From Rhodococcus sp. P1Y (lineage in GTDB: Bacteria; Actinomycetota; Actinomycetes; Mycobacteriales; Mycobacteriaceae), in NCBI RefSeq assembly GCF_003641205.1, contig NZ_CP032762.1:2604001-2668000 (forward strand): a stretch of 64,000 nt of DNA, in the 5' to 3' direction. A program made the translations under genes and the position numbers. Shown here in pieces: positions 1 to 64,000 of this stretch; position 1 is the first letter of the stretch, and every line of letters begins with the position of its first letter. The notes under the pieces were generated by a model. The model was not told the origin of the DNA. It did no database searches and worked only from the letters and a program-made list of their open reading frames with translations.

Positions 1-306
1 GGTCAGCATGTGTTCGCCGGGGGTGCAGTCGACGTCGAGAAATACGAGCAAGTCGGCGCCCCGCTCGATTGCAGTGCCGGCGCCGAGGTTTCGGGCCCTC
101 GCGAGCGGCAACGACCGCTCCGTTCGGTCGAGATACATGACCTCGGCGTCGCTGTCCGCTGCGTCGACGACTCCGCGGATCCCGTCGTCGCCCATCGACA
201 CCACCACGTGTTTACAGGCTTTCAGCGAAGACCGAGCTAGACCTTCGATCTGTGCGGTCAGGTGGTCGTGACGACCCGCGACCACAGTGATCACCGCGAT
301 CTTCAT
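1..306 (-). CDS. Family 2 glycosyltransferase, 3' end cut by window edge
   Basis: Only the first 102 codons are in the window. The ATG at 306 overlaps the stop of the upstream gene (ATGA). The protein opens with a beta strand (MKIAVITVVAGR), then has a short ARARNLGAG stretch and LLVFLDVDC. The last is the DXD-like metal/nucleotide-sugar site of GT-A fold (GT2) enzymes. It would transfer a sugar from a nucleotide donor to a growing glycan on the cytoplasmic side of the membrane. It is the last visible gene of a leftward run of four overlapping glycosyltransferases. The acceptor cannot be told from sequence. Confidence 0.8.
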   Translation of the reverse strand, partial: MKIAVITVVAGRHDHLTAQIEGLARSSLKACKHVVVSMGDDGIRGVVDAADSDAEVMYLDRTERSLPLARARNLGAGTAIERGADLLVFLDVDCTPGEHMLT

Positions 307-1292
307 CGGTTTGCCGTATCGACGAGCGCCTGTGCCGCGCGAAGTGCTGCGCGTGTCGGACGAAGTCGATCCCATGCTCTCGTGTCGAGTGCCCGCGCGC
401 GCGGCAGCAACGCTGCCCAGTCCTGTGGGCTCGGCCACTGCGGGGCCAGGACGGCCGCGCCCGCGGCCTCCAGTGCTCGGGCGGTCGCGTGCTGTTCGTG
501 AAATGGACGTTGCTGGGGAACGACGACAGCCGACCCACCGGCGCACGCGCAGTCCGCAATTGCGTTCTGGCCGGCGTGGGTGACGACCACCGTTGCCGAA
601 CACAGTGCGGGCCATACGTCGTCCATCCAGGAGGCTTCGTCGAGACCTGCTGCACGCCAATGATAGTGGGGGTTCGCAGTGTGGGCGGCGGCGATGTCCG
701 CGGTGGTCAGTGAAGTCCCGCCTGCGCCGCCGAGGACGAGCACCGTGGGCTCGGCTGGCAACGGTTCCTTCGGACGACCGTCGAAGCGGCTGATCGCCCC
801 GACGTACCAGGTTTTGGACGAATACGGATGCAGCCAGCTGGGATCGTAGAAGCCCTGTGACCACGGCGCAATGATCGTCGTGGCCGCCCGGTACGCAAGC
901 TGATGAGGATCGTCGGTTCGTTCACCCGGCATGGCCATTACCGTGACCTTCACGCCGAGCAAACGGACGAACAATACGACCTCCACGGAGACGTCGACGA
1001 CGAACACACTCGGCCGCTCCCTAGCGATCCAGTCGGCGATGGCGGCCATGCGGTCGGTGAGCCCTCGGACGCCGACCGGTGCCCAGTGAACGATGCCGCC
1101 CGCGGTGTGATCGGACGGCGCTTCGGTGTCGCTGTCGTCGGTGTCGAGTGGGAGCGTTATCCACTCCACCTCGCTGTGCGCCGGTCGCCGACTCGACGAC
1201 AGCACGGTGACGGGCTCGTCGAGCGCGGCTGCGATCGATGTCGCCCGCGTGACGTGACCGGAACCGTGGTGATGTGCGTAGTACCCGATCAC
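303..1292 (-). CDS. Glycosyltransferase, GT-B fold (GT1/GT28-like)
   Basis: 329 aa. I chose the GTG at 1292 because it overlaps the upstream stop (GTGA) and places the glycine-rich opening VIGYYAHHHGSGHVTR at the N-terminus. That opening is the acceptor-side loop of MurG/UGT-like GT-B enzymes. The C-terminal half has VLVLGGAGG and, near residue 245, THAGQNAIADC. The latter resembles the donor-binding helix of GT1/GT28 proteins, where HAG(Q/H)N contacts the nucleotide sugar. The open frame runs upstream to 1961 but overlaps the neighbouring gene, so the longer start is rejected. Its role in the surface-glycan cluster is inferred from context. Confidence 0.75.
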   Translation of the reverse strand: MIGYYAHHHGSGHVTRATSIAAALDEPVTVLSSSRRPAHSEVEWITLPLDTDDSDTEAPSDHTAGGIVHWAPVGVRGLTDRMAAIADWIARERPSVFVVDVSVEVVLFVRLLGVKVTVMAMPGERTDDPHQLAYRAATTIIAPWSQGFYDPSWLHPYSSKTWYVGAISRFDGRPKEPLPAEPTVLVLGGAGGTSLTTADIAAAHTANPHYHWRAAGLDEASWMDDVWPALCSATVVVTHAGQNAIADCACAGGSAVVVPQQRPFHEQHATARALEAAGAAVLAPQWPSPQDWAALLPRARALDTRAWDRLRPTRAALRAAQALVDTANR

Positions 1293-2368
1293 GCGGCCAC
1301 GTCCAGCACCATCGATCGGTAAAGCCCCAGATACTGCTCGACCATTCGGGTCTCGGAACAGACCGATTCCGCACGGGCCCGCGCGTCGACGCGAGAGAGC
1401 TCGGCCGCTTCGAGAATCGCTCGCGCCAGATCCTGCACGTCGTCCGCATCCGCGAGCCGACCGGACGATCGATCGACGATCTCGGGGATTCCGCCGCGCG
1501 CGAATGCGGCAACCGGGGTGCCGCACGACAATGCCTCGGCGACGACGAGACCGTACGGTTCCTCCCAGACTGGAGTTACGAGCGCGACTGCGGAAGCGCC
1601 TACGAGGGTGGCCAACTCCTGCTGGCGAAGATGGCCCGCATACGTGACGTTCCCTCCCAATCTCGGGGCGACCTCGGCGTCGAAATACGCGGTGTTCGAG
1701 ATCGGTCCTGCCAGTACGAGAGAAATTCCGGCGAGCCGGGCCGCATCGATGGCTAGGTGCGGGCCTTTCTCCGGAACCAGGCGGCCAGACCACACTGCGC
1801 GGTCGCCGCCCGGGCCCGAGGGCCAGCGATCGAGTGAGATGCCGTTGAGGACGACGTTGATGTCGCCCACCACGGGCGCCCACTGTCGCGCGGCGTGTGC
1901 ACTGACAGCCGCGAACTCGGAGGCCGTGCTCCGCGAGACCGCGATCGCCGATTCCAACCACGCGAACGGGGGTGTGTGAAGTGTGGTCAGCATCGGGGTG
2001 TGGACGGTGCGCGACATCGCGATCGGCAGGTAGTGCAGGCTGTGGTTGTGGATCACGTCGAACTCGTCGCGGCGTTCACCCGCGAGCTCGAGCATCACCG
2101 ACAGGTAGGCATGGTGCTCGCTCACAGCCAGTGCAGGCGTGGTGATGTCGGCCTTCGATACAGCACTCAACTCCAAGCGCGCGACCGTGAGTACGTTCTG
2201 CGCGACGTCGATTGTCGAGCCCTCGGCGGCGAACAGGGTCACTGAGTGTCCGCGTTCGGTCAGAGCTCTTGCCAACTGGCCGATGTGAGCTTCCATGCCG
2301 CCCGCATACGGCTCGGCGACAGGAAAATTGGACGATCCGAGTAAGGCGATCCGCAAGTTCTCGGTCAT
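1289..2368 (-). CDS. Family 4 glycosyltransferase
   Basis: 359 aa with a complete GT-B/GT4 layout. The N-terminal acceptor domain contains a YAGGMEAHIGQLARAL stretch. The C-terminal donor domain has WSGRLVPEKG and EEPYGLVVAEALSCG, the E-x7-E signature that binds the nucleotide-sugar phosphate and ribose. The ATG at 2368 overlaps the preceding stop. The N-terminus resembles MshA-type enzymes, but the acceptor is unknown. It is translationally coupled on both sides in the leftward operon, suggesting that one oligosaccharide is built sequentially by these enzymes. Confidence 0.85.
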   Translation of the reverse strand: MTENLRIALLGSSNFPVAEPYAGGMEAHIGQLARALTERGHSVTLFAAEGSTIDVAQNVLTVARLELSAVSKADITTPALAVSEHHAYLSVMLELAGERRDEFDVIHNHSLHYLPIAMSRTVHTPMLTTLHTPPFAWLESAIAVSRSTASEFAAVSAHAARQWAPVVGDINVVLNGISLDRWPSGPGGDRAVWSGRLVPEKGPHLAIDAARLAGISLVLAGPISNTAYFDAEVAPRLGGNVTYAGHLRQQELATLVGASAVALVTPVWEEPYGLVVAEALSCGTPVAAFARGGIPEIVDRSSGRLADADDVQDLARAILEAAELSRVDARARAESVCSETRMVEQYLGLYRSMVLDVAA

Positions 2369-3474
2369 GGCTGCGATCCGGCCGTGACTGCCACGCGGGC
2401 GAGCGCGCGTGCATAGATCTCGTGGTGCGCCGAGGCAAGTGCGTTTCGCTCGTGCTCCCTGGCGTCCCTGCTCGCGGTCGGTTGCCGGGCACGATCGGAG
2501 TAGCTCGCCCGGATCGCGGACGCCAGGGAAGTCGGGTCGAATCTTCCGTCTCCGAAATCGAATGTGCGGCAGGGTCGCTGATCGGCGAAGTAGCCGCAGT
2601 CCGGAGCGATCACCGCGGTCCCGACGTCGTAACACGCCTCGAGCCAGCCCGAGTGCGTGCCGAACCGATAGGGGAGTATCGACACGTCGATCTCGCGCAG
2701 GTATTGCCACAATTGTTCGTCGTCGAATCGTGGATGAATTCGAACGTCGACACCTGGCATCGCTCGATAGCGCTCCAACTCCGTCCAGGTTCCCGCCGTA
2801 CCCTCAGTGCCTTCGTCGATGTCGATCCGTACGCGGGCATCGGGAAACCCGAGCGTCGTGTCCACTACCGAATCGAGAACGGCGAAAGGGTCGAGGTTCG
2901 CACGGAGGCTTTTGAGGTGCACTCCGACGACGAAGGTCGACGACGACGCACGCTTCGCGCCGATTTGATCGAGCGGTACGACGTGCGGATGGGGCAGCAC
3001 GACCGCGCGTCGATCCCACCTGGCTGCGATCTCCTGCGCAGCTCCGTCGGTCAAGGTGATCACCTCGGCGGCCGCAGGTACGAGAACGTCCAGATGCGCG
3101 AGGTGCGTCGAGTTGTCGACGAAATGTGGATTGTGCAGATCGTGAACGGTCAGCACCAAGGGCTTGCCCGCCGTCCCGAGAATTCGCACGATGTCCTCGA
3201 GGTCTGCGACAGCCATGGCGTCGAACCCGAAATGCACATGTAGTACGTCGAACTGGTCGATGTGGGCAACCAACCATTCCGGGTCGAGCCAGCGCGGTGG
3301 CCACCAACGACTGGTGCCTTCTGCTCCCGGCGGCACCGGATCGGGCAGCCTGATGACCGATTCCGATCCGCCGACGGCATCGAGGTGCGCAACGTACGCA
3401 TGACCGGTCGGAACCGATGCGACAGTGACCGGGCGCCGGCTCGGATCGGGGATGATCGAGTAGGAATTGATCAA
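2365..3474 (-). CDS. Glycosyltransferase, GT4-like, first gene of leftward operon
   Basis: 369 aa. The N-terminal half has VLHVHFGFDAM and LVLTVHDLHNPH, typical of the first Rossmann domain of GT4 enzymes. The C-terminal half has SILPYRFGTHSGWLEACYDVG, in which E replaces the usual E-x7-E context more loosely than in the next gene. It starts the leftward glycosyltransferase operon and is divergent from the rightward half of the cluster across 77 bp. Family assignment is good; donor and acceptor are unknown. Confidence 0.75.
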   Translation of the reverse strand: MINSYSIIPDPSRRPVTVASVPTGHAYVAHLDAVGGSESVIRLPDPVPPGAEGTSRWWPPRWLDPEWLVAHIDQFDVLHVHFGFDAMAVADLEDIVRILGTAGKPLVLTVHDLHNPHFVDNSTHLAHLDVLVPAAAEVITLTDGAAQEIAARWDRRAVVLPHPHVVPLDQIGAKRASSSTFVVGVHLKSLRANLDPFAVLDSVVDTTLGFPDARVRIDIDEGTEGTAGTWTELERYRAMPGVDVRIHPRFDDEQLWQYLREIDVSILPYRFGTHSGWLEACYDVGTAVIAPDCGYFADQRPCRTFDFGDGRFDPTSLASAIRASYSDRARQPTASRDAREHERNALASAHHEIYARALARVAVTAGSQP

Positions 3475-3551
3475 TCGAGGGTTCCTTTGCAGCGCGAGGG
3501 GCTATACGGGGGTGTGGTCGACCCGGCCCGGCTGCTCGAGAGGGGGAATTG
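3475..3551. promoter_or_regulatory. Divergent promoter region of the glycan cluster
   Basis: This 77-bp gap separates the two divergent halves of the glycosyltransferase cluster and must hold both promoters. A purine-rich ribosome binding site (GAGAGGGGG) sits just before the rightward ATG at 3552. I see no clear -35/-10 pair. Confidence 0.4.
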
Positions 3552-4472
3552 ATGTCTGCGGAGACACTCGAATACTACAGCGAGCAGCGCAGGCTGCATT
3601 ACGGCGAGTTCTACGGACTCGCTCGGTCGGCCGATGACCGGCCGATCTGCCTCGTATGGGGAAACTGTCAGGCAGAGGCGCTCCGGATCGTGTTGTCGAG
3701 CGCGGAGGATCTGCCGTATCGAACGATGCGCGTTCCCCCGGTACACGAACTGGAAATCGGAGACCTCGAGTACGTCGAACGCGCGGTGGACGCGGCAGCG
3801 GTGCTGGTATCGCAACCGATCCGCGCTGGTTACCGCGGGCTTCCGATCGGAACGTCCGACATGTTGGCGAGGTCGAATTCACCGTCGACTTCCATCGTGT
3901 GGCCAGTCGTTCGGTACGGCGGCCTCTACCCGTTCCAGGTCATCGTTCGGCATCCGTCGAATCCGTCGGCAGTGCCACCCGGTGTGCCCTACCACGATCT
4001 ACGAACGATTCTCGGCGCCTGGGACAAGGGTGTTTCCGCGGCCGCTGTGCGTGCCGCAGCCGAGTGGAGTATCGACGAACTCGCCAGGCGAGAGCGCGAA
4101 CACTGCGACATCGGAGTCTCGGACACGCTCGCTTCGTTCGGAGCACGTGCGGCGCACACGATCAACCATCCGGGGAACGAGGTACTTCTCGAACTCGGCC
4201 GACGAATCCTGGAGCGTCTCGGTTGCTCGAACCCTGTGCCGCCGCAACGAGAATTGTTGGGAATGATCCGTGCGCCGCTGGAGGACGGGGTCATCGACGC
4301 ACTGAGGCTCGATGCGCAGGTGCGCGAGACATGGACGGTGGACGGCGCACCGGTCGGCCAGGAGTGGATTCGAAAGGTTCAAACGCGCTGGTACGCAGAG
4401 CATCCCGAGTTCGTCGACGCGGCGGTCGCGCGTTACGGTGACCTGATCGACATTCTCGGTCTGACCGTATGA
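3552..4472 (+). CDS. WcbI-like polysaccharide biosynthesis protein
   Basis: 306 aa, starting at the ATG that follows a GAGAGGGGG ribosome binding site. Near residue 35 it has LVWGNCQAEALR, the GNCQ motif that opens WcbI-type proteins. WcbI is a capsule-biosynthesis protein with a CoA/nucleotide-binding fold, proposed to be an acetyltransferase. Later it has QPIRAGYRGLPIG and a long helical C-terminus. It heads the rightward operon and overlaps the next gene by ATGA. A role in decorating the glycan is plausible; the reaction is not established even for the family. Confidence 0.7.
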   Translation: MSAETLEYYSEQRRLHYGEFYGLARSADDRPICLVWGNCQAEALRIVLSSAEDLPYRTMRVPPVHELEIGDLEYVERAVDAAAVLVSQPIRAGYRGLPIGTSDMLARSNSPSTSIVWPVVRYGGLYPFQVIVRHPSNPSAVPPGVPYHDLRTILGAWDKGVSAAAVRAAAEWSIDELARREREHCDIGVSDTLASFGARAAHTINHPGNEVLLELGRRILERLGCSNPVPPQRELLGMIRAPLEDGVIDALRLDAQVRETWTVDGAPVGQEWIRKVQTRWYAEHPEFVDAAVARYGDLIDILGLTV

Positions 4473-5494
4473 CTCTGCCCGACACCAGCCCTGCGGTGGG
4501 ACATCTTGTCGTCGGACCGAACACGCATGGCGTCGTCAGGTACGCGCTCGACGTAGCGGAGGCGCTGACGAATCTGGGTGAAGCGCATTCCGTCGCCCGG
4601 ATGGATGCGCCCGACGCGGACGTTCCCGAATCGATGCGTCGCTGCGAGTGGATCCACATGCACGTCACGGATCGCTTGTTCGGACGTTCTCCGGCAGACG
4701 CGACCGAGGCGATACGCCGAATATCGAACCGGCTTGCCAGGCCCGTGTCGGTGACGATGCATGACATCCCTCAGCCTTCCGACGGTGGGTCGATGGCCGC
4801 CCGTGCAGCGTTCTATCGGTCGGTTGCCTCAGTCGCGGCCGGACTCGTAGTGTCGAGTCGCCACGAGGCAGTGTTGCTCGCCGAACACGTCGACGCTCGG
4901 TTGAACCCGGAGATCGTCCCGCTCGCCATCGAGAGTCATACGTACGAGAGACCGACGGCGTGGAGCGAACCGACGGTGGGAGTACTCGGATTCGTCTACC
5001 CGGGCAAGGGTCACATAGAGACCGCACGTGCGCTTCGGGATATGCCGCAGTCGGTGGCATTTCTTGCTCTCGGAGCGCCGTCACCGGGCCACGAGTATCT
5101 GATCGACGAACTTCGCGAGGAGGCTCGAAGATCAGGACGACGCTGTGAGACAACGGGTTTTCTTACCAACGAGGAGCTGCGTCGAAGGATCGCCGGTGTC
5201 ACCGTACCTGTGGCGTATCACCGCCACATGTCCGCATCGGGGTCCATCAACACCTGGATCGGTTCCGGCCGAAAGCCGCTCGTGCCGAAGACGTCGTACA
5301 CAGTCGAACTCGATGCGCGATCACCCGGATCGGTCTTGTTCCACGAAGACGACGAGACGTCGCTGCGGGAAGCGATAGCCGAATGCCTCGCGGAGCCGTC
5401 CAGGACGTGGCGTGAGGTCGACATCGAACCGGTACCGTCGCCCGCCGACGTTGCGCTGCAGTATTCGACACTGTTTCGAAGGTGGGCGAGATGA
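4469..5494 (+). CDS. Glycosyltransferase, GT4-like
   Basis: 341 aa. It opens with VGHLVVGPNTHGVVRYALDVAEAL, the GT-B acceptor-loop style, and has VSVTMHDIPQP and LVVSSRHEAVLLAEHV in the first domain. The second domain has TVGVLGFVYPGKGHIETARAL, the donor-domain start. Start and stop overlap both neighbours (ATGA at 4469 and at 5491), indicating one polycistronic message. The C-terminal donor signature is weak, so the family is less certain than for its neighbours. Confidence 0.65.
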   Translation: MTLPDTSPAVGHLVVGPNTHGVVRYALDVAEALTNLGEAHSVARMDAPDADVPESMRRCEWIHMHVTDRLFGRSPADATEAIRRISNRLARPVSVTMHDIPQPSDGGSMAARAAFYRSVASVAAGLVVSSRHEAVLLAEHVDARLNPEIVPLAIESHTYERPTAWSEPTVGVLGFVYPGKGHIETARALRDMPQSVAFLALGAPSPGHEYLIDELREEARRSGRRCETTGFLTNEELRRRIAGVTVPVAYHRHMSASGSINTWIGSGRKPLVPKTSYTVELDARSPGSVLFHEDDETSLREAIAECLAEPSRTWREVDIEPVPSPADVALQYSTLFRRWAR

Positions 5495-6858
5495 TGCTGC
5501 GTGACGGGCGCTCGGTGGTGCCCGACAATCGCTTCGACCTTGCACCGGAGCCTGCTGGGCTGCCGACGGTCAGTGTCGTGATTCCGTACTACGACCAGCC
5601 GCGACAGCTCGATCTCGTGCTCGCTGCCCTGACATTGCAGGACTATCCGCCGGAGAAGATCGACGTAGTCGTTGCCGACGACGGCTCGGCGGTGCCGCCC
5701 GCGCTAGGTCCGTGGACCCCGCGGCTCGACGTGTCTTCGGTTCGCCAGGAGGACGAGGGGTTCCGCGCTGCCGCGGCACGAAATCTTGGCGCCGCGGCGT
5801 CCGTCGGAACGATTCTGTGTTTCCTGGACGCCGACACCGTGCCCGCTCCGGACTACCTACGCCGAGCTGTCAGGCTGCCCTCGGTGCTTCCCGACGCGCT
5901 GGTGGTCGGACGCCGGAAGCACACAGACCTGTCCGAGTTCACGCCGACATCGCTGCGCCGGTGGATGGCCGACGCTGTACTCCGACAGGATTCGAACGAG
6001 AACGAACCGTCCTGGTTGGTCGACGGTTACCGCCGGACCGACAATCTGCTTTTCCCGGGATGGGACGGATACAAATACATCATCAGTGCGGTGCTGACCT
6101 GCAGTCGTGAATTGTTCGACGATGTAGGCGGTTTCGACTCTTCGTTCACGAGTTACGGTGGTGAGGACTGGGAGTTCGCGAACAGGGCGTTCATGATGGG
6201 AGCCGTGTTCGCACACGAACCCGATGCTGTTGCCTGGCACGACGGACCCGATTGGGGCGAGCGAGACGTCGCACGCAGGACCGAGCAGAAGAACGGCGAG
6301 GCCCTCGCGCTGGCGCCGCTGATCACCGATCCTGCGGCTCGGATGGCGGGTTTGCGGTATCGCGTACCCGACGTCGCGGTAACGGTGTCGGTCGATGGAC
6401 ACTCGCCTGCATCGCTGACGAGCACCGTCGCCTCGATACTTCGGCAGGGCGACTGCGCAGTGTGGCTGGTCGGCGAAGACGCGGAAGCCGTTCACGGCCG
6501 GCTGGGGGTGTGGGACTCACGCATTCGAATCGGTCGGCCGGACGAGTCGATACTCGGTCGAGCCCGATTTTCGATCGACGTCGTGGGCCGCGTGCGCTTC
6601 GCGGACGAATCGCTGAACAAGATGGAAGACCTACTCGGGCCGGGCCGAGCGGGCGGCGTCGTCGTCGAGTTCGAAGTGTCGTCCGGTGCGTCGGTGACGG
6701 TCTGGACCTCGCGGGCGATTCATCGCGCACGACGGTGGGTGAGCTACTCGGACTTCGACGACAGCGATCTTCGCACCGCGTTGTTCGGTGTTCGGCACGT
6801 CGGCACCGTCGACCTGGGTCTGACGGTCGTCGCCGACGAACCGTGGTTGAGCTGGTAG
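5491..6858 (+). CDS. Family 2 glycosyltransferase with C-terminal extension
   Basis: 455 aa. I used the ATG at 5491 that overlaps the upstream stop; a second ATG follows immediately. The GT2 domain has TVSVVIPYYDQP, VVVADDGSAVPP and ILCFLDADTVP (DXD), then FDSSFTSYGGEDWEFANRA, the GGEDWE active-site motif of GT2/GT7 enzymes. About 150 C-terminal residues after this are not part of the catalytic fold and are unassigned. It is the last gene of the rightward glycan operon. Confidence 0.85.
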   Translation: MMLRDGRSVVPDNRFDLAPEPAGLPTVSVVIPYYDQPRQLDLVLAALTLQDYPPEKIDVVVADDGSAVPPALGPWTPRLDVSSVRQEDEGFRAAAARNLGAAASVGTILCFLDADTVPAPDYLRRAVRLPSVLPDALVVGRRKHTDLSEFTPTSLRRWMADAVLRQDSNENEPSWLVDGYRRTDNLLFPGWDGYKYIISAVLTCSRELFDDVGGFDSSFTSYGGEDWEFANRAFMMGAVFAHEPDAVAWHDGPDWGERDVARRTEQKNGEALALAPLITDPAARMAGLRYRVPDVAVTVSVDGHSPASLTSTVASILRQGDCAVWLVGEDAEAVHGRLGVWDSRIRIGRPDESILGRARFSIDVVGRVRFADESLNKMEDLLGPGRAGGVVVEFEVSSGASVTVWTSRAIHRARRWVSYSDFDDSDLRTALFGVRHVGTVDLGLTVVADEPWLSW

Positions 6859-6940
6859 CACATAGAATGAGACTCCTGTCACGCAGATGTCGAGGTCGCC
6901 GCCGATCCGCGCGATCATGGACCGAGACGAGAGGAGATCG

Positions 6941-7624
6941 ATGGCGCAGCAACCGTCCGGCACGAATGACGTGCGGTACATCGCCGACTCCGTGGAACCT
7001 CCGGGCGATGCGCTCCGCACCTACGGTGGCCGATCCGTCGATGATCGCCGAGCCGAGCGGCGATCGAAGTTCCTGGCCGCCGCGCTGGACGTCTTTTCCG
7101 AAAAGGGTTACACCGCAAGCTCGGTAGCAGATCTCTGCAAGGCGGCCGGGCTTGCCCGCCGACAGTTCTACGACGAGTTCGCCAGCCGCGAGGCTGCTCT
7201 CATCGCGCTCTACGACTCCATTCAGGCGGACGCCAAGGTTGCAACCACCGAGGCATTGAGCCGCACCGATTCAACCGATCCTCACGATCTCGCGGCCGTA
7301 GCGATGGCAGCGTACGTCGAATCCATCGGAAGCGACGCACGACGAGCGCGAATTTCGTTCGTCGACAGCGTCGGAGTCAGTCCGATGATGGAGAAGCATC
7401 GAATGGACGAGCGGGCTGTGTGGCGTCAGTTCTTCGAGAGCACCATTCGGGGCGCAGTGGGTGTGGACTACGTGCCGCCCGGGGGCTATTCGATGGCGTC
7501 GACAGCCTTCATCGGCGCGCTCATTGCCTTGGTTCAACAATGGAGCACGACGGAACCTCGGCCGCCGATCGACGATCTCACGGACGTCATGGTTGCCTTC
7601 CTGGATTCGATCATCTCCCGCTGA
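6941..7624 (+). CDS. TetR-family transcriptional regulator
   Basis: 227 aa from the ATG at 6941, preceded by GAGAGGAG. The frame is open upstream, but only this start has a good ribosome binding site. The N-terminal HTH spans roughly residues 40-85 (SKFLAAALDVFSEKGYTASSVADLCKAAG region, ending in RRQFYDEFASREA). The ligand domain is helical and unassigned. A strong palindrome lies 70 bp downstream, in front of the lipase gene, so it probably represses the lipase and perhaps itself. Confidence 0.85.
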   Translation: MAQQPSGTNDVRYIADSVEPPGDALRTYGGRSVDDRRAERRSKFLAAALDVFSEKGYTASSVADLCKAAGLARRQFYDEFASREAALIALYDSIQADAKVATTEALSRTDSTDPHDLAAVAMAAYVESIGSDARRARISFVDSVGVSPMMEKHRMDERAVWRQFFESTIRGAVGVDYVPPGGYSMASTAFIGALIALVQQWSTTEPRPPIDDLTDVMVAFLDSIISR

Positions 7625-7694
7625 CCTGTGTCGCGGCTTCAAGTGCGGCGAGGGTTGTAATCCATGTCACTTGGCTCTACTGTCCATTCCAATC

Positions 7695-7720
7695 GAAGTT
7701 AGACATCGATATCTAACTTC
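7695..7720. promoter_or_regulatory. 26-bp near-perfect palindrome, probable TetR operator
   Basis: The arms GAAGTTAGA and TCTAACTTC are exact reverse complements around a core with a central ATCGAT. Only one symmetric pair (C against A) breaks the symmetry. It lies 20 bp before the lipase GTG and just after the TetR gene. Position and symmetry suit a TetR dimer site. Binding is inferred. Confidence 0.65.
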
Positions 7721-7740
7721 TCGGTCGGGGAGGTTTCGTT

Positions 7741-9108
7741 GTGTTGAAGAGCAGATGGGTTGGGTGCGCCCTCGCTGGGCTGGTTGCGCTGGCGCCGCTG
7801 ACCATGGGTCTACCCGCGGGGGCGCAGCCGATACCCGCGTTCCCGAAAATCCCCGAGCTCGACGCGGAGTTCTACTCTCCGTCCGCCGATATCGTCGAAG
7901 CGGCGTCGCCGGGGGAGATCATCTCGTCACGCCCGGTCAACGTCGCGAACCTGGGGGTCATCCCGGTCAATGTCGATGCGTGGCAATTGTCCTACCGGTC
8001 CAACAACAGCCGGGACGTGGCGATTCCTGCCGTTGCCACCGTTCTGAAGCCTCGTGGCGTAACGACCGAACCACGGCCGCTGCTGTCGTATCAGATCGCC
8101 GAGGACTCTCTCGGCGGATACTGCGCGTCGTCCTATGTGCTGCAACAAGGTTCGATTCCATGGCCGCTGACCGGCGCCGTCACCGGCGGCGGGCAGTTCC
8201 TGGAGATTCAAGCAGCCCTCGCGCAGGGGTGGGCAGTGGTGGTCCCCGACCATCAGGGGCCGAACTCCTCGTTCGCGTCGGGTCCACTGGCAGGGCGGAT
8301 CACGTTGGACGGAATCAGGGCGGCCGAGAATTTCGACCAGCTCGGTCTCGCGGGCAGGGACACCAAGGTGGGCATGCTCGGCTATTCCGGTGGCTCGATC
8401 GCGACCGGCCATGCGGCTGAGCTGCGCAGCTCGTATGCGCCTGATCTGAACATTGTCGGAGCGGCCGAAGGCGGCATCGTCGCGGATGTCGGGGCGCTCG
8501 TGGACAACGCGAACAATGCGCTCGGCTCGGGCATCGTCGCCTCCGGAATCATCGGCGTGAGCCGCGAGGACCCCGAGATGGCCACGTTCGTCGCGCAGCA
8601 CCTGAATCCTCTCGGCCAGGCCTTGTTCGCCGCCAAGGACAACCTGTGTGTCGCGTGGAATTCGTCGATCTTCCCGTTCTTGAATCTCAAGGGATTGTTC
8701 GACACCCCGGGTGATCCCCTGCTCGAGCCGGAGGCCCAGCGCGTTCTCGCCAAACTCCGAATGGGACAACGGGTTCCCGATGTCCCGATGTACATGTTCC
8801 AGTCGAATCCCGATTGGCTCGTACCCGTCGGACCGGTCAACCGATTGGTCGACGCCTACTGCGCAGACCCCGCCGCGAGCGTCGTGTACACGCGGGACCA
8901 TTTCAGTGAGCACCTGACCCTCGACGTGATCGGCTTGCCGAAGGCGCTGTTGTGGCTGGGAGACCGCTTCGCCGGAATACCTGCGCAACAGGGCTGCAGT
9001 ACTACCGACGTCGGGTCGATGGCACTGGATCCCGAGACGTGGCCGGTGTGGCAGCGCACGGTGGGCGACCTCGTAGCAGGGTTGTTCGGGACGCCGATCG
9101 GTTCCTAA
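7741..9108 (+). CDS. Secreted lipase (LIP family, alpha/beta hydrolase)
   Basis: 455 aa from a GTG preceded by GGGGAGG. The first 28 residues are a signal peptide: a basic start, hydrophobic ALAGLVALAPLTMGL, then AGAQP. The nucleophile elbow GYSGGS (Ser216) and the fold order match the secretory-lipase family found in mycobacteria, rhodococci and Candida. Asp and His of the triad probably lie in the C-terminal third (near NPDWLVPV and RDHFSEH). It would hydrolyse acylglycerols or similar esters outside the cell. Probable control is by the upstream TetR through the palindrome. It ends tail-to-tail with the next gene (4-bp overlap). Confidence 0.85.
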   Translation: MLKSRWVGCALAGLVALAPLTMGLPAGAQPIPAFPKIPELDAEFYSPSADIVEAASPGEIISSRPVNVANLGVIPVNVDAWQLSYRSNNSRDVAIPAVATVLKPRGVTTEPRPLLSYQIAEDSLGGYCASSYVLQQGSIPWPLTGAVTGGGQFLEIQAALAQGWAVVVPDHQGPNSSFASGPLAGRITLDGIRAAENFDQLGLAGRDTKVGMLGYSGGSIATGHAAELRSSYAPDLNIVGAAEGGIVADVGALVDNANNALGSGIVASGIIGVSREDPEMATFVAQHLNPLGQALFAAKDNLCVAWNSSIFPFLNLKGLFDTPGDPLLEPEAQRVLAKLRMGQRVPDVPMYMFQSNPDWLVPVGPVNRLVDAYCADPAASVVYTRDHFSEHLTLDVIGLPKALLWLGDRFAGIPAQQGCSTTDVGSMALDPETWPVWQRTVGDLVAGLFGTPIGS

Positions 9109-10115
9109 TCGGTCCTGTCGTGTTCTCCAGCTGCCCGGCCGAAGGGGCGGGCAGCTCGCCGTGCCTCGAAGCGCGACAGGACCGCACGAGCACATCGGAC
9201 AACCGTTCCCCGATCGTGCGAGACCACGTATTCGAATTCGCGTTCGTGGTCGCTGTTGCCGCTGTGTAGATCTTTGGCGGAGAGGGTGCAGCAGAAGAAC
9301 TGACCGAGAACGACAACGTTCCACTCCTCGACCAAGTCGTCTACCGGATCGAGCGAGCAGGTTACGATTCCCGGCGTCGAGACATCGGCCATCTCGATGC
9401 CGTACACACCGGTGTAGGCGGTCCTGGCGGCCATTGTCTGCCAGCGTCGCCTTGTGCGGGTGGAGAATTGGCGGGCGTGCTGAAATGTGCCGAGGGTCAA
9501 CGTGTCCGGTCCGGCGTCGGACGCCTGTAACTCGATCTGCGTGCTCATCTCGATGAGGAGTTGCTTGGTGCTGACCGTGCTGGGCTGTTCGGCGGACGCG
9601 ATGTCGAACGGTGAACGAGAGTCCGCTGGCGGCGTACTCCACGTCGGTGTGGTCATCGGTCCCTTTGCCGGGTACTTGGCAGCGGAGACGGGCGGGAACA
9701 GTTCGCCCATTCCATAAGTCGCGCCCAGGGCCAGTGCCCGTCTCCGGTGACGTTCGGAGTCGACGCCGCTCGCGATGATGACTGCACCGGTGCGTTCGGC
9801 TTGAGCAGCCAACACGTGAAGTGCGCGTGCAGCGGCGGAGACATCGGCGTTCGCGCCTGCGAGTTCCGGGGCGAGAACGATGATGTCGGGTTCGATGAGG
9901 GGCAATATCGACAGCGACTCCGGCCGGGTGCCGACATCGGTTACCGCGATCCGACGGTGTTCGTCTCTCGCGCGGTCCACCCGGGCCAGCAGGTCCGCAG
10001 GATTCGACATCAAGGATCTGTCGTCGACGACACAGGCGTCGGAGAGCAGGTCGACCCGATGCGCGCCGCTGTCTACGAGGGTCAATTCCGATGCTGGACT
10101 TCGCCCGGTACTCAC
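9105..10115 (-). CDS. DICT-domain sensory protein
   Basis: 336 aa from a GTG. The N-terminal 150 residues look like a degenerate EAL-type barrel (ESLSILPLIEPDIIVLAPELA and VIIASGVDSERHRRRALALGATYGMG) without obvious catalytic acids. Residues from about 180 to 310 resemble the DICT sensory domain. Its features are STKQLLIEMSTQIELQA, a central FQHARQFSTRTRRRW stretch and VVLGQFFCCTLSAKDL. DICT domains are found with diguanylate cyclases and EAL proteins in actinobacteria and cyanobacteria. The assignment is from pattern memory, and the signal sensed is unknown. Confidence 0.55.
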   Translation of the reverse strand: MSTGRSPASELTLVDSGAHRVDLLSDACVVDDRSLMSNPADLLARVDRARDEHRRIAVTDVGTRPESLSILPLIEPDIIVLAPELAGANADVSAAARALHVLAAQAERTGAVIIASGVDSERHRRRALALGATYGMGELFPPVSAAKYPAKGPMTTPTWSTPPADSRSPFDIASAEQPSTVSTKQLLIEMSTQIELQASDAGPDTLTLGTFQHARQFSTRTRRRWQTMAARTAYTGVYGIEMADVSTPGIVTCSLDPVDDLVEEWNVVVLGQFFCCTLSAKDLHSGNSDHEREFEYVVSHDRGTVVRCARAVLSRFEARRAARPFGRAAGEHDRTD

Positions 10116-10137
10116 CCGGTTACTGCGCTACGAGTGG

Positions 10138-10230
10138 TCACGGTACGGCCGCAGCCAGAACGGCCGTACCTAGAGCGCCTACCGCGAAAATAAGAGCTGC
10201 ATCCTCGTGTGCGCACGCCACGTCTTCCAT
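10138..10230 (-). CDS. Possible 30-aa membrane microprotein
   Basis: A short leftward frame with a good AGAGAGAA ribosome binding site six bases before the ATG at 10230. The peptide has a polar start (MEDVACAHED) and one hydrophobic helix (ALIFAVGALGTAVLAAAV). It lies just upstream of the DICT gene on the same strand. No family is recognised and it may be spurious. Confidence 0.3.
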   Translation of the reverse strand: MEDVACAHEDAALIFAVGALGTAVLAAAVP

Positions 10231-10433
10231 GTTCTTCTCTCTGCAGACTCCGACGGTGTCCAGCGTGACCGAAGAACATTTCTGCGAAGCCAACCGTTGT
10301 GTCACGACTTCATAACGGAAATAACGTAAAGATAACGGCTATCGGTGCTCGCAACTGTGTATGGGCGGACGGTCGAAGACGCCGCCCGACGCTTCGAACG
10401 GGTAGTCGCTGGGCCCGTGGCACACTGCAGATC

Positions 10434-10525
10434 ATGACCGACGTCGAGGTGCCAACTGCTGTAGTCGAACTGGCACGAAGCGCAGAGCGTATTGCTGTCT
10501 TGACCGGAGCCGGGATGTCCGCCGA
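10434..10525 (+). pseudogene. Sirtuin (NAD-dependent protein deacylase), 5' fragment
   Basis: From the ATG at 10434 the frame reads MTDVEVPTAVVELARS and then IAVLTGAGMSAE, the sirtuin NAD-binding glycine motif. It then runs into foreign sequence and stops at 10539-10541. The remainder of the gene, starting with SAESGIPTFR, lies 9.5 kb away at 19993. Joining the two at the shared 8 bp TCCGCCGA restores the family motif GAGMSAESGIPTFR without a frame change. The gene is therefore split by the integrated element and is presumably inactive while the element is in place. Confidence 0.9.
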
Positions 10526-10542
10526 AACCAGCATGCGATAAC
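10518..10542. other. attL of the integrated element
   Basis: It contains the 8-bp core TCCGCCGA (10518-10525), shared exactly with the right junction at 19993-20000. The core is followed by the element-side arm ending in ATGCGATAAC (10533-10542). That arm is the reverse complement of GTTATCGCAT at 19982-19991 beside the other junction. The reconstructed attP therefore carries a 10-bp inverted repeat around the core, as expected for a large serine integrase. Confidence 0.85.
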
Positions 10543-10566
10543 AGCACTCCGTGGCAGAATGCCGAT

Positions 10567-11988
10567 ATGACGACACCCCGGATGGTCACCTACGCCCGTG
10601 TGAGCATGGACCGATCCGGCGTCGGCAAGTCCGTCGAACAGCAAGTAGACGCATTGCAGGCCGAAGCTCTGGCACACGGGTGGACTCTCGGCCCGGTAGT
10701 GAAGGACGTCGGTATCGGGGCATCGCGGTTCTCGACCAAGGATCGACCCGGCTACGCCCAACTGAAAACGATTCTCGAATCCGGTGACATCCTGGCCGTG
10801 TGGGAAACCTCTCGCGCTACTCGTCGCACGGATGAATGGGCCGCGCTGACCGAGCTGTGTCGCGCCCGTGGTGTCCGTCTGTTCACCGGTACCCGGTTGC
10901 TGGACCTCGACGACCCGGACGACGAGCAGCAGGCCAATCAGAGCCACGTCGCCGCCGTCTACGAGACAGCGAAGACCCGAAAGCGCGTCAAGCGCGACGT
11001 CGACGCACGGGCGAAGCTCGGTAAGGTGCACGCTCAACTCGGATTCGGATACCGACGCGTGTTCGACCCCGCAACCGGCGACAAGACATGGGAACTCGAC
11101 CCCGTGGCAGCCGACGCAATCCGAGAAGCAGTGGACGGACTGCTGGCCGGAACAACGACGATCTATCGAATAGTTAAGCGCTGGAACGATTCCGGTCTGA
11201 CTACGAGCACGGGTAAACCGTGGCAGACTCGCACTCTGCGGCAGATGCTCCTCCGTGAGTCATTGGCCGGTATCCGTGTGCTGCGCGGTCAGAAGCTCGA
11301 CGGCCCTGCCGTGTGGGAGCCGATCATCACCGAGTCGCAGCACCGGCAACTCGTGGCGCGGTACGGCAATCAGGCCGACCCGAACCCACGGCGCGGACTC
11401 GAAGTGAAACACCTGCTGACCGGCATCGCCACGTGTTACAAGTGCGGCCAAACGGTCAACTGGCAGAATCGGCCCGACAAGGTTCCCCAGTATCGTTGTC
11501 CTACAGGCCATGTCAGCCGCCAGGCCGAGGAGGTCGACAAGCTCGCAGTGCGCCACCTACGCCGGTTGATAGAGCAATGGAGGGTCGACGGATTCTTCGC
11601 CGAGGCAGAACCGGACGCCGCGCACGAACACCTCGAAGAGGCCGCACGGCTGGAAAAGCTGCTGGCCGACGTCGACGCAGCCTACTCACGCGGTGATATC
11701 TCGATAGACCGTCTGGCGGCGCAGGAGACGGCACTACGACCCCGGATCGAGGCAGCCCGTGAACGTGCCGCGTCCGTCGCGACGAACCCGATTCTGTACG
11801 CGCTGGCGTTCGATTCGGCGGTGACGTGGGAGAGTGCTGATGTGCCGCAGCGCCGGTCGTTCGTGCGTGCGTGCCTGCGGATCGAGATACAGCCGACCGG
11901 TAGGGGGCAGCGCGTGTTCGATCCGGCGTCGGTGGCGTTCTGGGACATCAGTCGCGGCGCGTCGTCGATCCTGCTGCTCAAAGAATGA
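10567..11988 (+). CDS. Large serine recombinase (integrase)
   Basis: 473 aa, beginning 25 bp inside attL. The resolvase domain has YARVSMDRSG with nucleophile Ser13, then the SVEQQ motif and WETSRATRRTDEW. The recombinase domain (about 150-260) has GFGYRRVFDP and RTLRQMLLRESLAGIR. A zinc ribbon follows (CYKCG near 290 and YRCPTGH near 315). A coiled coil at about 350-410 (rich in E, L and A) is the part that controls directionality in this family. It would insert the element at the sirtuin attB and excise it with an accessory factor. Length is typical for phage serine integrases. Confidence 0.95.
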   Translation: MTTPRMVTYARVSMDRSGVGKSVEQQVDALQAEALAHGWTLGPVVKDVGIGASRFSTKDRPGYAQLKTILESGDILAVWETSRATRRTDEWAALTELCRARGVRLFTGTRLLDLDDPDDEQQANQSHVAAVYETAKTRKRVKRDVDARAKLGKVHAQLGFGYRRVFDPATGDKTWELDPVAADAIREAVDGLLAGTTTIYRIVKRWNDSGLTTSTGKPWQTRTLRQMLLRESLAGIRVLRGQKLDGPAVWEPIITESQHRQLVARYGNQADPNPRRGLEVKHLLTGIATCYKCGQTVNWQNRPDKVPQYRCPTGHVSRQAEEVDKLAVRHLRRLIEQWRVDGFFAEAEPDAAHEHLEEAARLEKLLADVDAAYSRGDISIDRLAAQETALRPRIEAARERAASVATNPILYALAFDSAVTWESADVPQRRSFVRACLRIEIQPTGRGQRVFDPASVAFWDISRGASSILLLKE

Positions 11989-12010
11989 GATTCATTTGAC
12001 TCTGGACACG

Positions 12011-12051
12011 ACGATGGCCCCGGCAGGCTAGACACCAACCGAGGCCATCGT
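12011..12051. terminator. Hairpin after the integrase gene
   Basis: Arms ACGATGGCC and GGCCATCGT (9 bp) lie 22 bp after the integrase stop with a 23-nt loop. There is no T-run. It is a plausible intrinsic terminator separating integrase from the early operon. Confidence 0.4.
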
Positions 12052-12386
12052 GCCAGCGGACATCACTTCGCCAGCAAACAGAACCCACACAACCCTCGTC
12101 AAGAGAGAACCCATCGTAAGGCCGGTGGTCCGTCGGCAGCAACGTTTCGTCATGTCACGAGTGACCGTGCGGCGTACGTAAGAAGGGCCCGATGTTTGGC
12201 CGCATCTGGATACCCTCCATGGTTACGCTCAGCTTTGCGCCGTAATGCACCACAGTTCCCGGTCTGGTCGGGACATCGGCAGCACCTCAGCACCTCCGAA
12301 GGCACCTCAGAGCATCGCACCGTGGACGAACCAGAGTCCAGTCGAGTGGAAGCCGCTCTGTCACAGCAATATTCGGAAGGACAGCC
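12052..12386 (+). promoter_or_regulatory. Gene-free leader before the early operon of the element
   Basis: About 335 bp with no convincing gene in either direction. Three copies of GCACCTC occur close together (starting at 12282, 12290 and 12302), and GGAAGGA precedes the ATG at 12387. This is the logical place for the early promoter and for repressor or excisionase binding. No repressor gene is evident in the element. Confidence 0.35.
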
Positions 12387-12572
12387 ATGCCGGAATATTT
12401 CTTCACCCTGGACGAGGTAGCCGCAACCCTCAAGCTCCAAAAGCGCACCATTCAGTACTACATCAGCCGAGGGCAGCTCAAAGCGCACAAGCTCGGCACC
12501 GCCCAGAACTCGCCCGTACGGATCGCTCAGGCCGACCTCGACGCGTTCCTGACTACTCAGCGCGCACGATGA
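12387..12572 (+). CDS. Excisionase-like helix-turn-helix protein
   Basis: 61 aa with ribosome binding site GGAAGGA. It reads MPEYFFTLDEVAATLKLQKRT, then IQYYISRGQLKAHKLG and a conserved basic wing before DLDAFL. This is the winged MerR/excisionase fold (HTH_17). In phiRv1 a protein of this type acts as the recombination directionality factor. It is first in a tightly overlapping operon (ATGA with the next gene). Confidence 0.75.
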   Translation: MPEYFFTLDEVAATLKLQKRTIQYYISRGQLKAHKLGTAQNSPVRIAQADLDAFLTTQRAR

Positions 12573-12718
12573 AGATGTACGGGCAAGTCAGTGGGCAGCG
12601 CCGTGACGACGATCAGACCGCCGACGCCGCCGAGATAGCCGATAAGCGCCGTCGACGTCTAGCCCAGGATCAGAGCGCACGAACCGTCTTCGACCTGTTG
12701 CCGGGTGGTGATCGCTGA
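12569..12718 (+). CDS. Small charged protein, unknown function
   Basis: 49 aa. Starts at the ATG overlapping the excisionase stop and ends in TGATG shared with the next start. Hydrophilic, with a central KRRRRLAQDQ stretch. No family is recognised. The two-sided translational coupling is the main support. Confidence 0.55.
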   Translation: MKMYGQVSGQRRDDDQTADAAEIADKRRRRLAQDQSARTVFDLLPGGDR

Positions 12719-12870
12719 TGTCCACGCGTAACGAGTCAGCCGCAGCGAAACAGCACACGTCCCGATGTGCAGTGTGTGGAGCGAAGCCCCGGCACGGTCG
12801 CATGCGCGATTGGAAATTCACATGCGGCGAATTACTGTGCCCGCAACACAGGCCGGTGATGGAGCAGTGA
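12718..12870 (+). CDS. Small zinc-finger-like protein
   Basis: 50 aa. The ATG overlaps the previous stop (TGATG) and the stop overlaps the GTG of the ATPase gene (GTGA). It contains CAVCG near residue 17, a second cysteine near 36 and CPQH near 41. This spacing could bind one zinc ion. Phage-type zinc-ribbon proteins of this size are common; the partner is unknown. Confidence 0.6.
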   Translation: MSTRNESAAAKQHTSRCAVCGAKPRHGRMRDWKFTCGELLCPQHRPVMEQ

Positions 12871-13913
12871 GCGACGAAATCATTTGGGCAGAGAAACTTC
12901 TCACCCTGGACGGCCTGAAGAACCTACCGACGCCGGAACCGATCATCGACAAGTTTCTCTACGCCGACACACTCGCGCAGATGTCCGGCCAACCAGGTAC
13001 GTACAAATCGTTCCTGGCGCTGAGTTGGGCGTGCGCGATCGCGTCCGGCTTGGAGTCGTGGGAGGGCTTCCCGGTGCGCAAGTGCGGCAAGGTCGTCTAC
13101 ATCGCATCCGAGGGTGCGTCGGGTGTGCTGCTGCGCGTGCTCGCATGGGCCGAGGCGACACTACCCGGACCACGCAACGCCGGTAAACGAGCTGCACTGC
13201 GTGAGAACCTGCTCGTACTACCCGCCCCGTTGCAGTTGGGGGCGCGGGGGCAGTACACGTCGTTCGCTGAGCAGGCTGTCGAACTCAATCCGGTGCTGGT
13301 GGTGTTCGACACACGTTCGCGCTGTACCTCCTCGCTGGACGAGAACAGCGCCAAGGACATGGGTGACGCCGTCAACGCCGCAGACCTCATTCGGCACAAG
13401 ACGGGCGCGACGGTGTTGTTCGTGCATCACATGGCACGAAGCGGAACGGCAGCCCGAGGGTCGACGGTGTTCGATGGCGCGGTTTGGACGAACCTGATTC
13501 TGAAATCGGACCGCCTCAAGCTCATCGTCACCGTCGACAAGCACAAGGATGTGGAGACACCCGAGCGCCCGTACTACTTCGACATGAAGCCCTGGACGGT
13601 GGCAAATCAGGCACTCGCACACCTCCCCGAAGAGCGTCGAACGAGCCTGGTTGTCATGACGGCTGGAGTCTCAAAACCCGATGAGACAAAGGGGTCGAAA
13701 TCTCACGAAACCGGAGCGAAGTTGTCTCAGTTGGTGTCTCAACACGCGGACATCGATGGGCTTACCGGCGCGATGATCGTCAAGCTCGCCAACGAGTTCG
13801 ATATCTCGCGTCCGACGGTCCTCAGATGGCTTCCCAAGCTGGTCAAGGACGGTGCGCTGAAGCATGTCGATCCGAACAAGCGCCCTCTTCGCTACCTTCC
13901 CGCAGTTGGTTAG
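12867..13913 (+). CDS. AAA/RepA-like ATPase (replication helicase-type)
   Basis: 348 aa. I chose the GTG at 12867 because it overlaps the preceding stop; the frame is open upstream only through that gene. Walker A is GQPGTYKS (41-48). Walker B is LVVFDTRSRC near 145, and VLFVHHMARSG follows. This is the AAA_25/RepA hexameric helicase pattern. The last 65 residues form a winged helix (GAMIVKLANEFDISRPTVLRWLPK split over two helices). phiRv1-type elements carry a primase/helicase-like protein at this position. It probably unwinds or replicates the excised element, perhaps at the adjacent repeat region. Confidence 0.8.
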   Translation: MSDEIIWAEKLLTLDGLKNLPTPEPIIDKFLYADTLAQMSGQPGTYKSFLALSWACAIASGLESWEGFPVRKCGKVVYIASEGASGVLLRVLAWAEATLPGPRNAGKRAALRENLLVLPAPLQLGARGQYTSFAEQAVELNPVLVVFDTRSRCTSSLDENSAKDMGDAVNAADLIRHKTGATVLFVHHMARSGTAARGSTVFDGAVWTNLILKSDRLKLIVTVDKHKDVETPERPYYFDMKPWTVANQALAHLPEERRTSLVVMTAGVSKPDETKGSKSHETGAKLSQLVSQHADIDGLTGAMIVKLANEFDISRPTVLRWLPKLVKDGALKHVDPNKRPLRYLPAVG

Positions 13914-14037
13914 CGCGGTGAACTGTCTCAAAGTCTCATTTGAAGTCTCACTGAAATCTCACTCGAAATCTCAAGTCTCACTGACTGGGGGGTCTTTAGA
14001 CCCCAGGAGGAATGAGACAACCGCTAAATCTCACGGA
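13664..14037. repeat. Cluster of TCTCA/TGAGA repeats, possible replication origin
   Basis: The 5-mer TCTCA (or TGAGA) recurs about a dozen times in 370 bp, mostly as GTCTCA or AAATCTCA. It begins in the last 250 bp of the ATPase gene and is densest in the gene-free stretch 13920-13985. Six or more direct copies there are spaced about 8-12 bp. The arrangement resembles iterons next to a rep gene. Function as an origin, or as a binding site for the ATPase winged helix, is inferred. Confidence 0.55.
13989..14004. other. Short perfect hairpin in the repeat region
   Basis: GGGGTCT and AGACCCC pair perfectly across a 2-nt loop, directly after the last dense repeat and before the next operon. There is no T-run. 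It could be a terminator for the upstream operon or a structural part of an origin. Confidence 0.4.
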
Positions 14038-14051
14038 ATTGGAACTTACTT

Positions 14052-14312
14052 ATGACCACCAACAGCGCACCCAACACCAGCGCCCACTACCTCACCGCCC
14101 GAGAGCTGAAGGTGCTGCGCGTTCTCGACGGCCACGGCCCCCAGACGCTCAAAACACTACGTAACCTCACCGGACTACCCAAAGCGGTCATCTGGACGCT
14201 CACAAGCGCTCTCAGCGACCTAGGCGACATCGCCGAAGACCGGACGGTCCCACAAAGCCAGGAGACCCAGTACGTCATCACCGACAAGGCCCGTCTGGAG
14301 CTACACGCATGA
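14052..14312 (+). CDS. Winged-helix protein of the element
   Basis: 86 aa. It has LTARELKVLRVLDGHGP followed by TLKTLRNLTGLPKAVIWTLTSAL, a winged HTH of MarR/ArsR type, then a beta wing ending QYVITDKARLELHA. It could regulate the downstream structural genes. The ribosome binding site is weak (GGAA). It overlaps the next gene by ATGA. Confidence 0.6.
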   Translation: MTTNSAPNTSAHYLTARELKVLRVLDGHGPQTLKTLRNLTGLPKAVIWTLTSALSDLGDIAEDRTVPQSQETQYVITDKARLELHA

Positions 14313-14527
14313 TGACGCGCTACTGCAAGCGCCCCAGGGGTCGACGGGACATTCTGGGTCCGTGTCCCGTGTGTGGAGCCCCGGCTGTATTAGTTCGGAG
14401 CATGGACCGCTTCTATCACGCCAACGGTTCGGATTGTTCCGCCTGTATCCGCGAGATGGGCATGGTTCCGAACTACCCCAAGCCGGAAGACTTCGCAGCA
14501 CTAGACGAACGGTACGACGACGAATGA
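14309..14527 (+). CDS. Small zinc-ribbon protein
   Basis: 72 aa starting ATGATG at the previous stop. It contains CPVCG near residue 19 and CSAC near 43, a typical Cys4 pair. Acidic C-terminus. Function unknown. Overlaps the next gene by ATGA. Confidence 0.6.
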   Translation: MMTRYCKRPRGRRDILGPCPVCGAPAVLVRSMDRFYHANGSDCSACIREMGMVPNYPKPEDFAALDERYDDE

Positions 14528-14709
14528 TGACGCGCACGGATCAACTACTCCTCCGAGTTCGATCACATGTCCACGGTGAGACTCTGGAAAGCCTGGAAAG
14601 AGCAGGATTCACGCCCTGGGAAGTCGAGAGGCAGATCGGATACGGGCATCTCCGAGCCGGCGAGAACGGCCGAATTACCTACGTATACAACGACGAAGAC
14701 GCATCGTGA
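14524..14709 (+). CDS. Small protein, unknown function
   Basis: 61 aa. Starts ATGATG overlapping the upstream stop and ends GTGA into the next gene. The sequence reads LESLERAGFTPWEVERQIGYGH, then a short beta tail (RITYVYNDED). No family is recognised; operon position supports it being real. Confidence 0.55.
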   Translation: MMTRTDQLLLRVRSHVHGETLESLERAGFTPWEVERQIGYGHLRAGENGRITYVYNDEDAS

Positions 14710-14909
14710 AGGCGAAGATAGCCAGCACATGCCCGCTGTGCAACGGTCCGATACGACTCGGACAGGAGATCACCTACTACCTGCTCGACGGTAGATACAA
14801 GTGGGTCTGCTGCAGGAAACCCGAAGCGAACGAACCGAAGCCTAGAAGCCGCATGTGGAACGAAGGCAAGTTCGCAGTACCTCGACGAAAGAACGGTAGA
14901 AGATCATGA
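14706..14909 (+). CDS. Small zinc-finger-like protein
   Basis: 67 aa from a GTG that overlaps the previous stop. It has CPLCNGPIRLGQEITYY and later WVCC, a treble-clef-like Cys4 pattern seen in many phage and restriction-associated small proteins. Basic C-terminus (PRRKNGRRS) suggests nucleic-acid binding. Overlaps the next gene by ATGA. Confidence 0.6.
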   Translation: MKAKIASTCPLCNGPIRLGQEITYYLLDGRYKWVCCRKPEANEPKPRSRMWNEGKFAVPRRKNGRRS

Positions 14910-15175
14910 CCGACGAAGAACAGCTAGAGATAATCAACCGCAACACCTCCACGCTGCTACTGCACGCGATCGGTTTACAGTCCGAGGAAGTCCGACAACA
15001 GATCAGAGATAACCCTGGGATCACCGGACGTATCGAGGGTGAATCGGTCGAGTACTACGCGGGAGATGTGTTGCTGGCGACCGTCGACCGAGAAACGCTT
15101 GCCGATCCCGACTTCGACGTCAACAGCGGCCAGTTCGTCACAGCGCCCGACGACATCTCCGAGCTGCTGGACTGA
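14906..15175 (+). CDS. Acidic protein of unknown function
   Basis: 89 aa, last of the overlapping small-gene operon. N-terminal helix (EEQLEIINRNTSTLLLHAIG), then a short beta-rich half (VEYYAGDVLLATVD) and an acidic tail. I do not recognise it. A 180-bp gap follows, which must hold the promoter for the capsid genes. Confidence 0.55.
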   Translation: MTDEEQLEIINRNTSTLLLHAIGLQSEEVRQQIRDNPGITGRIEGESVEYYAGDVLLATVDRETLADPDFDVNSGQFVTAPDDISELLD

Positions 15176-15356
15176 AAGTTTGTAGCTAACCGCGCAGGCC
15201 GATAGACTCGGCACCGAACAGAGAACTACCGAGCGAACTGGTTTGGCCGTCCGATTGGATGTGCGCCGGATTGCAGTTAACGCCAGGTGGCAGGCTCATT
15301 CGGTGCCGGGTCGATCGACCTGTGGGCACATTCACCAAACCCGAAGTGAGACAACG

Positions 15357-15986
15357 ATGGCCACAAAGCCAGCACTCACGCGGAGTTTCGACGTTCCTTT
15401 TGAAGTGCGATCCACCGAGGACGACGGTGACGGTTTGACTATCGAGGGCTACGCAACAGTCTTCGACACCGACACCGAGATCCATTCGTACGAAGGCCAC
15501 TTCATCGAACGTATCGCTAAATCCGCGTATCCGAAAAATGCAAAGTTTCCGCAGATGCAGTTCAACCACGGGCGCGATGTCCGGGTCGGCGCTGTACCGA
15601 TCGGTGCGTATACCGAGGTCCGTCCCGACGATCACGGCCTGTTCGTGCGTGGACGACTGTTCGACAACGATCTGGTTCTACCCGTACGCCAAGCTATCGC
15701 AGGCGGGGGTATCACCGGAATGTCGATCACCATGAACGTTCTACGCGACACATGGCAGAACAGCCGAGGTAAGTATCTGACGCTGCAAGAAGTCGAAACC
15801 GCGCTGTACCACCCAAACGGTGACCCGATCCGACGCACCATTACGTCGCTCTCCGTGAGCGAATGCGGCCCCGTAGTGAGACCCGCGTACGCGACGACAT
15901 CGGTAGGCGTTCGATCCAACGCACCGCGCACACTCAGCATTTCAGCCGCACGGCGGCAACTACAACTGATCGATTTAGGAAGGTAA
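15357..15986 (+). CDS. HK97-family prohead protease
   Basis: 209 aa from the ATG at 15357. The frame is open to 15243, but the family start is MATKPALTRSFDVPFEVR. It contains IEGYATVFD, QMQFNHGRD (the conserved His) and TGMSITMNV, with Ser in place for the serine protease dyad/triad. It would cleave the N-terminal scaffold part of the capsid protein during assembly. The capsid gene follows 4 bp after the stop, as in HK97-type heads and in phiRv1/phiRv2. Confidence 0.9.
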   Translation: MATKPALTRSFDVPFEVRSTEDDGDGLTIEGYATVFDTDTEIHSYEGHFIERIAKSAYPKNAKFPQMQFNHGRDVRVGAVPIGAYTEVRPDDHGLFVRGRLFDNDLVLPVRQAIAGGGITGMSITMNVLRDTWQNSRGKYLTLQEVETALYHPNGDPIRRTITSLSVSECGPVVRPAYATTSVGVRSNAPRTLSISAARRQLQLIDLGR

Positions 15987-15990
15987 GAAG

Positions 15991-17454
15991 ATGAGTAGAC
16001 GACGTAAGAACACCGCGACAGCGGGCAACAACAACGGCGCAGCCGACACGCTCGGACTCCGTGGACTCAACGGAGACGCTGCCGAGAGCCGCCGCGAGGA
16101 ATTGCGTTCGGAGCTGGCTAATCTGGTGCACGAAAACGAGACACGCGGCGAACTCGACGAGAACGAGAGTTCCCGATGGGACGAGCTAACCGAGGGTATC
16201 GAATTCCTCGACGACCAGGCCGAGCGCTTCGCCGAGGCAGTAGCACTCGTTCACGGTGGGCACTCCGAGGACTCGTCCAAGCGCACTCACGGCCCGTCGA
16301 CACGCACTGCACCGACCGAGCGTGACGCGGTACTCCGCAACCTCGACGGCGACGTCAAAGCCAAGAACATGACCGAGGACGCCGCAGGCACGGTGGAAAA
16401 GCTGCTCGGTGGCGACGAGGGTCGTTCGGTCACTCGGTGGGCTCGTGCAGTCGGAGACCCGGCGTACAGGACCGCATTCGCAAAACTGGCCGTCGATCCC
16501 GACCGTGGCCACCTGGAGTGGACCGCAGCCGAGGCGGACGCGTACAGGGCCGTACAGACCGTTTCTCGTGCACTCAACGAGGGCACCGGATCGCAGGGCG
16601 GGCACCTCGTGCCGCTGAGTCTCGATCCGTCGATCATTCTGACGTCGGGAGGGTCGGTCAATCCGATCCGTGAGATTGCAAGGAACGTGACGATCACCGG
16701 GCAGGCGTGGCGTGGTGTCTCGAGTGCTGGTGTGACCGCTGAGTGGACGCCGGAAGCCACCGAAATGGCCGATGCATCTCCGACACTCGCGAATCCTGTT
16801 ATCCCCGTGTACAAGCAGGATGCGTTCATCCCATTTTCGTGGGAGGTCGAGCAGGACAGTGCAGGCGATTTTCTGGCCGAGCTACAGGCTCTGTTGGCCG
16901 ACGGACTCGAACAGCTCACGGCAACCGCGCTCACGACCGGCACAGGCACCAATCAGCCGAGGGGCGTAGTCACCGCGTTGCTCGCCGCAGGTGCACCGTA
17001 CATCCTCACGCCGGGTACGCCCGAGGTTGTGTCTGCAGCGGACATCTTCCGACTCCAGAGCGCGCTACCGCCGAGGTTCCAGCCGAACGCACAGTGGGCC
17101 GTCAATCTCGGTAACCTCAACGTGCTCAGGCAGTTCGAAACCGGAAACGGGGCGTTGAAATTCCCCGAGCTGGCCGACGGGCGTTTGCTCAACCGCAAGA
17201 TCAACGAAGTATCGAGCCTGGACGATATCAACCCGGCTGTGACCGATACGGCGAATGTTGTTGTGGTCTATGGTGATTGGTCCAACTATGTGGTGGTCAA
17301 CAGAATTGGGACAACGCTAGAGTTTATTCAGAATCTGGTCGGACCGAGCCGTCGACCCACCGGACAGCGCGGGGCAGTCATGTACGCCCGTGTCGGCGGG
17401 GACGTCGTCAATCCCAACGGATTCCGAGCGCTGAACGTTGCCACAACCGCGTAA
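15991..17454 (+). CDS. HK97-fold major capsid protein
   Basis: 487 aa. Residues 25-85 are charged and helical (SRREELRSELANLVHENETR and beyond), matching the delta/scaffold domain removed by the protease. From about 195 on it follows the phage_capsid pattern. It has GGHLVPLSLDPSIILTSGG, later PVIPVYKQDAFIPFSWEVEQD and LTTGTGTNQPRGV, and ends with VGGDVVNPNGFRALNV. It is full length. It would self-assemble into a shell, but without portal or terminase it needs a helper phage. Confidence 0.92.
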   Translation: MSRRRKNTATAGNNNGAADTLGLRGLNGDAAESRREELRSELANLVHENETRGELDENESSRWDELTEGIEFLDDQAERFAEAVALVHGGHSEDSSKRTHGPSTRTAPTERDAVLRNLDGDVKAKNMTEDAAGTVEKLLGGDEGRSVTRWARAVGDPAYRTAFAKLAVDPDRGHLEWTAAEADAYRAVQTVSRALNEGTGSQGGHLVPLSLDPSIILTSGGSVNPIREIARNVTITGQAWRGVSSAGVTAEWTPEATEMADASPTLANPVIPVYKQDAFIPFSWEVEQDSAGDFLAELQALLADGLEQLTATALTTGTGTNQPRGVVTALLAAGAPYILTPGTPEVVSAADIFRLQSALPPRFQPNAQWAVNLGNLNVLRQFETGNGALKFPELADGRLLNRKINEVSSLDDINPAVTDTANVVVVYGDWSNYVVVNRIGTTLEFIQNLVGPSRRPTGQRGAVMYARVGGDVVNPNGFRALNVATTA

Positions 17455-17458
17455 TCTG

Positions 17459-17671
17459 GTGGCACCCTACAGTTTCACGACCGTAGATTCGGAAGGGTCT
17501 ACGGTCGTGGTACCGAGGGGCAGCCGGACCGAACGAGGTTCCGAGTACGCACTCCGTGACCCCGATCGATGGATCGACGAGCCCGAGAACTACTCAGCAT
17601 GGCTGTATGGCCTGGACTCGTTACCTCCGCGCACCGCAACGTATGCCCCGGTTTATCCGATGGCAGACTGA
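17459..17671 (+). CDS. Possible small protein after the capsid gene
   Basis: 70 aa from a GTG 4 bp after the capsid stop. It reads APYSFTTVDSEGSTVVVPRG and ends with LPPRTATYAPVYPMAD. Codon use looks coding. No ribosome binding site is visible and a strong hairpin (17476-17509) lies inside its start, so it may not be translated. Confidence 0.35.
   Translation: MAPYSFTTVDSEGSTVVVPRGSRTERGSEYALRDPDRWIDEPENYSAWLYGLDSLPPRTATYAPVYPMAD
17476..17509 (+). terminator. Strong hairpin 22 bp after the capsid gene
   Basis: Perfect 12-bp arms, CACGACCGTAGA and TCTACGGTCGTG, with a 10-nt loop. There is no T-run, as is common for actinobacterial terminators. It probably ends or attenuates the capsid transcript. 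Confidence 0.6.
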
Positions 17672-17860
17672 ATTGATCTTCCCGAACAGGCGATCGCGTG
17701 TTCGCACACAACCGATGCGGCATCACGTTCGGGATCGCTTACCGGCTAGCCGCCCGAAACCGCCGAGCTGGTGAGCAACGTAGCCCCGATCTTTGTTTCA
17801 GCGCAGGAGCTTCTTCTCGATTCCTCCGAGCGCTGGCAGAGGTCGGGGCTTTCGTGTTAT

Positions 17861-18286
17861 CTACACCGTCGCTGGCGTGAGCGCCGCAGTCAGTCCTCTG
17901 AACAATGCAGCAACCACAATCTCTGTTGCTTGACCTGTCGTGTTCCATGTCTTGCTGAACAGTGATTGCGTTGTGTCGCTTGTTATCCAACCAACGTTGA
18001 CCAACCACTCGAAGTGCATACCACCCAACCCGAACACGCCACCGTGAACCGAGTAGAGGAAGCGCGCCACCCATGCCAGTGCGTAGAGCGTGAGAGACAG
18101 TGCAGCACCGACAGCTACCACCATGCCAACCGTTGCAGTCAGTGCTAGTTGCATCGTTGTTCGAATGATCATTGTTGTTGCTTGTTCAGTTCGTTTGTGT
18201 TGCAACAGCTTCACTGTCTTCAGCGTGAGAGTGATTGCGGTGGAACGGATGTGGTCGGTGCGCTGGCTGGCGACTGTGGCGTCCAT
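17861..18286 (-). CDS. Cargo membrane protein, unknown function
   Basis: 141 aa. The first 38 residues are polar and may be partly non-coding, since an internal ATG at 18172 (MIIRTTMQLALTATVG) is an alternative start. Two or three hydrophobic segments follow (ALTATVGMVVAVGAALSLTL, then ALAWVARFLYSV). The gene is noticeably richer in A/T than its surroundings, with TTG and GTT runs, consistent with transferred cargo. It lies at the end of the leftward block of the element. Confidence 0.5.
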   Translation of the reverse strand: MDATVASQRTDHIRSTAITLTLKTVKLLQHKRTEQATTMIIRTTMQLALTATVGMVVAVGAALSLTLYALAWVARFLYSVHGGVFGLGGMHFEWLVNVGWITSDTTQSLFSKTWNTTGQATEIVVAALFRGLTAALTPATV

Positions 18287-18745
18287 GGTCTGTGGCGTCC
18301 TGGTCTGTGGGTTGGGATGACGATGCGTCTACTTATCTCAACACCACTATGCGCCTTGGCATTCCAACGTGTCCAGTACCCGTGCCCATAGGCTGGAGCG
18401 GATGACGGATGAATGGCTATGCATCGCCGTGGATGGTGGCCGATGGTAGGGGGGGAGGGGTCGGACGTAAAAATCCGGAGGTGGCCGACCCCGCTCTCGG
18501 CCCGATATCTCTCTCTGATGAAAAATCCTCACAAAACGCCTGGTCAGAGGCTTAAACCGCAGGTCAAACAGGGTAGGTTTTGAGTTTTTCAGATTTTTGT
18601 GCTTTCGGGGTGGCCAAATAGGCTACTTTTGACAGGACAAACAGTCAAAGTTTCTGCATGGTTTGTGGATATTTTTTGGATGAAATCGGCCCGTCGACTT
18701 CTCCGTGATGAGACTTCGATGGGTCGATTTTTCCGTGTGCACGGC
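18287..18745. other. A/T-richer gene-free stretch in the element cargo
   Basis: About 460 bp with no convincing gene. The part 18540-18680 is unusually rich in T and A (several TTTTT and TTTTTT runs). The direct motifs AGGTCAAAC and ACAGTCAAA occur nearby. It separates the leftward two-gene block from the membrane-protein gene and may hold that gene's promoter. Confidence 0.4.
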
Positions 18746-19030
18746 CTAGTCAGGTGCACGAAACCCGCCCAGCAAGTTGATTCGATTCTCGCGTATGGCG
18801 TCCAGTGCGCCGTCCTGGATCTGCACGAGCTTGTGATCAAGGGTGTAGTTGTCGCCGCGCTTGGTGCGCTGTGCCGTCACGCGGCGTGCGTAGTGGTCCA
18901 GCCGTGCGAGTGCCGCGTCATCGCCATCGACGGGCCTGAGTAGGAGTTCCTCCCGCGCCGTCGCCCAGAACACCGCCGCATCGTGCAGCTGTTCGCTGGT
19001 GGCTCTCTCGGCTTCATCGTCTGTAGCCAT
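18746..19030 (-). CDS. Small cargo protein, unknown function
   Basis: 94 aa with a textbook ribosome binding site (GGAGGT, seven bases before the ATG at 19030). It is helical and charged, reading LHDAAVFWATAREELLLRPV and then LDHYARRVTAQRTKRGDNYT. No family is recognised. It follows the Ymh-family gene by 110 bp on the same strand and may be its partner. Confidence 0.6.
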   Translation of the reverse strand: MATDDEAERATSEQLHDAAVFWATAREELLLRPVDGDDAALARLDHYARRVTAQRTKRGDNYTLDHKLVQIQDGALDAIRENRINLLGGFRAPD

Positions 19031-19140
19031 CTCTCACACCTCCGGTATCGTCCAGCGACCGCTTAGCTCAATCGTCCTCCTATAGGCGCGCACGCACAGC
19101 GGAACGCCCCCGACTGCGTGGTGAGACGAGCCGTCGCGCA

Positions 19141-19929
19141 CTACCTCTCGTCGGCGGATTCCTCCAGCTTCTCGCACTCGTCCACCCAGCGCGCCAGCAC
19201 ACTTAGCGCGGACAACTGTTCGAGCGCTACCTGCTTCGGAATCTCGTCGACCGAGTGTGTCAGTGGATTTCGAATCGCTTGGAAGCAGCCCACGGAGAAC
19301 GCGCGGATGCCGTCGTTCATCGCTTTCACGGTGAGGGCAGCAGGATCGCCGGGCCAGCGCAGGCGCGGACGGCTCTGTTTCGGCGGCGCGGACGAAAATG
19401 CCTCCTGCATAAGCGCTGCATCGTTCAGGTCATAGCGCCCGATCAAATCCTGCACGTGCCCGCTCAGGTTTGTCGCTGCACGCTGCACGGCCATTCCGTG
19501 GTGACCACTTGCCCACAGAGTCGACGCTGGTGCCCACACAGAGGTGTGCAGCTTATCGGCGGACAGCGTGGGAGCAGTCGACCCGAGAGCTTTGGTGATG
19601 TCGGCGCTTCTATCGAGAGAGCCGAGAGCCTGCCGGACAAGGGTCGCACCGGGAATAGTCTCAACGCGTTTCGGATCTTGGATCTTCGAGTACTCACGCT
19701 TGACGATGTTCGGGATCTGCGGGTTGTTGAGTACGCGGCGCACAATCTTCAGGGTGCTGATGTGCCGGTCAAACAGTTCATTGACAAGATCAATTCGTTC
19801 GATGTTCGCTGAGGTGTACGACGAGTAACGGATCTCTTCCAGCCGGTCGGCCAGCTTAAGCCAGGTCTGCAGCTCCACCTTGATGCGCGCTATGTCCACC
19901 TGATTGAGTTTAGGTGCGCCGACCGACAC
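19141..19929 (-). CDS. TIGR02391/Ymh-family protein, candidate phage-defence cargo
   Basis: About 262 aa from the GTG at 19929; another GTG at 19899 is possible. Longer frames cross attR into the sirtuin antisense strand and are rejected. The C-terminal third matches the Ymh (PF09509/TIGR02391) pattern. It has an LHTSVWAPASTLWASGHHG helix, NDAALMQEAFSSAPP, FSVGCFQAIRNPLTHS with the family RNPxxH motif, and a final LSVLARWVDECE helix. Family members are often found in mobile elements and defence islands and some resemble abortive-infection proteins. Placement next to attR is typical for satellite cargo. An anti-phage role is inferred. Confidence 0.7.
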   Translation of the reverse strand: MSVGAPKLNQVDIARIKVELQTWLKLADRLEEIRYSSYTSANIERIDLVNELFDRHISTLKIVRRVLNNPQIPNIVKREYSKIQDPKRVETIPGATLVRQALGSLDRSADITKALGSTAPTLSADKLHTSVWAPASTLWASGHHGMAVQRAATNLSGHVQDLIGRYDLNDAALMQEAFSSAPPKQSRPRLRWPGDPAALTVKAMNDGIRAFSVGCFQAIRNPLTHSVDEIPKQVALEQLSALSVLARWVDECEKLEESADER

Positions 19930-19981
19930 TGGTTGCGACCATGCGTTTTGGCCGGGAAGTAACCGGCTACGAACAACACCC

Positions 19982-20000
19982 GTTATCGCATTTCCGCCGA
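19982..20000. other. attR of the integrated element
   Basis: GTTATCGCAT (19982-19991) is the reverse complement of ATGCGATAAC at the left end. It is followed by the shared core TCCGCCGA (19993-20000), after which the sirtuin gene resumes in frame (GTCCGGGATACCC encodes the SGIP motif). Confidence 0.85.
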
Positions 20001-20664
20001 GTCCGGGATACCCACATTCCGAGACGCGCAGACCGGACTCTGGTCCACCTTCGAGCCGGCGGATCTTGCGAGCCCCGAGGGCTGGGCGCGCGACAGCGAT
20101 CTGGTGTGGGGCTGGTATCAGTGGCGCGCGAAACTCGTCCAGCAATCGGAACCGAACGCCGGGCACCGTGCGCTGACAACATGGCAACAGAGTGCGCATC
20201 TCGACATCGCCACCCAGAACGTCGATGACTTACACGAGCGTGCGGGCTCGACGGTCGTTGCTCACGTACACGGCAGCTTGTTCGATCCACGTTGTTCGGA
20301 ATGCGGCGTCCACTCACAACCAGAACCCGAGGAACTCGACGAGGCAGTCGATCGCATACCCCCGCCGCCGTGTCCGGAGTGCGGAGGACCCATGCGTCCG
20401 GGGGCAGTCTGGTTCGGCGAGCCTCTGCCGGAGGCGGAATGGGGTAGGGCGGTGAGCACTGTCGAAAACGCTGACCTCGTTCTCGTGGTGGGAACTTCCG
20501 GAGTCGTATTCCCATTTGCAGGTCTTCCGGCCATGGCCAGGAGTGTGGGAGCGAAGGTCGTCGAGATCAACCCCGTGGAGACCGATATTTCGGACATGGC
20601 TGATCACCGGTGGCGGACCACCGCGGCGATCGGGCTTCCGGCATTGGTGCACTCACTGATCTGA
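19993..20664 (+). pseudogene. Sirtuin, 3' fragment
   Basis: It resumes at SAESGIPTFRDAQTG and continues with the catalytic motif QNVDDLHERAG and HVHGSL. It has the zinc site CSECG...CPECGG and VVGTSGVVFPF, ending with HSLI. This is everything except the first 30 residues of a class III deacylase that removes acetyl or acyl groups from lysine using NAD. It has no proper start (a GTG at 20104 lies after the NAD-binding start) and is presumably silent. Excision of the element would restore a 255-residue sirtuin. Confidence 0.9.
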
Positions 20665-20675
20665 ACCGTGACCGG

Positions 20676-21260
20676 TCACTCGAACTCGAGCCGCATCGAT
20701 CGCACTGCAAAATGAAGCAGAAGTACGAAGCCGCCGATGGACACGACGACGGGAGACCACACGACGAACGACATCAGGACCGCGACGCCTTCGTACACGA
20801 CTACGTATATCGCGATGAAGCTCGTTGCAAGGATGCAGAACAGCACGTGGAACGCCAGCATCCACCGTTCGAAGAAGAAGCCGACGAACATACCGATTTC
20901 GATGAAGAATGCGGTTTTTCCGAGCGTTATCTCGGGCGGGAAGTCGGCGACGATGGTCGCGGCGAAGATCGCGATATTCGCGATGACCACGAACGCAAAG
21001 GCCTGCCTCAGCGTCGGCCAGGGGCCGAACAGCCAGAACAGACCCATGATGTAGGCCGCGATCATCGATGTCCATTGGACGGCCGTCGGAATTGGCGTCG
21101 TTGCGCCGTACCCGAACGCAATCTCGAGGGTGACCACCACCGCCATGCTCAATGTCGCGAGGGCGACGACCTTCTTGACGATCCCGCCCACGGCGAGCGA
21201 GAACATCAGGTCGACGCCCCATTCGTAGTGCACTTCGGAGGACGCCACTGCCCTGGTCAT
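20676..21260 (-). CDS. Integral membrane protein, unknown function
   Basis: 194 aa with about six hydrophobic helices (for example VVALATLSMAVVVTLEIAFG, AFFIEIGMFVGFFFE and FVVWSPVVVSIGGFVLLLHF). The arrangement resembles the membrane sensor part of some diguanylate cyclases, but no catalytic domain is attached. It runs convergent with the sirtuin fragment. Confidence 0.65.
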   Translation of the reverse strand: MTRAVASSEVHYEWGVDLMFSLAVGGIVKKVVALATLSMAVVVTLEIAFGYGATTPIPTAVQWTSMIAAYIMGLFWLFGPWPTLRQAFAFVVIANIAIFAATIVADFPPEITLGKTAFFIEIGMFVGFFFERWMLAFHVLFCILATSFIAIYVVVYEGVAVLMSFVVWSPVVVSIGGFVLLLHFAVRSMRLEFE

Positions 21261-21490
21261 GTTGCTTCACCCCTCGGGTCGATACCTCTGACCGATTCAA
21301 ACACACCGATTGCTTACGCCGAGGTTTTATCGATTCCACAGAATGGGCCGCGCGGAAGCGTGTTCTTGAAATCATCTCGAGTCGAAGGGTTCTCTCCCTT
21401 GAACACCGTCGCGACGCTGTACCCCGACGGTGGTTACGCACTGAGGTAGAACGGTCACACCACAACGCCTGACCCATTGGAGGGAAAGAC

Positions 21491-22513
21491 ATGCCTCGAC
21501 GCTCAGCGCGCCTACGCAAGCTCGGATTTCTGACGATAGGACTGTTCGACCCGGACCGTCCCGCGCTCGGTCACGAATCCACGCTGAAGATCATCGAGTT
21601 GGGCGAGCGACTGGGATTCGACAGTGCATGGCTGCGGCACAGACACCTTCAGTTCGGGATATCGTCGCCGATCGCTGTCATGGCTGCCGCGTCGCAGCGA
21701 ACCACGAGAATCGAGCTCGGCACCGCAGTGACTCCGCTCGGTTGGGAAAACCCGTTGCGGCTGGCCGAGGATCTGGCCACGGTGGACATTCTGTCCGGTG
21801 GACGTATCAACCCGGGGGTGAGCGTCGGTACTCCTATGCAGTGGGACCGGGTCAAGGATGCGCTGTACCCCGACACGGCAGACGCAGAGGACTTCGGCTA
21901 CCAACGCGTCGACAGATTGCTCGGACTCGTCGCGGGCGAACCTGCCTCCGACTGGAGTGGCACCGTCGGAATCGAGCAGTTCTCGGACCGAGTGCAACCG
22001 CACTCTGCCGGGCTGCGCAGTCGTATGTGGTACGGCGCTGCGAGTCTCGGTTCGGCGCAATGGGCAGGCGAGGCACGGATGAACCTACTCGTCAGCAGCG
22101 TCGTCAAAGCCGAGGAGAGCGAGGACTTCGACGCGATCCAGCTCTCGCACATCCTGCGGTTCCGTGCGCACCATCCGGACGGGGAGAACGCCCGCGTATC
22201 GCAGGGGCTCGTCGTTATCCCCACCGATTCGGCGTCCGACGAGCAAATCGCGAAATACCGTGCGTATGCGGAAGGCCGATCGGCACGCACAACCGAACCT
22301 CAGGGGCCGGCGCGGATGATGTTCGCGGCCGACATCGTCGGCACGTCGGAGGAGATCGTGGAGGCGCTCTACGCAAACGCCGCCTTCCGGGAGGTGGACG
22401 AAGTGGCCTTCGCGCTCCCGTTCAGCTTCGAGCACGAGGATTACGTTCAAATACTCACCGACATGGCCACGACGTTGGGACCTGCGCTCGGATGGGAGTC
22501 GACGGCGTTCTGA
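21491..22513 (+). CDS. LLM-class flavin/F420-dependent oxidoreductase
   Basis: 340 aa with ribosome binding site GGAGGGA before the ATG. It follows the bacterial luciferase-like barrel: GFLTIGLFDPD at the start, GERLGFDSAWLRHRH, TTRIELGTAVTPLGWENPLRLAED, and VDILSGGRINPGVSVGTP. The C-terminus has MMFAADIVGTSEEIVEAL, the usual helical cap. Such enzymes in actinobacteria use FMN or F420 to oxidise or reduce diverse substrates; this one is not further assignable. Followed by a strong terminator. Confidence 0.85.
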   Translation: MPRRSARLRKLGFLTIGLFDPDRPALGHESTLKIIELGERLGFDSAWLRHRHLQFGISSPIAVMAAASQRTTRIELGTAVTPLGWENPLRLAEDLATVDILSGGRINPGVSVGTPMQWDRVKDALYPDTADAEDFGYQRVDRLLGLVAGEPASDWSGTVGIEQFSDRVQPHSAGLRSRMWYGAASLGSAQWAGEARMNLLVSSVVKAEESEDFDAIQLSHILRFRAHHPDGENARVSQGLVVIPTDSASDEQIAKYRAYAEGRSARTTEPQGPARMMFAADIVGTSEEIVEALYANAAFREVDEVAFALPFSFEHEDYVQILTDMATTLGPALGWESTAF

Positions 22514-22543
22514 ACACCACCGATTCTGAACACCACTGTGTCG

Positions 22544-22587
22544 ACGACGAAGCCCCGCGCCGGTTCGACCGGGCGGGGCTTCGTCGT
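22544..22587. terminator. Bidirectional terminator after the LLM oxidoreductase
   Basis: Perfect 15-bp arms (ACGACGAAGCCCCGC and its complement) with an inner hairpin CCGG...CCGG. It separates the oxidoreductase from the leftward DUF6131 gene, so it can serve both strands. Confidence 0.85.
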
Positions 22588-22607
22588 GTCGATTCACTGC
22601 ATGTGGA

Positions 22608-22805
22608 TCAATAGAAAGTTTTGCGTCCGCCCACTGCGCGGCCTGTTGCGCCGAGGATGGTGAGGACTGCACCGACGACGACCAGAATGATTCCGATCGT
22701 GGTCAAGATGCTGATCTTGGCGAAAAAGCCGATCAGCGCGAGGATGATTCCCAGGACGATCACTGTCTTACCTTCTTTCGATTTCCGGTGCCGCTGTCGC
22801 GACAT
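22608..22805 (-). CDS. Small membrane protein, DUF6131-like
   Basis: 65 aa from the ATG at 22805. A basic start (MSRQRHRKSKEGK) is followed by two hydrophobic helices (VIVLGIILALIGFFAKISI and IGIILVVVGAVLTILGATG), and it ends GRAVGGRKTFY. This is the pattern of the short two-helix proteins widespread in actinobacteria. Function unknown. Confidence 0.65.
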   Translation of the reverse strand: MSRQRHRKSKEGKTVIVLGIILALIGFFAKISILTTIGIILVVVGAVLTILGATGRAVGGRKTFY

Positions 22806-23113
22806 CCGCCGACCTGCATTCGTTGATCGCCGAACTCCTCCAACGTACCCGGGTATTTCGTCGAATATGCATTGTTGCAATGGAATTCGTACTTTTCACA
22901 AGTAGTCGATCCGTTGCTGCTCCGCGTGCACCCACCACAAATTTTCCTCGGTGCGCAGATGTCACCACGCACTGAAGTTGCTCGGGCGGGCACTTCGCCG
23001 ATGCGCCGGGCAACTGGTGGTACCCCGGCGCATTCGGTTCGAAACATCGATCGTTACTGCAGTCGTTCAGCCCGGTCGGGAAAGAGAACGGACACTGCTG
23101 ACCGGCGCGCAGA
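22806..23113. other. Gene-free stretch upstream of the DUF6131-like gene
   Basis: About 300 bp between the small membrane-protein gene and the dps terminator. I see no gene on either strand. The part 22850-22940 is A/T-rich and probably holds the leftward promoter of the small gene. Confidence 0.4.
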
Positions 23114-23143
23114 ACGCCCCCGCACAAGAGTGTGCGAGGGCGT
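23114..23143 (-). terminator. Terminator of dps
   Basis: Arms of 13 bp with one mismatch (ACGCCCCCGCACA and TGTGCGAGGGCGT) around AGAG, placed 15 bp after the dps stop. Confidence 0.75.
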
Positions 23144-23157
23144 CAGTGCGAAAAATG

Positions 23158-23706
23158 TCAGCTTGCGTCGCGGGCTGCTTCGTTCTCGCTGCTTGCGCCG
23201 GCCGTCGACAGCTGTCCGCCGGAGTTCTCCAAGTGCGCGCGAACGAACCAGTGGAACAACTCGAGCTGACCGCTTTGGCCGATCAGCAGGTCTTCGGTAA
23301 CCGGGTCGATCTTGCCGATCTCGTCGATTGCCTTGCGGGTATCGCCGATCACCCCCACGTAGACGAGATCAAGTGCGCCCAGGTGTTCGATCGCCGTAGC
23401 GCGGCCGATCGAGTAGTCGTCCCACGAGCGCTGCTTCACGATGGTGCCCGGGGTTCCGAGTGCCGAGGAGCCGAGAGTGGCGATGCGCTCGGCGACGTCG
23501 TCAGCGAATCCTCGAACAGCTTCGACCTGTGGGTCGAGCATCTCGTGAACCGAGATGAAGTTGGGGCCGACCACATTCCAGTGGATGTGCTTGAGGGTCA
23601 GGTGTAGATCGTTGTAAGCGTTCAGGCGGTCCTGCAGCAGCGCTGCGATGCGCTCGCCTTCGTCGGTGCTCAAACCGGGAACGGTGTACGAATTCGAAGT
23701 GCTCAT
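23158..23706 (-). CDS. dps: Dps-family DNA-binding ferritin
   Basis: 182 aa; the ATG at 23706 gives the family-like start MSTSNSYTVPGL. The inter-subunit ferroxidase ligands are present: His42 in HIHWNVVG, His54 and Asp58 in VHEMLD, and the acidic pair near 69-73 (FADDVAER). The C-terminal tail (residues 165-182) is polar and could contact DNA. Dps forms a 12-mer that stores iron and protects DNA from peroxide in stationary phase. Confidence 0.92.
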   Translation of the reverse strand: MSTSNSYTVPGLSTDEGERIAALLQDRLNAYNDLHLTLKHIHWNVVGPNFISVHEMLDPQVEAVRGFADDVAERIATLGSSALGTPGTIVKQRSWDDYSIGRATAIEHLGALDLVYVGVIGDTRKAIDEIGKIDPVTEDLLIGQSGQLELFHWFVRAHLENSGGQLSTAGASSENEAARDAS

Positions 23707-23767
23707 GAACACCGGCTACCCGGGGTGCTTCTGTACGAAACACCTCGGGCAGCCGACGTGATGATCA

Positions 23768-24823
23768 CTACTTCGTGTCCGGATCCTTCGAGAGCGATCC
23801 TGCCGACGAAGCATCGGCGCCGGGGCTCGAACCGAGACCTGTGCTCGACGGGTCCGCCGAACCGGTGTCGACAGCCGGGTCCTCCGGCTCGTTCTTGGGC
23901 GGGATTTTCAGGCTCAAAATGATCGAGCCTGCCAGCACCACGATGATGACCACCAGCGAGATGTAGGAGGGAATCTCGGGGATGGACGTGCTGATCACCT
24001 TGTGGCTTGCTTGGAGTACCAGCTTGATGCCGATGAACCCGAGGATGATCGCCAGGCCCTTGGACAGGAAGTGGAACTTGTCCAGCAGTCCGGACAGCAG
24101 GAAGTAGAGCGCACGCAGGCCGAGGATTGCGAAGGCGTTGGACGAGTAGATGATGAACGGATCGTCGCTCACCGCGAGGACCGCGGGGACGCTGTCCACC
24201 GCGAACACGAGGTCTGCGGCTTCGATGGCCACTACGACCGCCAGCAGCGGCGTCGCGACGCGCTTGCCTGCTTCCTTGACGAAGAACTTGGTGCCGTCGT
24301 ATTCGTCGCGGACCGGAATGATCTTGCGCAGGAGGCGGACGGCGATCGACTGGCTCGGATCGTACGAATCCTCCTCGTCCTTCATCAGCTTCCATGCGCT
24401 GTAGAGAAGGATCGCTGCGAAGACGAACAGAACGACCGTGAACTTGCTGACGATGGCCACGCCTGCGGCGAGGAAGATTCCGCGGAAGACCAACGCGCCG
24501 ATGACACCGAAGAACAACACACGGTGCTGGTACTCACGCGGGACTTTGAAGTAACCGAAGATCAGGGCGAAGACGAAGAGATTGTCCACCGACAAGCTCT
24601 TCTCGAGGAGCCACGCGGTGGTGTACTCGACGCCGGCAGTGGTGCCGAGTGTTGCGAAGACGACACCGCCGAAGATCAATGCGACGCCCACCCACAGTGC
24701 GCTCCACCATGCAGCTTCCCTGAAGCCGATGATGTGCGCGCCTCGGTGCGCAAGTAGGTCGATGGCCAGCAGGATGACAACAACGGCGGCGAATGCCGCC
24801 CATGCCCATACCGGGACGTTCAT
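23768..24823 (-). CDS. TerC/Alx-family membrane protein
   Basis: 351 aa with seven to nine transmembrane helices and the family acidic motifs EKSLSVDNLFVFALIF and AVDSVPAVLAVSDD. The polar loop (KDEEDSYDPSQ) and a Pro/Ser-rich tail of 40 residues complete it. TerC/Alx proteins are linked to tellurite resistance and manganese export or metalation of exoenzymes. It is translationally coupled (ATGA) to a small upstream gene. I saw no yybP-ykoY riboswitch-like leader. Confidence 0.85.
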   Translation of the reverse strand: MNVPVWAWAAFAAVVVILLAIDLLAHRGAHIIGFREAAWWSALWVGVALIFGGVVFATLGTTAGVEYTTAWLLEKSLSVDNLFVFALIFGYFKVPREYQHRVLFFGVIGALVFRGIFLAAGVAIVSKFTVVLFVFAAILLYSAWKLMKDEEDSYDPSQSIAVRLLRKIIPVRDEYDGTKFFVKEAGKRVATPLLAVVVAIEAADLVFAVDSVPAVLAVSDDPFIIYSSNAFAILGLRALYFLLSGLLDKFHFLSKGLAIILGFIGIKLVLQASHKVISTSIPEIPSYISLVVIIVVLAGSIILSLKIPPKNEPEDPAVDTGSADPSSTGLGSSPGADASSAGSLSKDPDTK

Positions 24824-24975
24824 CGGCGAGTGTCCTTATTCTTGAGTCGAGATCCGAGGCTTTTCAACTTGGCCTGGTTCTCGGGTTTGGTGGCGTAGGC
24901 GCGTGCCTGCGCGATCAGTTTCTTACCCTGCGGGCTTCGTGCGAACACCTGCAGTTTCGAGATCATCGATGCCAT
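24820..24975 (-). CDS. 51-aa basic protein coupled to terC
   Basis: The frame runs from the ATG at 24975 to a stop overlapping the terC start (ATGA). The sequence is basic and helical (MASMISKLQVFARSPQGKKL, then a KPENQAKLKSL stretch). It may bind nucleic acid or the membrane surface. The coupling and codon use support it; no function is known to me. Confidence 0.65.
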   Translation of the reverse strand: MASMISKLQVFARSPQGKKLIAQARAYATKPENQAKLKSLGSRLKNKDTRR

Positions 24976-25125
24976 GAAACGGTGCTCCTGTCCTTCAGTT
25001 CACTGCGGCGGTGGTGGTTCGGCCGCGACTTCTCCAGTGTGCCTGTTGTGAATGCGGCATTCACTGTCCGAATCCGGATATGTTTGTCCGATCTCTATTG
25101 CCGTAATCCGGCAACAAAGCACAGA

Positions 25126-26298
25126 TCACGTGGTCGGCCACCCGAGCAACTTGGCCCCGTACACCGCAGTCTGCAATGAAAAGCGCTCGCTGGGGTCGTT
25201 GACGTCGTGGCCGGAGAGCTCGGCGATGCGTGCGAGTCGGTAGGTGACCGCTCGAACGGACAAGTGCATTGCGCGCGCTGTCATTGCGGAGTTGCCGCCG
25301 GAATCGAAATAGGCGAACAGCGTGTCCAACAGCGGTCCGGCACCTCCGCGCGCTGTGGTCAGCGGAGTCAGCACGGTCTCGACGAGATCGGTGATCGCAG
25401 CTCGATCATCGAGCAGCACCCGGTAGACGAGCAGTTCCCGGGCGTCGACGACCACCGCGGACAATCCGAGCCTCGAACCGAGGTCGAGCGCATCGAGTGC
25501 TTCACGATAGGAGGACACCACTCCTGTCACGCTGGCGCCTGCACGCCCGACACCGAGCTTTCGGGACTTCCCGTCCGCGTAGGCCTTCTCGGTTGCGATG
25601 CGCACACGGTCGACCACGTACTCGACGGCCCGGTTGTCCGGCGCTGCGAATACCACGACGAGCCGCCCCTGCTTGCTGGCGACCAAGACGCCGGTGTCGG
25701 CTTTGCTGCCCTCCACCGAACGTTCGACCTCGGTGATCACGGCACTGCCGTCGGTGAACGGCACCGGCCCTTCGACGACGATCACTGCGTGTGGGCTGGT
25801 GAGGTCCAAACCGAAGTTCTCGGCACGGCCGATGACCCCCGCGATGTCGGCGCTACCCGAGAGCAGGTCGTCGACGAACTCGCGCCGAGCCGATACCTCT
25901 GCTCGAACGAGTGAGCGTCGTGAGAGCTGATAGCCCTCCGCGAGCTCGGCGACCGCGTCGTCGACGGCGTGCAGCATCACCTCGCCCGCCGTCACCACCG
26001 CGTCCGGGTCCTTCGCGGCGTTCACCACGGCTGGCAAGGTGCGCCACAATCTCCACGCGGAAGACAGGTACAGATCCAACAACGCGCGCAGCGCGACGCC
26101 CTGGCGCGCTGCCGTGTCGCCGTGGGTGCGCAACGTGCGCAGCTGGCGTTTGGACAACGGCCGGCCATCGGACACCGCGGAGGTCAATACGTCGAGGAAG
26201 TCACCGAGCAGTTCGGTCGGCAGTCCACCTGCATCCTCGGCCGCAAGATCCGCGACGGCTCGTTGCGATCCGTTCTCGAATGCAGAATTCTGTGCCAC
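25126..26298 (-). CDS. PucR/CdaR-family transcriptional regulator
   Basis: 390 aa. N-terminal helical sensor (to about 150), a GGDEF-like CdaR middle domain (AVIVVEGPVPF and LGVGRAGASVTGVVSSYREA), and a C-terminal PucR HTH (TLFAYFDSGGNSAMTARAMH then VRAVTYRLARI). The family often controls purine, amine or amino-acid catabolism. It lies beside the ureohydrolase gene on the same strand, 21 bp downstream, so it may be co-transcribed and report on the same pathway. Confidence 0.85.
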   Translation of the reverse strand: MAQNSAFENGSQRAVADLAAEDAGGLPTELLGDFLDVLTSAVSDGRPLSKRQLRTLRTHGDTAARQGVALRALLDLYLSSAWRLWRTLPAVVNAAKDPDAVVTAGEVMLHAVDDAVAELAEGYQLSRRSLVRAEVSARREFVDDLLSGSADIAGVIGRAENFGLDLTSPHAVIVVEGPVPFTDGSAVITEVERSVEGSKADTGVLVASKQGRLVVVFAAPDNRAVEYVVDRVRIATEKAYADGKSRKLGVGRAGASVTGVVSSYREALDALDLGSRLGLSAVVVDARELLVYRVLLDDRAAITDLVETVLTPLTTARGGAGPLLDTLFAYFDSGGNSAMTARAMHLSVRAVTYRLARIAELSGHDVNDPSERFSLQTAVYGAKLLGWPTT

Positions 26299-26319
26299 CG
26301 GTCGATGGTATGCGGCCGG

Positions 26320-27270
26320 TCAGCGGCCCAGCGCCAGCACCGAGAGCAACTCGTAGGCGACGTGCGCGGCGGCGATGCCCGTGATCTCGGCATGGTCGTA
26401 GGCAGGTGCCACCTCGACGATGTCGGCACCGACAACGTTGACACCCACGAGTCCGCGCAACGTGTTCAGCAATTCGCGCGAGGTCATGCCCCCGGCTTCC
26501 GGCGTCCCAGTTCCCGGTGCGTGCGCCGGATCGAGCACGTCGATGTCGACCGAGACGTAGACCGGTCCCGTATCGAGGCGTGCGCGCATGCGATCGACGA
26601 TGCTTGCCACGCCGTCGAATTCGTAATCGTCGGATCGGATCACTTGGAAGCCGAGGATCCCGTCGTCCTCCAGGTCCTGTTCGCTGTAGAGCGGACCGCG
26701 GATTCCGATGTGTTGCGACCGCTCCAGATCGATCAACCCTTCCTCGCTCGCCCGACGAAACGGAGTGCCGTGGGTGAAGGGGGCACCGAAGTAGGTGTCC
26801 CAGGTGTCGAGGTGAGCGTCGAAGTGGAGCACGGCGAGAGGTCCGTGATCCCGGGCGAGCGAACGCAGAATGGGAAGCGCGATGGTGTGATCCCCGCCGA
26901 TCGTGAGCACCGAGGACCCGTCCTTGCGTAGATCGGTGACTGCGGACTCGACGGTGGCGAGGGCCTCGGTGATGTCGAACGGGTTCACTCCGATGTCCCC
27001 GAAGTCGGCGACCTGTTGATTCGCGAAGGGCGATACCTTCAGAGCAGGGTTGTACGGGCGAAGGAGTTTCGACGACGCCCTGATGTGACTCGGGCCGAAC
27101 CGAGCCCCCGGTCGGTAGCTGACTCCCGAGTCGAACGGAACTCCGAGGATCGTCACGTCGGCGCGTGACACCTCGTCGAGCCGGGGGAGGCGCGCGAACG
27201 TGGTGGGCTCGGCGTAACGCGGTACTTTCGTGGCGTCGACAGGCCCTACGGGCCGATGTTGGTCGGTCAT
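26320..27270 (-). CDS. speB: Agmatinase/guanidinobutyrase-family ureohydrolase
   Basis: 316 aa with all manganese motifs: [18 protein letters not shown] and [27 protein letters not shown] near residue 55 is typical of the agmatinase branch. It splits urea from a guanidino compound, giving an amine. Agmatine, 4-guanidinobutyrate or related compounds cannot be told apart from sequence. Because it is divergent (152 bp) from an amidase/2-monooxygenase pair, 4-guanidinobutyrate is an attractive substrate (arginine to GABA). The symbol is the family default. Confidence 0.8.
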
Positions 27271-27422
27271 GAATCGACTCTGTCGTACTCCGGAGAAACG
27301 CGCTCGATAACGGTGACATGTCTTGGGGCGTCAGCGCGGTGCGGCCATCGGTCCGCAGTCCCCGCAACCATGTCGTTCGGCGAGTATCGTCCGCTTCAGT
27401 CTCCAGCAGAGAGGAAGCAGCC

Positions 27423-28235
27423 ATGACCGCGACCGTCCGTGCGTCGTTGTTTCAAGGCCCGCAGTTCTCGGGGGAGGTCCGCGCCAATCTCGACGCGATA
27501 GCCGGTGCCGCCGAACGCGCTGCGGATGCCGGGGCGAGCATCCTCGTCACACCCGAGATGTCGGCAACCGGATACGACATAGGCGACCTCGTCGATGTTC
27601 GCGCGGAACCTGCCGACGGACCGATCTACGAGTCGTTTTCGTCGATCGCGCGGACGACAGGAGTGGCCATCGTCTACGGCTATCCGGAGTCGGCGGACGG
27701 GGGAATCTACAACTCCGTACAGGTGGTCGACGCGGACGGGACGTCGGTGGCGCGGTACCGCAAGACCCATCTGTTCGGTGACCTCGACCGAGGGCACTTT
27801 CTGGCGGGTAACGACCTCGTCGTGCAGTTCGACATCGGCGGAATAACCTGCGGGTTGTTGACCTGTTACGACGTGGAGTTCCCCGAAGCCGTTCGCGCAC
27901 ATTCGGATTCGGGAACGCAGTGGCTCATCGTGCCGACCGGTCTGATGATGCCGTTCGACATCGTCGCCACCCATGTCGTGCCGGCGCGAGCATACGAGAG
28001 CCAACTGTTCATCGCGTACGTCAATCGCTGTGGACGTGAGTCCGACCTGGAGTATTGCGGGCTCACATGCGCGATCGCGCCCGACGGATCCGAACTCGCT
28101 CGCGCCGGTCGCGTGCAGGAATCCATCCTGGTCGACATCGATACCGCCACGTTGCTCGAATCCAGAACAGTCAACACTCATCTCGACGACCGGAGGCCGG
28201 ATTTGTACACAGCACACGGAAGGGGTCGTTCGTGA
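27423..28235 (+). CDS. davA: Omega-amidase of the nitrilase family, DavA-like
   Basis: 270 aa from the ATG at 27423, with GAGAGGAAG upstream. The catalytic triad is Glu45 (TPEMSATGY), Lys114 (YRKTHLFGDLDRG) and Cys148 (LLTCYDVEFPE). It aligns along its length, from memory, with Pseudomonas 5-aminovaleramidase DavA (for example AIVYGYPE and the EYCG motif). It hydrolyses the amide made by the next enzyme. If the monooxygenase acts on lysine, the product is 5-aminovalerate; if on arginine, 4-guanidinobutyrate. It overlaps the next gene by GTGA. Confidence 0.85.
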   Translation: MTATVRASLFQGPQFSGEVRANLDAIAGAAERAADAGASILVTPEMSATGYDIGDLVDVRAEPADGPIYESFSSIARTTGVAIVYGYPESADGGIYNSVQVVDADGTSVARYRKTHLFGDLDRGHFLAGNDLVVQFDIGGITCGLLTCYDVEFPEAVRAHSDSGTQWLIVPTGLMMPFDIVATHVVPARAYESQLFIAYVNRCGRESDLEYCGLTCAIAPDGSELARAGRVQESILVDIDTATLLESRTVNTHLDDRRPDLYTAHGRGRS

Positions 28236-29917
28236 CCACTCCAGTCACACCGGACAGCACGTCCACGGACTCCGATGCTCGGCCGCTGACGATGTTCGGG
28301 CCGGACTTCCCGTTTGCATACGACGACTACCTGGCCCATCCCGGCGGTCTAGGCTCCGTACCGCAGTCGGCAATCGGGACCGAAGTCGCGATTATCGGCG
28401 GCGGGCTCGCCGGGATCGTTGCTGCATACGAATTGGCCAAGCTGGGGCTCGAACCGGTTGTGCACGAATCGGATCAGATCGGTGGTCGCATGCGTTCGGT
28501 CCCGTTCGACGGGCACAGCGGCATCGTCGCCGAAATGGGAGCGATGCGGTTTCCGCCGTCGTCGACCGCGCTGTTCCGGTACCTCGATCTGCTTGCACTC
28601 GACACGGAACCGTTCCCGAACCCGCTTGCCGAGGTCACTCCGAGCACGGTCATCGACCTCAAGGGTGAAAGCCACTACGCGCAGAGCCTGGGTGATCTGC
28701 CCGAGGTGTTCGCCGAGGTGTCGCTCGCATGGCAACGCACGCTCGAGGATCACGCCGACCTCGTGCCGTTGCAACGTGCGATTCGAGCGAGAGACACCGC
28801 CGAGATCAAGCGACTGTGGAACGATCTCGTCGTTCGATTCGACGACCAGACCTTCTACGGTTTTCTCGCTGCGTCGGAGCACTTTCGGTCGTTCCGGCTA
28901 CGAGAAGTGTTCGGGCAGGTCGGTTTCGGAACCGGTGGTTGGGACACGGACTATCCCAATTCCATCCTCGAGATATTGCGCGTCGTCGTCACGGCCGCCG
29001 ACGATCACCACCGCGGGATCGTCGGCGGTGCGCAGCAGGTTCCGGTCGGCTTGTGGAATGCGCCGCTGGAATCTCCGCACTGGCCCGCAGGCACGTCGGT
29101 GGCGTCCCTCAACGGTGGCAATCCTGCGCCTCGGGTCACGGCGCTTCGCCGGACAGAGGCGGGAATTCTGTTGCGGGACGCCACCGGCACCGAAAAGACA
29201 TACCAGGCCGCTGTGGTGACCGCACAGAGTTGGATGCTGCTCAGCTCCATCGAGTGCGAGGACGACCTGCTGCCGATCGATCACTGGACCGCGATCGAGC
29301 GCACTCACTACATGGGCTCGACGAAGGTTTTCGTTCTCGTCGATCGACCGTTCTGGAAGGACAAGGACCCCAAGACCGGTCGCGACGTGGTGAGTATGAC
29401 GCTCACCGACCGCATGAGTAGGGGAACGTATCTACTGGACCAAGGTGAAGGCAGACCCGGCCTGATCTGTCTGTCCTACACCTGGTCGGACGATTCGCTC
29501 AAGTTGCTGGCCCTGAACGCCCGCGAGCGCGCCAACATCGTCCTGCGGTCGTTGGAAGGAATCTATCCAGGCGTCGATTTCAGATCGCACATCATCGGTG
29601 AACCGGTCACGCTGTCGTGGGAGACGGAACGAGACTTCATGGGCGCGTTCAAGGCGAATTTGCCTGGGCACTACCGCTATCAGGAGAGATTGTTCGGACA
29701 CTTCGTTCAAGATTCCTTCGCCGAGCGCCACCGCGGGCTTTTCCTTGCGGGCGACGATATCTCCTGGACCGCCGGGTGGGCCGAGGGCGCCATCCAGACG
29801 GCACTGAATTCGGTCTGGGGCGTCGTACATCATCTGGGCGGCCGATCGGCACCGGGCAACCCTGGTCCGGGCGACGTGTTCGAGCAGATTGCGCCGCTCC
29901 GGTTGGGCGACACGTAG
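28232..29917 (+). CDS. davB: Flavin amino-acid 2-monooxygenase, DavB-like (lysine or arginine)
   Basis: 561 aa from a GTG overlapping the amidase stop. It closely follows Pseudomonas lysine 2-monooxygenase in length and in blocks. These include TMFGPDFPFAYDDYLAHPGG, the FAD motif AIIGGGLAGIVAAYE, GFGTGGWDTDYPNS, FWKDKDPKTGRD and LFLAGDDISWTAGW. The reaction is oxidative decarboxylation of the amino acid to an amide, with O2. Arginine 2-monooxygenase of actinobacteria does the same to 4-guanidinobutyramide, so the substrate is open. Membership in the DavB family is firm. Confidence 0.88.
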   Translation: MTTPVTPDSTSTDSDARPLTMFGPDFPFAYDDYLAHPGGLGSVPQSAIGTEVAIIGGGLAGIVAAYELAKLGLEPVVHESDQIGGRMRSVPFDGHSGIVAEMGAMRFPPSSTALFRYLDLLALDTEPFPNPLAEVTPSTVIDLKGESHYAQSLGDLPEVFAEVSLAWQRTLEDHADLVPLQRAIRARDTAEIKRLWNDLVVRFDDQTFYGFLAASEHFRSFRLREVFGQVGFGTGGWDTDYPNSILEILRVVVTAADDHHRGIVGGAQQVPVGLWNAPLESPHWPAGTSVASLNGGNPAPRVTALRRTEAGILLRDATGTEKTYQAAVVTAQSWMLLSSIECEDDLLPIDHWTAIERTHYMGSTKVFVLVDRPFWKDKDPKTGRDVVSMTLTDRMSRGTYLLDQGEGRPGLICLSYTWSDDSLKLLALNARERANIVLRSLEGIYPGVDFRSHIIGEPVTLSWETERDFMGAFKANLPGHYRYQERLFGHFVQDSFAERHRGLFLAGDDISWTAGWAEGAIQTALNSVWGVVHHLGGRSAPGNPGPGDVFEQIAPLRLGDT

Positions 29918-29951
29918 GGGTGGGGCCTGGTGGGATAACGTCTACGAGGGG

Positions 29952-29978
29952 CCGGCGCCGCGTCGGGGGCGGCGCCGG
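29952..29978. terminator. Terminator between davB and the Lrp-like gene
   Basis: Perfect 10-bp G/C arms (CCGGCGCCGC and GCGGCGCCGG) with a 7-nt loop, located between convergent genes and so usable by both. Confidence 0.75.
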
Positions 29979-29997
29979 TTCACCGAAAGTTCGGCCA

Positions 29998-30480
29998 TCA
30001 TTGCCGGTCTCCTGTGGCTGCCGCGCGTTCCAGCAGCGGTGTCGTCCGATACGGAATCAGTTCACTCATTGCGATGGCCATGTTGGTGCGCTCGACTCCG
30101 GGAATCTTGAGAATCAATCCGGCGACGCGATACAGGTCGTCCGCGTCGAGCGCGGCAATTCGGATGTGCATGTCGGACGCGCCGGACAGACCGAACACCT
30201 CCAGCACCTCAGGGATGGTCCGTAGGTGGTCGGTGACCGAGGCCAAGGTGTGTTGATCCACTCGTGTGGTCACGAACGCTTGTAGCGCATATCCGAGGCT
30301 TCGCGGACGCACCCGGTGGTCGATGGGTGTGAGCGCATCCCTGTCCTCCCACCGTGCAAGCCGAGCCTGAACTGTATTGCGGGACAAGCCGAGGCCGTTC
30401 GCAAGCTCGACGCCGGTCGCGCGTGGTTTCTCACACAGGGCGAGCAGGAGTCGGGCGTCGGTTCGGTCGAAATCGGTCAT
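29998..30480 (-). CDS. Lrp/AsnC-family regulator
   Basis: 160 aa. Starts at the ATG overlapping the oxidoreductase stop. HTH: TDFDRTDARLLLALCEKPRA, then GVELANGLGLSRNTVQARLARWE. The RAM/ligand domain follows (LQAFVTTRVDQ, and VLEVFGLSGASDMHIRIAALD). Lrp regulators of this kind sense amino acids. Its coupling to a D-amino-acid dehydrogenase gene and convergence with davAB suggest it controls lysine/arginine use here. Confidence 0.9.
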   Translation of the reverse strand: MTDFDRTDARLLLALCEKPRATGVELANGLGLSRNTVQARLARWEDRDALTPIDHRVRPRSLGYALQAFVTTRVDQHTLASVTDHLRTIPEVLEVFGLSGASDMHIRIAALDADDLYRVAGLILKIPGVERTNMAIAMSELIPYRTTPLLERAAATGDRQ

Positions 30481-31631
30481 TCGTCCACGGTAGTGCGCAT
30501 CGGTCTGCCCGGCATCAGATCTGCGACGCGGAGGCCGCGCTCGACCGCGTCGACGGGCACGGAATCGCCGCGAACGAGCGCTGCGCCGACGCGCGCAAGG
30601 GCAGCGCACGTCTGAATCCCGTACCCGCCCTGGCCCGCGCACCAGAAGAAGCCGTCGACAGTGTCGTCGAAACCCACCACGGGTGTGCGATCGGCGACGA
30701 AACTTCGCAGGCCGGCCCACGACGACCTGACATGCCGTGCGGTCAGTGTCGTGGTCTCTCCGATGGCGTCCAGTGCACGGGCGATCTCGAGTTCGTCCGG
30801 ACGCGCGTCGTACGGTTCTGTGGGCGTCTCGTCCGCAGGCGAGCATAGAATTTGCGCGCCTTCGGGCTTGAGGTAGAAGCTTTCGTCAATGTCACTGAGG
30901 GTAGGGAGAGCGTCGGCGTCGATCCCGTCGGGCGCGCTGATCATGAAGATGGTGCGACGCAGAGGTTGCAATCCGACTCGTGATGCTCCAGCCCGTTCGC
31001 CGACGGAATCCGCCCATGCGCCCGCGGCATTCACGACAATCGATGCCCGACGGACGGTGCCGTCAGCGGACGCGACGACCCACATCCCGTCTTTCCGCTG
31101 CAGGCCGACGACGCCGCTGGATGTGGCCACGGCTCCGCCGCGGCTGCGGAGGCCGCGAACGAAACCCTGATGGAGGGCGTGCACGTCGACCTCCATCGAG
31201 CCTGGCTCAAACAGTGCGAGATCGATACGTTCGGGTCGCAGCAATGGACAGAGCGTTGCCGCATCGACCGGGGAGATCAACTCGGCATCGGGCGTCAGCG
31301 TGCGGACACGGGAGTACATCGCCTCCAGCGTGTCACCGCGTCCACGTGCAGCGAATTGAAGCAAGGATCGCGGCGAGAGAAGCTCACTGTCCCAGTGCCC
31401 GGGAGGGTCGCTCAGGAACTGCCTGCTCGCCGTCGTGAGGGCGCGAATCGTGTCGTTGCCGTAGGTCTCGAGGAACAGAGCAGCCGATCTGCCCGTCGTG
31501 TGGAACGCCAGCGTCGCCTCGGACTCGACAAGGCAAACCGAGCGGTCTGCGGCAAGCTCGTATGCGATGGACACTCCGGCGATACCGCCCCCGATGACGA
31601 TCACGTCGAACCCTGGCTGCTGATCGTCCAT
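30477..31631 (-). CDS. FAD-dependent D-amino-acid dehydrogenase, DauA-like
   Basis: 384 aa from the ATG at 31631 (MDDQQPGFDVIVIGGGIAG). It has AFHTTGRSAALFLETYGND, DADALPTLSDIDESFYLKPE, SWAGLRSFVADRTPVVGF and FFWCAGQGGYGIQT. These blocks match Pseudomonas D-arginine dehydrogenase DauA from memory. The enzyme would oxidise D-arginine or D-lysine to the 2-oxo acid. Translationally coupled to the Lrp regulator. The same neighbourhood holds enzymes for the L-form and for a guanidino product. Confidence 0.8.
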   Translation of the reverse strand: MDDQQPGFDVIVIGGGIAGVSIAYELAADRSVCLVESEATLAFHTTGRSAALFLETYGNDTIRALTTASRQFLSDPPGHWDSELLSPRSLLQFAARGRGDTLEAMYSRVRTLTPDAELISPVDAATLCPLLRPERIDLALFEPGSMEVDVHALHQGFVRGLRSRGGAVATSSGVVGLQRKDGMWVVASADGTVRRASIVVNAAGAWADSVGERAGASRVGLQPLRRTIFMISAPDGIDADALPTLSDIDESFYLKPEGAQILCSPADETPTEPYDARPDELEIARALDAIGETTTLTARHVRSSWAGLRSFVADRTPVVGFDDTVDGFFWCAGQGGYGIQTCAALARVGAALVRGDSVPVDAVERGLRVADLMPGRPMRTTVDE

Positions 31632-31741
31632 GCGCTGTGACTGTACTGGCCCATCCGGGCGGACTCGGGCACGCCGGCGGCATTCGAGGACGATGCTTTG
31701 TCGAATTCGACATACCGAAACGGACACGTACCCTGTCCACC

Positions 31742-32266
31742 ATGCGCACTGGCCAAACGGCGCCGGACTTCCGGCTACCGGATCACGAGGGAAACATCAG
31801 GTCCCTCAGTGAACTGCTGGCAGCCGGGCCTGTCGTGCTGTTCTTCTATCCCGCAGCGTCGAGCCCGATCTGTACCGCCGAGGCCTGCCACTTCAGGGAC
31901 CTCGGCCGCTCGTTCGATGCGCTCGGAGCCCAGCGAGTGGGTATCAGTACCGACACCTCGGACAAGCAGTCACATTTCGCACTGCAGAGATCGTTCGACT
32001 ACCCGTTGTTGGCGGACTCCGACGCCTCGGTTGCAGGAGAGTTCGGAGTGCGACGCGGGGGCTGGTTTGCCAGGCGTAGACGCCGGAAAGAGATCGAGAG
32101 TCGAAAGTCACATGCCGCGCAGCGAGGAATGATCCGTCAGCTGCTGTCGGTCAAGAGGACGACCTTCGTGATCGACCGAAACAGGGTGATCAGGTTGGTG
32201 GTGACAAGCGAGCGTGCACACGTACACGCAGACAAGGCGCTGGACTATTTACGCTACCTGTCCTGA
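31742..32266 (+). CDS. Peroxiredoxin (AhpC/TSA, Bcp-like)
   Basis: 174 aa from the ATG at 31742 (MRTGQTAPDFRLPDHEG); the frame is open upstream without a better start. The peroxidatic cysteine is in SSPICTAEACHFRD, where a second cysteine five residues on fits the Bcp/PrxQ type. The basic insert FARRRRRKEIESRK is unusual and could be an exposed loop. It would reduce peroxides using thioredoxin. Confidence 0.8.
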   Translation: MRTGQTAPDFRLPDHEGNIRSLSELLAAGPVVLFFYPAASSPICTAEACHFRDLGRSFDALGAQRVGISTDTSDKQSHFALQRSFDYPLLADSDASVAGEFGVRRGGWFARRRRRKEIESRKSHAAQRGMIRQLLSVKRTTFVIDRNRVIRLVVTSERAHVHADKALDYLRYLS

Positions 32267-32386
32267 GGTGTTCTCCCCGCTGAAGAGCGTCGTGTAGACG
32301 GCTGGCTTCGTGTTCTCGGAGGGGGCGTCGACGGCGGCGTTGTCGATGTGGCTGAACAATGCCTCGGTCTGCTTCGATGGTTCCAT
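32249..32386 (-). CDS. Possible 45-aa protein
   Basis: A leftward frame from the ATG at 32386 (MEPSKQTEALFSHIDNAAVD) ending within the last 18 bp of the peroxiredoxin gene. It is polar, with no motif. The start lacks a clear ribosome binding site. Included because this stretch has no other gene. Confidence 0.35.
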   Translation of the reverse strand: MEPSKQTEALFSHIDNAAVDAPSENTKPAVYTTLFSGENTSGQVA

Positions 32387-32505
32387 CCCACGAGCATGCT
32401 CTCGATCGTGTGGAAATGCCACTCGGACTCGCTGATTGTCGCCCAGGAAAATACCGACGTTCGACTTGTCCGAACAGCCACGAGACCGAATGGAAGACTC
32501 ATCAC

Positions 32506-33627
32506 GTGCCCGACCTCGAATCAGTCCTTGCCGGACTGCGCCGCCGCCCCGATGCGGAGGCAACCAATCTCTTTGCCGTCGACGCGGCAGACCGCCTGAT
32601 ACTCGACGCGGTGAACGAGGGCGTTCCCGACGTCCGCGCTCGGACCATTGCAGTGATCGGCGATCGTTACGGCGCCTTGACCCTCGGGCTCGCCGCGCGG
32701 CACGGTGTCACCGACATCCGGGTGCACCAGGATTCGTACACCGGCGAAATCGCGTTGTCGCACAACGCAGCCGACGCCGGGCTCGATGGTGTGCACCGTC
32801 AGCACGGGCTGGACGAAGCGCTGCTGCGCGAGGTGAACCTGGTGGTGATGCAATTGCCGAGGAGCCTTGCCGAACTCACCGAGATCGCCGAGGCCATAGC
32901 CTCCTTCGCCGCTGCCGACGTGCAGGTCTTTGCCGGAGGACGAGACAAACACATGACCCCGGCTATGAACTCGGTACTGGGAGCATCGTTCGGCTCTGTG
33001 GTCGCAGGGAGAGGACGTCAGAAGGCGCGCGTCCTGACAGCGACGCACCCGATACGCCCGTCTGCGAGGACCTTTCCGATGACTGCGGACCTCGCTGACG
33101 TCGATCTCACCGTCGTGGCACACGGTGCGGTCTTCGCAGGCACCAAATTGGACATCGGTACGCGGTTCCTCGCGGGATTCGAACCGCGGATGATGCCGGA
33201 TGCGCGCCAGATCGTCGACCTCGGATGCGGGACGGGAATTCTGGCCTGCTTACTGGCGCGGGCCCGCGGCGACGCACGGGTACATGCAACCGACCGTTCC
33301 GCGGCAGCCATCGACTCGGCGCGGGCGACCGCCGAAGCGAATGGACTCGACATCGATGTAGTGCGCGACGACGCGATGTCGACGTTCCCGGCAGCGTCGG
33401 TGGATCTGATCGTGTGCAACCCGCCGTTCCACGAGGGGGCGTCGCTGCACACGGGAAGCGCCGAGAAGTTGTTCGAGGCGGCGGGCAGAGTGCTTCGGTC
33501 GGGCGGCGAAATGTGGACGGTGTACAACACGCACCTGGGTTATCGAGGGGCGTTGGGAAAGGCCGTCGGACCGACCGCGGTGGCGGGAAAGAACGCGAAA
33601 TTCACCGTCACCCGGTCGGTCGTGTAG
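32506..33627 (+). CDS. rlmG: RlmG/RsmC-like rRNA guanine-N2 methyltransferase
   Basis: 373 aa from a GTG (CACGTGCCCGAC). The N-terminal half is the inactive Rossmann-like domain of RsmC/RlmG. The C-terminal half has the SAM motif IVDLGCGTGILACLLAR and the catalytic VCNPPFHEG (NPPF motif of N2-guanine methyltransferases). Length equals that of E. coli RlmG (about 378). It would modify 23S or 16S rRNA; which guanine cannot be decided. Confidence 0.8.
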   Translation: MPDLESVLAGLRRRPDAEATNLFAVDAADRLILDAVNEGVPDVRARTIAVIGDRYGALTLGLAARHGVTDIRVHQDSYTGEIALSHNAADAGLDGVHRQHGLDEALLREVNLVVMQLPRSLAELTEIAEAIASFAAADVQVFAGGRDKHMTPAMNSVLGASFGSVVAGRGRQKARVLTATHPIRPSARTFPMTADLADVDLTVVAHGAVFAGTKLDIGTRFLAGFEPRMMPDARQIVDLGCGTGILACLLARARGDARVHATDRSAAAIDSARATAEANGLDIDVVRDDAMSTFPAASVDLIVCNPPFHEGASLHTGSAEKLFEAAGRVLRSGGEMWTVYNTHLGYRGALGKAVGPTAVAGKNAKFTVTRSVV

Positions 33628-33637
33628 GCGTCGGTCG

Positions 33638-34060
33638 CTACTCGACCGGTCCGCCGTCCTCCGGCGTGCCGTCGATCTGGCCTCGATTGCGCCCACGATC
33701 TTCGACGAGAGTCCCCTCGATGATCTCGGCTTGACGCTGACCGTCGGCATAGTCGATGTCAGGTGCCTCGTCGGATTCGAGAATCTCGTGGTCGACGACT
33801 TCTTCGGTCAACTCGTCGTCCGGAATCTCGTTGACCGAGCGGTCGTCGTCTTCGAGCGGGGTGTCCGGTTCTTCCTCGCTCAGCTTCTCGTCCAGGCTCT
33901 CGCCTTCGCGCGCTTCGGCAGCGGTGGTACCGAACTTGTCCGATTCGCTGTAGTGATCGGGTGCGTCCACCACGGTGTCGCCGTCGTCGTTGCGAATCTC
34001 GTCCGAATCGACGCTTTCGCTCTGGTCCAATGTGTCGCCTGGTCCGTCTTCGATGCTCAT
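33638..34060 (-). CDS. Acidic protein, DUF5709-like
   Basis: 140 aa from the ATG at 34060; an ATG at 34075 is also possible. Extremely acidic with few hydrophobics. It has FGTTAAEAREGESLDEKLSEE followed by a PDTPLEDDD stretch, the hallmark of DUF5709 proteins common in actinobacteria. Probably disordered. Function unknown. Confidence 0.7.
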   Translation of the reverse strand: MSIEDGPGDTLDQSESVDSDEIRNDDGDTVVDAPDHYSESDKFGTTAAEAREGESLDEKLSEEEPDTPLEDDDRSVNEIPDDELTEEVVDHEILESDEAPDIDYADGQRQAEIIEGTLVEDRGRNRGQIDGTPEDGGPVE

Positions 34061-34281
34061 CACTCCATAGTCCATGCCCACAAGAAGGCGCCGAGAAACA
34101 GGGGTAGGAATGCGCATTCGACCCCACGAGGCGGTAAAGTCCGATTTGTCGGGAGTTGAGGTCGGTCCGACTGGGAACTTTTGTCCGTATGTGGCACGTT
34201 CTACGTACAACAGCCCGGGGACCCCCTCGGCAATCGGCCCGAATCTACGAAGGCATGCACCTTCAGAAGGGACGTGACACG

Positions 34282-35124
34282 GTGCGCACCTCCAGCAACC
34301 CGGTGTTCCGCAACCTGCCCAAGCAGGAGGGCGGCGGATACGCCACTTTCGGCAGTGCGACGGCAGGCGCCTCGCAGGCCACACAGTTCGGCGGACCCCA
34401 GGGTCAGCCACAGCCGTACCAGACCGGTCCGGACACGCGGGCCATGACCATCGACGACGTCGTGACCAAGACCGGCATCACGCTCGGTGTTCTTGCCATC
34501 ACGGCCATCGTGTCCTACCTCCTCGTCGACGGTAACCCGGGCCTCGCGGCACCGTTCGTCATCGGTGGCGGCCTCGTGGGTCTCGGCCTCGTCCTCTTCG
34601 CCACGTTCGGTCGCAAGATGGACAACAAGGCGATCGTGTTGGCATACGCGGTAGCCGAGGGCTTTTTCCTCGGTGCGCTGTCGTTCATGTTCACGTTCCC
34701 GATCCAGAATGTGGCTGCAGGGACTCTCATCGCCCAGGCTGTTCTCGGAACATTCGGTGTGTTCTTCGGAATGTTGGTCGTCTACAAGACCGGCGCCATC
34801 CGCGTCACGCCTCGTTTGACCCGCATGATCGTCGGCGCACTCATCGGCGTCGTCGTCCTGGCTCTCGGCAACCTCGTCGCCAGCTTCTTCATGGATGGCG
34901 GCCTCGGCCTCCGCGACGGTGGCCCGATCGCGATCATCTTCAGCCTCGTCTGCATCGGCATCGCCGCGTTCAGCTTCCTGCTGGACTTCGACCAGGCCGA
35001 CCAGCTGATCCGCGCTCAGGCTCCGGAGAAGGCAGCATGGGGCGTCGCCCTCGGCCTGACCATCACCCTCGTGTGGTTGTACGTCGAGATCCTGCGTCTG
35101 CTCAGCTACTTCAACAACGACTGA
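34282..35124 (+). CDS. Bax inhibitor-1-like membrane protein
   Basis: 280 aa from the GTG at 34282 (RTSSNPVFRNLPKQEGG), which matches the usual start of mycobacterial homologues; an ATG at 34255 is in frame. A polar, Gln/Gly-rich N-terminal 60 residues is followed by seven hydrophobic helices. The last pair has FLLDFDQADQLI, the conserved acidic BI-1 motif. I recall the same gene next to fadA3 in M. tuberculosis (Rv1072); here an island intervenes. Confidence 0.8.
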   Translation: MRTSSNPVFRNLPKQEGGGYATFGSATAGASQATQFGGPQGQPQPYQTGPDTRAMTIDDVVTKTGITLGVLAITAIVSYLLVDGNPGLAAPFVIGGGLVGLGLVLFATFGRKMDNKAIVLAYAVAEGFFLGALSFMFTFPIQNVAAGTLIAQAVLGTFGVFFGMLVVYKTGAIRVTPRLTRMIVGALIGVVVLALGNLVASFFMDGGLGLRDGGPIAIIFSLVCIGIAAFSFLLDFDQADQLIRAQAPEKAAWGVALGLTITLVWLYVEILRLLSYFNND

Positions 35125-35160
35125 TCTAGCACCAATCGGGAAGCTCCCCAGTTCCGATCT

Positions 35161-35198
35161 AGCCCCTGGCCTGCACTTTCGAGTGTGGGTCGGGGGCT
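35161..35198 (+). terminator. Terminator of the BI-1 gene
   Basis: Outer arms AGCCCC and GGGGCT with an inner CACT/AGTG stem, followed by TTTT. It lies 36 bp after the stop. Confidence 0.75.
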
Positions 35199-35305
35199 TT
35201 TCGTTTCGTCAGGCTGTGTCGGTGACACGCTTTGACACAACTGCGCCGTAACTCTCGGCGGCGGCAGTCAGGGCATCGTTCTGCGAGTGCAGGTACACCC
35301 GCGCT

Positions 35306-35461
35306 GTGACGTCGGCTGCGTGGAAGGCAGCGTTCGCTGAGTTCCTTGCTGCCCGTACGGCGTGGTCGCAGGAACATGACGGTGCGCCGTTGCCCACGAT
35401 CGAGGTGAACGGCGACGAGCCGTTCGACTGGTCTCGGTTTCGTAAGTCGGTGCCGGACTGA
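35306..35461 (+). CDS. Short or N-terminally truncated protein fragment
   Basis: 51 aa from a GTG. It reads TSAAWKAAFAEFLAARTAWS and ends RFRKSVPD at the left edge of repeat copy 1. Codon use looks coding, but upstream the frame is closed at 35249-35251. This may be the tail of a gene broken at the island boundary. Confidence 0.3.
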   Translation: MTSAAWKAAFAEFLAARTAWSQEHDGAPLPTIEVNGDEPFDWSRFRKSVPD

Positions 35462-35598
35462 TCGGCGTCAAACTCACCGCGCCCGGGGTTGAGGTGAGTT
35501 GACCGGTGAGCGGAATGCATGAGCGGTGTCTGCATCCCTCAGCGCCGATGCGACAGCCCGCAGGACATCCGTGGAACGATGCCTGCGGGTTTCGTCGT
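35461..35598. repeat. Structured repeat, copy 1
   Basis: About 138 bp that recurs at 37556 with only a handful of changes. The ends ATCGGCG (35461-35467) and CGCCGAT (35543-35549) pair. Inside, CTCACCG (35473-35479) pairs with CGGTGAG (35504-35510), and ATGCA (35515-35519) with TGCAT (35531-35535). Outside the fold a hairpin CCCGCAGG/CCTGCGGG (35557-35589) is followed by TTTCGTCGTT. This could be a small RNA ending in its own terminator, or a structured end of the upstream transcript. Confidence 0.6.
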
Positions 35599-36117
35599 TC
35601 ACTCGTCGGTGAGTACCCGAATTGGGGCGTTCATGCCTCTCTTGCTCCAGCGCAGTCCCGCAGCGTCGAGGAAACTGAAGGTGACCTTGTATTCGCCGGT
35701 GCGGTGGTTCAGAACTGTTCCCGTCGTGTCGAGGTGCTCAACGGGAATCATGAATTCACCTTGGGCGTCGATGGTGTTCGTCTCTGCTCGTGCGCCTCGG
35801 ACCCGCGGGTTCACTCTCCAGATGGCATCGGGCGAGTCGACCTTGACGACACCTTCCAGTGAAACATGGTGAATCGGTGCGTCGCTGCGGTTGACGATCG
35901 TCACTTTGACGCCACCGAACGCGCTCAGCTCGAAGAATATTAGGCGTGCTTGCGCTGCTTCGAGATCGCGGCGCTCTGCGGCACGAACGACTTCGTCTGC
36001 CGCATACCGGCGGCTGTCACGGACCGCGAGGGTGAGTGCTACAGCCACGGCGCTGATCGTCCCCACCGCGCCGAGCCAGGCCGGTACCGATCCCCAATCG
36101 ATCATGAGGTGGACCAT
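35599..36117 (-). CDS. Membrane-anchored protein, unknown function
   Basis: 172 aa from the ATG at 36117 (ATG at 36105 also possible). One N-terminal helix (VPAWLGAVGTISAVAVALTL), a short charged coil (RAAERRDLEAAQARL), then a beta-rich domain (GVKVTIVNRSDAPIHHVSLE and EYKVTFSFLDAAG). The layout looks like a surface or periplasmic-facing accessory protein. No family is recognised. It ends directly against repeat copy 1. Confidence 0.6.
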   Translation of the reverse strand: MVHLMIDWGSVPAWLGAVGTISAVAVALTLAVRDSRRYAADEVVRAAERRDLEAAQARLIFFELSAFGGVKVTIVNRSDAPIHHVSLEGVVKVDSPDAIWRVNPRVRGARAETNTIDAQGEFMIPVEHLDTTGTVLNHRTGEYKVTFSFLDAAGLRWSKRGMNAPIRVLTDE

Positions 36118-36217
36118 ATGCGAAATTGGGGATCCGCACCTTGATCGAGAGACTGCTCCAGCATTTGAACTTGGCCGACTGCTGCATACCGGCTTGCTGA
36201 TGTGAGAAGGTGTCGCG

Positions 36218-37087
36218 GTGGACCAGGACACTGCCAAACCGGTGAAAGATCGCGCATTCTTGTTCAACACACTCGCGCTGGTCTTCGGAATCGGAACGGC
36301 GGGAGCAACTTTGTTGTCTCGAACCACAGAGGGCAGTGCACTTGTCGCCGTGAACATTGCCGCTACCGTGCTAGCAGTTCTGACTGCCGTGACGGTGTTT
36401 CTCAAGTCCCGTAACGAGCACAAGGTGAAGGAGTCGCTGAAAGCGTCAGAGAAGACAGTGAGGAGGCAGCTCGACGAGACCGAGTTTCGCACCAAAGCTG
36501 AAGTGAACGGTGCATTTCTCGGAGCCTCAGACCGGCTCCGCGAACTATCGGTCGCCAAGTCGGACAAGGACTTGACGGGCTTCTTGCAAGATGTCGTGAC
36601 AGCCACATGCACGCTATTGACGAACGACAAACCTCGCGTCGGCTACTTCCAGGTGAGGGACTTAGCGGCACCGACTCGCACCATGAAACGAGTGGCATCC
36701 TGGGGTCCGGACCGTCTAGACGAGTTCACGACGGACTTCGATGAGGCTAGTGGCACGGACACTAACGTGTGGCGACTGCTCACCAGTGACAACGTGACCT
36801 ACGAACGTGACATTGCGGTCCATATCCCTGACGGGTCGAACTTCGATGGTCGAGTGTATAAGTCGTACGTATCGATAGCCGTTCGCGCCGGCGGAATCGA
36901 GATGGGGATGCTCACGGCCAACACGCTTGAAGTCGACGGATTCAGCGACGTAGACGTCGCGATGATGAGGGTGCTCGCCCGGCTCATCGCCGCGGGCGAG
37001 GCTACGTGCATGTCACCTCAGAAAGTGAACGCAGCGCGCAGCGCAGCAGAACGACGTATCGTGACCGGACCTGAACAACATGTCTGA
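36218..37087 (+). CDS. Two-helix membrane protein with GAF-like sensor domain
   Basis: 289 aa from a GTG with GAGAAGG upstream. Two transmembrane helices (FNTLALVFGIGTAGATLLS and LVAVNIAATVLAVLTAVTVF) are followed by a coiled coil (about 68-95). A GAF-like domain comes next (DLTGFLQDVVTATCTLL, YKSYVSIAVRAGGIEMGMLT and DVAMMRVLARLIAAG). It could sense a small ligand at the membrane. No output domain is attached, so a partner is expected. Found in the accessory island; overlaps the next gene by 8 bp. Confidence 0.65.
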   Translation: MDQDTAKPVKDRAFLFNTLALVFGIGTAGATLLSRTTEGSALVAVNIAATVLAVLTAVTVFLKSRNEHKVKESLKASEKTVRRQLDETEFRTKAEVNGAFLGASDRLRELSVAKSDKDLTGFLQDVVTATCTLLTNDKPRVGYFQVRDLAAPTRTMKRVASWGPDRLDEFTTDFDEASGTDTNVWRLLTSDNVTYERDIAVHIPDGSNFDGRVYKSYVSIAVRAGGIEMGMLTANTLEVDGFSDVDVAMMRVLARLIAAGEATCMSPQKVNAARSAAERRIVTGPEQHV

Positions 37088-37301
37088 CCCAGAGGCTAAC
37101 CTCAAACATGAGGAGGTTGATCGAAACATGAGCACAGCGACACCGATGCCGAGTGAGCAGATTCGAGAAACGATGCGGCGTGCGTTCGAAGAAGCCGTTC
37201 AAGCACAGGAGAACCGTGATCCCGAACGCGAGGCGATCCAACGTCGTCGGCTGCACAACTGGGTACAGCGTGTACGGAGCGAAACCCACGGCGCTTCGTA
37301 G
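37080..37301 (+). CDS. Small charged protein coupled to the GAF-like gene
   Basis: 73 aa; the ATG lies inside the end of the previous gene. It is strongly helical and charged (EQIRETMRRAFEEAVQAQEN then RRRLHNWVQRV). It is a candidate partner of the membrane GAF protein. Function unknown. Confidence 0.55.
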   Translation: MSDPEANLKHEEVDRNMSTATPMPSEQIRETMRRAFEEAVQAQENRDPEREAIQRRRLHNWVQRVRSETHGAS

Positions 37302-37351
37302 GCACTGGCCGCTCGTAAAGTTTGCTGGGTAGCTAGCGACACGACGGCATC

Positions 37352-37552
37352 TTGGGCACAGGATCGGTCGGCACGTCCTACACCGACGACGAGATCGAGC
37401 TGAACGAACGGATCGCACCCAGCTTCGACGCCCAAGAGGAAGCCGCACCGAACTGTCCCACCCGACGCACGGACGACAACCGCGCGTACTGGGAAGCCAA
37501 CGCAGCTCGTGGTGGCCACACCCTGAGCGAGCTACTGGCTGACACGATCTGA
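37352..37552 (+). CDS. Small acidic protein, start uncertain
   Basis: 66 aa from a TTG with no clear ribosome binding site. It reads SYTDDEIELNERIAPSFDAQ and ends LSELLADTI three bases before repeat copy 2. Codon use is coding-like. Its position relative to copy 2 mirrors that of the fragment before copy 1. Confidence 0.4.
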   Translation: MGTGSVGTSYTDDEIELNERIAPSFDAQEEAAPNCPTRRTDDNRAYWEANAARGGHTLSELLADTI

Positions 37553-37555
37553 ACG

Positions 37556-37697
37556 GTTTCGGCGTCAAACTCACCGCGCCCGGGGTTGAGGTGAATTGAC
37601 CGGTGAGCGGAATGCATGAGCGGTGTCTGCATCCCTCAGCGCCGAAACGACAGCCCGCAGGACACCCGTGGAACGGTGCCCGCGGGCACCGTCGTGT
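37556..37697. repeat. Structured repeat, copy 2
   Basis: Nearly identical to 35461-35598. The outer stem is longer here: GTTTCGGCG (37556-37564) pairs with CGCCGAAAC (37640-37648). At one pair copy 1 has A-T where copy 2 has T-A, a compensatory change. The terminal hairpin is replaced by a 20-bp perfect palindrome (37673-37692, centre CCCGCGGG). The inner stems are unchanged. Confidence 0.6.
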
Positions 37698-37792
37698 TCA
37701 AGACTGGGAGCGTGATCGATCATCTCGTCGGCGCCAACGAGATAATCCCGACCAGCCACGGACCGTCGAAGTCCGGCTATAGGCTCGCCCCC

Positions 37793-38431
37793 ATGTCTGC
37801 CGACTTTCCGACTGCCGCATATTTCCCCTACAACCCCGACACCGGTTTCGATGCACCGGTGCAGCTCGCGATTGCGTTCGTGCTGCGGCACGATCCCAAC
37901 CCGACGATCTTGGTCCCCAGCATCGGAAGTCTCAGTGGAACAAGGTCATTGGAGTCGTTCGCGAAGAAGCGGCCCGTGCTGACGCCGCTGAACGAGGGCA
38001 GGTCTCACGCGGTGAGGGGTAGTGCAATGCTGGTCTATGCGCCGGCGTTGAAGGAGCTCGAACTCGCTATGCGATATGGGCGCCGCGGTTCGATCGCTGT
38101 AGTCGAAGATCCGTCGTGGCTGGCAGACAGATGGGCGGACGAAATCGGTGCCGCGAATCTTGGTTCGGTCCCGCCACGAATTCACTCGGTCTCGAGGACG
38201 CCCGAGCACGAACGAATCCTCAAGGCCATCGATTGGGCCGGGAACAACGGCTGGCACGACGCACCCGGCAAACGAGACCTCATCCGCCTGCTCGGCGAAC
38301 TGAACGGCATCGGCAAACTCGACAAGGGGGAGGTCGTGGCCTACCAGCTCGTCCACGGCCGGAACCACCGCTACCAGTCGCTACTCGGGCTTGAGAAGCA
38401 GGTCGACAAAATTATCGGTAGGCGCGGGTAG
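37793..38431 (+). CDS. Island protein of unknown function
   Basis: 212 aa from the ATG at 37793 (SADFPTAAYFPYNPDTGFDA); the frame is open upstream into the repeat. It has ILVPSIGSLSGTRSLESFAK, an alpha/beta pattern (GSAMLVYAPALKELELAMRYG) and a helical C-terminus ending DKIIGRRG. I do not recognise the family. Confidence 0.6.
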   Translation: MSADFPTAAYFPYNPDTGFDAPVQLAIAFVLRHDPNPTILVPSIGSLSGTRSLESFAKKRPVLTPLNEGRSHAVRGSAMLVYAPALKELELAMRYGRRGSIAVVEDPSWLADRWADEIGAANLGSVPPRIHSVSRTPEHERILKAIDWAGNNGWHDAPGKRDLIRLLGELNGIGKLDKGEVVAYQLVHGRNHRYQSLLGLEKQVDKIIGRRG

Positions 38432-38539
38432 GCCAGCGGTGTACATCTGTCACCCGCCAGAGTTGTGACGTACGGGGCAGACCTAGACCACCACTGGAGA
38501 TCGGCATCCTGGGTCACAGGGCTCGCTGGACTGTGGCTG

Positions 38540-38896
38540 CTACTGCGCGCCCAGCAGAAAAGCTTCCAAACTGGACTCGGAATCCGCCGAGGAGAACGAC
38601 GGCCGGGTCCGGGCCGTGCTTCTCGTGCTCTTGGTAGAACGCGTGCTCTTCGTGCTCTTCGTCGGGGACGTGCTCACCGTGCAAGGGCATGTTTGACGGG
38701 TAAACCCAACCCGTCGCCCACCCAGGTCGTAAACGATGCCGCCGTCGAACCAGCCGAGGTGCCGACCGTTCCAGCCGTAGACACGGTCAGAGTCCAAGTA
38801 GCTCTGAGCGCGACCTGACCACGTGTAAATCGCGCCATCCTCGACGATGTAGGCGACAGACTTGCCATTGCGGTCGTACAGGGTGGTTTCGGTCAT
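38540..38896 (-). CDS. 4-fold beta-flower protein with Ser/Thr/Lys repeat tail
   Basis: 118 aa. Residues 1-70 repeat a four-bladed pattern: LYDRNGKSVAYIVEDG, YTWSGRAQSYLDSDRVY, GWNGRHLGWFDGGI and DLGGRRVGF. Such beta-flower domains are found in actinobacterial islands with unknown function. The tail (about 80-105) is a low-complexity KST/RST repeat encoded by near-tandem 9-mers. These could change length by slippage. Confidence 0.65.
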   Translation of the reverse strand: MTETTLYDRNGKSVAYIVEDGAIYTWSGRAQSYLDSDRVYGWNGRHLGWFDGGIVYDLGGRRVGFTRQTCPCTVSTSPTKSTKSTRSTKSTRSTARTRPSFSSADSESSLEAFLLGAQ

Positions 38897-39116
38897 GCTG
38901 GACAGTCTGGTCTCTCCTCCAGCGCTACGGACGGCGGTTTCTCTGAGGGCGAACCATGACCACACCGAGCGGCTATCCCGCCGTATTCGGTAACGCCGCC
39001 CAGCAGTACCCTGCTCCTGTCGTCGCGGACGTTGTGTACACGCGCGGGCAGGCGTCGACATGACGCGACCCACAGAGTCGAATTGATACCCAACTTGAAA
39101 CGACAGTGAGGTAACT

Positions 39117-39725
39117 TTGAGTCATGACCAGGATTCGGGCGATCAGTCAGGGGTACAGGACCATCAGCCTGAGCAACGGGAGTCGCACGACTCGAGCAGT
39201 GTTGACCGCTCGCAAAAACTCGCGGACGCGAACGGTGCGGGGATGGGTTCAAGTAGGCGACTCGCTGAGCAAGCAGATGCAGATGCAGAATCCGAGGTAA
39301 TTCCTCCGGAGCAGATGGAACTGCCTTTCGAGGGTTCAGTCACCCTCAAGTACTCGCGGAGCGGCCCTCTCCCGTCGGCGGCTGAACTTGCCGACTATGA
39401 GCGCGTAATGCCCGGTCTGGCTCGCGAGATTGTCGATGAGGCCCACGCAAACATGAGGTCCGATCGGCGAATAAACGAGGTTGGCGTCGATACTGCGGTG
39501 AAGTTGGACCTTCGTGGCCAGTTGTACGCAATATTGCTCTGCGTCGCATGCCTAGCCTTAGCCGCGTGCTGTGTGTTTCTTATCGACAATTCCACGGTGG
39601 CAATCGGGGGCGCAACGGTTTTCGGCATCGGTGCTGCAGCGCCCGTCGTTAATAGCTTCTTGCAGAGAAAGTCATCAGACCGTCCAGACTCGGACCCAGG
39701 CCAAGAGCTGGCTGACCGCGACTAG
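39117..39725 (+). CDS. DUF2335 membrane protein
   Basis: 202 aa from a TTG at 39117, with a possible later GTG. The first 70 residues are polar and Gln/Ser/Asp-rich. The domain then reads YSRSGPLPSAAELADYERVM then PGLAREIVDEA, the DUF2335 signature. Two helices follow (LYAILLCVACLALAACCVFL and a Gly-rich one). The family is typical of mobile and defence-rich regions; its role is unknown. Confidence 0.65.
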   Translation: MSHDQDSGDQSGVQDHQPEQRESHDSSSVDRSQKLADANGAGMGSSRRLAEQADADAESEVIPPEQMELPFEGSVTLKYSRSGPLPSAAELADYERVMPGLAREIVDEAHANMRSDRRINEVGVDTAVKLDLRGQLYAILLCVACLALAACCVFLIDNSTVAIGGATVFGIGAAAPVVNSFLQRKSSDRPDSDPGQELADRD

Positions 39726-39888
39726 CTGTCAGTCAAATCGCCGTGCCGCCTTCCGATCATCCTGCGGATGCCGACACTGATCGTCCTGCTCAATCGTGTC
39801 CGGTGGTCGGCATAGGATTCCGCCATGACCTGACACCACGCCCGTACCGCTCAAGGTCATCGCAGTTAACCCGCCGTCGCTGAACGAC

Positions 39889-40206
39889 GTGGACGAGAAC
39901 GGTCGATACATGGTCACGCTGAAACTTTCTCGCCAGGTCACTGCAGCCGAGTACCACGGTGTTCCGGCTATCGCGCGAGGCATGCGCGCGTACGGGAGCA
40001 CCCTGGAGATCGCGTGGACGACTTTGGAGACGGTTGCCGAGACCACTGACGACATTGCGTCGATTTTGGCGACCGTAGAGGCTCGTGGTCGAACGCAGGA
40101 CGAGCACGCAGCAATCGTCGCGCGCAGAGAGGAAGAGGCCGAGCGTGCTCGAATCGCAGAGGTGGAGCGCCTGCGCCAACTCGCCGAGAAGATCAAGTTC
40201 GACTGA
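39889..40206 (+). CDS. Small coiled-coil protein, probably frameshifted at its start
   Basis: 105 aa from the GTG at 39889. It has YMVTLKLSRQVTAAEYHGVP, then a long charged coil (AAIVARREEEAERARIAEVE). The same frame stays open back to 39829 and reads PDTTPVPLKVIAVNPPSLND, which looks coding. The ATG at 39825 begins ATGACCTGA; removing one T near 39831 would join it as MTDTTPVPLK. Either the gene is disrupted by one base, or translation starts at the GTG. Confidence 0.5.
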   Translation: MDENGRYMVTLKLSRQVTAAEYHGVPAIARGMRAYGSTLEIAWTTLETVAETTDDIASILATVEARGRTQDEHAAIVARREEEAERARIAEVERLRQLAEKIKFD

Positions 40207-40235
40207 CTCAAGCGCGTTGCTGACTCAGCAGTTAC

Positions 40236-40742
40236 TCAGAACGTAGCGACAATGCCAGCCACGAAACTAAGCACAATACCGAGAGCAAGGCACGTTGGTC
40301 CCGCAACGGCCACGATCTTGCTCGTTCGGTTGACCGAAGTGCTGTAGTCGGCAATCCGCTGTACGGAGAGGTTGACGAGCTGGACGCGTCTGTTGGTGGC
40401 GACGGCTTCGACCGCTATGGGTGCGAATATCCCATCGTCAACCAATTCTCCATGCACCTGCTGCCTGGCGTCTTCGTCGGCCGTGTTCCACACCTTTGCG
40501 ATCTCATTCAACTGATGGCTCAGCGTGCTGGTCAGATGAGATGCTCTGCGTAATTCCTGCACCACCAGGTAGACGCCGATCAGCTGAAAGGCTAACGCGA
40601 ACGTAGGCAATACATAGACTGCGGAGACGTTCTGCACCGCCTGAGTGTGCCGCACAGGATGGTCAACGAGGCGAAAGCCCCGAGCAGCCACGATGCTGAC
40701 GTCGGCACGCTGTACAACCACGGTGTTCAGAACTGTGGTCAT
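40236..40742 (-). CDS. Two-helix membrane protein, unknown function
   Basis: 168 aa from the ATG at 40742; an ATG at 40775 is in frame. One helix near residue 45 (AVYVLPTFALAFQLIGVYLV) and one at the C-terminus (PTCLALGIVLSFVAGIVATF) flank a charged middle (QLNEIAKVWNTADEDARQQV). No family is recognised. Confidence 0.55.
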   Translation of the reverse strand: MTTVLNTVVVQRADVSIVAARGFRLVDHPVRHTQAVQNVSAVYVLPTFALAFQLIGVYLVVQELRRASHLTSTLSHQLNEIAKVWNTADEDARQQVHGELVDDGIFAPIAVEAVATNRRVQLVNLSVQRIADYSTSVNRTSKIVAVAGPTCLALGIVLSFVAGIVATF

Positions 40743-40805
40743 TCGAACGGTTGATTTCGGTCGGCCGTTGTCCATTTCGGGTGGGTCGGTCGATACCGTG
40801 GGCGG

Positions 40806-41324
40806 ATGATGATCAACTCGGAGCAGTACAAGGAGTTCCAGCCGTTCTGTACTTCGTTCAACGGCTACGCGCCGACGATCGTGATGCAGGGTCTGATCAC
40901 ATTGACGGGCGGTCAGGTTCCTACCGCGGGGATCGCGGACCGTGCGTTCGGTGACGGCTCCAAGACAGTCTGGCGGGGCCTGTGGCTGACGCCGGTGTGT
41001 CTCGCGTTCGTGGAGTTCGAGAACACTGGTGACGACGACTGGCAGGCCGGGAGTTCGGGTCGGGGTGAGGTGACTCGAACTGATGGGTGGGTTCGCCGCT
41101 TGTCGTCGATTTCGTCGATCGAGCTGGGGTCCGTCCAGGCAACCCAGCGGGAATTCAATTCGGAGTATCCGTGGCGGGCCAGTGGTTCGATTCGCTTCGG
41201 CGACGGTGTTGAGGTGCAGGTGCCGTTGGTCGATGGACCGGCAAATCATTGGGTTGCGGACTCGGCGAGCGACTTTCTTTTGTCAGTCGCCACGGAATTT
41301 GCGCGGGACCCATCGGCGGCCTGA
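40806..41324 (+). CDS. Island protein of unknown function
   Basis: 172 aa starting ATGATG. It looks like a beta-rich PH-like or sandwich fold: WRGLWLTPVCLAFVEFEN, RRLSSISSIELGSVQATQRE and WRASGSIRFGDGVEVQVPL. Similar strand patterns occur in bacterial PH domains, but this is a weak impression. Last gene of the island. Confidence 0.55.
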   Translation: MMINSEQYKEFQPFCTSFNGYAPTIVMQGLITLTGGQVPTAGIADRAFGDGSKTVWRGLWLTPVCLAFVEFENTGDDDWQAGSSGRGEVTRTDGWVRRLSSISSIELGSVQATQREFNSEYPWRASGSIRFGDGVEVQVPLVDGPANHWVADSASDFLLSVATEFARDPSAA

Positions 41325-41606
41325 TTACCCCGGTCCTGCACGGTTGGCCACCTTTTCGGTGGCGTCAACAAAACGGGTACTCAACGTGCCGCGCGGGTGA
41401 CACCCGCAAGGGTCGGATCTCGAATCCGATCCCCGGGTCCACACCCGAACCGCGTCAACTGCGGCGATGACACAACCCTGTGTCATTCGCCCGGGTTCAC
41501 AGGTGTGCGGAAGAATGCGTTCACCCGCATTGACATCGAAAAACGTACGGAGCCGATCCGCCGCGAACTATTAGAAGTCGATTCAACAACGACTAGTACT
41601 CACCGA
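41325..41606. other. Gene-free right edge of the island
   Basis: About 280 bp without a gene. It holds two successive small hairpins (GCGGGT/ACCCGC and TCGGAT/ATCCGA, around 41390-41430) that only loosely resemble tRNA arms. No tRNA could be folded. Confidence 0.4.
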
Positions 41607-41643
41607 AAAGGCCCCGCACACTCATCGAGTGTGCGGGGCCTTT
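41607..41643. terminator. Strong bidirectional terminator after fadA3
   Basis: Perfect 17-bp arms (AAAGGCCCCGCACACTC and its complement) with loop ATC. The A-run on one side and T-run on the other let it act in both directions. It marks the boundary between the island and the conserved fadA3 block. Confidence 0.9.
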
Positions 41644-41659
41644 CTCGTGTGTGGGTGTG

Positions 41660-42880
41660 TCAGCTGAGGCGTTCGAGCACCATTGCCATGCCCATGCCGC
41701 CGCCGACGCACATGGTCTCGACACCGAACGTCTTGTCCTGCGTCTTGAGGTTGTTGAGCAGGGTCGTGGTGATACGAGCACCCGTCATGCCGAACGGGTG
41801 TCCGACAGCGATGGCGCCACCGGAAATGTTCAGCTTGTCGTGGTCGATGCCGAGATCGCGGGCGGAGCCGAGGACCTGAACGGCGAAGGCTTCGTTGATC
41901 TCGAACAGGTCGATGTCGGAGATGCCCAATCCGGCGATCTTCAGCGCGCGCTTGGTCGCCTCGATCGGGCCGAGGCCCATGATCTCGGGGGAGGTGCCGG
42001 TGACGCCGGTGGACACGATGCGCGCGAGTGGGGTCAGCCCGAGGGCCTTCGCCTTGGTGTCGCTCATGATGACGAGCGCAGCCGCACCGTCGTTGAGGGG
42101 GCACGCGTTGCCTGCGGTGACCGTTCCGTTCGGACGGAAGACGGGCTTGAGCCCACTGATCTTCTCGTACGTCGTGCCGGCGCGGGGGCCGTCGTCAGCG
42201 GTCACGACGGTGCCGTCGGGCAGGGTGACCGGGGTGATCTCGCGTTCGAAGAAGCCTGAGTTGATAGCTTCCTCGGCGCGGTTCTGGCTGCGGACTGCCC
42301 AGTGGTCCTGCTCTTCGCGGCTGATACCGGTGAGGAGTGAGACGTTCTCTGCGGTCTGACCCATGGCGATGTAGGCATCGGGCAGGTCGCCGTTCTCGCG
42401 CGGATCGGTCCAGCTGTCCGCGCCTTCTTCCTGGGCCTTCTTGGTGCGGGCTTCGGCGTCGGCGAACAGTGGGTTGTGGCTCTGCGGAAGTGAGTCGGAG
42501 CTGCCGTGGATGAAGTTGGAGACGCTCTCGACACCTGCGGAGATGAACACGTCACCCTCGCCTGCCTTGATCGCGTGCAGAGCCATACGAGTGGTCTGCA
42601 GCGACGACGAACAGTAGCGAGTGATGGTGGTGCCCGGCAGCGAGTCGTAGCCGAGAAGAACGGCAACGATGCGAGCGAGGTTGTTGCCCTGCATTCCGCC
42701 AGGGAGGCCGCAGCCGAGCAGGAGGTCGTCGATGTCGGTCGGATCCAACTCGGGCACCTTGGCGAGCGCGGCGGCCACCATTTGCACGGTCAGGTCGTCG
42801 GGACGAATGTCCTTGAGCGACCCCTTCATCGCGCGACCGATGGGTGAGCGAGCGGTACTGACGATCACTGCCTCTGGCAT
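41660..42880 (-). CDS. fadA3: Acetyl-CoA acetyltransferase/thiolase
   Basis: 406 aa from the ATG at 42880 with ribosome binding site AGGAGAG. The thiolase residues are present: nucleophile Cys in TRYCSSSLQT, ISGGAIAVGHPFGMTGAR with the active His, and the C-terminal CVGGGMG. It begins MPEAVIVSTARSPIGRAMKG, nearly as I recall for Rv1074c (fadA3). It cleaves 3-oxoacyl-CoA with CoA, or condenses acetyl-CoA. Next to an SGNH hydrolase, as in mycobacteria. Confidence 0.9.
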   Translation of the reverse strand: MPEAVIVSTARSPIGRAMKGSLKDIRPDDLTVQMVAAALAKVPELDPTDIDDLLLGCGLPGGMQGNNLARIVAVLLGYDSLPGTTITRYCSSSLQTTRMALHAIKAGEGDVFISAGVESVSNFIHGSSDSLPQSHNPLFADAEARTKKAQEEGADSWTDPRENGDLPDAYIAMGQTAENVSLLTGISREEQDHWAVRSQNRAEEAINSGFFEREITPVTLPDGTVVTADDGPRAGTTYEKISGLKPVFRPNGTVTAGNACPLNDGAAALVIMSDTKAKALGLTPLARIVSTGVTGTSPEIMGLGPIEATKRALKIAGLGISDIDLFEINEAFAVQVLGSARDLGIDHDKLNISGGAIAVGHPFGMTGARITTTLLNNLKTQDKTFGVETMCVGGGMGMAMVLERLS

Positions 42881-42942
42881 GAACTCTCCTTTGGATTGTG
42901 TACAGCTGAAGTTACCGCCCAGTAGAGGGCGGATGAACACCC

Positions 42943-43905
42943 CTACCCGTTCTGCGCCTCGATTTCGGCTCCTCGTCGACGAACGAAACGATCGAGCGAG
43001 GCCACCGCGCGCGGTAGAAATCTGCGTGACTCCGCCGCAGCAGAGACCTCGGGCAGGTCGGGGAGCGGACCGCCGTGCCATTCGCCGAGCGCGGCGGCCA
43101 ACACTGGCAGCAGCTGACGTGCAGCAAGCTCGTAACCGGCCGCAGACGGGTGAAAACGGTCGGCCGAGAACATCGTGTCGGGTGCGGCGAGGAACTCGGG
43201 AGCGAGGAGGTCGGCGAGCGCCACAGGATGTCCGCCGGCTTTCAGCGTTGCCTCGGTCTGTGCCCGGGCAAGGCGAAGACCCCAATTGCGGACCACGGTT
43301 CGCAGAGGCTGGGGGATGGCCGTGATGACCCCGAGATCGGGGCACGTTCCGACGACCACGACAGTTCCCGCGGCAGTGAGGCGTTCGACGGCGTTGCCGA
43401 GCCGCTCGGCCGACGCCGCGATGGAGAACTTCTTGGTGACGTCGTTGGCGCCGATGAGAATGACCGCGGCGTCCGGTGGCGGCCCGGCGACGAACATTGC
43501 GTCGACCTGGCCCTCGAGGCCCTTCGACGTCGCCCCGCCGATTGCTTTGGTGCTGAGCCGGATTCGCTTGTCGGTCTCCTCGGCGAGTCCACGCGCTACA
43601 AGAACGCCCGGCACCTCGCCCGCAACCGCGCAGCCGACGCCCGCTGCTGTCGAGTCGCCGAAGATCATCAGGTGAATATCTGCTGAACTCCCGAACCTCC
43701 ACCGCTCCGGTTCGAGGTCACCTGGGCCGTAGACGCCATCGGCCTCGGGTGGTTTCGCGGTCGAGCGCCCGATGACGCCTCGCGCCGACGTTGCCTGCGA
43801 CATGAGGTGCCGGTACGCAGCCCACGACGCCGTCCCTGCTGAGGAACCTGCAATGACCGTTGCCGCCCCTGCTTTCGCTGCGTTGCGCCACCCGTTCACC
43901 GGCAC
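42943..43905 (-). CDS. SGNH/GDSL hydrolase, membrane-anchored
   Basis: 320 aa from a GTG at 43905, eight bases after AGGAGA. An N-terminal hydrophobic segment (AAKAGAATVIAGSSAGTASW) may be a signal or anchor. Catalytic blocks: LMIFGDSTAAGVG (block I, Ser), GGATSKG (Gly), LIGANDVT (Asn), and SADRFHPSAAGYE (Asp/His). It would hydrolyse esters at the cell envelope. Position between fadA3 and cbs matches Rv1075c. Confidence 0.85.
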   Translation of the reverse strand: MPVNGWRNAAKAGAATVIAGSSAGTASWAAYRHLMSQATSARGVIGRSTAKPPEADGVYGPGDLEPERWRFGSSADIHLMIFGDSTAAGVGCAVAGEVPGVLVARGLAEETDKRIRLSTKAIGGATSKGLEGQVDAMFVAGPPPDAAVILIGANDVTKKFSIAASAERLGNAVERLTAAGTVVVVGTCPDLGVITAIPQPLRTVVRNWGLRLARAQTEATLKAGGHPVALADLLAPEFLAAPDTMFSADRFHPSAAGYELAARQLLPVLAAALGEWHGGPLPDLPEVSAAAESRRFLPRAVASLDRFVRRRGAEIEAQNG

Positions 43906-44045
43906 GGTTTGTCTCCTACGTTCTGCGCCACGACCCCATCGTATGCATTCGATTCTCAGGCCACGCCGGTACCGAGCAGCCTGCATAACCCGTTACTGGT
44001 CATTCCGCAGGCTCCGCTCCTGAAGCCATCTGGGAAGATGGAGCC

Positions 44046-45431
44046 ATGCGCATTGCTCAGCACGTCACCGAACTCATCGGCAACACCCCCTTGGTCAAGC
44101 TTTCCTCTGTTGTCGGCGACAACGCGGGGACGGTTGCAGCCAAGATCGAATACCTCAACCCGGGTGGCTCGTCGAAGGACAGAATCGCGATCAAGATGAT
44201 CGACGCGGCCGAGGCGTCGGGCGAATTGAAGCCCGGCGGAACGATCGTCGAACCGACCTCGGGCAACACCGGCGTCGGACTCGCCCTCGTCGCACAGCAG
44301 CGCGGCTACAAGTGCGTGTTCGTCTGCCCCGACAAGGTCGGTGAGGACAAGCGCAACGTCCTGCGCGCCTACGGTGCCGAGGTCGTCGTGTGCCCCACAG
44401 CCGTCGCCCCCGAGGATCCCAACAGCTATTACAGCGTGTCCGATCGCCTCGTCCGTGAGATCGACGGAGCGTGGAAGCCGAACCAGTACGCAAATCCGGC
44501 GGGCCCGCAGAGCCACTACGAGACGACGGGCCCCGAGATCTGGGCCGACACCGACGGCAAGATCACCCACTTCGTCGCGGGCGTCGGCACCGGTGGAACC
44601 ATCTCCGGCACCGGCAAGTACCTCAAGGAAGTATCCGGCGGCAAGGTCAAGGTCATCGGAGTCGACCCCGAGGGCTCGGTGTACTCCGGCGGGACCGGTC
44701 GTCCGTACCTCGTCGAGGGCGTCGGAGAGGACTTCTGGCCGTCCGCGTACGACCCGTCGATTCCCGACGAGATCATTGCTGTCTCGGACGCCGACTCCTT
44801 CGACATGACACGTCGCCTCGCTCGTGAGGAGGGCCTGCTGGTCGGCGGATCTTGCGGCATGGCAGCAGTCGGTGCCATCAAGATCGCCGAACGAGAAGGT
44901 CCCGACGCCTTGGTCGTGGTTCTGCTCCCAGACGGTGGCCGCGGCTACCTGGCGAAGATCTTCAACGACGACTGGATGTCGTCGTACGGCTTCCTGCGTT
45001 CACGCCTCGACGGAAATACCAACGAGCCGCTGGTCGGCGACGTGCTTCGAGGGAAGTCCGGCGCCCTGCCCGATCTGGTGCACACGCACCCGTCGGAAAC
45101 TGTCCGCGATGCCATCGAGATTCTGCGCGAATACGGCGTCTCCCAGATGCCTGTCGTCGGCGCCGAACCCCCTGTCATGGCCGGTGAGGTTGCCGGTAGC
45201 GTCACCGAACGCGACCTACTCAGCGCTGTGTTCGAAGGACGTGCTGCGTTGGCCGATCCGGTCGCCAAGCACATGAGCAGCCCGTTCCCGCTCATCGGCG
45301 CGGGCGAGCACGTCTCCGACGCAACGAAGGCACTGGGGGAGACCGACGCGCTCATGGTCGTCGAAGAGGGCAAGCCCGTCGGCGTCATCACCCGACACGA
45401 CCTGCTCGGATTTCTCAGCCAGGGCGCTTGA
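44046..45431 (+). CDS. cbs: Cystathionine beta-synthase
   Basis: 461 aa. PLP lysine is Lys44 in NPGGSSKDRIA; the phosphate loop is GVGTGGTISGTG; TSGNTGVGLA binds the substrate. Two C-terminal CBS domains (about 340-455) end LLGFLSQGA. It condenses serine and homocysteine to cystathionine in reverse transsulfuration. Together with metB downstream it supports homocysteine-cysteine exchange. Same neighbours as Rv1077-Rv1079. Confidence 0.95.
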   Translation: MRIAQHVTELIGNTPLVKLSSVVGDNAGTVAAKIEYLNPGGSSKDRIAIKMIDAAEASGELKPGGTIVEPTSGNTGVGLALVAQQRGYKCVFVCPDKVGEDKRNVLRAYGAEVVVCPTAVAPEDPNSYYSVSDRLVREIDGAWKPNQYANPAGPQSHYETTGPEIWADTDGKITHFVAGVGTGGTISGTGKYLKEVSGGKVKVIGVDPEGSVYSGGTGRPYLVEGVGEDFWPSAYDPSIPDEIIAVSDADSFDMTRRLAREEGLLVGGSCGMAAVGAIKIAEREGPDALVVVLLPDGGRGYLAKIFNDDWMSSYGFLRSRLDGNTNEPLVGDVLRGKSGALPDLVHTHPSETVRDAIEILREYGVSQMPVVGAEPPVMAGEVAGSVTERDLLSAVFEGRAALADPVAKHMSSPFPLIGAGEHVSDATKALGETDALMVVEEGKPVGVITRHDLLGFLSQGA

Positions 45432-45448
45432 CCTGCGGGCGGCTCCGC

Positions 45449-45500
45449 CGCCAGTGGTGTGGTTATGTGCCCCCTGGGGCACATAACCACACCACTGGCG
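45449..45500. terminator. Very long perfect hairpin between cbs and the acyl-CoA dehydrogenase
   Basis: Two 25-bp arms (for example GTGCCCC against GGGGCAC next to a 2-nt loop) pair without a mismatch, and the flanks continue to pair imperfectly. It lies between convergent genes, 18 bp after cbs and 9 bp from the other stop. It is a bidirectional terminator of unusual length. Confidence 0.85.
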
Positions 45501-45508
45501 CGGAGCGC

Positions 45509-46696
45509 CTACCTAACCGCGCTCGACCCGGTGAGAGCCTGGCCGACGACGAGCTGATGCACCTCCGAGGTGCCCTCGTAGGTGAGCACCGACTCGAGGT
45601 TGTTGGCGTGCCTCAGCACTGGATATTCGAGGGTGATCCCGTTCGCACCGAGGATCGTGCGGCACTCCCGCGCGATCTTGATGGCCTCGCGGACGTTGTT
45701 GAGCTTGCCGACGGAGACTTGCTCGCCTCGTAGTTCGCCTTTGTCCTTGAGTCGGCCGAGGTGCAGAGCGAGTAGCTCGCCCTTGCCGAGCTCGAGCGCC
45801 ATGTTCGCGAGTTTCGCCTGGGTCAGCTGGTATCCGCCGAGTGGCTTGTCGAACACTTCGCGGGTCTTCGAGTACTCGATCGCGGACTCGATGCAGTCGC
45901 GCGCCGCGCCCATGGCGCCGAAGATAATGCCGAACCGTGCCTCGTTCAGGCAGCTGAGTGGTCCGCTCAGCCCCCGGGCCTCGGGCAGCATCGCGTCCTC
46001 GGGCAAACGCACGTCCTCGAACACAAGCTCACCGGTGATCGAGGCTCGGAGCGAGAGCTTCTTCTTGACGGTGTTCGCAGTGAATCCGGGCGAGTCCGTC
46101 GGGACGACGAAGCCTCGAATTTTGTCGTCGGTCTGTGCCCACACCACCGCGACATCGGCAACGGGTCCGTTGGTGATCCACATCTTGCTGCCGTTCAGGA
46201 TCCAATCGCTGCCGTCCTTCTTGGCGCGCGTACGCATCCCGCCGGGATTGGAGCCGAAGTCCGCTTCGGTCAATCCGAAGCAGCCGATGAGGTTGCCCTC
46301 CGCCATCCCGGGCAGCCAATGCTGCTTCTGCTCTTCCGATCCGTACTTCCAGATCGCGAACATCGCGAGCGAACCCTGAACGGAGACCAGCGAACGAATG
46401 CCCGAATCCATGGCTTCCAGCTCCAGGCAGGCCAGCCCGTAGGCCGTGGCCGAGGTGCCTGCGCAGCCGTAGCCCTCGAGGTGCATGCCGAGCAGACCGA
46501 GCGCTCCGAGTTCCTTCGCCAGCTCTCGCGCCGGGACGGTGCCTTCCTCGAACCAGTCGGCCAGGTGGGGCCGTATACGTTCGTTGCCCAGCTTTCGGAC
46601 GGTGTCGCGGATCTCCTTCTCCTCGGTATCGAGAAGGGAATCGATGGAGAACAGCTCGTCGACGGACTGTGAATCGGCCACGTTCAAACGCCTCAT
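45509..46696 (-). CDS. gcdH: Glutaryl-CoA dehydrogenase-like acyl-CoA dehydrogenase
   Basis: 395 aa from the ATG at 46696; a GTG at 46681 has a better ribosome binding site (GAGGCG). It has SGIRSLVSVQGSLAMFAIW (the RSxxSVQ motif typical of glutaryl-CoA dehydrogenases), CFGLTEADFGSNPGGM, WITNGPVADV and the C-terminal TYEGTSEVHQL with the catalytic Glu. It oxidises and decarboxylates glutaryl-CoA to crotonyl-CoA, passing electrons to ETF. If davAB degrade lysine via 5-aminovalerate and glutarate, this enzyme and thiolase would complete the route. Confidence 0.82.
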   Translation of the reverse strand: MRRLNVADSQSVDELFSIDSLLDTEEKEIRDTVRKLGNERIRPHLADWFEEGTVPARELAKELGALGLLGMHLEGYGCAGTSATAYGLACLELEAMDSGIRSLVSVQGSLAMFAIWKYGSEEQKQHWLPGMAEGNLIGCFGLTEADFGSNPGGMRTRAKKDGSDWILNGSKMWITNGPVADVAVVWAQTDDKIRGFVVPTDSPGFTANTVKKKLSLRASITGELVFEDVRLPEDAMLPEARGLSGPLSCLNEARFGIIFGAMGAARDCIESAIEYSKTREVFDKPLGGYQLTQAKLANMALELGKGELLALHLGRLKDKGELRGEQVSVGKLNNVREAIKIARECRTILGANGITLEYPVLRHANNLESVLTYEGTSEVHQLVVGQALTGSSAVR

Positions 46697-46754
46697 TTCG
46701 CTAGCGGTGTCTCCCGCAGGCTACCCAGAACTCTCGCCCATTAGTCTGAAAGCC

Positions 46755-47930
46755 ATGAGTGAGCACCGCAGCAAGGCAGACAACCTTTCCTGGCAGGGAT
46801 TCTCGACCAAAGCGGTTCATGCCGGTTACGAGCCGGACCCATTGACCGGTGCGGTCAACGTCCCGATCTATGCAAGCTCGACGTTCGCTCAGGACGGCGT
46901 CGGCGGAATGCGCAGCGGCTTCGAGTACGCCCGCACCGGCAATCCCACGCGTCGGCCTCTCGAAGCCAATCTGGCCGCCATCGAGTCCGGCACGTACGGT
47001 CGCGCATTCTCCTCGGGCATGGCAGCCACCGACGCACTTCTGCGCTCTACTCTCCGGCCGGGTGACCACCTCGTCATCCCCAACGACGCCTACGGCGGCA
47101 CCTTCCGGCTGATCGACAAGGTCTTCACCCAGTGGGGCATCGAGTACTCGGTCGCAGCGGTGTCCGATGTCGACGCAGTGCGCGACGCGATTCGCCCCAA
47201 CACCAAGCTCGTATGGGTCGAGACGCCGACCAACCCGCTTCTGAACGTCGGCGACATCGAGGCACTTGCGGGTGTGGCGCACGAGAAGAACGCCAAGCTC
47301 GTCGTCGACAACACGTTCGCGTCGCCCTACCTTCAGCAGCCGCTCTCACTCGGGGCCGACGTGGTCCTGCACTCGACGACCAAGTACATCGGCGGCCACT
47401 CCGACGTCGTCGGCGGCGCACTGATCACGGATGACGAGGAACTCGATGCGGCCTTCGCGTTCCTGCAGAACGGCGCGGGCGGCGTGCCCGGCCCGTTCGA
47501 CGCGTTCCTGACCCTGCGAGGCATCAAGACCCTCGCGCTGCGCATGGAACGGCACAGCGACAACGCCGAGGCCCTCGTCGAGTTGCTCGACGGTCATTCC
47601 GCGGTATCGCAGGTCATCTACCCCGGGCTCGAGTCTCACCCGTCACACGCTGTCGCGGCCAAGCAGATGCGACGCTTCGGCGGCATGATCTCCGTCCGTT
47701 TGGCCGGCGGTAAGCAAGCTGCGCTCGACCTGTGCGCGCGAACCGAGATATTCACCCTTGCCGAATCGCTCGGCGGAGTCGAATCACTCATCGAGCATCC
47801 GGGCGCGATGACGCACGCGTCGACGGCAGGCTCGCTTCTCGAGGTTCCCGACGATCTGGTTCGTTTGTCCGTAGGCATCGAAGACGCTGCCGACCTGGTC
47901 GGCGACATCGAGCAAGCGCTGGGCAAGTAG
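46755..47930 (+). CDS. metB: Cystathionine gamma-synthase
   Basis: 391 aa. PLP lysine is Lys210 in LHSTTKYIGGHSDVVGG. FEYARTGNPTRRPLE and ETPTNPLLNV are typical of the Cys/Met metabolism PLP family. ESLGGVESLIEHPGAMTH near the C-terminus is the metB/CGS pattern. It makes cystathionine from O-acyl-homoserine and cysteine. The next gene starts 6 bp after its stop. Confidence 0.9.
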   Translation: MSEHRSKADNLSWQGFSTKAVHAGYEPDPLTGAVNVPIYASSTFAQDGVGGMRSGFEYARTGNPTRRPLEANLAAIESGTYGRAFSSGMAATDALLRSTLRPGDHLVIPNDAYGGTFRLIDKVFTQWGIEYSVAAVSDVDAVRDAIRPNTKLVWVETPTNPLLNVGDIEALAGVAHEKNAKLVVDNTFASPYLQQPLSLGADVVLHSTTKYIGGHSDVVGGALITDDEELDAAFAFLQNGAGGVPGPFDAFLTLRGIKTLALRMERHSDNAEALVELLDGHSAVSQVIYPGLESHPSHAVAAKQMRRFGGMISVRLAGGKQAALDLCARTEIFTLAESLGGVESLIEHPGAMTHASTAGSLLEVPDDLVRLSVGIEDAADLVGDIEQALGK

Positions 47931-47935
47931 AGAAG

Positions 47936-48709
47936 ATGATCGTCGGACTGATCGACTCGGGGCTCGGCATGCTGCCGACGTCGGCATGGCTGAAGAAGCT
48001 ACGTCCCGAGCTCGATCTGATCCTGCTGATGGACCCGGATCAGGCGCCTTGGGGGCCGAAGCCCGACGCCTGGGTGGTCGAGCGGGTTCTCGGCGCAGTG
48101 GATCGCGCGATGGACGCCGGTGCCGGCGTGATCGTGCTGCCGTGCAACACGGCAAGCGTGACAGCGTTGGCGCACGTTCGCGCCCATCTCGGTCCGTCCG
48201 TTCCTGTAGTCGGCACAGTGCCTGCCATCAAACCTGCTGCCACGGTGAGCAATCGGATCGCGGTGTGGGCCACCGCAGCGACGACGGCCAGTGCCTATCA
48301 GGCCCGGTTGATCGAGGAATTCGCCGCGGGACGGGACGTCGCGGCGATCGCATGCCACGGGCTCGCGGATTCGATCGATCGCGGTGACGCCGAAGGTGTC
48401 TCGGCCGCAATCGCTGCGGCTGCAGCGGCCACACCCGACGACGTCGAGTCGCTGGTCCTCGGGTGTACTCACTATCCCTTGGTGGTGTCGGAGATTCTGG
48501 CGTCGCTCCGGCCTGGGGTTGCACTGTTCGACAGCGCGGAAGCGGTTGCACGACAAACCCTCCGGAGGATCGACGAGTCGAGCGACACGCACAGGGGATC
48601 GGGTGCGGTCACGGTGTCGCTGAGCGGACGACCCGGCGCCTTGCCGCAGAGTGCTCTCGCCTATGCAGAGGGGCGATTACTTGCTGGGGAGCAGCCGGTC
48701 CACCAGTGA
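47936..48709 (+). CDS. Glutamate/aspartate racemase-like protein
   Basis: 257 aa. The ATG at 47936 lies 6 bp after metB. It has LIDSGLGMLP (Asp7), VIVLPCNTAS with Cys70, and LVLGCTHYPLV with Cys177, the two-cysteine acid-base pair of MurI-type racemases. The pattern is complete, so activity is likely. A murI gene is normally elsewhere in these genomes, so this may be a second racemase or an amino-acid-specific one linked to sulfur amino acids. Confidence 0.75.
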   Translation: MIVGLIDSGLGMLPTSAWLKKLRPELDLILLMDPDQAPWGPKPDAWVVERVLGAVDRAMDAGAGVIVLPCNTASVTALAHVRAHLGPSVPVVGTVPAIKPAATVSNRIAVWATAATTASAYQARLIEEFAAGRDVAAIACHGLADSIDRGDAEGVSAAIAAAAAATPDDVESLVLGCTHYPLVVSEILASLRPGVALFDSAEAVARQTLRRIDESSDTHRGSGAVTVSLSGRPGALPQSALAYAEGRLLAGEQPVHQ

Positions 48710-49243
48710 CCTGGCGTAGCCGGAATCGGCCCCAGGAATCCCGAAGAGAACACGGAAGTAGAGCGGCGCGACGACGACGTCCATGACGGCCTCGTGGGTG
48801 GGAGGGCGTTCTCCGCGATCGGCGGCTTGGCGCAGAATTGTCTCGACTTGGACTTCGCGTTTGTCGAGGCAGTGGCTCTTACCTGTGTCGTCCTTGGTGG
48901 ACCCGACCACGGCGCGAAGGAAAGCTGTCCGCTCCGGCCGTGCGATGTCGGTGACGAGGAACTCGCACCAGATCGACAGGTCGCGTCGCAGATCACCGGT
49001 GTCGGGTACCGCCGCATCGGCGGTCAGAACCTCGAGTGCCACCTCGGTCCGCAGGGAATCCAGATCGCCCCAGCGCCGGTAGACCGTCGTTGGAGCAACA
49101 CCAGCTCGCTCGGCGACGAGGGGAACGGTCAGCGGTTCGGCATCTTCGCCGATCAACTCGGTCACTGCGCGGTGAACATTCGCACGGATGCGGGCGCTGC
49201 GGCCTCCAGGGCGCCGATGAACCGAATTCTCGGAAAGGGACAT
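48677..49243 (-). CDS. TetR-family regulator of the adjacent MFS pump
   Basis: 188 aa. HTH: RIRANVHRAVTELIGEDAEP, then VPLVAERAGVAPTTVYRRWGD. The ligand domain ends VDRLLPSK and overlaps the racemase gene tail-to-tail. It is divergent from the MFS gene across a palindrome that begins 4 bp before its own start. This is the standard layout for a repressor of an efflux pump. Confidence 0.85.
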   Translation of the reverse strand: MSLSENSVHRRPGGRSARIRANVHRAVTELIGEDAEPLTVPLVAERAGVAPTTVYRRWGDLDSLRTEVALEVLTADAAVPDTGDLRRDLSIWCEFLVTDIARPERTAFLRAVVGSTKDDTGKSHCLDKREVQVETILRQAADRGERPPTHEAVMDVVVAPLYFRVLFGIPGADSGYARSLVDRLLPSK

Positions 49244-49247
49244 ACCA

Positions 49248-49277
49248 CCATTAAAGCAAATCAATTGGCTTTAATGG
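49248..49277. promoter_or_regulatory. 30-bp inverted repeat, probable TetR operator
   Basis: Perfect 10-bp arms CCATTAAAGC and GCTTTAATGG separated by 10 bp, in the divergent gap between the TetR and MFS genes. A further half-site TTAAAGCAA lies near 49300. Binding by the adjacent TetR is inferred from layout. Confidence 0.7.
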
Positions 49278-49340
49278 CGAGTTCGGTCTATCGTGAGTTA
49301 AAGCAACGGATCTTGCGTTAAGCAAACGGCGGAGGCATGC

Positions 49341-50585
49341 ATGGTCAACACCCAACTCGGCGGCGTGATTCCCACGCGGACGGGAAGACACATGAATCCG
49401 GCCCTGGCGTTCTGGACCGTCGGCATCACGTATCTGGTGGTCATGGCATCCTCAGCTGCGCCGTCGCCGCTGTATCCCGTGTACCAGCAGCAGTGGGGCT
49501 TCTCGGCGACGATGGTGACCGTCGTGTTCGCCGTCTACGCCGTCGCGCTCCTGCTCGCGTTGCTGACCGTCGGGAGTCTGTCCGATCACATCGGGCGCAA
49601 GCCGATTCTCATCGGCGCTCTCGTGCTTCTGGTGATAAGCCTGGTGCTGTTCATCGTGGCCGACGGTGTGCCAGGGTTGATCGCAGCCCGGGTGGTGCAG
49701 GGGCTCGCGGCAGGGACCGCCACCGGCGCACTCAGTGCCGCTGTCATCGACCTCCAGCCCAATTCCTCGGCCGGACCACTGGTGAACAGTGTGGCGCCGT
49801 CGGTCGGTCTGGCCTCGGGGGCTCTCGGCGCAGGCCTTCTGGTTCAACTGGCCCCAGCTCCGACGGTTCTGGTCTATGCGCTCCTCATCGGCGTTGTGGT
49901 TCTGCTCGCTGCTGCACTGGTGTTCGTGCCGGAAACCTCCGCGCTGCGGACGGTCGAATCGCGCAGGCACTTGGCCACACTCCTGCTGCCGAGGGCGTCG
50001 TTCCCGACCGGTGCGCGGGTGCCGTTCCTCATGATCGTGCCCGCCTTGATCGCGACATGGTCGCTCGGTGGATTCCATCTCTCGCTCGGTCCGTCGATCG
50101 TCGGTTCGATCTTCGGGATCGACAACCACATTGTCTGCGGCCTCGAAATCTTTGCGCTGTTCTTCTCCGGTGCACTCGCTGCTGCCTGCGTTCGAACCCT
50201 GCCGCCGCGGGCCGTCATGATCGTCGGCGCCATAGTTCTAGCGCTAGGCGTCGCGGTGTCCTTGGTCTCGATCTCGCTGGTGTCGGTGCCCATGTACTTC
50301 CTCGGTTCGGTGATAGCGGGCGCCGGCTGGGGAGGCACGTTCCTCGGTGCGATGCGGACGCTTGGCGCGCTTGTTCCGGCCGACGAGCGGGGGAGCGTGT
50401 TCGCCACGACGTTCGTGCTCAGCTACCTGGCGTTCAGCGTCCCCGCAGTGATCGGTGGACTCGCAGTTCATTCATTCGGCTTGGAGCCAACAGCCCTGGT
50501 CTACGGCGGATTCGTCATCGTGCTGGCTCTCGCATCGTCCATCGGCTTCACCGTGGCGTCTCGCCGCGAGCGGAGAGGCACCTGA
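49341..50585 (+). CDS. Major facilitator superfamily efflux transporter
   Basis: 414 aa with 12 predicted helices and the MFS motif GSLSDHIGRKPILIGALVLL after helix 2. GGAGG lies 6 bp before the ATG. It matches drug:proton antiporters of the 12-helix type (RVVQGLAAGTATGALSAAV). The linked TetR and operator suggest it is induced by the exported compound. Confidence 0.85.
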   Translation: MVNTQLGGVIPTRTGRHMNPALAFWTVGITYLVVMASSAAPSPLYPVYQQQWGFSATMVTVVFAVYAVALLLALLTVGSLSDHIGRKPILIGALVLLVISLVLFIVADGVPGLIAARVVQGLAAGTATGALSAAVIDLQPNSSAGPLVNSVAPSVGLASGALGAGLLVQLAPAPTVLVYALLIGVVVLLAAALVFVPETSALRTVESRRHLATLLLPRASFPTGARVPFLMIVPALIATWSLGGFHLSLGPSIVGSIFGIDNHIVCGLEIFALFFSGALAAACVRTLPPRAVMIVGAIVLALGVAVSLVSISLVSVPMYFLGSVIAGAGWGGTFLGAMRTLGALVPADERGSVFATTFVLSYLAFSVPAVIGGLAVHSFGLEPTALVYGGFVIVLALASSIGFTVASRRERRGT

Positions 50586-50673
50586 CCTACTCGATCGACC
50601 GGATCGGCCACGGCGACCTAGTGGTGGCCGATCGATCCACTGCCGACCCTCGGGCTCTGTGGCACCATTCGTA

Positions 50674-50695
50674 CATCTGAACAAGTGCTCAGATG
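50674..50695. promoter_or_regulatory. Small inverted repeat before the ABC operon
   Basis: CATCTGA and TCAGATG are separated by 8 bp, 14 bp before the start of the binding-protein gene. It could be an operator or a short leader hairpin. Confidence 0.4.
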
Positions 50696-50709
50696 AACGA
50701 GGAGGGTCG

Positions 50710-52326
50710 ATGATCCGGACCGGGTCGGTAGTAGGTCTCGCACTGGCCGCCGCCTGCGCCCTCGCACTGTCGTCGTGTAGTGCGCCGACCGGCTCGCGAG
50801 ACCCGCAGAGCGCTGACGGGCTCGTGCTCGCCGACGGTTACGAGTTAGGCGGATACAACCCGATCGCCGGTTACGGTGCTGCGGGCGAGGCCAAGATGTA
50901 CGACGGACTGCTGAAACTCGACGGTGCCGCAGGACTGCCGGGCTTCGTGCCTTCGTTGGCGGCAGAGCTGCCCACCGCGAATGCCGAAGCAACCGTGTGG
51001 ACGATTCCCCTCCGCGAGGGCGTCACGTTCTCGGACGGTTCGACCTTCGACGCGGCCGACGTCGTTGCGACGTACGACGCAATCCTCGACCCGGCTTCGG
51101 CGTCGGAGGCCCGTAGTTCCTTCGACATGATCACCGACGTCACCGCACGCGACGACCGGACCGTCGAATTCAGGCTCGCCTACCCGTACGCAGCATTTCC
51201 GACCAAGCTCCTCATCGGGATCGTCCCGGAGGAAGCGGTCGCGATGCCCGGCTTGGCTGCTGAATCTCCCCTCAACACGGCACCGATCGGGACCGGGCCG
51301 TACGTACTCGTCGACCTGACACCCGACCGTGCGGTGTTCGAGGCGAACGAGACCTACTTCGGCGGCGCGCCTGCGATGAAGAAGCTGACGTTGCTGTACG
51401 TGCCCGATGACAACACGCGGGCACAGAGGATGGCTGCAGGTGAGATCGACGGCACCAACCTGCCCCCGCTGCTGGCCGAGACTCTTGACGACCGCGAGGG
51501 AATGTCGTTGTCGTCCAACATCTCCGCAGACTGGCGTGGGGTGTCGCTGCCGACGAACAATCCGGTCGCAGGCGACAAGGCCGTGCGAATGGCACTGAAT
51601 TTGGCAGCAGATCGACAGTCGATGGTCGACAACGTGCTCGGTGGGTACGGCCGCGCGGCCGCGACGCCGATTCCCGAGGTGTACGGGGACGCATACGATC
51701 CCGCGGCCGTGTTCGCCTACGACCGGTCGGGTGCCGAGCGCATTCTCGACGACGGAGGCTGGGCCCGAGGCAGTGACGGGATCAGATCGAAGGCCGGCCT
51801 GCGGGCGGAGTTCACGATCATGTACAACTCCACCGACACCGTTCGCCGAGATCTCGCTCAGGCCTTTGCATCCGATGCTCTGGCCGTCGGGATCGAGGTG
51901 AACCTCGAAGCGCTGTCGTGGGATCGTATCGATCCCCGCATCTCCTACGACGGCACACTGCTCGGAGGGGGATCGGAACCGTACGATCCGGACACCCAGG
52001 TCTACAACACCCTCGATTCGGCTTTCGTGCAGCAGGGCGTCGGCAGCATCTACGACAACGCGAGCGACTACGCCAATCCCGCTGTCGATGCTGCACTCGA
52101 CATCGGACGGCGAAGTCTCGATACTTCGGAACGCACGTCGGCGTACCGGCAAGTCCAGCAGGCCTACGTCGAGGATCCCGGATTCGTGTTCCTCGTGTTC
52201 CTCGATCACACCTACGTGTCGAAGGATTCGGATTGGACCGCATCCGGACCGATTCTCGAACCGCACAGCCACGGCGTCACATGGGGACCGTGGTGGTCGC
52301 TGCAGACGTGGTCGAAGCAGTCGTGA
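50710..52326 (+). CDS. ABC transporter substrate-binding lipoprotein (peptide/nickel family)
   Basis: 538 aa from an ATG with GGAGGG. Lipobox LALSSC with Cys23. Family 5 features: YNPIAGYGAAGEAKMYDGLL, VTFSDGSTFDAADVVATYDA, PIGTGPYVL and PYDPDTQVYN. It captures a peptide, metal chelate or similar solute outside the membrane for the two permeases and two ATPases that follow. All five genes overlap or abut. Confidence 0.9.
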   Translation: MIRTGSVVGLALAAACALALSSCSAPTGSRDPQSADGLVLADGYELGGYNPIAGYGAAGEAKMYDGLLKLDGAAGLPGFVPSLAAELPTANAEATVWTIPLREGVTFSDGSTFDAADVVATYDAILDPASASEARSSFDMITDVTARDDRTVEFRLAYPYAAFPTKLLIGIVPEEAVAMPGLAAESPLNTAPIGTGPYVLVDLTPDRAVFEANETYFGGAPAMKKLTLLYVPDDNTRAQRMAAGEIDGTNLPPLLAETLDDREGMSLSSNISADWRGVSLPTNNPVAGDKAVRMALNLAADRQSMVDNVLGGYGRAAATPIPEVYGDAYDPAAVFAYDRSGAERILDDGGWARGSDGIRSKAGLRAEFTIMYNSTDTVRRDLAQAFASDALAVGIEVNLEALSWDRIDPRISYDGTLLGGGSEPYDPDTQVYNTLDSAFVQQGVGSIYDNASDYANPAVDAALDIGRRSLDTSERTSAYRQVQQAYVEDPGFVFLVFLDHTYVSKDSDWTASGPILEPHSHGVTWGPWWSLQTWSKQS

Positions 52327-53357
52327 CCGCCGTTGACGCAAGACCGGTGGCTTCGACCACCGCGCGTCACGACCGAGGTTCCAGGCGTCGCGAAATTTTC
52401 CGGATGATCCGGCGACGGCTCCTGTTCGTCGTACCCGTGTGTGCTGCAGTGTCTGCGGGGTTGTTCGCCGCGGCCGCGCTCTCGCCGTTCGATCCGCTGG
52501 TCGCGTATCTGGGCGTGCGGTACACGTCCACCTCCGACGCGGACAAAGTGATGATCGCCGACCAGCTCGGTCTAGAGCGACCATGGTTCACGGCCTACTG
52601 GCAGTGGATACAGGGGATTTTCACCGGCGATCTCGGCATGTCGCGGTCGTTCGGCCAACCTGTGATCGATGTGCTCACCTCGCGCGTGCCGTGGACTCTG
52701 CTGCTGGCGGGTGTCGGGTTGGCGGTGGCGGCGACGCTCGCGCTTGTGCTCGGTGTCGTGGCGGGTATCCGGAGCGGCGGGGTACTCGATCGCTGCATCA
52801 CTGCTTTCTGCATTGCCGTACAGGGGCTTCCACCGTTCGTACTGTCACTGGGAGCGATCGCACTCTTTGCGCTCGGGCTCGGATGGCTGCCCGTCGCGGG
52901 GCTTACCGACGGTGGCGGCGACCCCACGGTCGGGGGAGTGCTGCGGCACATGGCCCTTCCCGTCGCCGTTCTGGCCGTGTCTCAGCTTCCGTGGTTGCTC
53001 CTGGCGGTCCGGGAGTCCGTGTCGACCTCTCGCGGTGAGGATTTCGTCGCTGGGGCCGTGGCACGCGGCATCCCGGCACGGACTGTGACGACCAAGCACA
53101 TCGTGCCTACCTCTCTTGCGCCGTTCGTCAACGTTCTCGGAGTGAGACTGCCCGAACTCGTGGTCGGAGCGGTGCTCGTCGAAGAGGTGTTCTCCTGGCC
53201 GGGTATTGCCGGAGCGATCGTGCAATCGGCTCGCGATCTGGACATGGCCCTGCTCGCGATCTTGACCGTCGGAACCACACTCGCGGTCATGATCGGATCG
53301 CTACTCGCCGATATCGCCGTCGCGGTGCTGGACCCGCGGGTGAAGACCGATGGATAG
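52323..53357 (+). CDS. ABC transporter permease 1 (DppB/NikB-like)
   Basis: 344 aa from a GTG that overlaps the binding-protein stop; an ATG at 52404 (MIRRRLLFVV) is the alternative. Six helices. It has GLERPWFTAYWQW and GDLGMSRSFGQPV near the N-terminus. The EAA-type loop is EDFVAGAVARGIPARTVTTKH. The final pair LVEEVFSWPGIAG is typical of DppB-type permeases. Confidence 0.9.
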   Translation: MTAVDARPVASTTARHDRGSRRREIFRMIRRRLLFVVPVCAAVSAGLFAAAALSPFDPLVAYLGVRYTSTSDADKVMIADQLGLERPWFTAYWQWIQGIFTGDLGMSRSFGQPVIDVLTSRVPWTLLLAGVGLAVAATLALVLGVVAGIRSGGVLDRCITAFCIAVQGLPPFVLSLGAIALFALGLGWLPVAGLTDGGGDPTVGGVLRHMALPVAVLAVSQLPWLLLAVRESVSTSRGEDFVAGAVARGIPARTVTTKHIVPTSLAPFVNVLGVRLPELVVGAVLVEEVFSWPGIAGAIVQSARDLDMALLAILTVGTTLAVMIGSLLADIAVAVLDPRVKTDG

Positions 53358-54171
53358 GCGCAGGGCGTGGGTTGCGGGAACGGTGTTGGCTGCGCTCGCG
53401 CTCTACGCGATCGCCACACCGTGGCTGTCCGGGCTGGACGACCGAATCACCGACTTCGCCGCGGCACGCCAGGGCCCGTCGTTGTCACATTGGTTCGGTA
53501 CCGATTCGGCGGGACGAGATTTGTTCGTCCGCAGTGCGGCCGCGATTCGAACCTCACTGCTGATCGCCGCGGCCTGCGCGCTGCTCGCAACCGTCATCGG
53601 CAGCATCGTCGGTGCGGTGGCAGGAGTGTGGGGCGGACACGTCGATCGCGTTGTCATGCGCAGTACCGACGCGATCAACGCACTTCCGCACCTGCTGCTC
53701 GGAATCGTCATCGTCGCCATGTTCCGCGGGAGCCTCGCGGCGATCGTGCTGTCGATCGCGTTGACGCACTGGACGCAGGTGGCGCGGATCGTTCGTTCGG
53801 AGATCCTCGGGCTTCGCGAGCGTCCCTACATCGATGCGGCAATACTCGCGGGTGCGAGCAGACACCACGTCGTCATTCGTCATATTGTGCCCGCGGTACT
53901 TCCACAGGCGTTGATCGCCGTGGTGCTTCTCCTCCCGCATGCGATCTGGCACGAATCGACCCTGTCTTTCCTGGGATTCGGCCTCCCACCGCACGAACCG
54001 AGCCTCGGCACGCTGTTGTCCGAGGCGCGCAGTTCGCTGCTACTGGGCGGATGGTGGACCTTGGTGTTTCCGGCTGGGATTCTGGTGCTGGCTACGGTCG
54101 CCGTCGCGGTCGCAGGTTCGGCACTCCGCTCGGCGGTGTCTCCGCCCACTCCCTCGGAGCTACAACTGTGA
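53350..54171 (+). CDS. ABC transporter permease 2 (DppC/NikC-like)
   Basis: 273 aa, overlapping permease 1 by 8 bp. It has WFGTDSAGRDLFVRSAAAIR (the GTD-GRD motif of DppC) and the EAA loop RERPYIDAAILAGASRHHVV. STLSFLGFGLPPHEPSLGTLL at the C-terminal end is a clear family mark. Confidence 0.92.
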   Translation: MDRRRAWVAGTVLAALALYAIATPWLSGLDDRITDFAAARQGPSLSHWFGTDSAGRDLFVRSAAAIRTSLLIAAACALLATVIGSIVGAVAGVWGGHVDRVVMRSTDAINALPHLLLGIVIVAMFRGSLAAIVLSIALTHWTQVARIVRSEILGLRERPYIDAAILAGASRHHVVIRHIVPAVLPQALIAVVLLLPHAIWHESTLSFLGFGLPPHEPSLGTLLSEARSSLLLGGWWTLVFPAGILVLATVAVAVAGSALRSAVSPPTPSELQL

Positions 54172-55079
54172 GCGCACTGTCGATCGAGAATCTCACGATT
54201 CGAATCCCACTCGCGGACGGGTCGGTCGTGCACGCCGCCTCCGACGTGTCATTGACCGTGGAGGCTGGGTCGATCACCGCGCTCGTCGGCGAATCGGGTT
54301 GCGGCAAATCGATTCTGGCTTCAGCGGTCATGGCAATGTTACCTGCGGGGGCCTCCGTGACGGGATGCGTGCGGGTGACGACCGCCGACCGAACGATCGA
54401 CGTGTTCGTCGACCGCGATTTCCGGGGCCGTGACGTCGCGTTGATTCCGCAGTCGGCTGCCTCCCACCTTACGCCGGTGCGCAGCGCCCGATCTCAACTC
54501 AGCGAGACGGTCTCGGCTCTCCGCTCGCGCCACCGGCCCGACGACCTCGCCCGCACAGTGGGACTCGATCCACGCGACCTCGACTGCTACCCGCATCAAC
54601 TGTCCGGCGGCATGGCTCAGCGGGTTGCAATCGCGGGAGCGCTCGTCGGCGATCCATCGGTGATCGTGGCCGACGAACCGACAGCCAACCTCGACGGTGA
54701 ACTGACCGAACGAATCCTGTTCTTGCTCAAGCGATCCGCCGACGACGGAGCGGCCGTTCTGCTGATCACCCACGACGTGTCATCGCTGATCCGCACTGCT
54801 GTCGCCGACCGCGTCGCGGTGATGTACGCGTCGCGCATCATGGAAACCGGCCCGGCCGCCCTGGTGTTCGAGGACCCCCTGCACGACTACACCCGAGACC
54901 TGCTGAGAGCTCTACCCTCTCGTGGACTCCATCCCATGCCTGGAAGTCCGCCGCGGCTGACGAATCTGCCCGACGAATGCGTCTACCATCTGAGGCGGCC
55001 TGAGACATCTCAATCGGGTGGACCGACCGAATTGGTCACCGTCGGTTCTCGCGCGTATCGAACGAAGGTCAGAGTATGA
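54168..55079 (+). CDS. ABC transporter ATPase 1 (DppD/NikD-like)
   Basis: 303 aa from a GTG overlapping the permease stop. Walker A GESGCGKS, signature LSGGMAQR, Walker B VIVADEPTANLD, and the H-loop THDV. The C-terminus carries the oligopeptide-ATPase extension (HDYTRDLLRALPS). It is slightly short at the end compared with usual DppD. Confidence 0.92.
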   Translation: MSALSIENLTIRIPLADGSVVHAASDVSLTVEAGSITALVGESGCGKSILASAVMAMLPAGASVTGCVRVTTADRTIDVFVDRDFRGRDVALIPQSAASHLTPVRSARSQLSETVSALRSRHRPDDLARTVGLDPRDLDCYPHQLSGGMAQRVAIAGALVGDPSVIVADEPTANLDGELTERILFLLKRSADDGAAVLLITHDVSSLIRTAVADRVAVMYASRIMETGPAALVFEDPLHDYTRDLLRALPSRGLHPMPGSPPRLTNLPDECVYHLRRPETSQSGGPTELVTVGSRAYRTKVRV

Positions 55080-55726
55080 GTCTGGACGCTGTGAACGTCA
55101 CGGCCGGGTACCCTGGAACGTCCAATGTGCTCGATGATTACTCGATTTCGGTCCCGCCCGGTTCTCTCGTCGGGTTGGCGGGTCCGTCGGGAACGGGAAA
55201 GTCGACTCTTGCGCGGGTACTCGCGCTTCTGCTGAAACCGTCGGCGGGCTTAGTGTCGATCGACGGAATCCCGGCGCGCGGTGTCGGATACTCGGTGCCG
55301 GCCGATATCCGTCGACGGATCGCGATGGTGTTCCAGTCTCCACGGGCCGCTACCGATCCTCGCATGACGCTGCGCGCGATCATCGAACAACCCGCGTCGA
55401 TAGTGCATCGCACGATAGTGGTGGAGGATCTGGCGGCGCGAGTCGGGCTCACGCCGGATCTGTTGTCGCGCCGTCCACACCAGGTGAGCGACGGTCAGCT
55501 TCAACGTGCCTGTGTAGCGCGAGCACTCGCGCAGGAGCCGAAGTATCTGATTTGCGACGAGGTGACCGCGATGCTCGACACCGCCACGACAGCATCGATA
55601 GTCAGGCTCGTGCAGAAGGAAGCCCGCGATGCGGGCATGGGCGTTCTGATGATCAGCCACGACACAGAACTCCTCGCCGCGGTGGGAGCGAACGCCGTCA
55701 GAATTCGATCCGTAGGTGGTCGCTGA
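55076..55726 (+). CDS. ABC transporter ATPase 2 (DppF/NikE-like, short)
   Basis: 216 aa. Walker A GPSGTGKS, an altered signature VSDGQLQR in place of LSGGQ, Walker B LICDEVTAMLD, H-loop SHDTEL. Only the core domain is present; DppF proteins are usually over 300 aa. It ends 29 bp inside the opposing kshB gene. Confidence 0.88.
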   Translation: MSLDAVNVTAGYPGTSNVLDDYSISVPPGSLVGLAGPSGTGKSTLARVLALLLKPSAGLVSIDGIPARGVGYSVPADIRRRIAMVFQSPRAATDPRMTLRAIIEQPASIVHRTIVVEDLAARVGLTPDLLSRRPHQVSDGQLQRACVARALAQEPKYLICDEVTAMLDTATTASIVRLVQKEARDAGMGVLMISHDTELLAAVGANAVRIRSVGGR

Positions 55727-56735
55727 CCGGCCGGGCCTGGCACCCCAGGATCATTCCGTCGGCGATGTCCTCGTCGTCGAGGATCTCCGAATTGTCCATG
55801 GCCACTTCGCCTTCGAGAAGGGTGCACGCGCACGAGCCGCACTCACCCTCGCGGCACGAGTAGGGGACTGCTATGCCCGCCGCAAGCATCACGTCCACCA
55901 GAGTTTGTTTCCGGGGCCAGGTGAGGTCGTGACTTTCACCGTCCAGTTCCACCGTGGCGGTGGAACCGGAGCCGGTGTCCTCCTCTGCGGAGACAACGAC
56001 GTCGGTGAACGGATCACCGGTCAGCGACGCGAACACCTCGCTGTGAACGCGACCGTGCGGAAACCCCGTCGCAGTCAGAGCTTTGTGCACCGCATCCATG
56101 AACGCCCCCGGACCACACATGAACGCCCGGTGCTCGCGATAATGCACTGCAGCAGAAGACAATTGATCGATGGTGGGGATTCCCTGCAGCGATTCGAGCC
56201 AATGTACGACGGTGAGTCTGCGCGGATACTCCACGGCAAGGGTGCGCAGCTCGTCCGCGAAGATAACCGAGCTCTCGTTTCGGTTTGCATAGAACAGGGC
56301 GATGGATCCGACGCCATCGTGCAACGCAGATTTGACGATCGACATGATCGGCGTGATTCCTGATCCGGCAGCGAACAGGAGCAGGTCGTCGTCGAGATCG
56401 GGCGGGGTGAACCGGCCGGAGGGAGGCAGGGCCTCGACGACGTCGCCTGCCGCGAGGTTGTCACAGACCCAATTGGACCCGTACCCGTCCGCGGTGCGTT
56501 TGACCGTCACCTTCGGCAGCTCGTCGGTATGTGGCGAGCTGGCGAGGGAGTAGCACCTGGCGACCGATCCGGTTCGTTCGCTGGGGATGCGCAGCGTGAG
56601 AAATTGTCCGGGTCGGTAGTCGAAGTTCTCGGTGCGCTCGAACACGATCGACCGTGCGTCGCCAGTCTCCTCGACGATCTCGGAGACAGTGAGCAGCAAT
56701 GACCTGGCGCTGTGCCGCTCGTCGGCAGTGCTCAT
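55698..56735 (-). CDS. kshB: 3-ketosteroid 9-alpha-monooxygenase reductase
   Basis: 345 aa. FNR-type FAD domain (YRPGQFLTLRIP, RCYSLASSP), NAD domain (GSGITPIMSIVK, CGPGAFMDAV), and a C-terminal plant-type 2Fe-2S ferredoxin (PYSCREGECGSC...C). The block EILDDEDIADGMILGCQA is what I recall for KshB. It passes electrons from NADH to KshA, which opens the steroid nucleus. A KstR-type box sits 22 bp upstream of the start. Confidence 0.88.
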   Translation of the reverse strand: MSTADERHSARSLLLTVSEIVEETGDARSIVFERTENFDYRPGQFLTLRIPSERTGSVARCYSLASSPHTDELPKVTVKRTADGYGSNWVCDNLAAGDVVEALPPSGRFTPPDLDDDLLLFAAGSGITPIMSIVKSALHDGVGSIALFYANRNESSVIFADELRTLAVEYPRRLTVVHWLESLQGIPTIDQLSSAAVHYREHRAFMCGPGAFMDAVHKALTATGFPHGRVHSEVFASLTGDPFTDVVVSAEEDTGSGSTATVELDGESHDLTWPRKQTLVDVMLAAGIAVPYSCREGECGSCACTLLEGEVAMDNSEILDDEDIADGMILGCQARPVSDHLRIEF

Positions 56736-56756
56736 CGTCGCCCTCTCCCTCGAAAA

Positions 56757-56770
56757 TAGAACGTGTTCTA
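56757..56770. promoter_or_regulatory. KstR-type operator
   Basis: TAGAACGTGTTCTA fits the published KstR motif TnnAACnnGTTnnA at every fixed position. It lies in the kshB promoter and predicts derepression by cholesterol-derived CoA thioesters. Confidence 0.85.
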
Positions 56771-56861
56771 GTTTACCGTGGCACGGGGTCGCTGCGCCAC
56801 CCTGTGTATGGAAAGTCGGCTCGGGCGCCCGAACATCCATACAAGGGGTGCGGAGCGCCCT

Positions 56862-56881
56862 ACCTGCCCGATCGGGTAGGT
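56862..56881. promoter_or_regulatory. 20-bp palindrome before the alcohol dehydrogenase operon
   Basis: ACCTGCCCGATCGGGTAGGT is symmetric except at one pair. A further half-site ACCTGCCCG starts at 56886. It lies 115 bp before the dehydrogenase start and is a candidate site for the response regulator encoded in the operon. Confidence 0.5.
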
Positions 56882-56995
56882 GAGCACCTGCCCGGCAGCT
56901 GGTGGGCGGGGGCGGTTGAGGAAGACTATCGTTGTAACGTGAATCACAGGCGGTAGCGGGTGACGTTGCCGCCGGGAAGCGCAGAGGCGATACCA

Positions 56996-58213
56996 ATGAT
57001 CGAAACGGCCGCGACCAGTCAGGCTTTGCATGACCTGCACTCGCACCGCAGCTCGATCGAGTCGCCGCGGGTGCTCAAATTTCATGCGCCCGAGATCGTG
57101 TTCGGTCAGGACTCGTTGGTCGAGGTCGCTCACGCAGCGCTACGACTCGGTGCGCAGCGGCCGATGGTCGTCAGCGACGCCGGTCTGATCGGCGCGGGCT
57201 GGGTAGCACAACTGACGCTGCTCCTCGCGGAACAGGGTCTCTCTCCGACGTTGTGGAGCGGGCTCACCCCCAATCCCAAAGACATCGAGATCGAGGCAGG
57301 CCACGAGATCTACCAGGAACGGGGATGCGACGTCCTGGTGGCACTCGGCGGTGGATCCGTCATGGACGCCGCGAAGGGTATCGCCGTGCTGGCCGGCAAC
57401 GGCGGATCGATTCTCGACTACGAGGGTGTCGACCGCGCTACACGGCCGATCCCGCCGCTCGTCATGGTGCCGACCACGTCGGGCACCGGTGCCGACGTGT
57501 CCCAGTTCTGCATCGTCACAGATACTGCGCGCTCGACGAAGATCACCATCCTCGGCCGTGCACTCGTACCCGATATCACGGTCATCGACCCGACACTGCT
57601 CACGACGATGCCGGAATGGCTCAATGCTGCAACAGGACTCGACGCCCTGACCCACGGAATCGAGGCGTTCGTCTCACTCGGCCACAATCAGCTCACCGAC
57701 CACCACGCATTGCGTGCCGTCACCATGGTGACCTCGCACCTGGAACGGACCATGGATGTGCCGTCGGACATGCGGGCGCGGACGTCGATGGCTCAAGCCT
57801 CGCTCGAAGCGGGACTCGCGTTCACCAATGCAATCCTGGGCGCAACCCACGCGATGAGCCATCAGGTGGGTGGGCTGCTCGACCTTCCGCACGGCGTCAT
57901 CAACGGCGTATTGCTGCCGCACGTCATCAGGTTCAATGCCGCAACCGATCCGCTTCCGTACGTTGCCATCGCCACCAGTCTCGGCCTCCCCGAAGGCCGA
58001 GGCCCAGCGCAGGAGGCGGCGCTTGCGGTCGCCGAACGTGTCGAGGAGCTGGCCCGCAGTGTCGGCGTCCCGAAAGGCTTGCGTGAAATCGGCGTCAGCG
58101 ACACCGACATCGATGTCCTCGCCACCAACGCGCTACGTGACGCCTGTATGTCGACCAACCCTCGTCGGGCGTCTCACGACGAGATGTCGGCCCTGTTCAG
58201 GTCGGCTCTGTGA
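56996..58213 (+). CDS. Iron-containing (group III) alcohol dehydrogenase
   Basis: 405 aa from the ATG at 56996 (AGAGGCG upstream); a GTG at 56960 is in frame. NAD-site GGGSVMDAAKGIAVL; metal ligands in GLDALTHGIEAF and MSHQVGGLLDLPHGVINGVLLP. It oxidises or reduces a small alcohol or aldehyde. It overlaps the histidine-kinase gene by GTGA. In Pseudomonas the related ErcA works with a sensor kinase in alcohol-dependent regulation, so a signalling role here is plausible. Confidence 0.85.
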   Translation: MIETAATSQALHDLHSHRSSIESPRVLKFHAPEIVFGQDSLVEVAHAALRLGAQRPMVVSDAGLIGAGWVAQLTLLLAEQGLSPTLWSGLTPNPKDIEIEAGHEIYQERGCDVLVALGGGSVMDAAKGIAVLAGNGGSILDYEGVDRATRPIPPLVMVPTTSGTGADVSQFCIVTDTARSTKITILGRALVPDITVIDPTLLTTMPEWLNAATGLDALTHGIEAFVSLGHNQLTDHHALRAVTMVTSHLERTMDVPSDMRARTSMAQASLEAGLAFTNAILGATHAMSHQVGGLLDLPHGVINGVLLPHVIRFNAATDPLPYVAIATSLGLPEGRGPAQEAALAVAERVEELARSVGVPKGLREIGVSDTDIDVLATNALRDACMSTNPRRASHDEMSALFRSAL

Positions 58214-59547
58214 CCGCGCAGCAGCCGGATCTGTCACTGCTGACGGGTCTGCGATCGGGTAAGAGCACGTTCTACCCGCAGTACCGTGGTGCTGCCGAGC
58301 GGCTCGAACGCGTCGTACATGCGTTGGAGCTGATCTCGCGGGCACTCGTACGCACGGTCGATGGCCCCGAGACGTTGATCTGTGCCGTCGCCGAGGCTGC
58401 CCGTGCCCATCTGAGTGCACAGTGGGTGGTCTTCGCGCTCGCCGACGGTGCCCTGCCGGACGCCGGTCCGCGTCGATTGGTCCTCGGACCGGACGCGACG
58501 CCGTTCCTTGTCGACAACGTCGTCGGACCGCCACTGCCCGACGACGTGGTGGATTGCCTCGAAGCGATCCGTCTCGCCACTACCGGAGACGGTCGTGAAC
58601 CTCGGATCGCGGCGCACCATGCTTTCGTTCCTATCGCGCTGGACGGCGGAGTCGTCGGTGCTATCGCGGCATGGACACCGAAGAGGCGGGTTCTCGACGC
58701 CACGGACTCGTCGGTGCTGAGCATCCTTGCAAGTCAGACTGCTGTGGCGCTGCAGAATTCGGCGCTGTACCAAAGTCGTCACACGCTGCTCGAACGCACC
58801 GAGACCGCCTACGCGGAAGCCAACCGCACAGCGGCGGATCTGGCACTTCGCAACGCGGAACTGGAAGCGACACAACGCCAACTCGGTGCGGCGCAGCGAC
58901 ATCAAGTACTCGACGACGAACGTCACCGCATCGCCCGAGAGCTGCACGACAGCGTCACCCAGGCAGTACTGTCGGCGGGGATGCAGATCGAGGTCTGCCG
59001 TAGTGACATCCCCGCTGCGGAGAGGTCGGAACGCCTCGATCTCGCCAAGGAGCTGACCCGCCGCGCCGTCGAGCAACTGCGATCGGCGATCTACGCGCTC
59101 AATCATTCTCAGGACGCCGACAGGACCACCCTGCCCGAAATGCTCGAACAGCTGTCGATCGTGCACATGCCGGACGAGTTGCAGGTGTCGCTTCGTGTCG
59201 AGGGAACACCGGTGGAACTCAGTAGCGAGTGCGAGCACGGGCTCCTTCGCATCGCAGGAGAAGCCCTGTTCAACACGGCTGTTCATGCCGGCGCGAAGAG
59301 AGCTGTCATCAGGCTCGCCTATCGAAACGAGCATGTCTACCTCTCGATCGCCGACGACGGTGGCGGTGACCCTGCACATCTGCGAGTGATGTTGCGTCTG
59401 GCCGAGAACAACGACGTCGACGGACGGCACCGAGGTTTGGCGAACATGGCCGCTCGTGCGCGCGAGCACGGCGGCGTGCTCGAAGTCCGTAAGGCCCGTA
59501 TCGGAGGTGTTCGGATTTCGGTTCGGGTGCCTTCCTCGAGAGAATGA
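58210..59547 (+). CDS. GAF-domain sensor histidine kinase (NarL-system type)
   Basis: 445 aa from a GTG overlapping the dehydrogenase stop. GAF-like domain at about 45-190, a helical stretch at 190-240, the HisKA_3 phosphoacceptor DERHRIARELHDSVTQAVL, and a HATPase domain (LLRIAGEALFNTAVHAGA, IADDGGGDP, GLANMAARA). No transmembrane helix, so it senses a cytoplasmic signal. The cognate regulator follows 6 bp on. Confidence 0.92.
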   Translation: MTAQQPDLSLLTGLRSGKSTFYPQYRGAAERLERVVHALELISRALVRTVDGPETLICAVAEAARAHLSAQWVVFALADGALPDAGPRRLVLGPDATPFLVDNVVGPPLPDDVVDCLEAIRLATTGDGREPRIAAHHAFVPIALDGGVVGAIAAWTPKRRVLDATDSSVLSILASQTAVALQNSALYQSRHTLLERTETAYAEANRTAADLALRNAELEATQRQLGAAQRHQVLDDERHRIARELHDSVTQAVLSAGMQIEVCRSDIPAAERSERLDLAKELTRRAVEQLRSAIYALNHSQDADRTTLPEMLEQLSIVHMPDELQVSLRVEGTPVELSSECEHGLLRIAGEALFNTAVHAGAKRAVIRLAYRNEHVYLSIADDGGGDPAHLRVMLRLAENNDVDGRHRGLANMAARAREHGGVLEVRKARIGGVRISVRVPSSRE

Positions 59548-59553
59548 GCAGAT

Positions 59554-60204
59554 ATGACCGTGAACACTGCGCTGGTCCGGATCGTGCTGGTCGACGATCA
59601 TGCAATTCTGCGCGATGGTTTGAGGTCGGTACTCGAACGCGAAGCGGACCTGTCCGTGGTGGGCGAAGCCTCCTCTCGCGGTGAGGGTCTCGCGGTCGTC
59701 GAACGGGTGAAGCCGGACATCGTGCTGATGGATCTGAAACTGTCCGCGAGTACCGACTACGAAGGTCTCGCTCTGTGTGGCCAGCTGTCGGGTGCGCACC
59801 CCGGCATCGGCCTGCTTGTGCTGACGACGTTCCTCGACGATCGACTGGTCGTGGAGGCAGTGCATGCGGGAGCGCGTGGATACGTCGTCAAGGATGTCGA
59901 CACCACGGAACTGGTTCGAGCCATTCGTGCCGTCTCGAGGGGCGAGAGCGCGTTCGATTCGCGAAGCGCGTCGGCAGTGATCCGGTCGCTCAACGGTCAA
60001 GGATCAACGGTCGAGCGTCTGACCGACCGCGAACTCGAAGTGCTCAGGCTGCTGGCAACGGGACTGTCCAACAGCAGTATCGGCACCGCATTGTTCATCT
60101 CGGCAACCACGGTCAAGTTTCATGTCAGCAACATCATGCGCAAGCTGGGTGTGTCCAGACGGGCCGAAGCCGTGTACACGGCCAGCAAGAAGGGTCTTAT
60201 CTGA
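59554..60204 (+). CDS. NarL/LuxR-type response regulator
   Basis: 216 aa. Receiver: VLVDDHAILRDGL, phosphoacceptor Asp60 in DIVLMDLKLS, LTTF, and Lys in GYVVKDVD. LuxR-type HTH at the C-terminus (LTDRELEVLRLLATGLSNSS and TTVKFHVSNIMRKLGV). Likely target: the palindrome before the operon. Ends 8 bp inside the opposing mftM gene. Confidence 0.92.
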   Translation: MTVNTALVRIVLVDDHAILRDGLRSVLEREADLSVVGEASSRGEGLAVVERVKPDIVLMDLKLSASTDYEGLALCGQLSGAHPGIGLLVLTTFLDDRLVVEAVHAGARGYVVKDVDTTELVRAIRAVSRGESAFDSRSASAVIRSLNGQGSTVERLTDRELEVLRLLATGLSNSSIGTALFISATTVKFHVSNIMRKLGVSRRAEAVYTASKKGLI

Positions 60205-61018
60205 GGGCTGCTGCTCGTGCGGTGTCCAGAACCAGCCAGCCCCCATGATGCTCGTCGACCTCGAACGGGACGCCCGTCCGTGAGCCGAGCGCGTGCAGCG
60301 CGTCGTTGTCGAAGGTCCTGACGTGCCCGTGACAGGCTGTGGCCTCGGATTCGTAGGGGACCGCCACCACGACGCGTTCGCGCGCAATTCGTATGGCCTC
60401 GACCAGAATTCGCTCGCCGAGGGCATCGTCGACATGCTCGAGGAGATGCAGTGCGGTGACGGTGTCGACCGAGTTGTCGGCGACCGGAACGCCTGCTGCG
60501 TTGCTGGTGATGACCTCGATGGTGACGCCGAGGTGGGGGGCGACCGTGCCGAGCAAGCGCATCGTGCCTGCGGAGAGGTCGGTGGCGGTCACCGTTACTC
60601 CACTCAATGCGAGCCGGAGCGGAAAGAAGCCGAAGCACGATCCCAGATCGAGGACCGATCCTCGGACGAGCGACTGCGCCCGGTCATGGATGGGTGCGAA
60701 AGCTGCGGCGCCGGAGAGAAGTTCGTCGAGCGAATTGCGGTAATAGGTGGTCCAGGCCTCTACAGGATCGGCGACGGTCGACCTGACAAGGCCGACCATG
60801 ACCAGTTCGAAGTCTCGCTGGGACAGATCGAGGCCGGTGATCCGCTCGACGAGGCTTTCGCTGATCTGAGCCGAGGTCAGTCCGTGGCGGACGGTCCTCG
60901 GTGTGGTTGTATCGATTTCCACGGCGCCGACGGGCAGGTCGGCGGCGTACTCGACGACGACGCCGTCGTGGGCCCAACGTCCCGTGGTGCCAGGGGCGAG
61001 GGCGTCGAGTTCGGTCAT
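60197..61018 (-). CDS. mftM: Mycofactocin oligosaccharide methyltransferase
   Basis: 273 aa. Class I SAM motif SVLDLGSCFGFFPLRLA, then ATDLSAGTMRLL and TALHLLEHVDDALGE. The start MTELDALAPGTTGRWAHDGV and the end EVDEHHGGWLVLDTA match what I recall for MftM, which methylates the glucose chain of mycofactocin. Overlap with mftR (ATGA) and position in the locus support the name. Confidence 0.82.
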   Translation of the reverse strand: MTELDALAPGTTGRWAHDGVVVEYAADLPVGAVEIDTTTPRTVRHGLTSAQISESLVERITGLDLSQRDFELVMVGLVRSTVADPVEAWTTYYRNSLDELLSGAAAFAPIHDRAQSLVRGSVLDLGSCFGFFPLRLALSGVTVTATDLSAGTMRLLGTVAPHLGVTIEVITSNAAGVPVADNSVDTVTALHLLEHVDDALGERILVEAIRIARERVVVAVPYESEATACHGHVRTFDNDALHALGSRTGVPFEVDEHHGGWLVLDTARAAALR

Positions 61019-61644
61019 GTGGATTCTTTCGGTGGGAGTGCGTACGCGCCGTCGAGGCCCAGGTAGAGAGAACGGGTGCCGTCGGACAGCAGTTGCGCGA
61101 GTTCGAGCGTTTCGTCGGTGAGCCACTGCTCGTACGCAGACATTGCCACACCGAGGACCATCCAGCCAACAGTTCGCGGAAAATGATCTGTCGGACTGGA
61201 ATCCGTTCGCGCGGCCACGTATTCGGCGATGACCCCGCGCCAGCCCTCGTACATCAGCGTCGAGTATCCCTGCAGCGCCGAATTGCGGAGAATGAGTTCC
61301 ATTCTCTGGCGATGCACGGGCTTTTCGTCCTCGGGGAAGGTATTGAATTGCAACAGCGCCGAGCGTATGCCCTCGGCGAGGGAAATGTTCGTCGGTAGTT
61401 CGGCCATGAGCGTCCGTAGTGCAGCTAGTTGCTCGTCGAAGTCGCCCCACGGGACTGCGTTCTTGGAAGGGAAATACCGAAAGAACGTGCGGCGAGCGAT
61501 GCCGGCCGCCTCGGCGATGTCGTCGACACTCGTGGAGTCGAAACCGTTCTCGGTGAACAGTTCGATAGCGAGATCGCTGATCTGCCCCCGCGTAGTGGAC
61601 GGGCGTCGACCTACCCGTCCGGACGGTTTCCTGCGGCTGACCAC
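61015..61644 (-). CDS. mftR: Mycofactocin system TetR-family regulator
   Basis: 209 aa from the GTG at 61644, six bases after GAGGAG; longer frames have no such site. HTH: GQISDLAIELFTENGFDSTS then VDDIAEAAGIARRTFFRYFP. It ends LGLDGAYALPPKEST. In mycobacteria MftR represses the mft genes and is released by long-chain acyl-CoA. It is divergent from mftA across 114 bp. Confidence 0.9.
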   Translation of the reverse strand: MVSRRKPSGRVGRRPSTTRGQISDLAIELFTENGFDSTSVDDIAEAAGIARRTFFRYFPSKNAVPWGDFDEQLAALRTLMAELPTNISLAEGIRSALLQFNTFPEDEKPVHRQRMELILRNSALQGYSTLMYEGWRGVIAEYVAARTDSSPTDHFPRTVGWMVLGVAMSAYEQWLTDETLELAQLLSDGTRSLYLGLDGAYALPPKEST

Positions 61645-61758
61645 TTTTTTCTCCTCGATCGTAGCTATTCTGCACTCAATGCCATTATTGTGGTGAACCA
61701 GGTCACTGTTACCGCTGGCTGTGACTGATCCGATGATTCTCTCCGATGGAGGTACAAG
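61645..61758. promoter_or_regulatory. Divergent mftR/mftA promoter region
   Basis: 114 bp containing both promoters. A small inverted repeat GTGA/TCAC (61693-61706, within GTGAACCAGGTCAC) is a possible MftR half-site pair. GATGGAGGTAC provides the mftA ribosome binding site. Confidence 0.4.
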
Positions 61759-61872
61759 ATGTCTCAGAACCCCAAGACAGATGTTGTGAACGCTGCTGTG
61801 GTCGAATCCGACCTGGTCGAAGAGTCTCTCGTGGAAGAGGTTTCCATCGACGGCATGTGCGGCGTGTACTGA
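61759..61872 (+). CDS. mftA: Mycofactocin precursor peptide
   Basis: 37 aa. Acidic leader (VVESDLVEESLVEEVS) and the diagnostic C-terminus IDGMCGVY. MftC decarboxylates the last Tyr and cross-links it to the neighbouring Val, MftE cuts off the leader, and MftD deaminates the core. GGAGG precedes the ATG. mftB follows after 2 bp. Confidence 0.97.
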   Translation: MSQNPKTDVVNAAVVESDLVEESLVEEVSIDGMCGVY

Positions 61873-61874
61873 CC

Positions 61875-62165
61875 ATGACCGCAGATGTGAAGGTCCGCCA
61901 GGAGCTCGATCTGGATGCTCGCTGGGCTCTTCACCCGCAGGTGGCGCTGCGTCCCGAGTCTTTCGGGGCGCTGCTCTACCACTTCGGGACACGGAAGCTC
62001 TCCTTTCTCAAGAACCGCACGATCGTGGCGATCATCGAGTCCTTTCCCGAGCATCCCGATATGCGGTCGGCGATCGCGGCCGCAGGTATCAGCGAATCCG
62101 GTATGGCGCCGTATGTGAAAGCGCTGTCCACGCTGGCTGATTCGAAGATGATCTCCAAGCTCTAG
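61875..62165 (+). CDS. mftB: Mycofactocin RiPP chaperone
   Basis: 96 aa. A RiPP recognition element: LDLDARWALHPQVALRPESF, then YHFGTRKLSFLKNRTIVAI and a final helix (PYVKALSTLADSKMISKL). It binds the MftA leader and presents it to MftC. Two bases separate it from mftA. Confidence 0.95.
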   Translation: MTADVKVRQELDLDARWALHPQVALRPESFGALLYHFGTRKLSFLKNRTIVAIIESFPEHPDMRSAIAAAGISESGMAPYVKALSTLADSKMISKL

Positions 62166-62195
62166 CCACACCTGACGAACCAGCCCTTCGTCAGT

Positions 62196-62246
62196 GCTCT
62201 TTCACCCCGATCGCTCTTTCACCCCGATGGCTCTTTGACCCCAATG
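62196..62246 (+). repeat. Three tandem 17-bp repeats between mftB and mftC
   Basis: GCTCTTTCACCCCGATC at 62196, a copy differing in the last base at 62213, and a third with two changes at 62230 that ends in an in-frame ATG (62244). They fill most of the 99-bp gap. Copy number could vary by slippage and change mftC expression. Confidence 0.75.
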
Positions 62247-62264
62247 ATCGAAAGAGGACAGCCC

Positions 62265-63497
62265 ATGACCTCCATGCTCGAAAGACCCGCACCCCCGCCC
62301 GCGGTGGGCAAGTTGGTCGACCAGTTCGAACTCGGCCTCGACGCACCGATCTGCCTGACCTGGGAGTTGACCTACGCCTGCAACCTCTCGTGCGTACATT
62401 GCCTGTCCTCGTCCGGCCGGCGCGATCCCAACGAGCTCTCCACCGAACAGTGCAAGTCGATCATCGACGAGCTGCAGAAGATGCAGGTGTTCTATGTCAA
62501 CATCGGCGGCGGTGAGCCGACGGTGCGTTCGGACTTCTGGGAGCTCGTCGACTATGCGACGGCACATCAGGTGGGCGTCAAGTTCTCCACCAACGGCGTC
62601 AAGATCGACAAGAAGGTAGCAGCGCGTCTGGCGGCGTCGGACTACGTCGACGTACAGATCTCCATCGACGGCGCGACCGCAGAGGTCAACGACGCGGTGC
62701 GCGGGCCGGGTTCGTTCGACATGGCAATTCGAGCGTTGGAGAATCTTCAGGAAGCCGGTTTCAAGGACGCCAAGATCTCGGTGGTGGTCACTCGGCACAA
62801 CGTCAGCCAGTTGGACACGTTCAAGGCGCTGGCCGACAAATACGGTGCGACGCTTCGGATCACGCGTCTTCGCCCGTCGGGCCGCGGTGCCGACGTGTGG
62901 GACGACCTGCATCCCACCGCAGGCCAGCAGCGTGAGCTGTACAACTGGCTCGTCGCCAACGGTGAGGGCGTGTTGACGGGGGATTCGTTCTTCCACCTGT
63001 CCGCATTCGGTGACGCGTTGCCGGGTCTGAATCTGTGTGGTGCCGGGCGTGTGGTGTGTTTGATCGACCCGATCGGCGACGTCTACGCCTGCCCGTTCGC
63101 CATCCACGAGAACTTCCTCGCCGGCAACATCGTCCGCGACGCAAAAGACGGTATGGGCGGCTTCCAATCCGTATGGCAGACCTCGGAGCTGTTCCAGGAT
63201 TTGCGATCTCCGCAGACGTCGGGTGCCTGCACCAAATGTGCGCACTTCGATGCGTGCCGAGGCGGCTGCATGGCAGCCAAGTTCTTCACCGGCCTCCCCA
63301 TGGACGGTCCGGATCCCGAATGCGTGATCGGCAACGGTGAGATGGCGTTGGCTGCGGCGGGGGAGATCCCCAAGTCGAGTGTCGACCACTCTCGTACCGG
63401 ACAGCGCAAAACCCCGAGAGCGTCGGTACCGCTCACTCTGATGATGCGGCCACCGGCGAAGATCTGCGACGAAAACCCGCTCGCAGGAATGGAATAG
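62265..63497 (+). CDS. mftC: Mycofactocin radical SAM maturase
   Basis: 410 aa. I chose the ATG at 62265, after AAAGAGGA; an ATG at 62244 lies in the repeat. The 4Fe-4S cluster motif is Cys39-x3-Cys43-x2-Cys46 (ACNLSCVHC). The SPASM domain carries cysteines in CGAGRVVC, YACPF and TKCAHFDACRGGC. It performs the two-step oxidative decarboxylation and ring closure on the MftA C-terminus. Confidence 0.97.
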   Translation: MTSMLERPAPPPAVGKLVDQFELGLDAPICLTWELTYACNLSCVHCLSSSGRRDPNELSTEQCKSIIDELQKMQVFYVNIGGGEPTVRSDFWELVDYATAHQVGVKFSTNGVKIDKKVAARLAASDYVDVQISIDGATAEVNDAVRGPGSFDMAIRALENLQEAGFKDAKISVVVTRHNVSQLDTFKALADKYGATLRITRLRPSGRGADVWDDLHPTAGQQRELYNWLVANGEGVLTGDSFFHLSAFGDALPGLNLCGAGRVVCLIDPIGDVYACPFAIHENFLAGNIVRDAKDGMGGFQSVWQTSELFQDLRSPQTSGACTKCAHFDACRGGCMAAKFFTGLPMDGPDPECVIGNGEMALAAAGEIPKSSVDHSRTGQRKTPRASVPLTLMMRPPAKICDENPLAGME

Positions 63498-63509
63498 GAA
63501 CACATAGTT

Positions 63510-64000
63510 ATGGCCAAGAGTGCGTGGTTCGAGACCGTTGCCGAGGCGCAACGGCGTGCCAAGAAGCGTCTCCCCAAATCCGTGTACGCCGCGTTGGTGG
63601 CGGGCTCGGAGCGGGGCATCACAGTCGATGACAACACGGCGGCATTCGGTGAGCTGGGGTTCGCCCCCCACGTAGCCGGTCTGTCGGACAAGCGTGATCT
63701 GTCGACAATGGTCATGGGACAACCACTCTCGTTTCCGGTCATCATTTCGCCGACGGGTGTACAGGCTGTGCACCCGGACGGTGAGGTCGCCGTTGCGCGA
63801 GCAGCAGCGGCACGCGGTATCCCGGTGGGTCTGTCCTCGTTCGCGAGCAAGTCCGTCGAGGAAGTCGCGGCGGCCAATCCGCAGACCTTCTTCCAGATGT
63901 ACTGGGTCGGTTCGCGGGAGGTCCTGCTTCAGCGCATGGAACGCGCCAGGGCTGCTGGTGCGGTCGGCTTGATCATGACGCTGGACTGGTCCTTCTCGAA
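63510..64000 (+). CDS. mftD: Mycofactocin FMN-dependent deaminase, 3' end beyond window
   Basis: 163 residues are visible from the ATG at 63510. It is an FMN-dependent alpha-hydroxyacid-oxidase-like barrel. The start has ETVAEAQRRAKKRLPKSVY, then ISPTGVQAVHPDGEVAVARA and GLSSFASKSVEEVA, and LIMTLDWSFS near the edge. MftD oxidatively deaminates the cyclised core to premycofactocin. It follows mftC by 12 bp. Confidence 0.95.
   Translation, partial: MAKSAWFETVAEAQRRAKKRLPKSVYAALVAGSERGITVDDNTAAFGELGFAPHVAGLSDKRDLSTMVMGQPLSFPVIISPTGVQAVHPDGEVAVARAAAARGIPVGLSSFASKSVEEVAAANPQTFFQMYWVGSREVLLQRMERARAAGAVGLIMTLDWSFS

Follow-up and report, generated by a model that had tools for sequence, protein, structure and literature searches.

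A 9.5-kb capsid-encoding, tailless element in a Rhodococcus sirtuin gene is a candidate cos-type phage satellite

A 9,475-bp integrated element splits a sirtuin gene in Rhodococcus sp. P1Y. Judged from its sequence, it is best explained as a cos-type phage satellite that would build its own head shell and take terminase, portal and tail from a helper phage, a reading to which we give a probability of roughly two in three. The element probably travels by borrowing the packaging motor and tail of another phage, because it encodes a shell of its own, none of its detected genes serves packaging or a tail, and it has an end-site of the phage type.

The integrated element and its genes

The window, meaning the whole 64,000-nt stretch of DNA that was analysed, corresponds to positions 2,604,001–2,668,000 on the forward strand of contig NZ_CP032762.1 (assembly GCF_003641205.1). 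Within it, the element occupies positions 10518–19992. The core TCCGCCGA occurs at both 10518 and 19993, which sets the element length at 9,475 bp, and a perfect 10-bp inverted repeat (GTTATCGCAT/ATGCGATAAC) lies on the element ends once these are rejoined. The sirtuin gene was unbroken over the junction in 28 of the 29 relative loci examined, a count that leaves out six further matched genomes without a returned locus; the remaining locus (G018) holds its own, different element. The sirtuin site of another species houses a different element (L029), with a capsid gene 64% identical over 472 codons. The three elements for which both ends were known measured 9,475, 9,384 and 9,325 bp, respectively. 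The features of the element are as follows.

10518..10525, no strand: attL core TCCGCCGA, within the sirtuin gene (start at 10434)
10567..11988, plus strand: serine integrase, 473 aa (PF00239, E 9e-21; PF07508; phrog_95, E 8.7e-73)
12387..12572, plus strand: excisionase-type HTH protein, 61 aa (TIGR01764, above cut-off; PF12728)
12867..13913, plus strand: AAA_25 (RepA-like) ATPase (PF13481, E 5e-31; start from the gene caller, alternatives 12765 or 12819)
14052..14312, plus strand: small winged-HTH-like protein, 86 aa (weak PF09339 match, E 0.0025, under cut-off)
14309..14527, plus strand: small zinc-ribbon or Lar-like protein, 72 aa (PF14354, E 4e-5, under cut-off)
14524..14709, plus strand: 61-aa protein with a counterpart in L047, a second element in this genome (41% over 56 aa; no Pfam match)
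14706..14909, plus strand: zinc-finger-like protein, 67 aa (66% over 56 aa to L047)
14906..15175, plus strand: UoP, 89 aa, directly upstream of the protease gene (10-row alignment)
15354..15986, plus strand: prohead protease, S78 (PF04586, E 8.2e-19; alternative start 15405)
15991..17454, plus strand: HK97-type major capsid protein, 487 aa (PF05065, E 2.1e-39; TIGR01554)
17438..17671, plus strand: 77-aa protein whose frame overlaps the capsid stop (50% over 68 aa to L028)
18746..19030, minus strand: 94-aa protein (gene caller score; no Pfam match)
19141..19929, minus strand: Ymh/HEPN-type protein (PF09509, E 7.4e-22; weak PADLOC Aga_HEPN match, E 0.0011)
19993..20000, no strand: attR core TCCGCCGA, where the sirtuin gene picks up again, to end at 20664

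The same gene plan recurs in many genomes. Profile searches of the scanned element ORFs returned no match to terminase, portal, tail or lysis families and no family match to capsid redirectors of the Sid, Ccm or CpmAB type. No small-terminase profile matched among the small ORFs scanned, a class of short, divergent proteins that could escape detection. Across the whole host genome, the two families searched, TerL_ATPase (PF03354) and Phage_portal (PF04860), gave zero matches. A head shell without a portal gene of its own is unusual, which counts against the own-shell satellite reading.

These profile searches, together with the att pair and the 28 uninterrupted junctions, bear out the description in an earlier note on this DNA of a 9.5-kb capsid-encoding, tailless element with intact att sites. 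The note's statement that there is nothing for packaging held for detected genes and failed for sites, as a cos-like site is present. The right arm, with this site and the minus-strand Ymh/HEPN-type gene, was absent from that reading. A longer frame of the Ymh/HEPN-type gene, to 20199, would run across attR; the gene is probable cargo.

Capsid, protease and UoP

The 14 short-element capsids, including that of the window, formed one clade (96/95) separate from all 13 complete-phage capsids in the tree; in another tree of 27 rows, which included L047, the short-element capsid group needed two changes. Ka/Ks was 0.22–0.27 for the capsid gene, with 0.22–0.24 in the comparisons to L029 and L028, and 0.20–0.39 for the protease gene. 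The nearest phage DNA to the protease gene came from Rhodococcus phages REQ1 and Jflix2 (69% over ~307 nt).

The earlier note had held that decayed capsid or protease genes across relatives, or a larger prophage of which the element is a deletion product, would speak against its reading. Both genes were undecayed in the two closest relatives. On the other side, among the 21 family genomes in which a capsid was matched, two (G227 and G114) have an in-frame stop in that gene. Of a larger prophage with a recent deletion there was no sign, given the separate capsid clade and the different element with a related capsid in the same sirtuin site. A defective prophage is also disfavoured, as the capsid, in a clade of its own, is not nested among those of the complete phages compared and Ka/Ks is well under 1.

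Between the ATPase and protease genes (14052–15175) lie five short genes, mostly overlapping. Relatives of one of them, UoP, turned up in 12 of the 401 family genomes, at 13 places in all and each time within a protease-capsid element; nine of these places were already in the search query. The predicted UoP model had a pLDDT of 82.7, a structure search with it yielded no convincing match, and we found no description of the protein. The block of small genes, where the earlier note looked for undescribed helper-interference or capsid-sizing functions, does contain this conserved gene. Lying next to the head genes, UoP would most likely match the satellite shell to a foreign portal or terminase, or else keep the helper from forming heads of its own. 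The UoP family and the cos-like site are what goes beyond the earlier reading.

The cos-like site

18446..18550, plus strand: cos-like site, downstream of the capsid gene on the same strand

The site is made up of GTAGGGGGGG (18446–18455), the dyad GGCCGA-CCCCGCTC-TCGGCC (18483–18502), a CT tract and a 21-mer (18530–18550), and the cut is expected within the dyad at 18495/18496. It was kept in 9 of the 12 elements compared, despite their differing capsids and integrases, and was missing from L030, L033 and L036. Its parts follow one another as they do in Rhodococcus phage Jflix2 when the physical ends of that phage are joined. The full pattern has a single occurrence in the 62,017-bp Jflix2 genome, at its end, and occurred in none of 40 simulated genomes. 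Among 37 genomes of the genus, all six pattern matches fell inside such elements, and a reversed control gave none. By these two comparisons, the element carries a phage-like cos site, as a cos-type satellite would. The site, which Rhodococcus phages share, strengthens the idea that packaging is borrowed from a helper.

The dyad straddles the physical ends of Jflix2 and of Madraxi, the latter being without the exact G-run, and it is also found at the ends of Eyre and Brujita, where it is one of five and one of three such dyads on the respective plus strands. The full pattern was not found in Eyre, Brujita, RavenCo17 or Sbash. In a test on five phages, the right end carried the full pattern in Jflix2 alone; three others, all Gordonia phages, had only the G-run, one of them as GCAGGGGGG, and no part of the pattern was found in ridax. 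Nor was the site found in the 17.4 kb examined of a prophage contig from the satellite-bearing genome G018. The host of Jflix2 is R. equi, and the phages compared include none of the window's own species.

Proposed route, rival explanations and known systems

If the element is a satellite with its own shell, infection by or induction of a phage of the Jflix2/REQ1 kind would lead to its excision and to replication via its own ATPase. The helper terminase would recognise the satellite cos and pack unit-length 9.5-kb DNA, by way of a helper portal, into a shell built from satellite capsid that the satellite protease has processed, and a helper tail would then be added. The Ymh/HEPN cargo may shield the host against other phages.

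It is unlikely, in our judgement, that the satellite capsid, rather than building its own head, co-assembles with that of the helper and steers it towards a small size, like Ccm of SaPIbov5, with the helper terminase still packaging at cos. In favour of this view, no portal gene was found, and the text cited describes Ccm, from a cos-type SaPI, as homologous to the helper's capsid protein (PMC8569155). Against it stand the element's prohead protease gene and its full-length HK97 capsid protein, whose clade does not include the phages compared. Moreover, the protease and capsid of Jflix2 are fused, and therefore close co-assembly would have to bridge distant proteins. The conserved right-arm DNA could also be an origin or regulatory site that is kept near phage ends as well, rather than cos. 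Its absence from three elements agrees with this, as do the occurrence of its 21-mer in either orientation and of its 18-mer, one mismatch allowed, adjoining host tRNA genes; the dyads across the physical ends of Jflix2 and Madraxi and at those of Eyre and Brujita, as fits a cos nick site, make it quite improbable.

An interference island, its capsid and protease sabotaging the head assembly of an infecting phage and its Ymh/HEPN protein acting as a second defence, would itself stay unpackaged. The defence-like gene and the failure to find a portal or terminase suit such an island, which we nevertheless hold to be very improbable: a helper-type cos and closely similar element lengths are sensible only if the DNA is packaged. 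A cryptic prophage, derived by deletion from a complete phage in which the integration, replication, protease and capsid genes happened to survive, is hardly credible in the face of the separate capsid clade, purifying selection, a gene plan common to many genomes, a matching att pair, and the conserved UoP and cos-like site, even though its capsid and protease belong to families that complete phages have and the capsid stops noted above exist.

On a broader, joint reading we are evenly divided. The elements would form a widespread class of satellites that stands between cos-type SaPIs and capsid-forming PICIs, with members in several Actinomycetota families and one capsid relative on a metagenome contig labelled Chloroflexi. 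They would encode a protease and a shell from an old capsid clade peculiar to satellites, but neither portal nor terminase, and would have a helper-type cos, and UoP as a hallmark that enables shell assembly on a foreign portal.

phiRv1-like elements with an integrase and a capsid have so far been candidate satellites whose helper and packaging route are unshown. A likely packaging site has now been located at single-base resolution, with a match in sequenced Rhodococcus phages, and helper dependence is therefore directly testable. If the satellite reading is true, a head shell without a portal gene would bear on the degree to which the assembly of phage heads depends on a matched portal, and UoP offers a single small protein for testing portal adaptation or helper interference.

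Mycobacterium candidate PICIs, including phiRv1 and phiRv2, have been proposed as satellites; the text cited names no packaging site for them, states that phage induction is unshown and assigns terminase or scaffold genes to some (PMC10654092). Like the present element, they are short and integrated, with integration genes and a major capsid gene and sometimes a serine integrase, the likeness to phiRv1 being to its published description and not its sequence (PMC10654092). The element resembles cf-PICIs, which borrow tails, in having its own capsid and protease, whereas the portal, connectors, both terminase subunits and HNH protein described for cf-PICIs were not found in it (PMC10690885, PMC12409344). 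The element profile searches and the genome-wide searches with PF04860 and PF03354 thus revealed neither the portal nor the large terminase that a cf-PICI would own. P4 and cos SaPIs bear a cos for the helper's terminase, and the element has a cos-like site that would act likewise; by contrast, those satellites are described as using a helper capsid made small by Sid or Ccm, and the element has a complete capsid-protease pair (PMC10690885, PMC8569155). The Streptomyces phage satellites Mulch and Flayer are likewise actinobacterial with capsid genes of their own, but are reported to have a full capsid and packaging set and no obvious replicase, and the element shows the reverse balance (PMC10690885).

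Gene content and integration site

The window is part of a single 5.87-Mb chromosome, in which the 9,475-bp element (10518-19992) splits a sirtuin gene. The features discussed below, including UoP (our name for an 89-aa family encoded before the prohead protease) and a cos-like site, likened to the joined physical ends of Rhodococcus phage Jflix2, are as follows.

10434, sirtuin start codon (ATG); the gene is cut at 10518, where one copy of the core TCCGCCGA lies, and continues from a second copy at 19993
between the ATPase and protease genes, five small genes
14906-15175, UoP, 89 aa, directly before the protease gene
18446-18550, cos-like site, downstream of the capsid gene
right arm, minus strand, a 94-aa protein with no assigned function and a Ymh/HEPN-type protein

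The earlier note had listed a serine integrase, an excisionase-like HTH protein, an ATPase, a protease and an HK97 capsid protein, with nothing for packaging, portal, tail or lysis. Profile searches bore out both statements: the integrase, excisionase-type HTH protein, AAA ATPase, protease and capsid had clear matches (Pfam, PHROGs, NCBIfam), and the scanned ORFs of the element gave zero matches to terminase, portal, tail or lysis families.

Of the 29 relative loci examined, 28 had an uninterrupted sirtuin gene at the insertion point. In the remaining one, from G018, a genome of the same genus, the site is occupied by a separate element (L029), whose integrase and capsid share 42% and 64% identity (the latter over 472 codons) with those of the window. 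That elements so divergent occupy a single site with their genes open argues for mobility. When the element ends were rejoined, a perfect 10-bp inverted repeat flanked the core, as expected for a serine-integrase attP. The three elements with both ends known measured 9,475 bp (window), 9,384 bp (L094) and 9,325 bp (L097), the latter two bounded by 23-bp repeats; such near-equal sizes despite different integrases and capsids would fit a packaging constraint on element length (n = 3).

Capsid lineages

At E <= 1e-10, capsid relatives were present in 3 of 37 genus genomes and, counting the window's own, 21 of 401 family genomes. A portal search (PF04860) of 19 of these 21 genomes placed a portal gene beside the capsid gene in G043, G210 and G399 and on another contig in G018; a TerL gene (PF03354) adjoined the capsid gene in G399 only. 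Neither PF03354 nor PF04860 had a match anywhere in the host genome, which therefore holds no resident helper prophage of those two families. Among the gene plans listed, made with a custom simple gene caller, most remaining relatives resembled short elements, with an integrase, a replication gene and small genes followed by a protease and a capsid. Three of these (L041, L042 and L044) also carried a long gene that we named by eye as tape-measure-like; their genomes had no PF04860 portal and no PF03354 terminase.

We built a tree of 30 capsids, comprising 14 from short elements, 13 from complete phages and three from the elements with the tape-measure-like gene. All 14 short-element capsids, including that of the window, formed a single group (support 96/95). 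All 13 complete-phage capsids lay outside it, as did the other three, which nested among the complete phages in three separate places. Ka/Ks of the window against elements L028 and L029 was 0.24 and 0.22 for the capsid and 0.20 and 0.39 for the protease, respectively, with Ks at 1.1-1.6, close to saturation. The earlier note had held that a deletion remnant of a larger prophage, or capsid and protease decay across relatives, would speak against a satellite. We rejected the deletion product on the separate capsid group and these ratios, an outcome that favours the satellite reading. The ratios also count against decay in the two elements compared, but an in-frame stop interrupted the capsid gene in 2 of the 21 family genomes.

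In an earlier 27-row tree, the L047 capsid fell outside the short-element group on a very long branch; there are therefore at least two capsid lineages among such elements. L047 (G000:C1:658001-678000, ~3640-12750), also in the window's genome, is a second element built on this plan, with a serine integrase, a protease, a capsid of another lineage, UoP and a cos-like site. It adjoins a DUF222/HNH-like gene (named by eye), a 13E12-type site reminiscent of phiRv1.

Short-element proteases were ~174-214 aa long (L036, 253 aa), versus ~280-330 aa in most complete relatives. The nearest phage DNA to the window protease gene was that of Jflix2 and REQ1 (69% over ~307 nt). In both phages protease and capsid are fused in one gene; the window protease is a separate gene (15354-15986).

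By-eye inspection also found common neighbours across species: a rplM/rpsI-like–ESX-like gap for L028 and L096, and the side of an XdhC-like gene for L094, L095 and L097. Two satellites have, downstream of the capsid gene, a small P-loop kinase-like gene (also recognised by eye) that recurs close to head or terminase genes of complete phages or prophages:

L028, 8078-8590
L095, 3221-3733
L139, 16631-17026
L027, 4580-5020
L039, 15520-15975

UoP and the cos-like site

The small-gene block, proposed in the earlier note as the likeliest place for undescribed helper-interference or capsid-sizing functions, holds a conserved gene for which we found no description. UoP was 16-28% identical to same-position genes of nine other elements in an alignment of ten genes chosen by eye. 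The resulting profile matched at 13 places, spread over 12 of 401 family genomes; nine of the places were members of the query alignment. The other four (in G035, G011, G028 and G026) were further protease-capsid elements, L094-L097, whose ~420-aa capsids belong to a second lineage, recognised through likeness to L047; L095 begins at a contig edge, so that no integrase is seen in it. UoP was the last gene ahead of the protease in 12 of 13 places, L096 having one 85-aa ORF between; in L029 and L035 the gene caller had merged UoP with the preceding frame. No UoP was seen in L031, L032, L036 or L045, and L031 has in its stead a gene resembling, by eye, a P27-type small terminase. A tblastn search of 50,697 phage records (E <= 1) gave no match, and a protein-database search gave five, its own sequence counted. 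The predicted structure comprised two long helices and three strands (pLDDT 82.7), with no convincing match in structure searches.

When 12 elements were compared all against all, a non-coding stretch downstream of the capsid gene proved to be conserved among elements with differing capsids and integrases. Nine of the 12 shared one order: GTRGGGGGG, 26-31 nt, NNNYGACCCYG and a CT-rich tract. The core NNNYGACCCYG forms one half of a dyad whose arms are perfect over 6-9 bp in the window, L028, L095 and L096 and weaker in the others. Across 37 whole genus genomes the full pattern occurred six times, always within such elements and twice in the window's own genome; a reversed control pattern had 0 occurrences.

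We take the ends of phage records as physical ends, as is customary for such records. Joined ends carried a dyad with a CC-starting spacer in Gordonia phage Eyre (CGGCGAC-CCCTGCGCTGA-GTCGCCG, one of five such plus-strand dyads) and Mycobacterium phage Brujita (CCTGAC-CCCACCCCTCA-GTCAGG, one of three), and no such dyad in RavenCo17 or Sbash. We then used the right ends of five previously unused phages as a test set. Rhodococcus phage Jflix2 had GTAGGGGGG, 29 nt and GACCGACCCCGCT; three Gordonia phages had the G-run only, and ridax had no element of the pattern. The Jflix2 left end, retrieved after the right, starts CTTGGCCGCCC and continues to CCCTCTCT, giving a joined site CCGACCCCGCT/CTTGGCC versus CCGACCCCGCTCTCGGCC in the window. 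The Madraxi joined site is CTGACCCCGCC/CTCGGCC, without an exact G-run. With both strands scanned, the full pattern occurred once in the 62,017 bp of Jflix2, in none of four other phage genomes (Eyre, Brujita, RavenCo17 and Sbash) and in none of 40 simulated genomes with Jflix2 dinucleotide make-up.

Within the site, the 21-mer CACAAAACGCCTGGTCAGAGG (18530-18550) has an 18-base core that is exact in four elements (window, L029, L095 and L096), the last two carrying it in inverted orientation. Rhodococcus phages Hiro and PhailMary and Mycobacterium phage Darrell have related motifs close to their right ends. Two small IMG/VR contigs found via the 18-mer, L122 and L123, carry it immediately ahead of a serine integrase gene and also encode HK97-like capsids (two in L122).

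Comparison with known systems

The helper terminase packs known cos satellites, P4 among them, through sites of this kind (PMC10690885). Integrase-plus-capsid elements, including phiRv1/phiRv2, have been proposed as candidate PICIs in mycobacteria (PMC10654092), and a survey of actinobacterial prophages regards small elements as possible satellites (PMC10023795). The present element falls outside the definition of capsid-forming PICIs (cf-PICIs), having neither a portal nor a large terminase that we could find, and differs from cos-type SaPIs in its complete capsid-protease pair. All the evidence here is from sequence, from which we infer the size of the head, the composition of the particle, the identity of the helper and the function of UoP. 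Three features are new as far as our searches show: the cos-like site together with a class of phages that matches it, the UoP family and the distinct clade of capsids.
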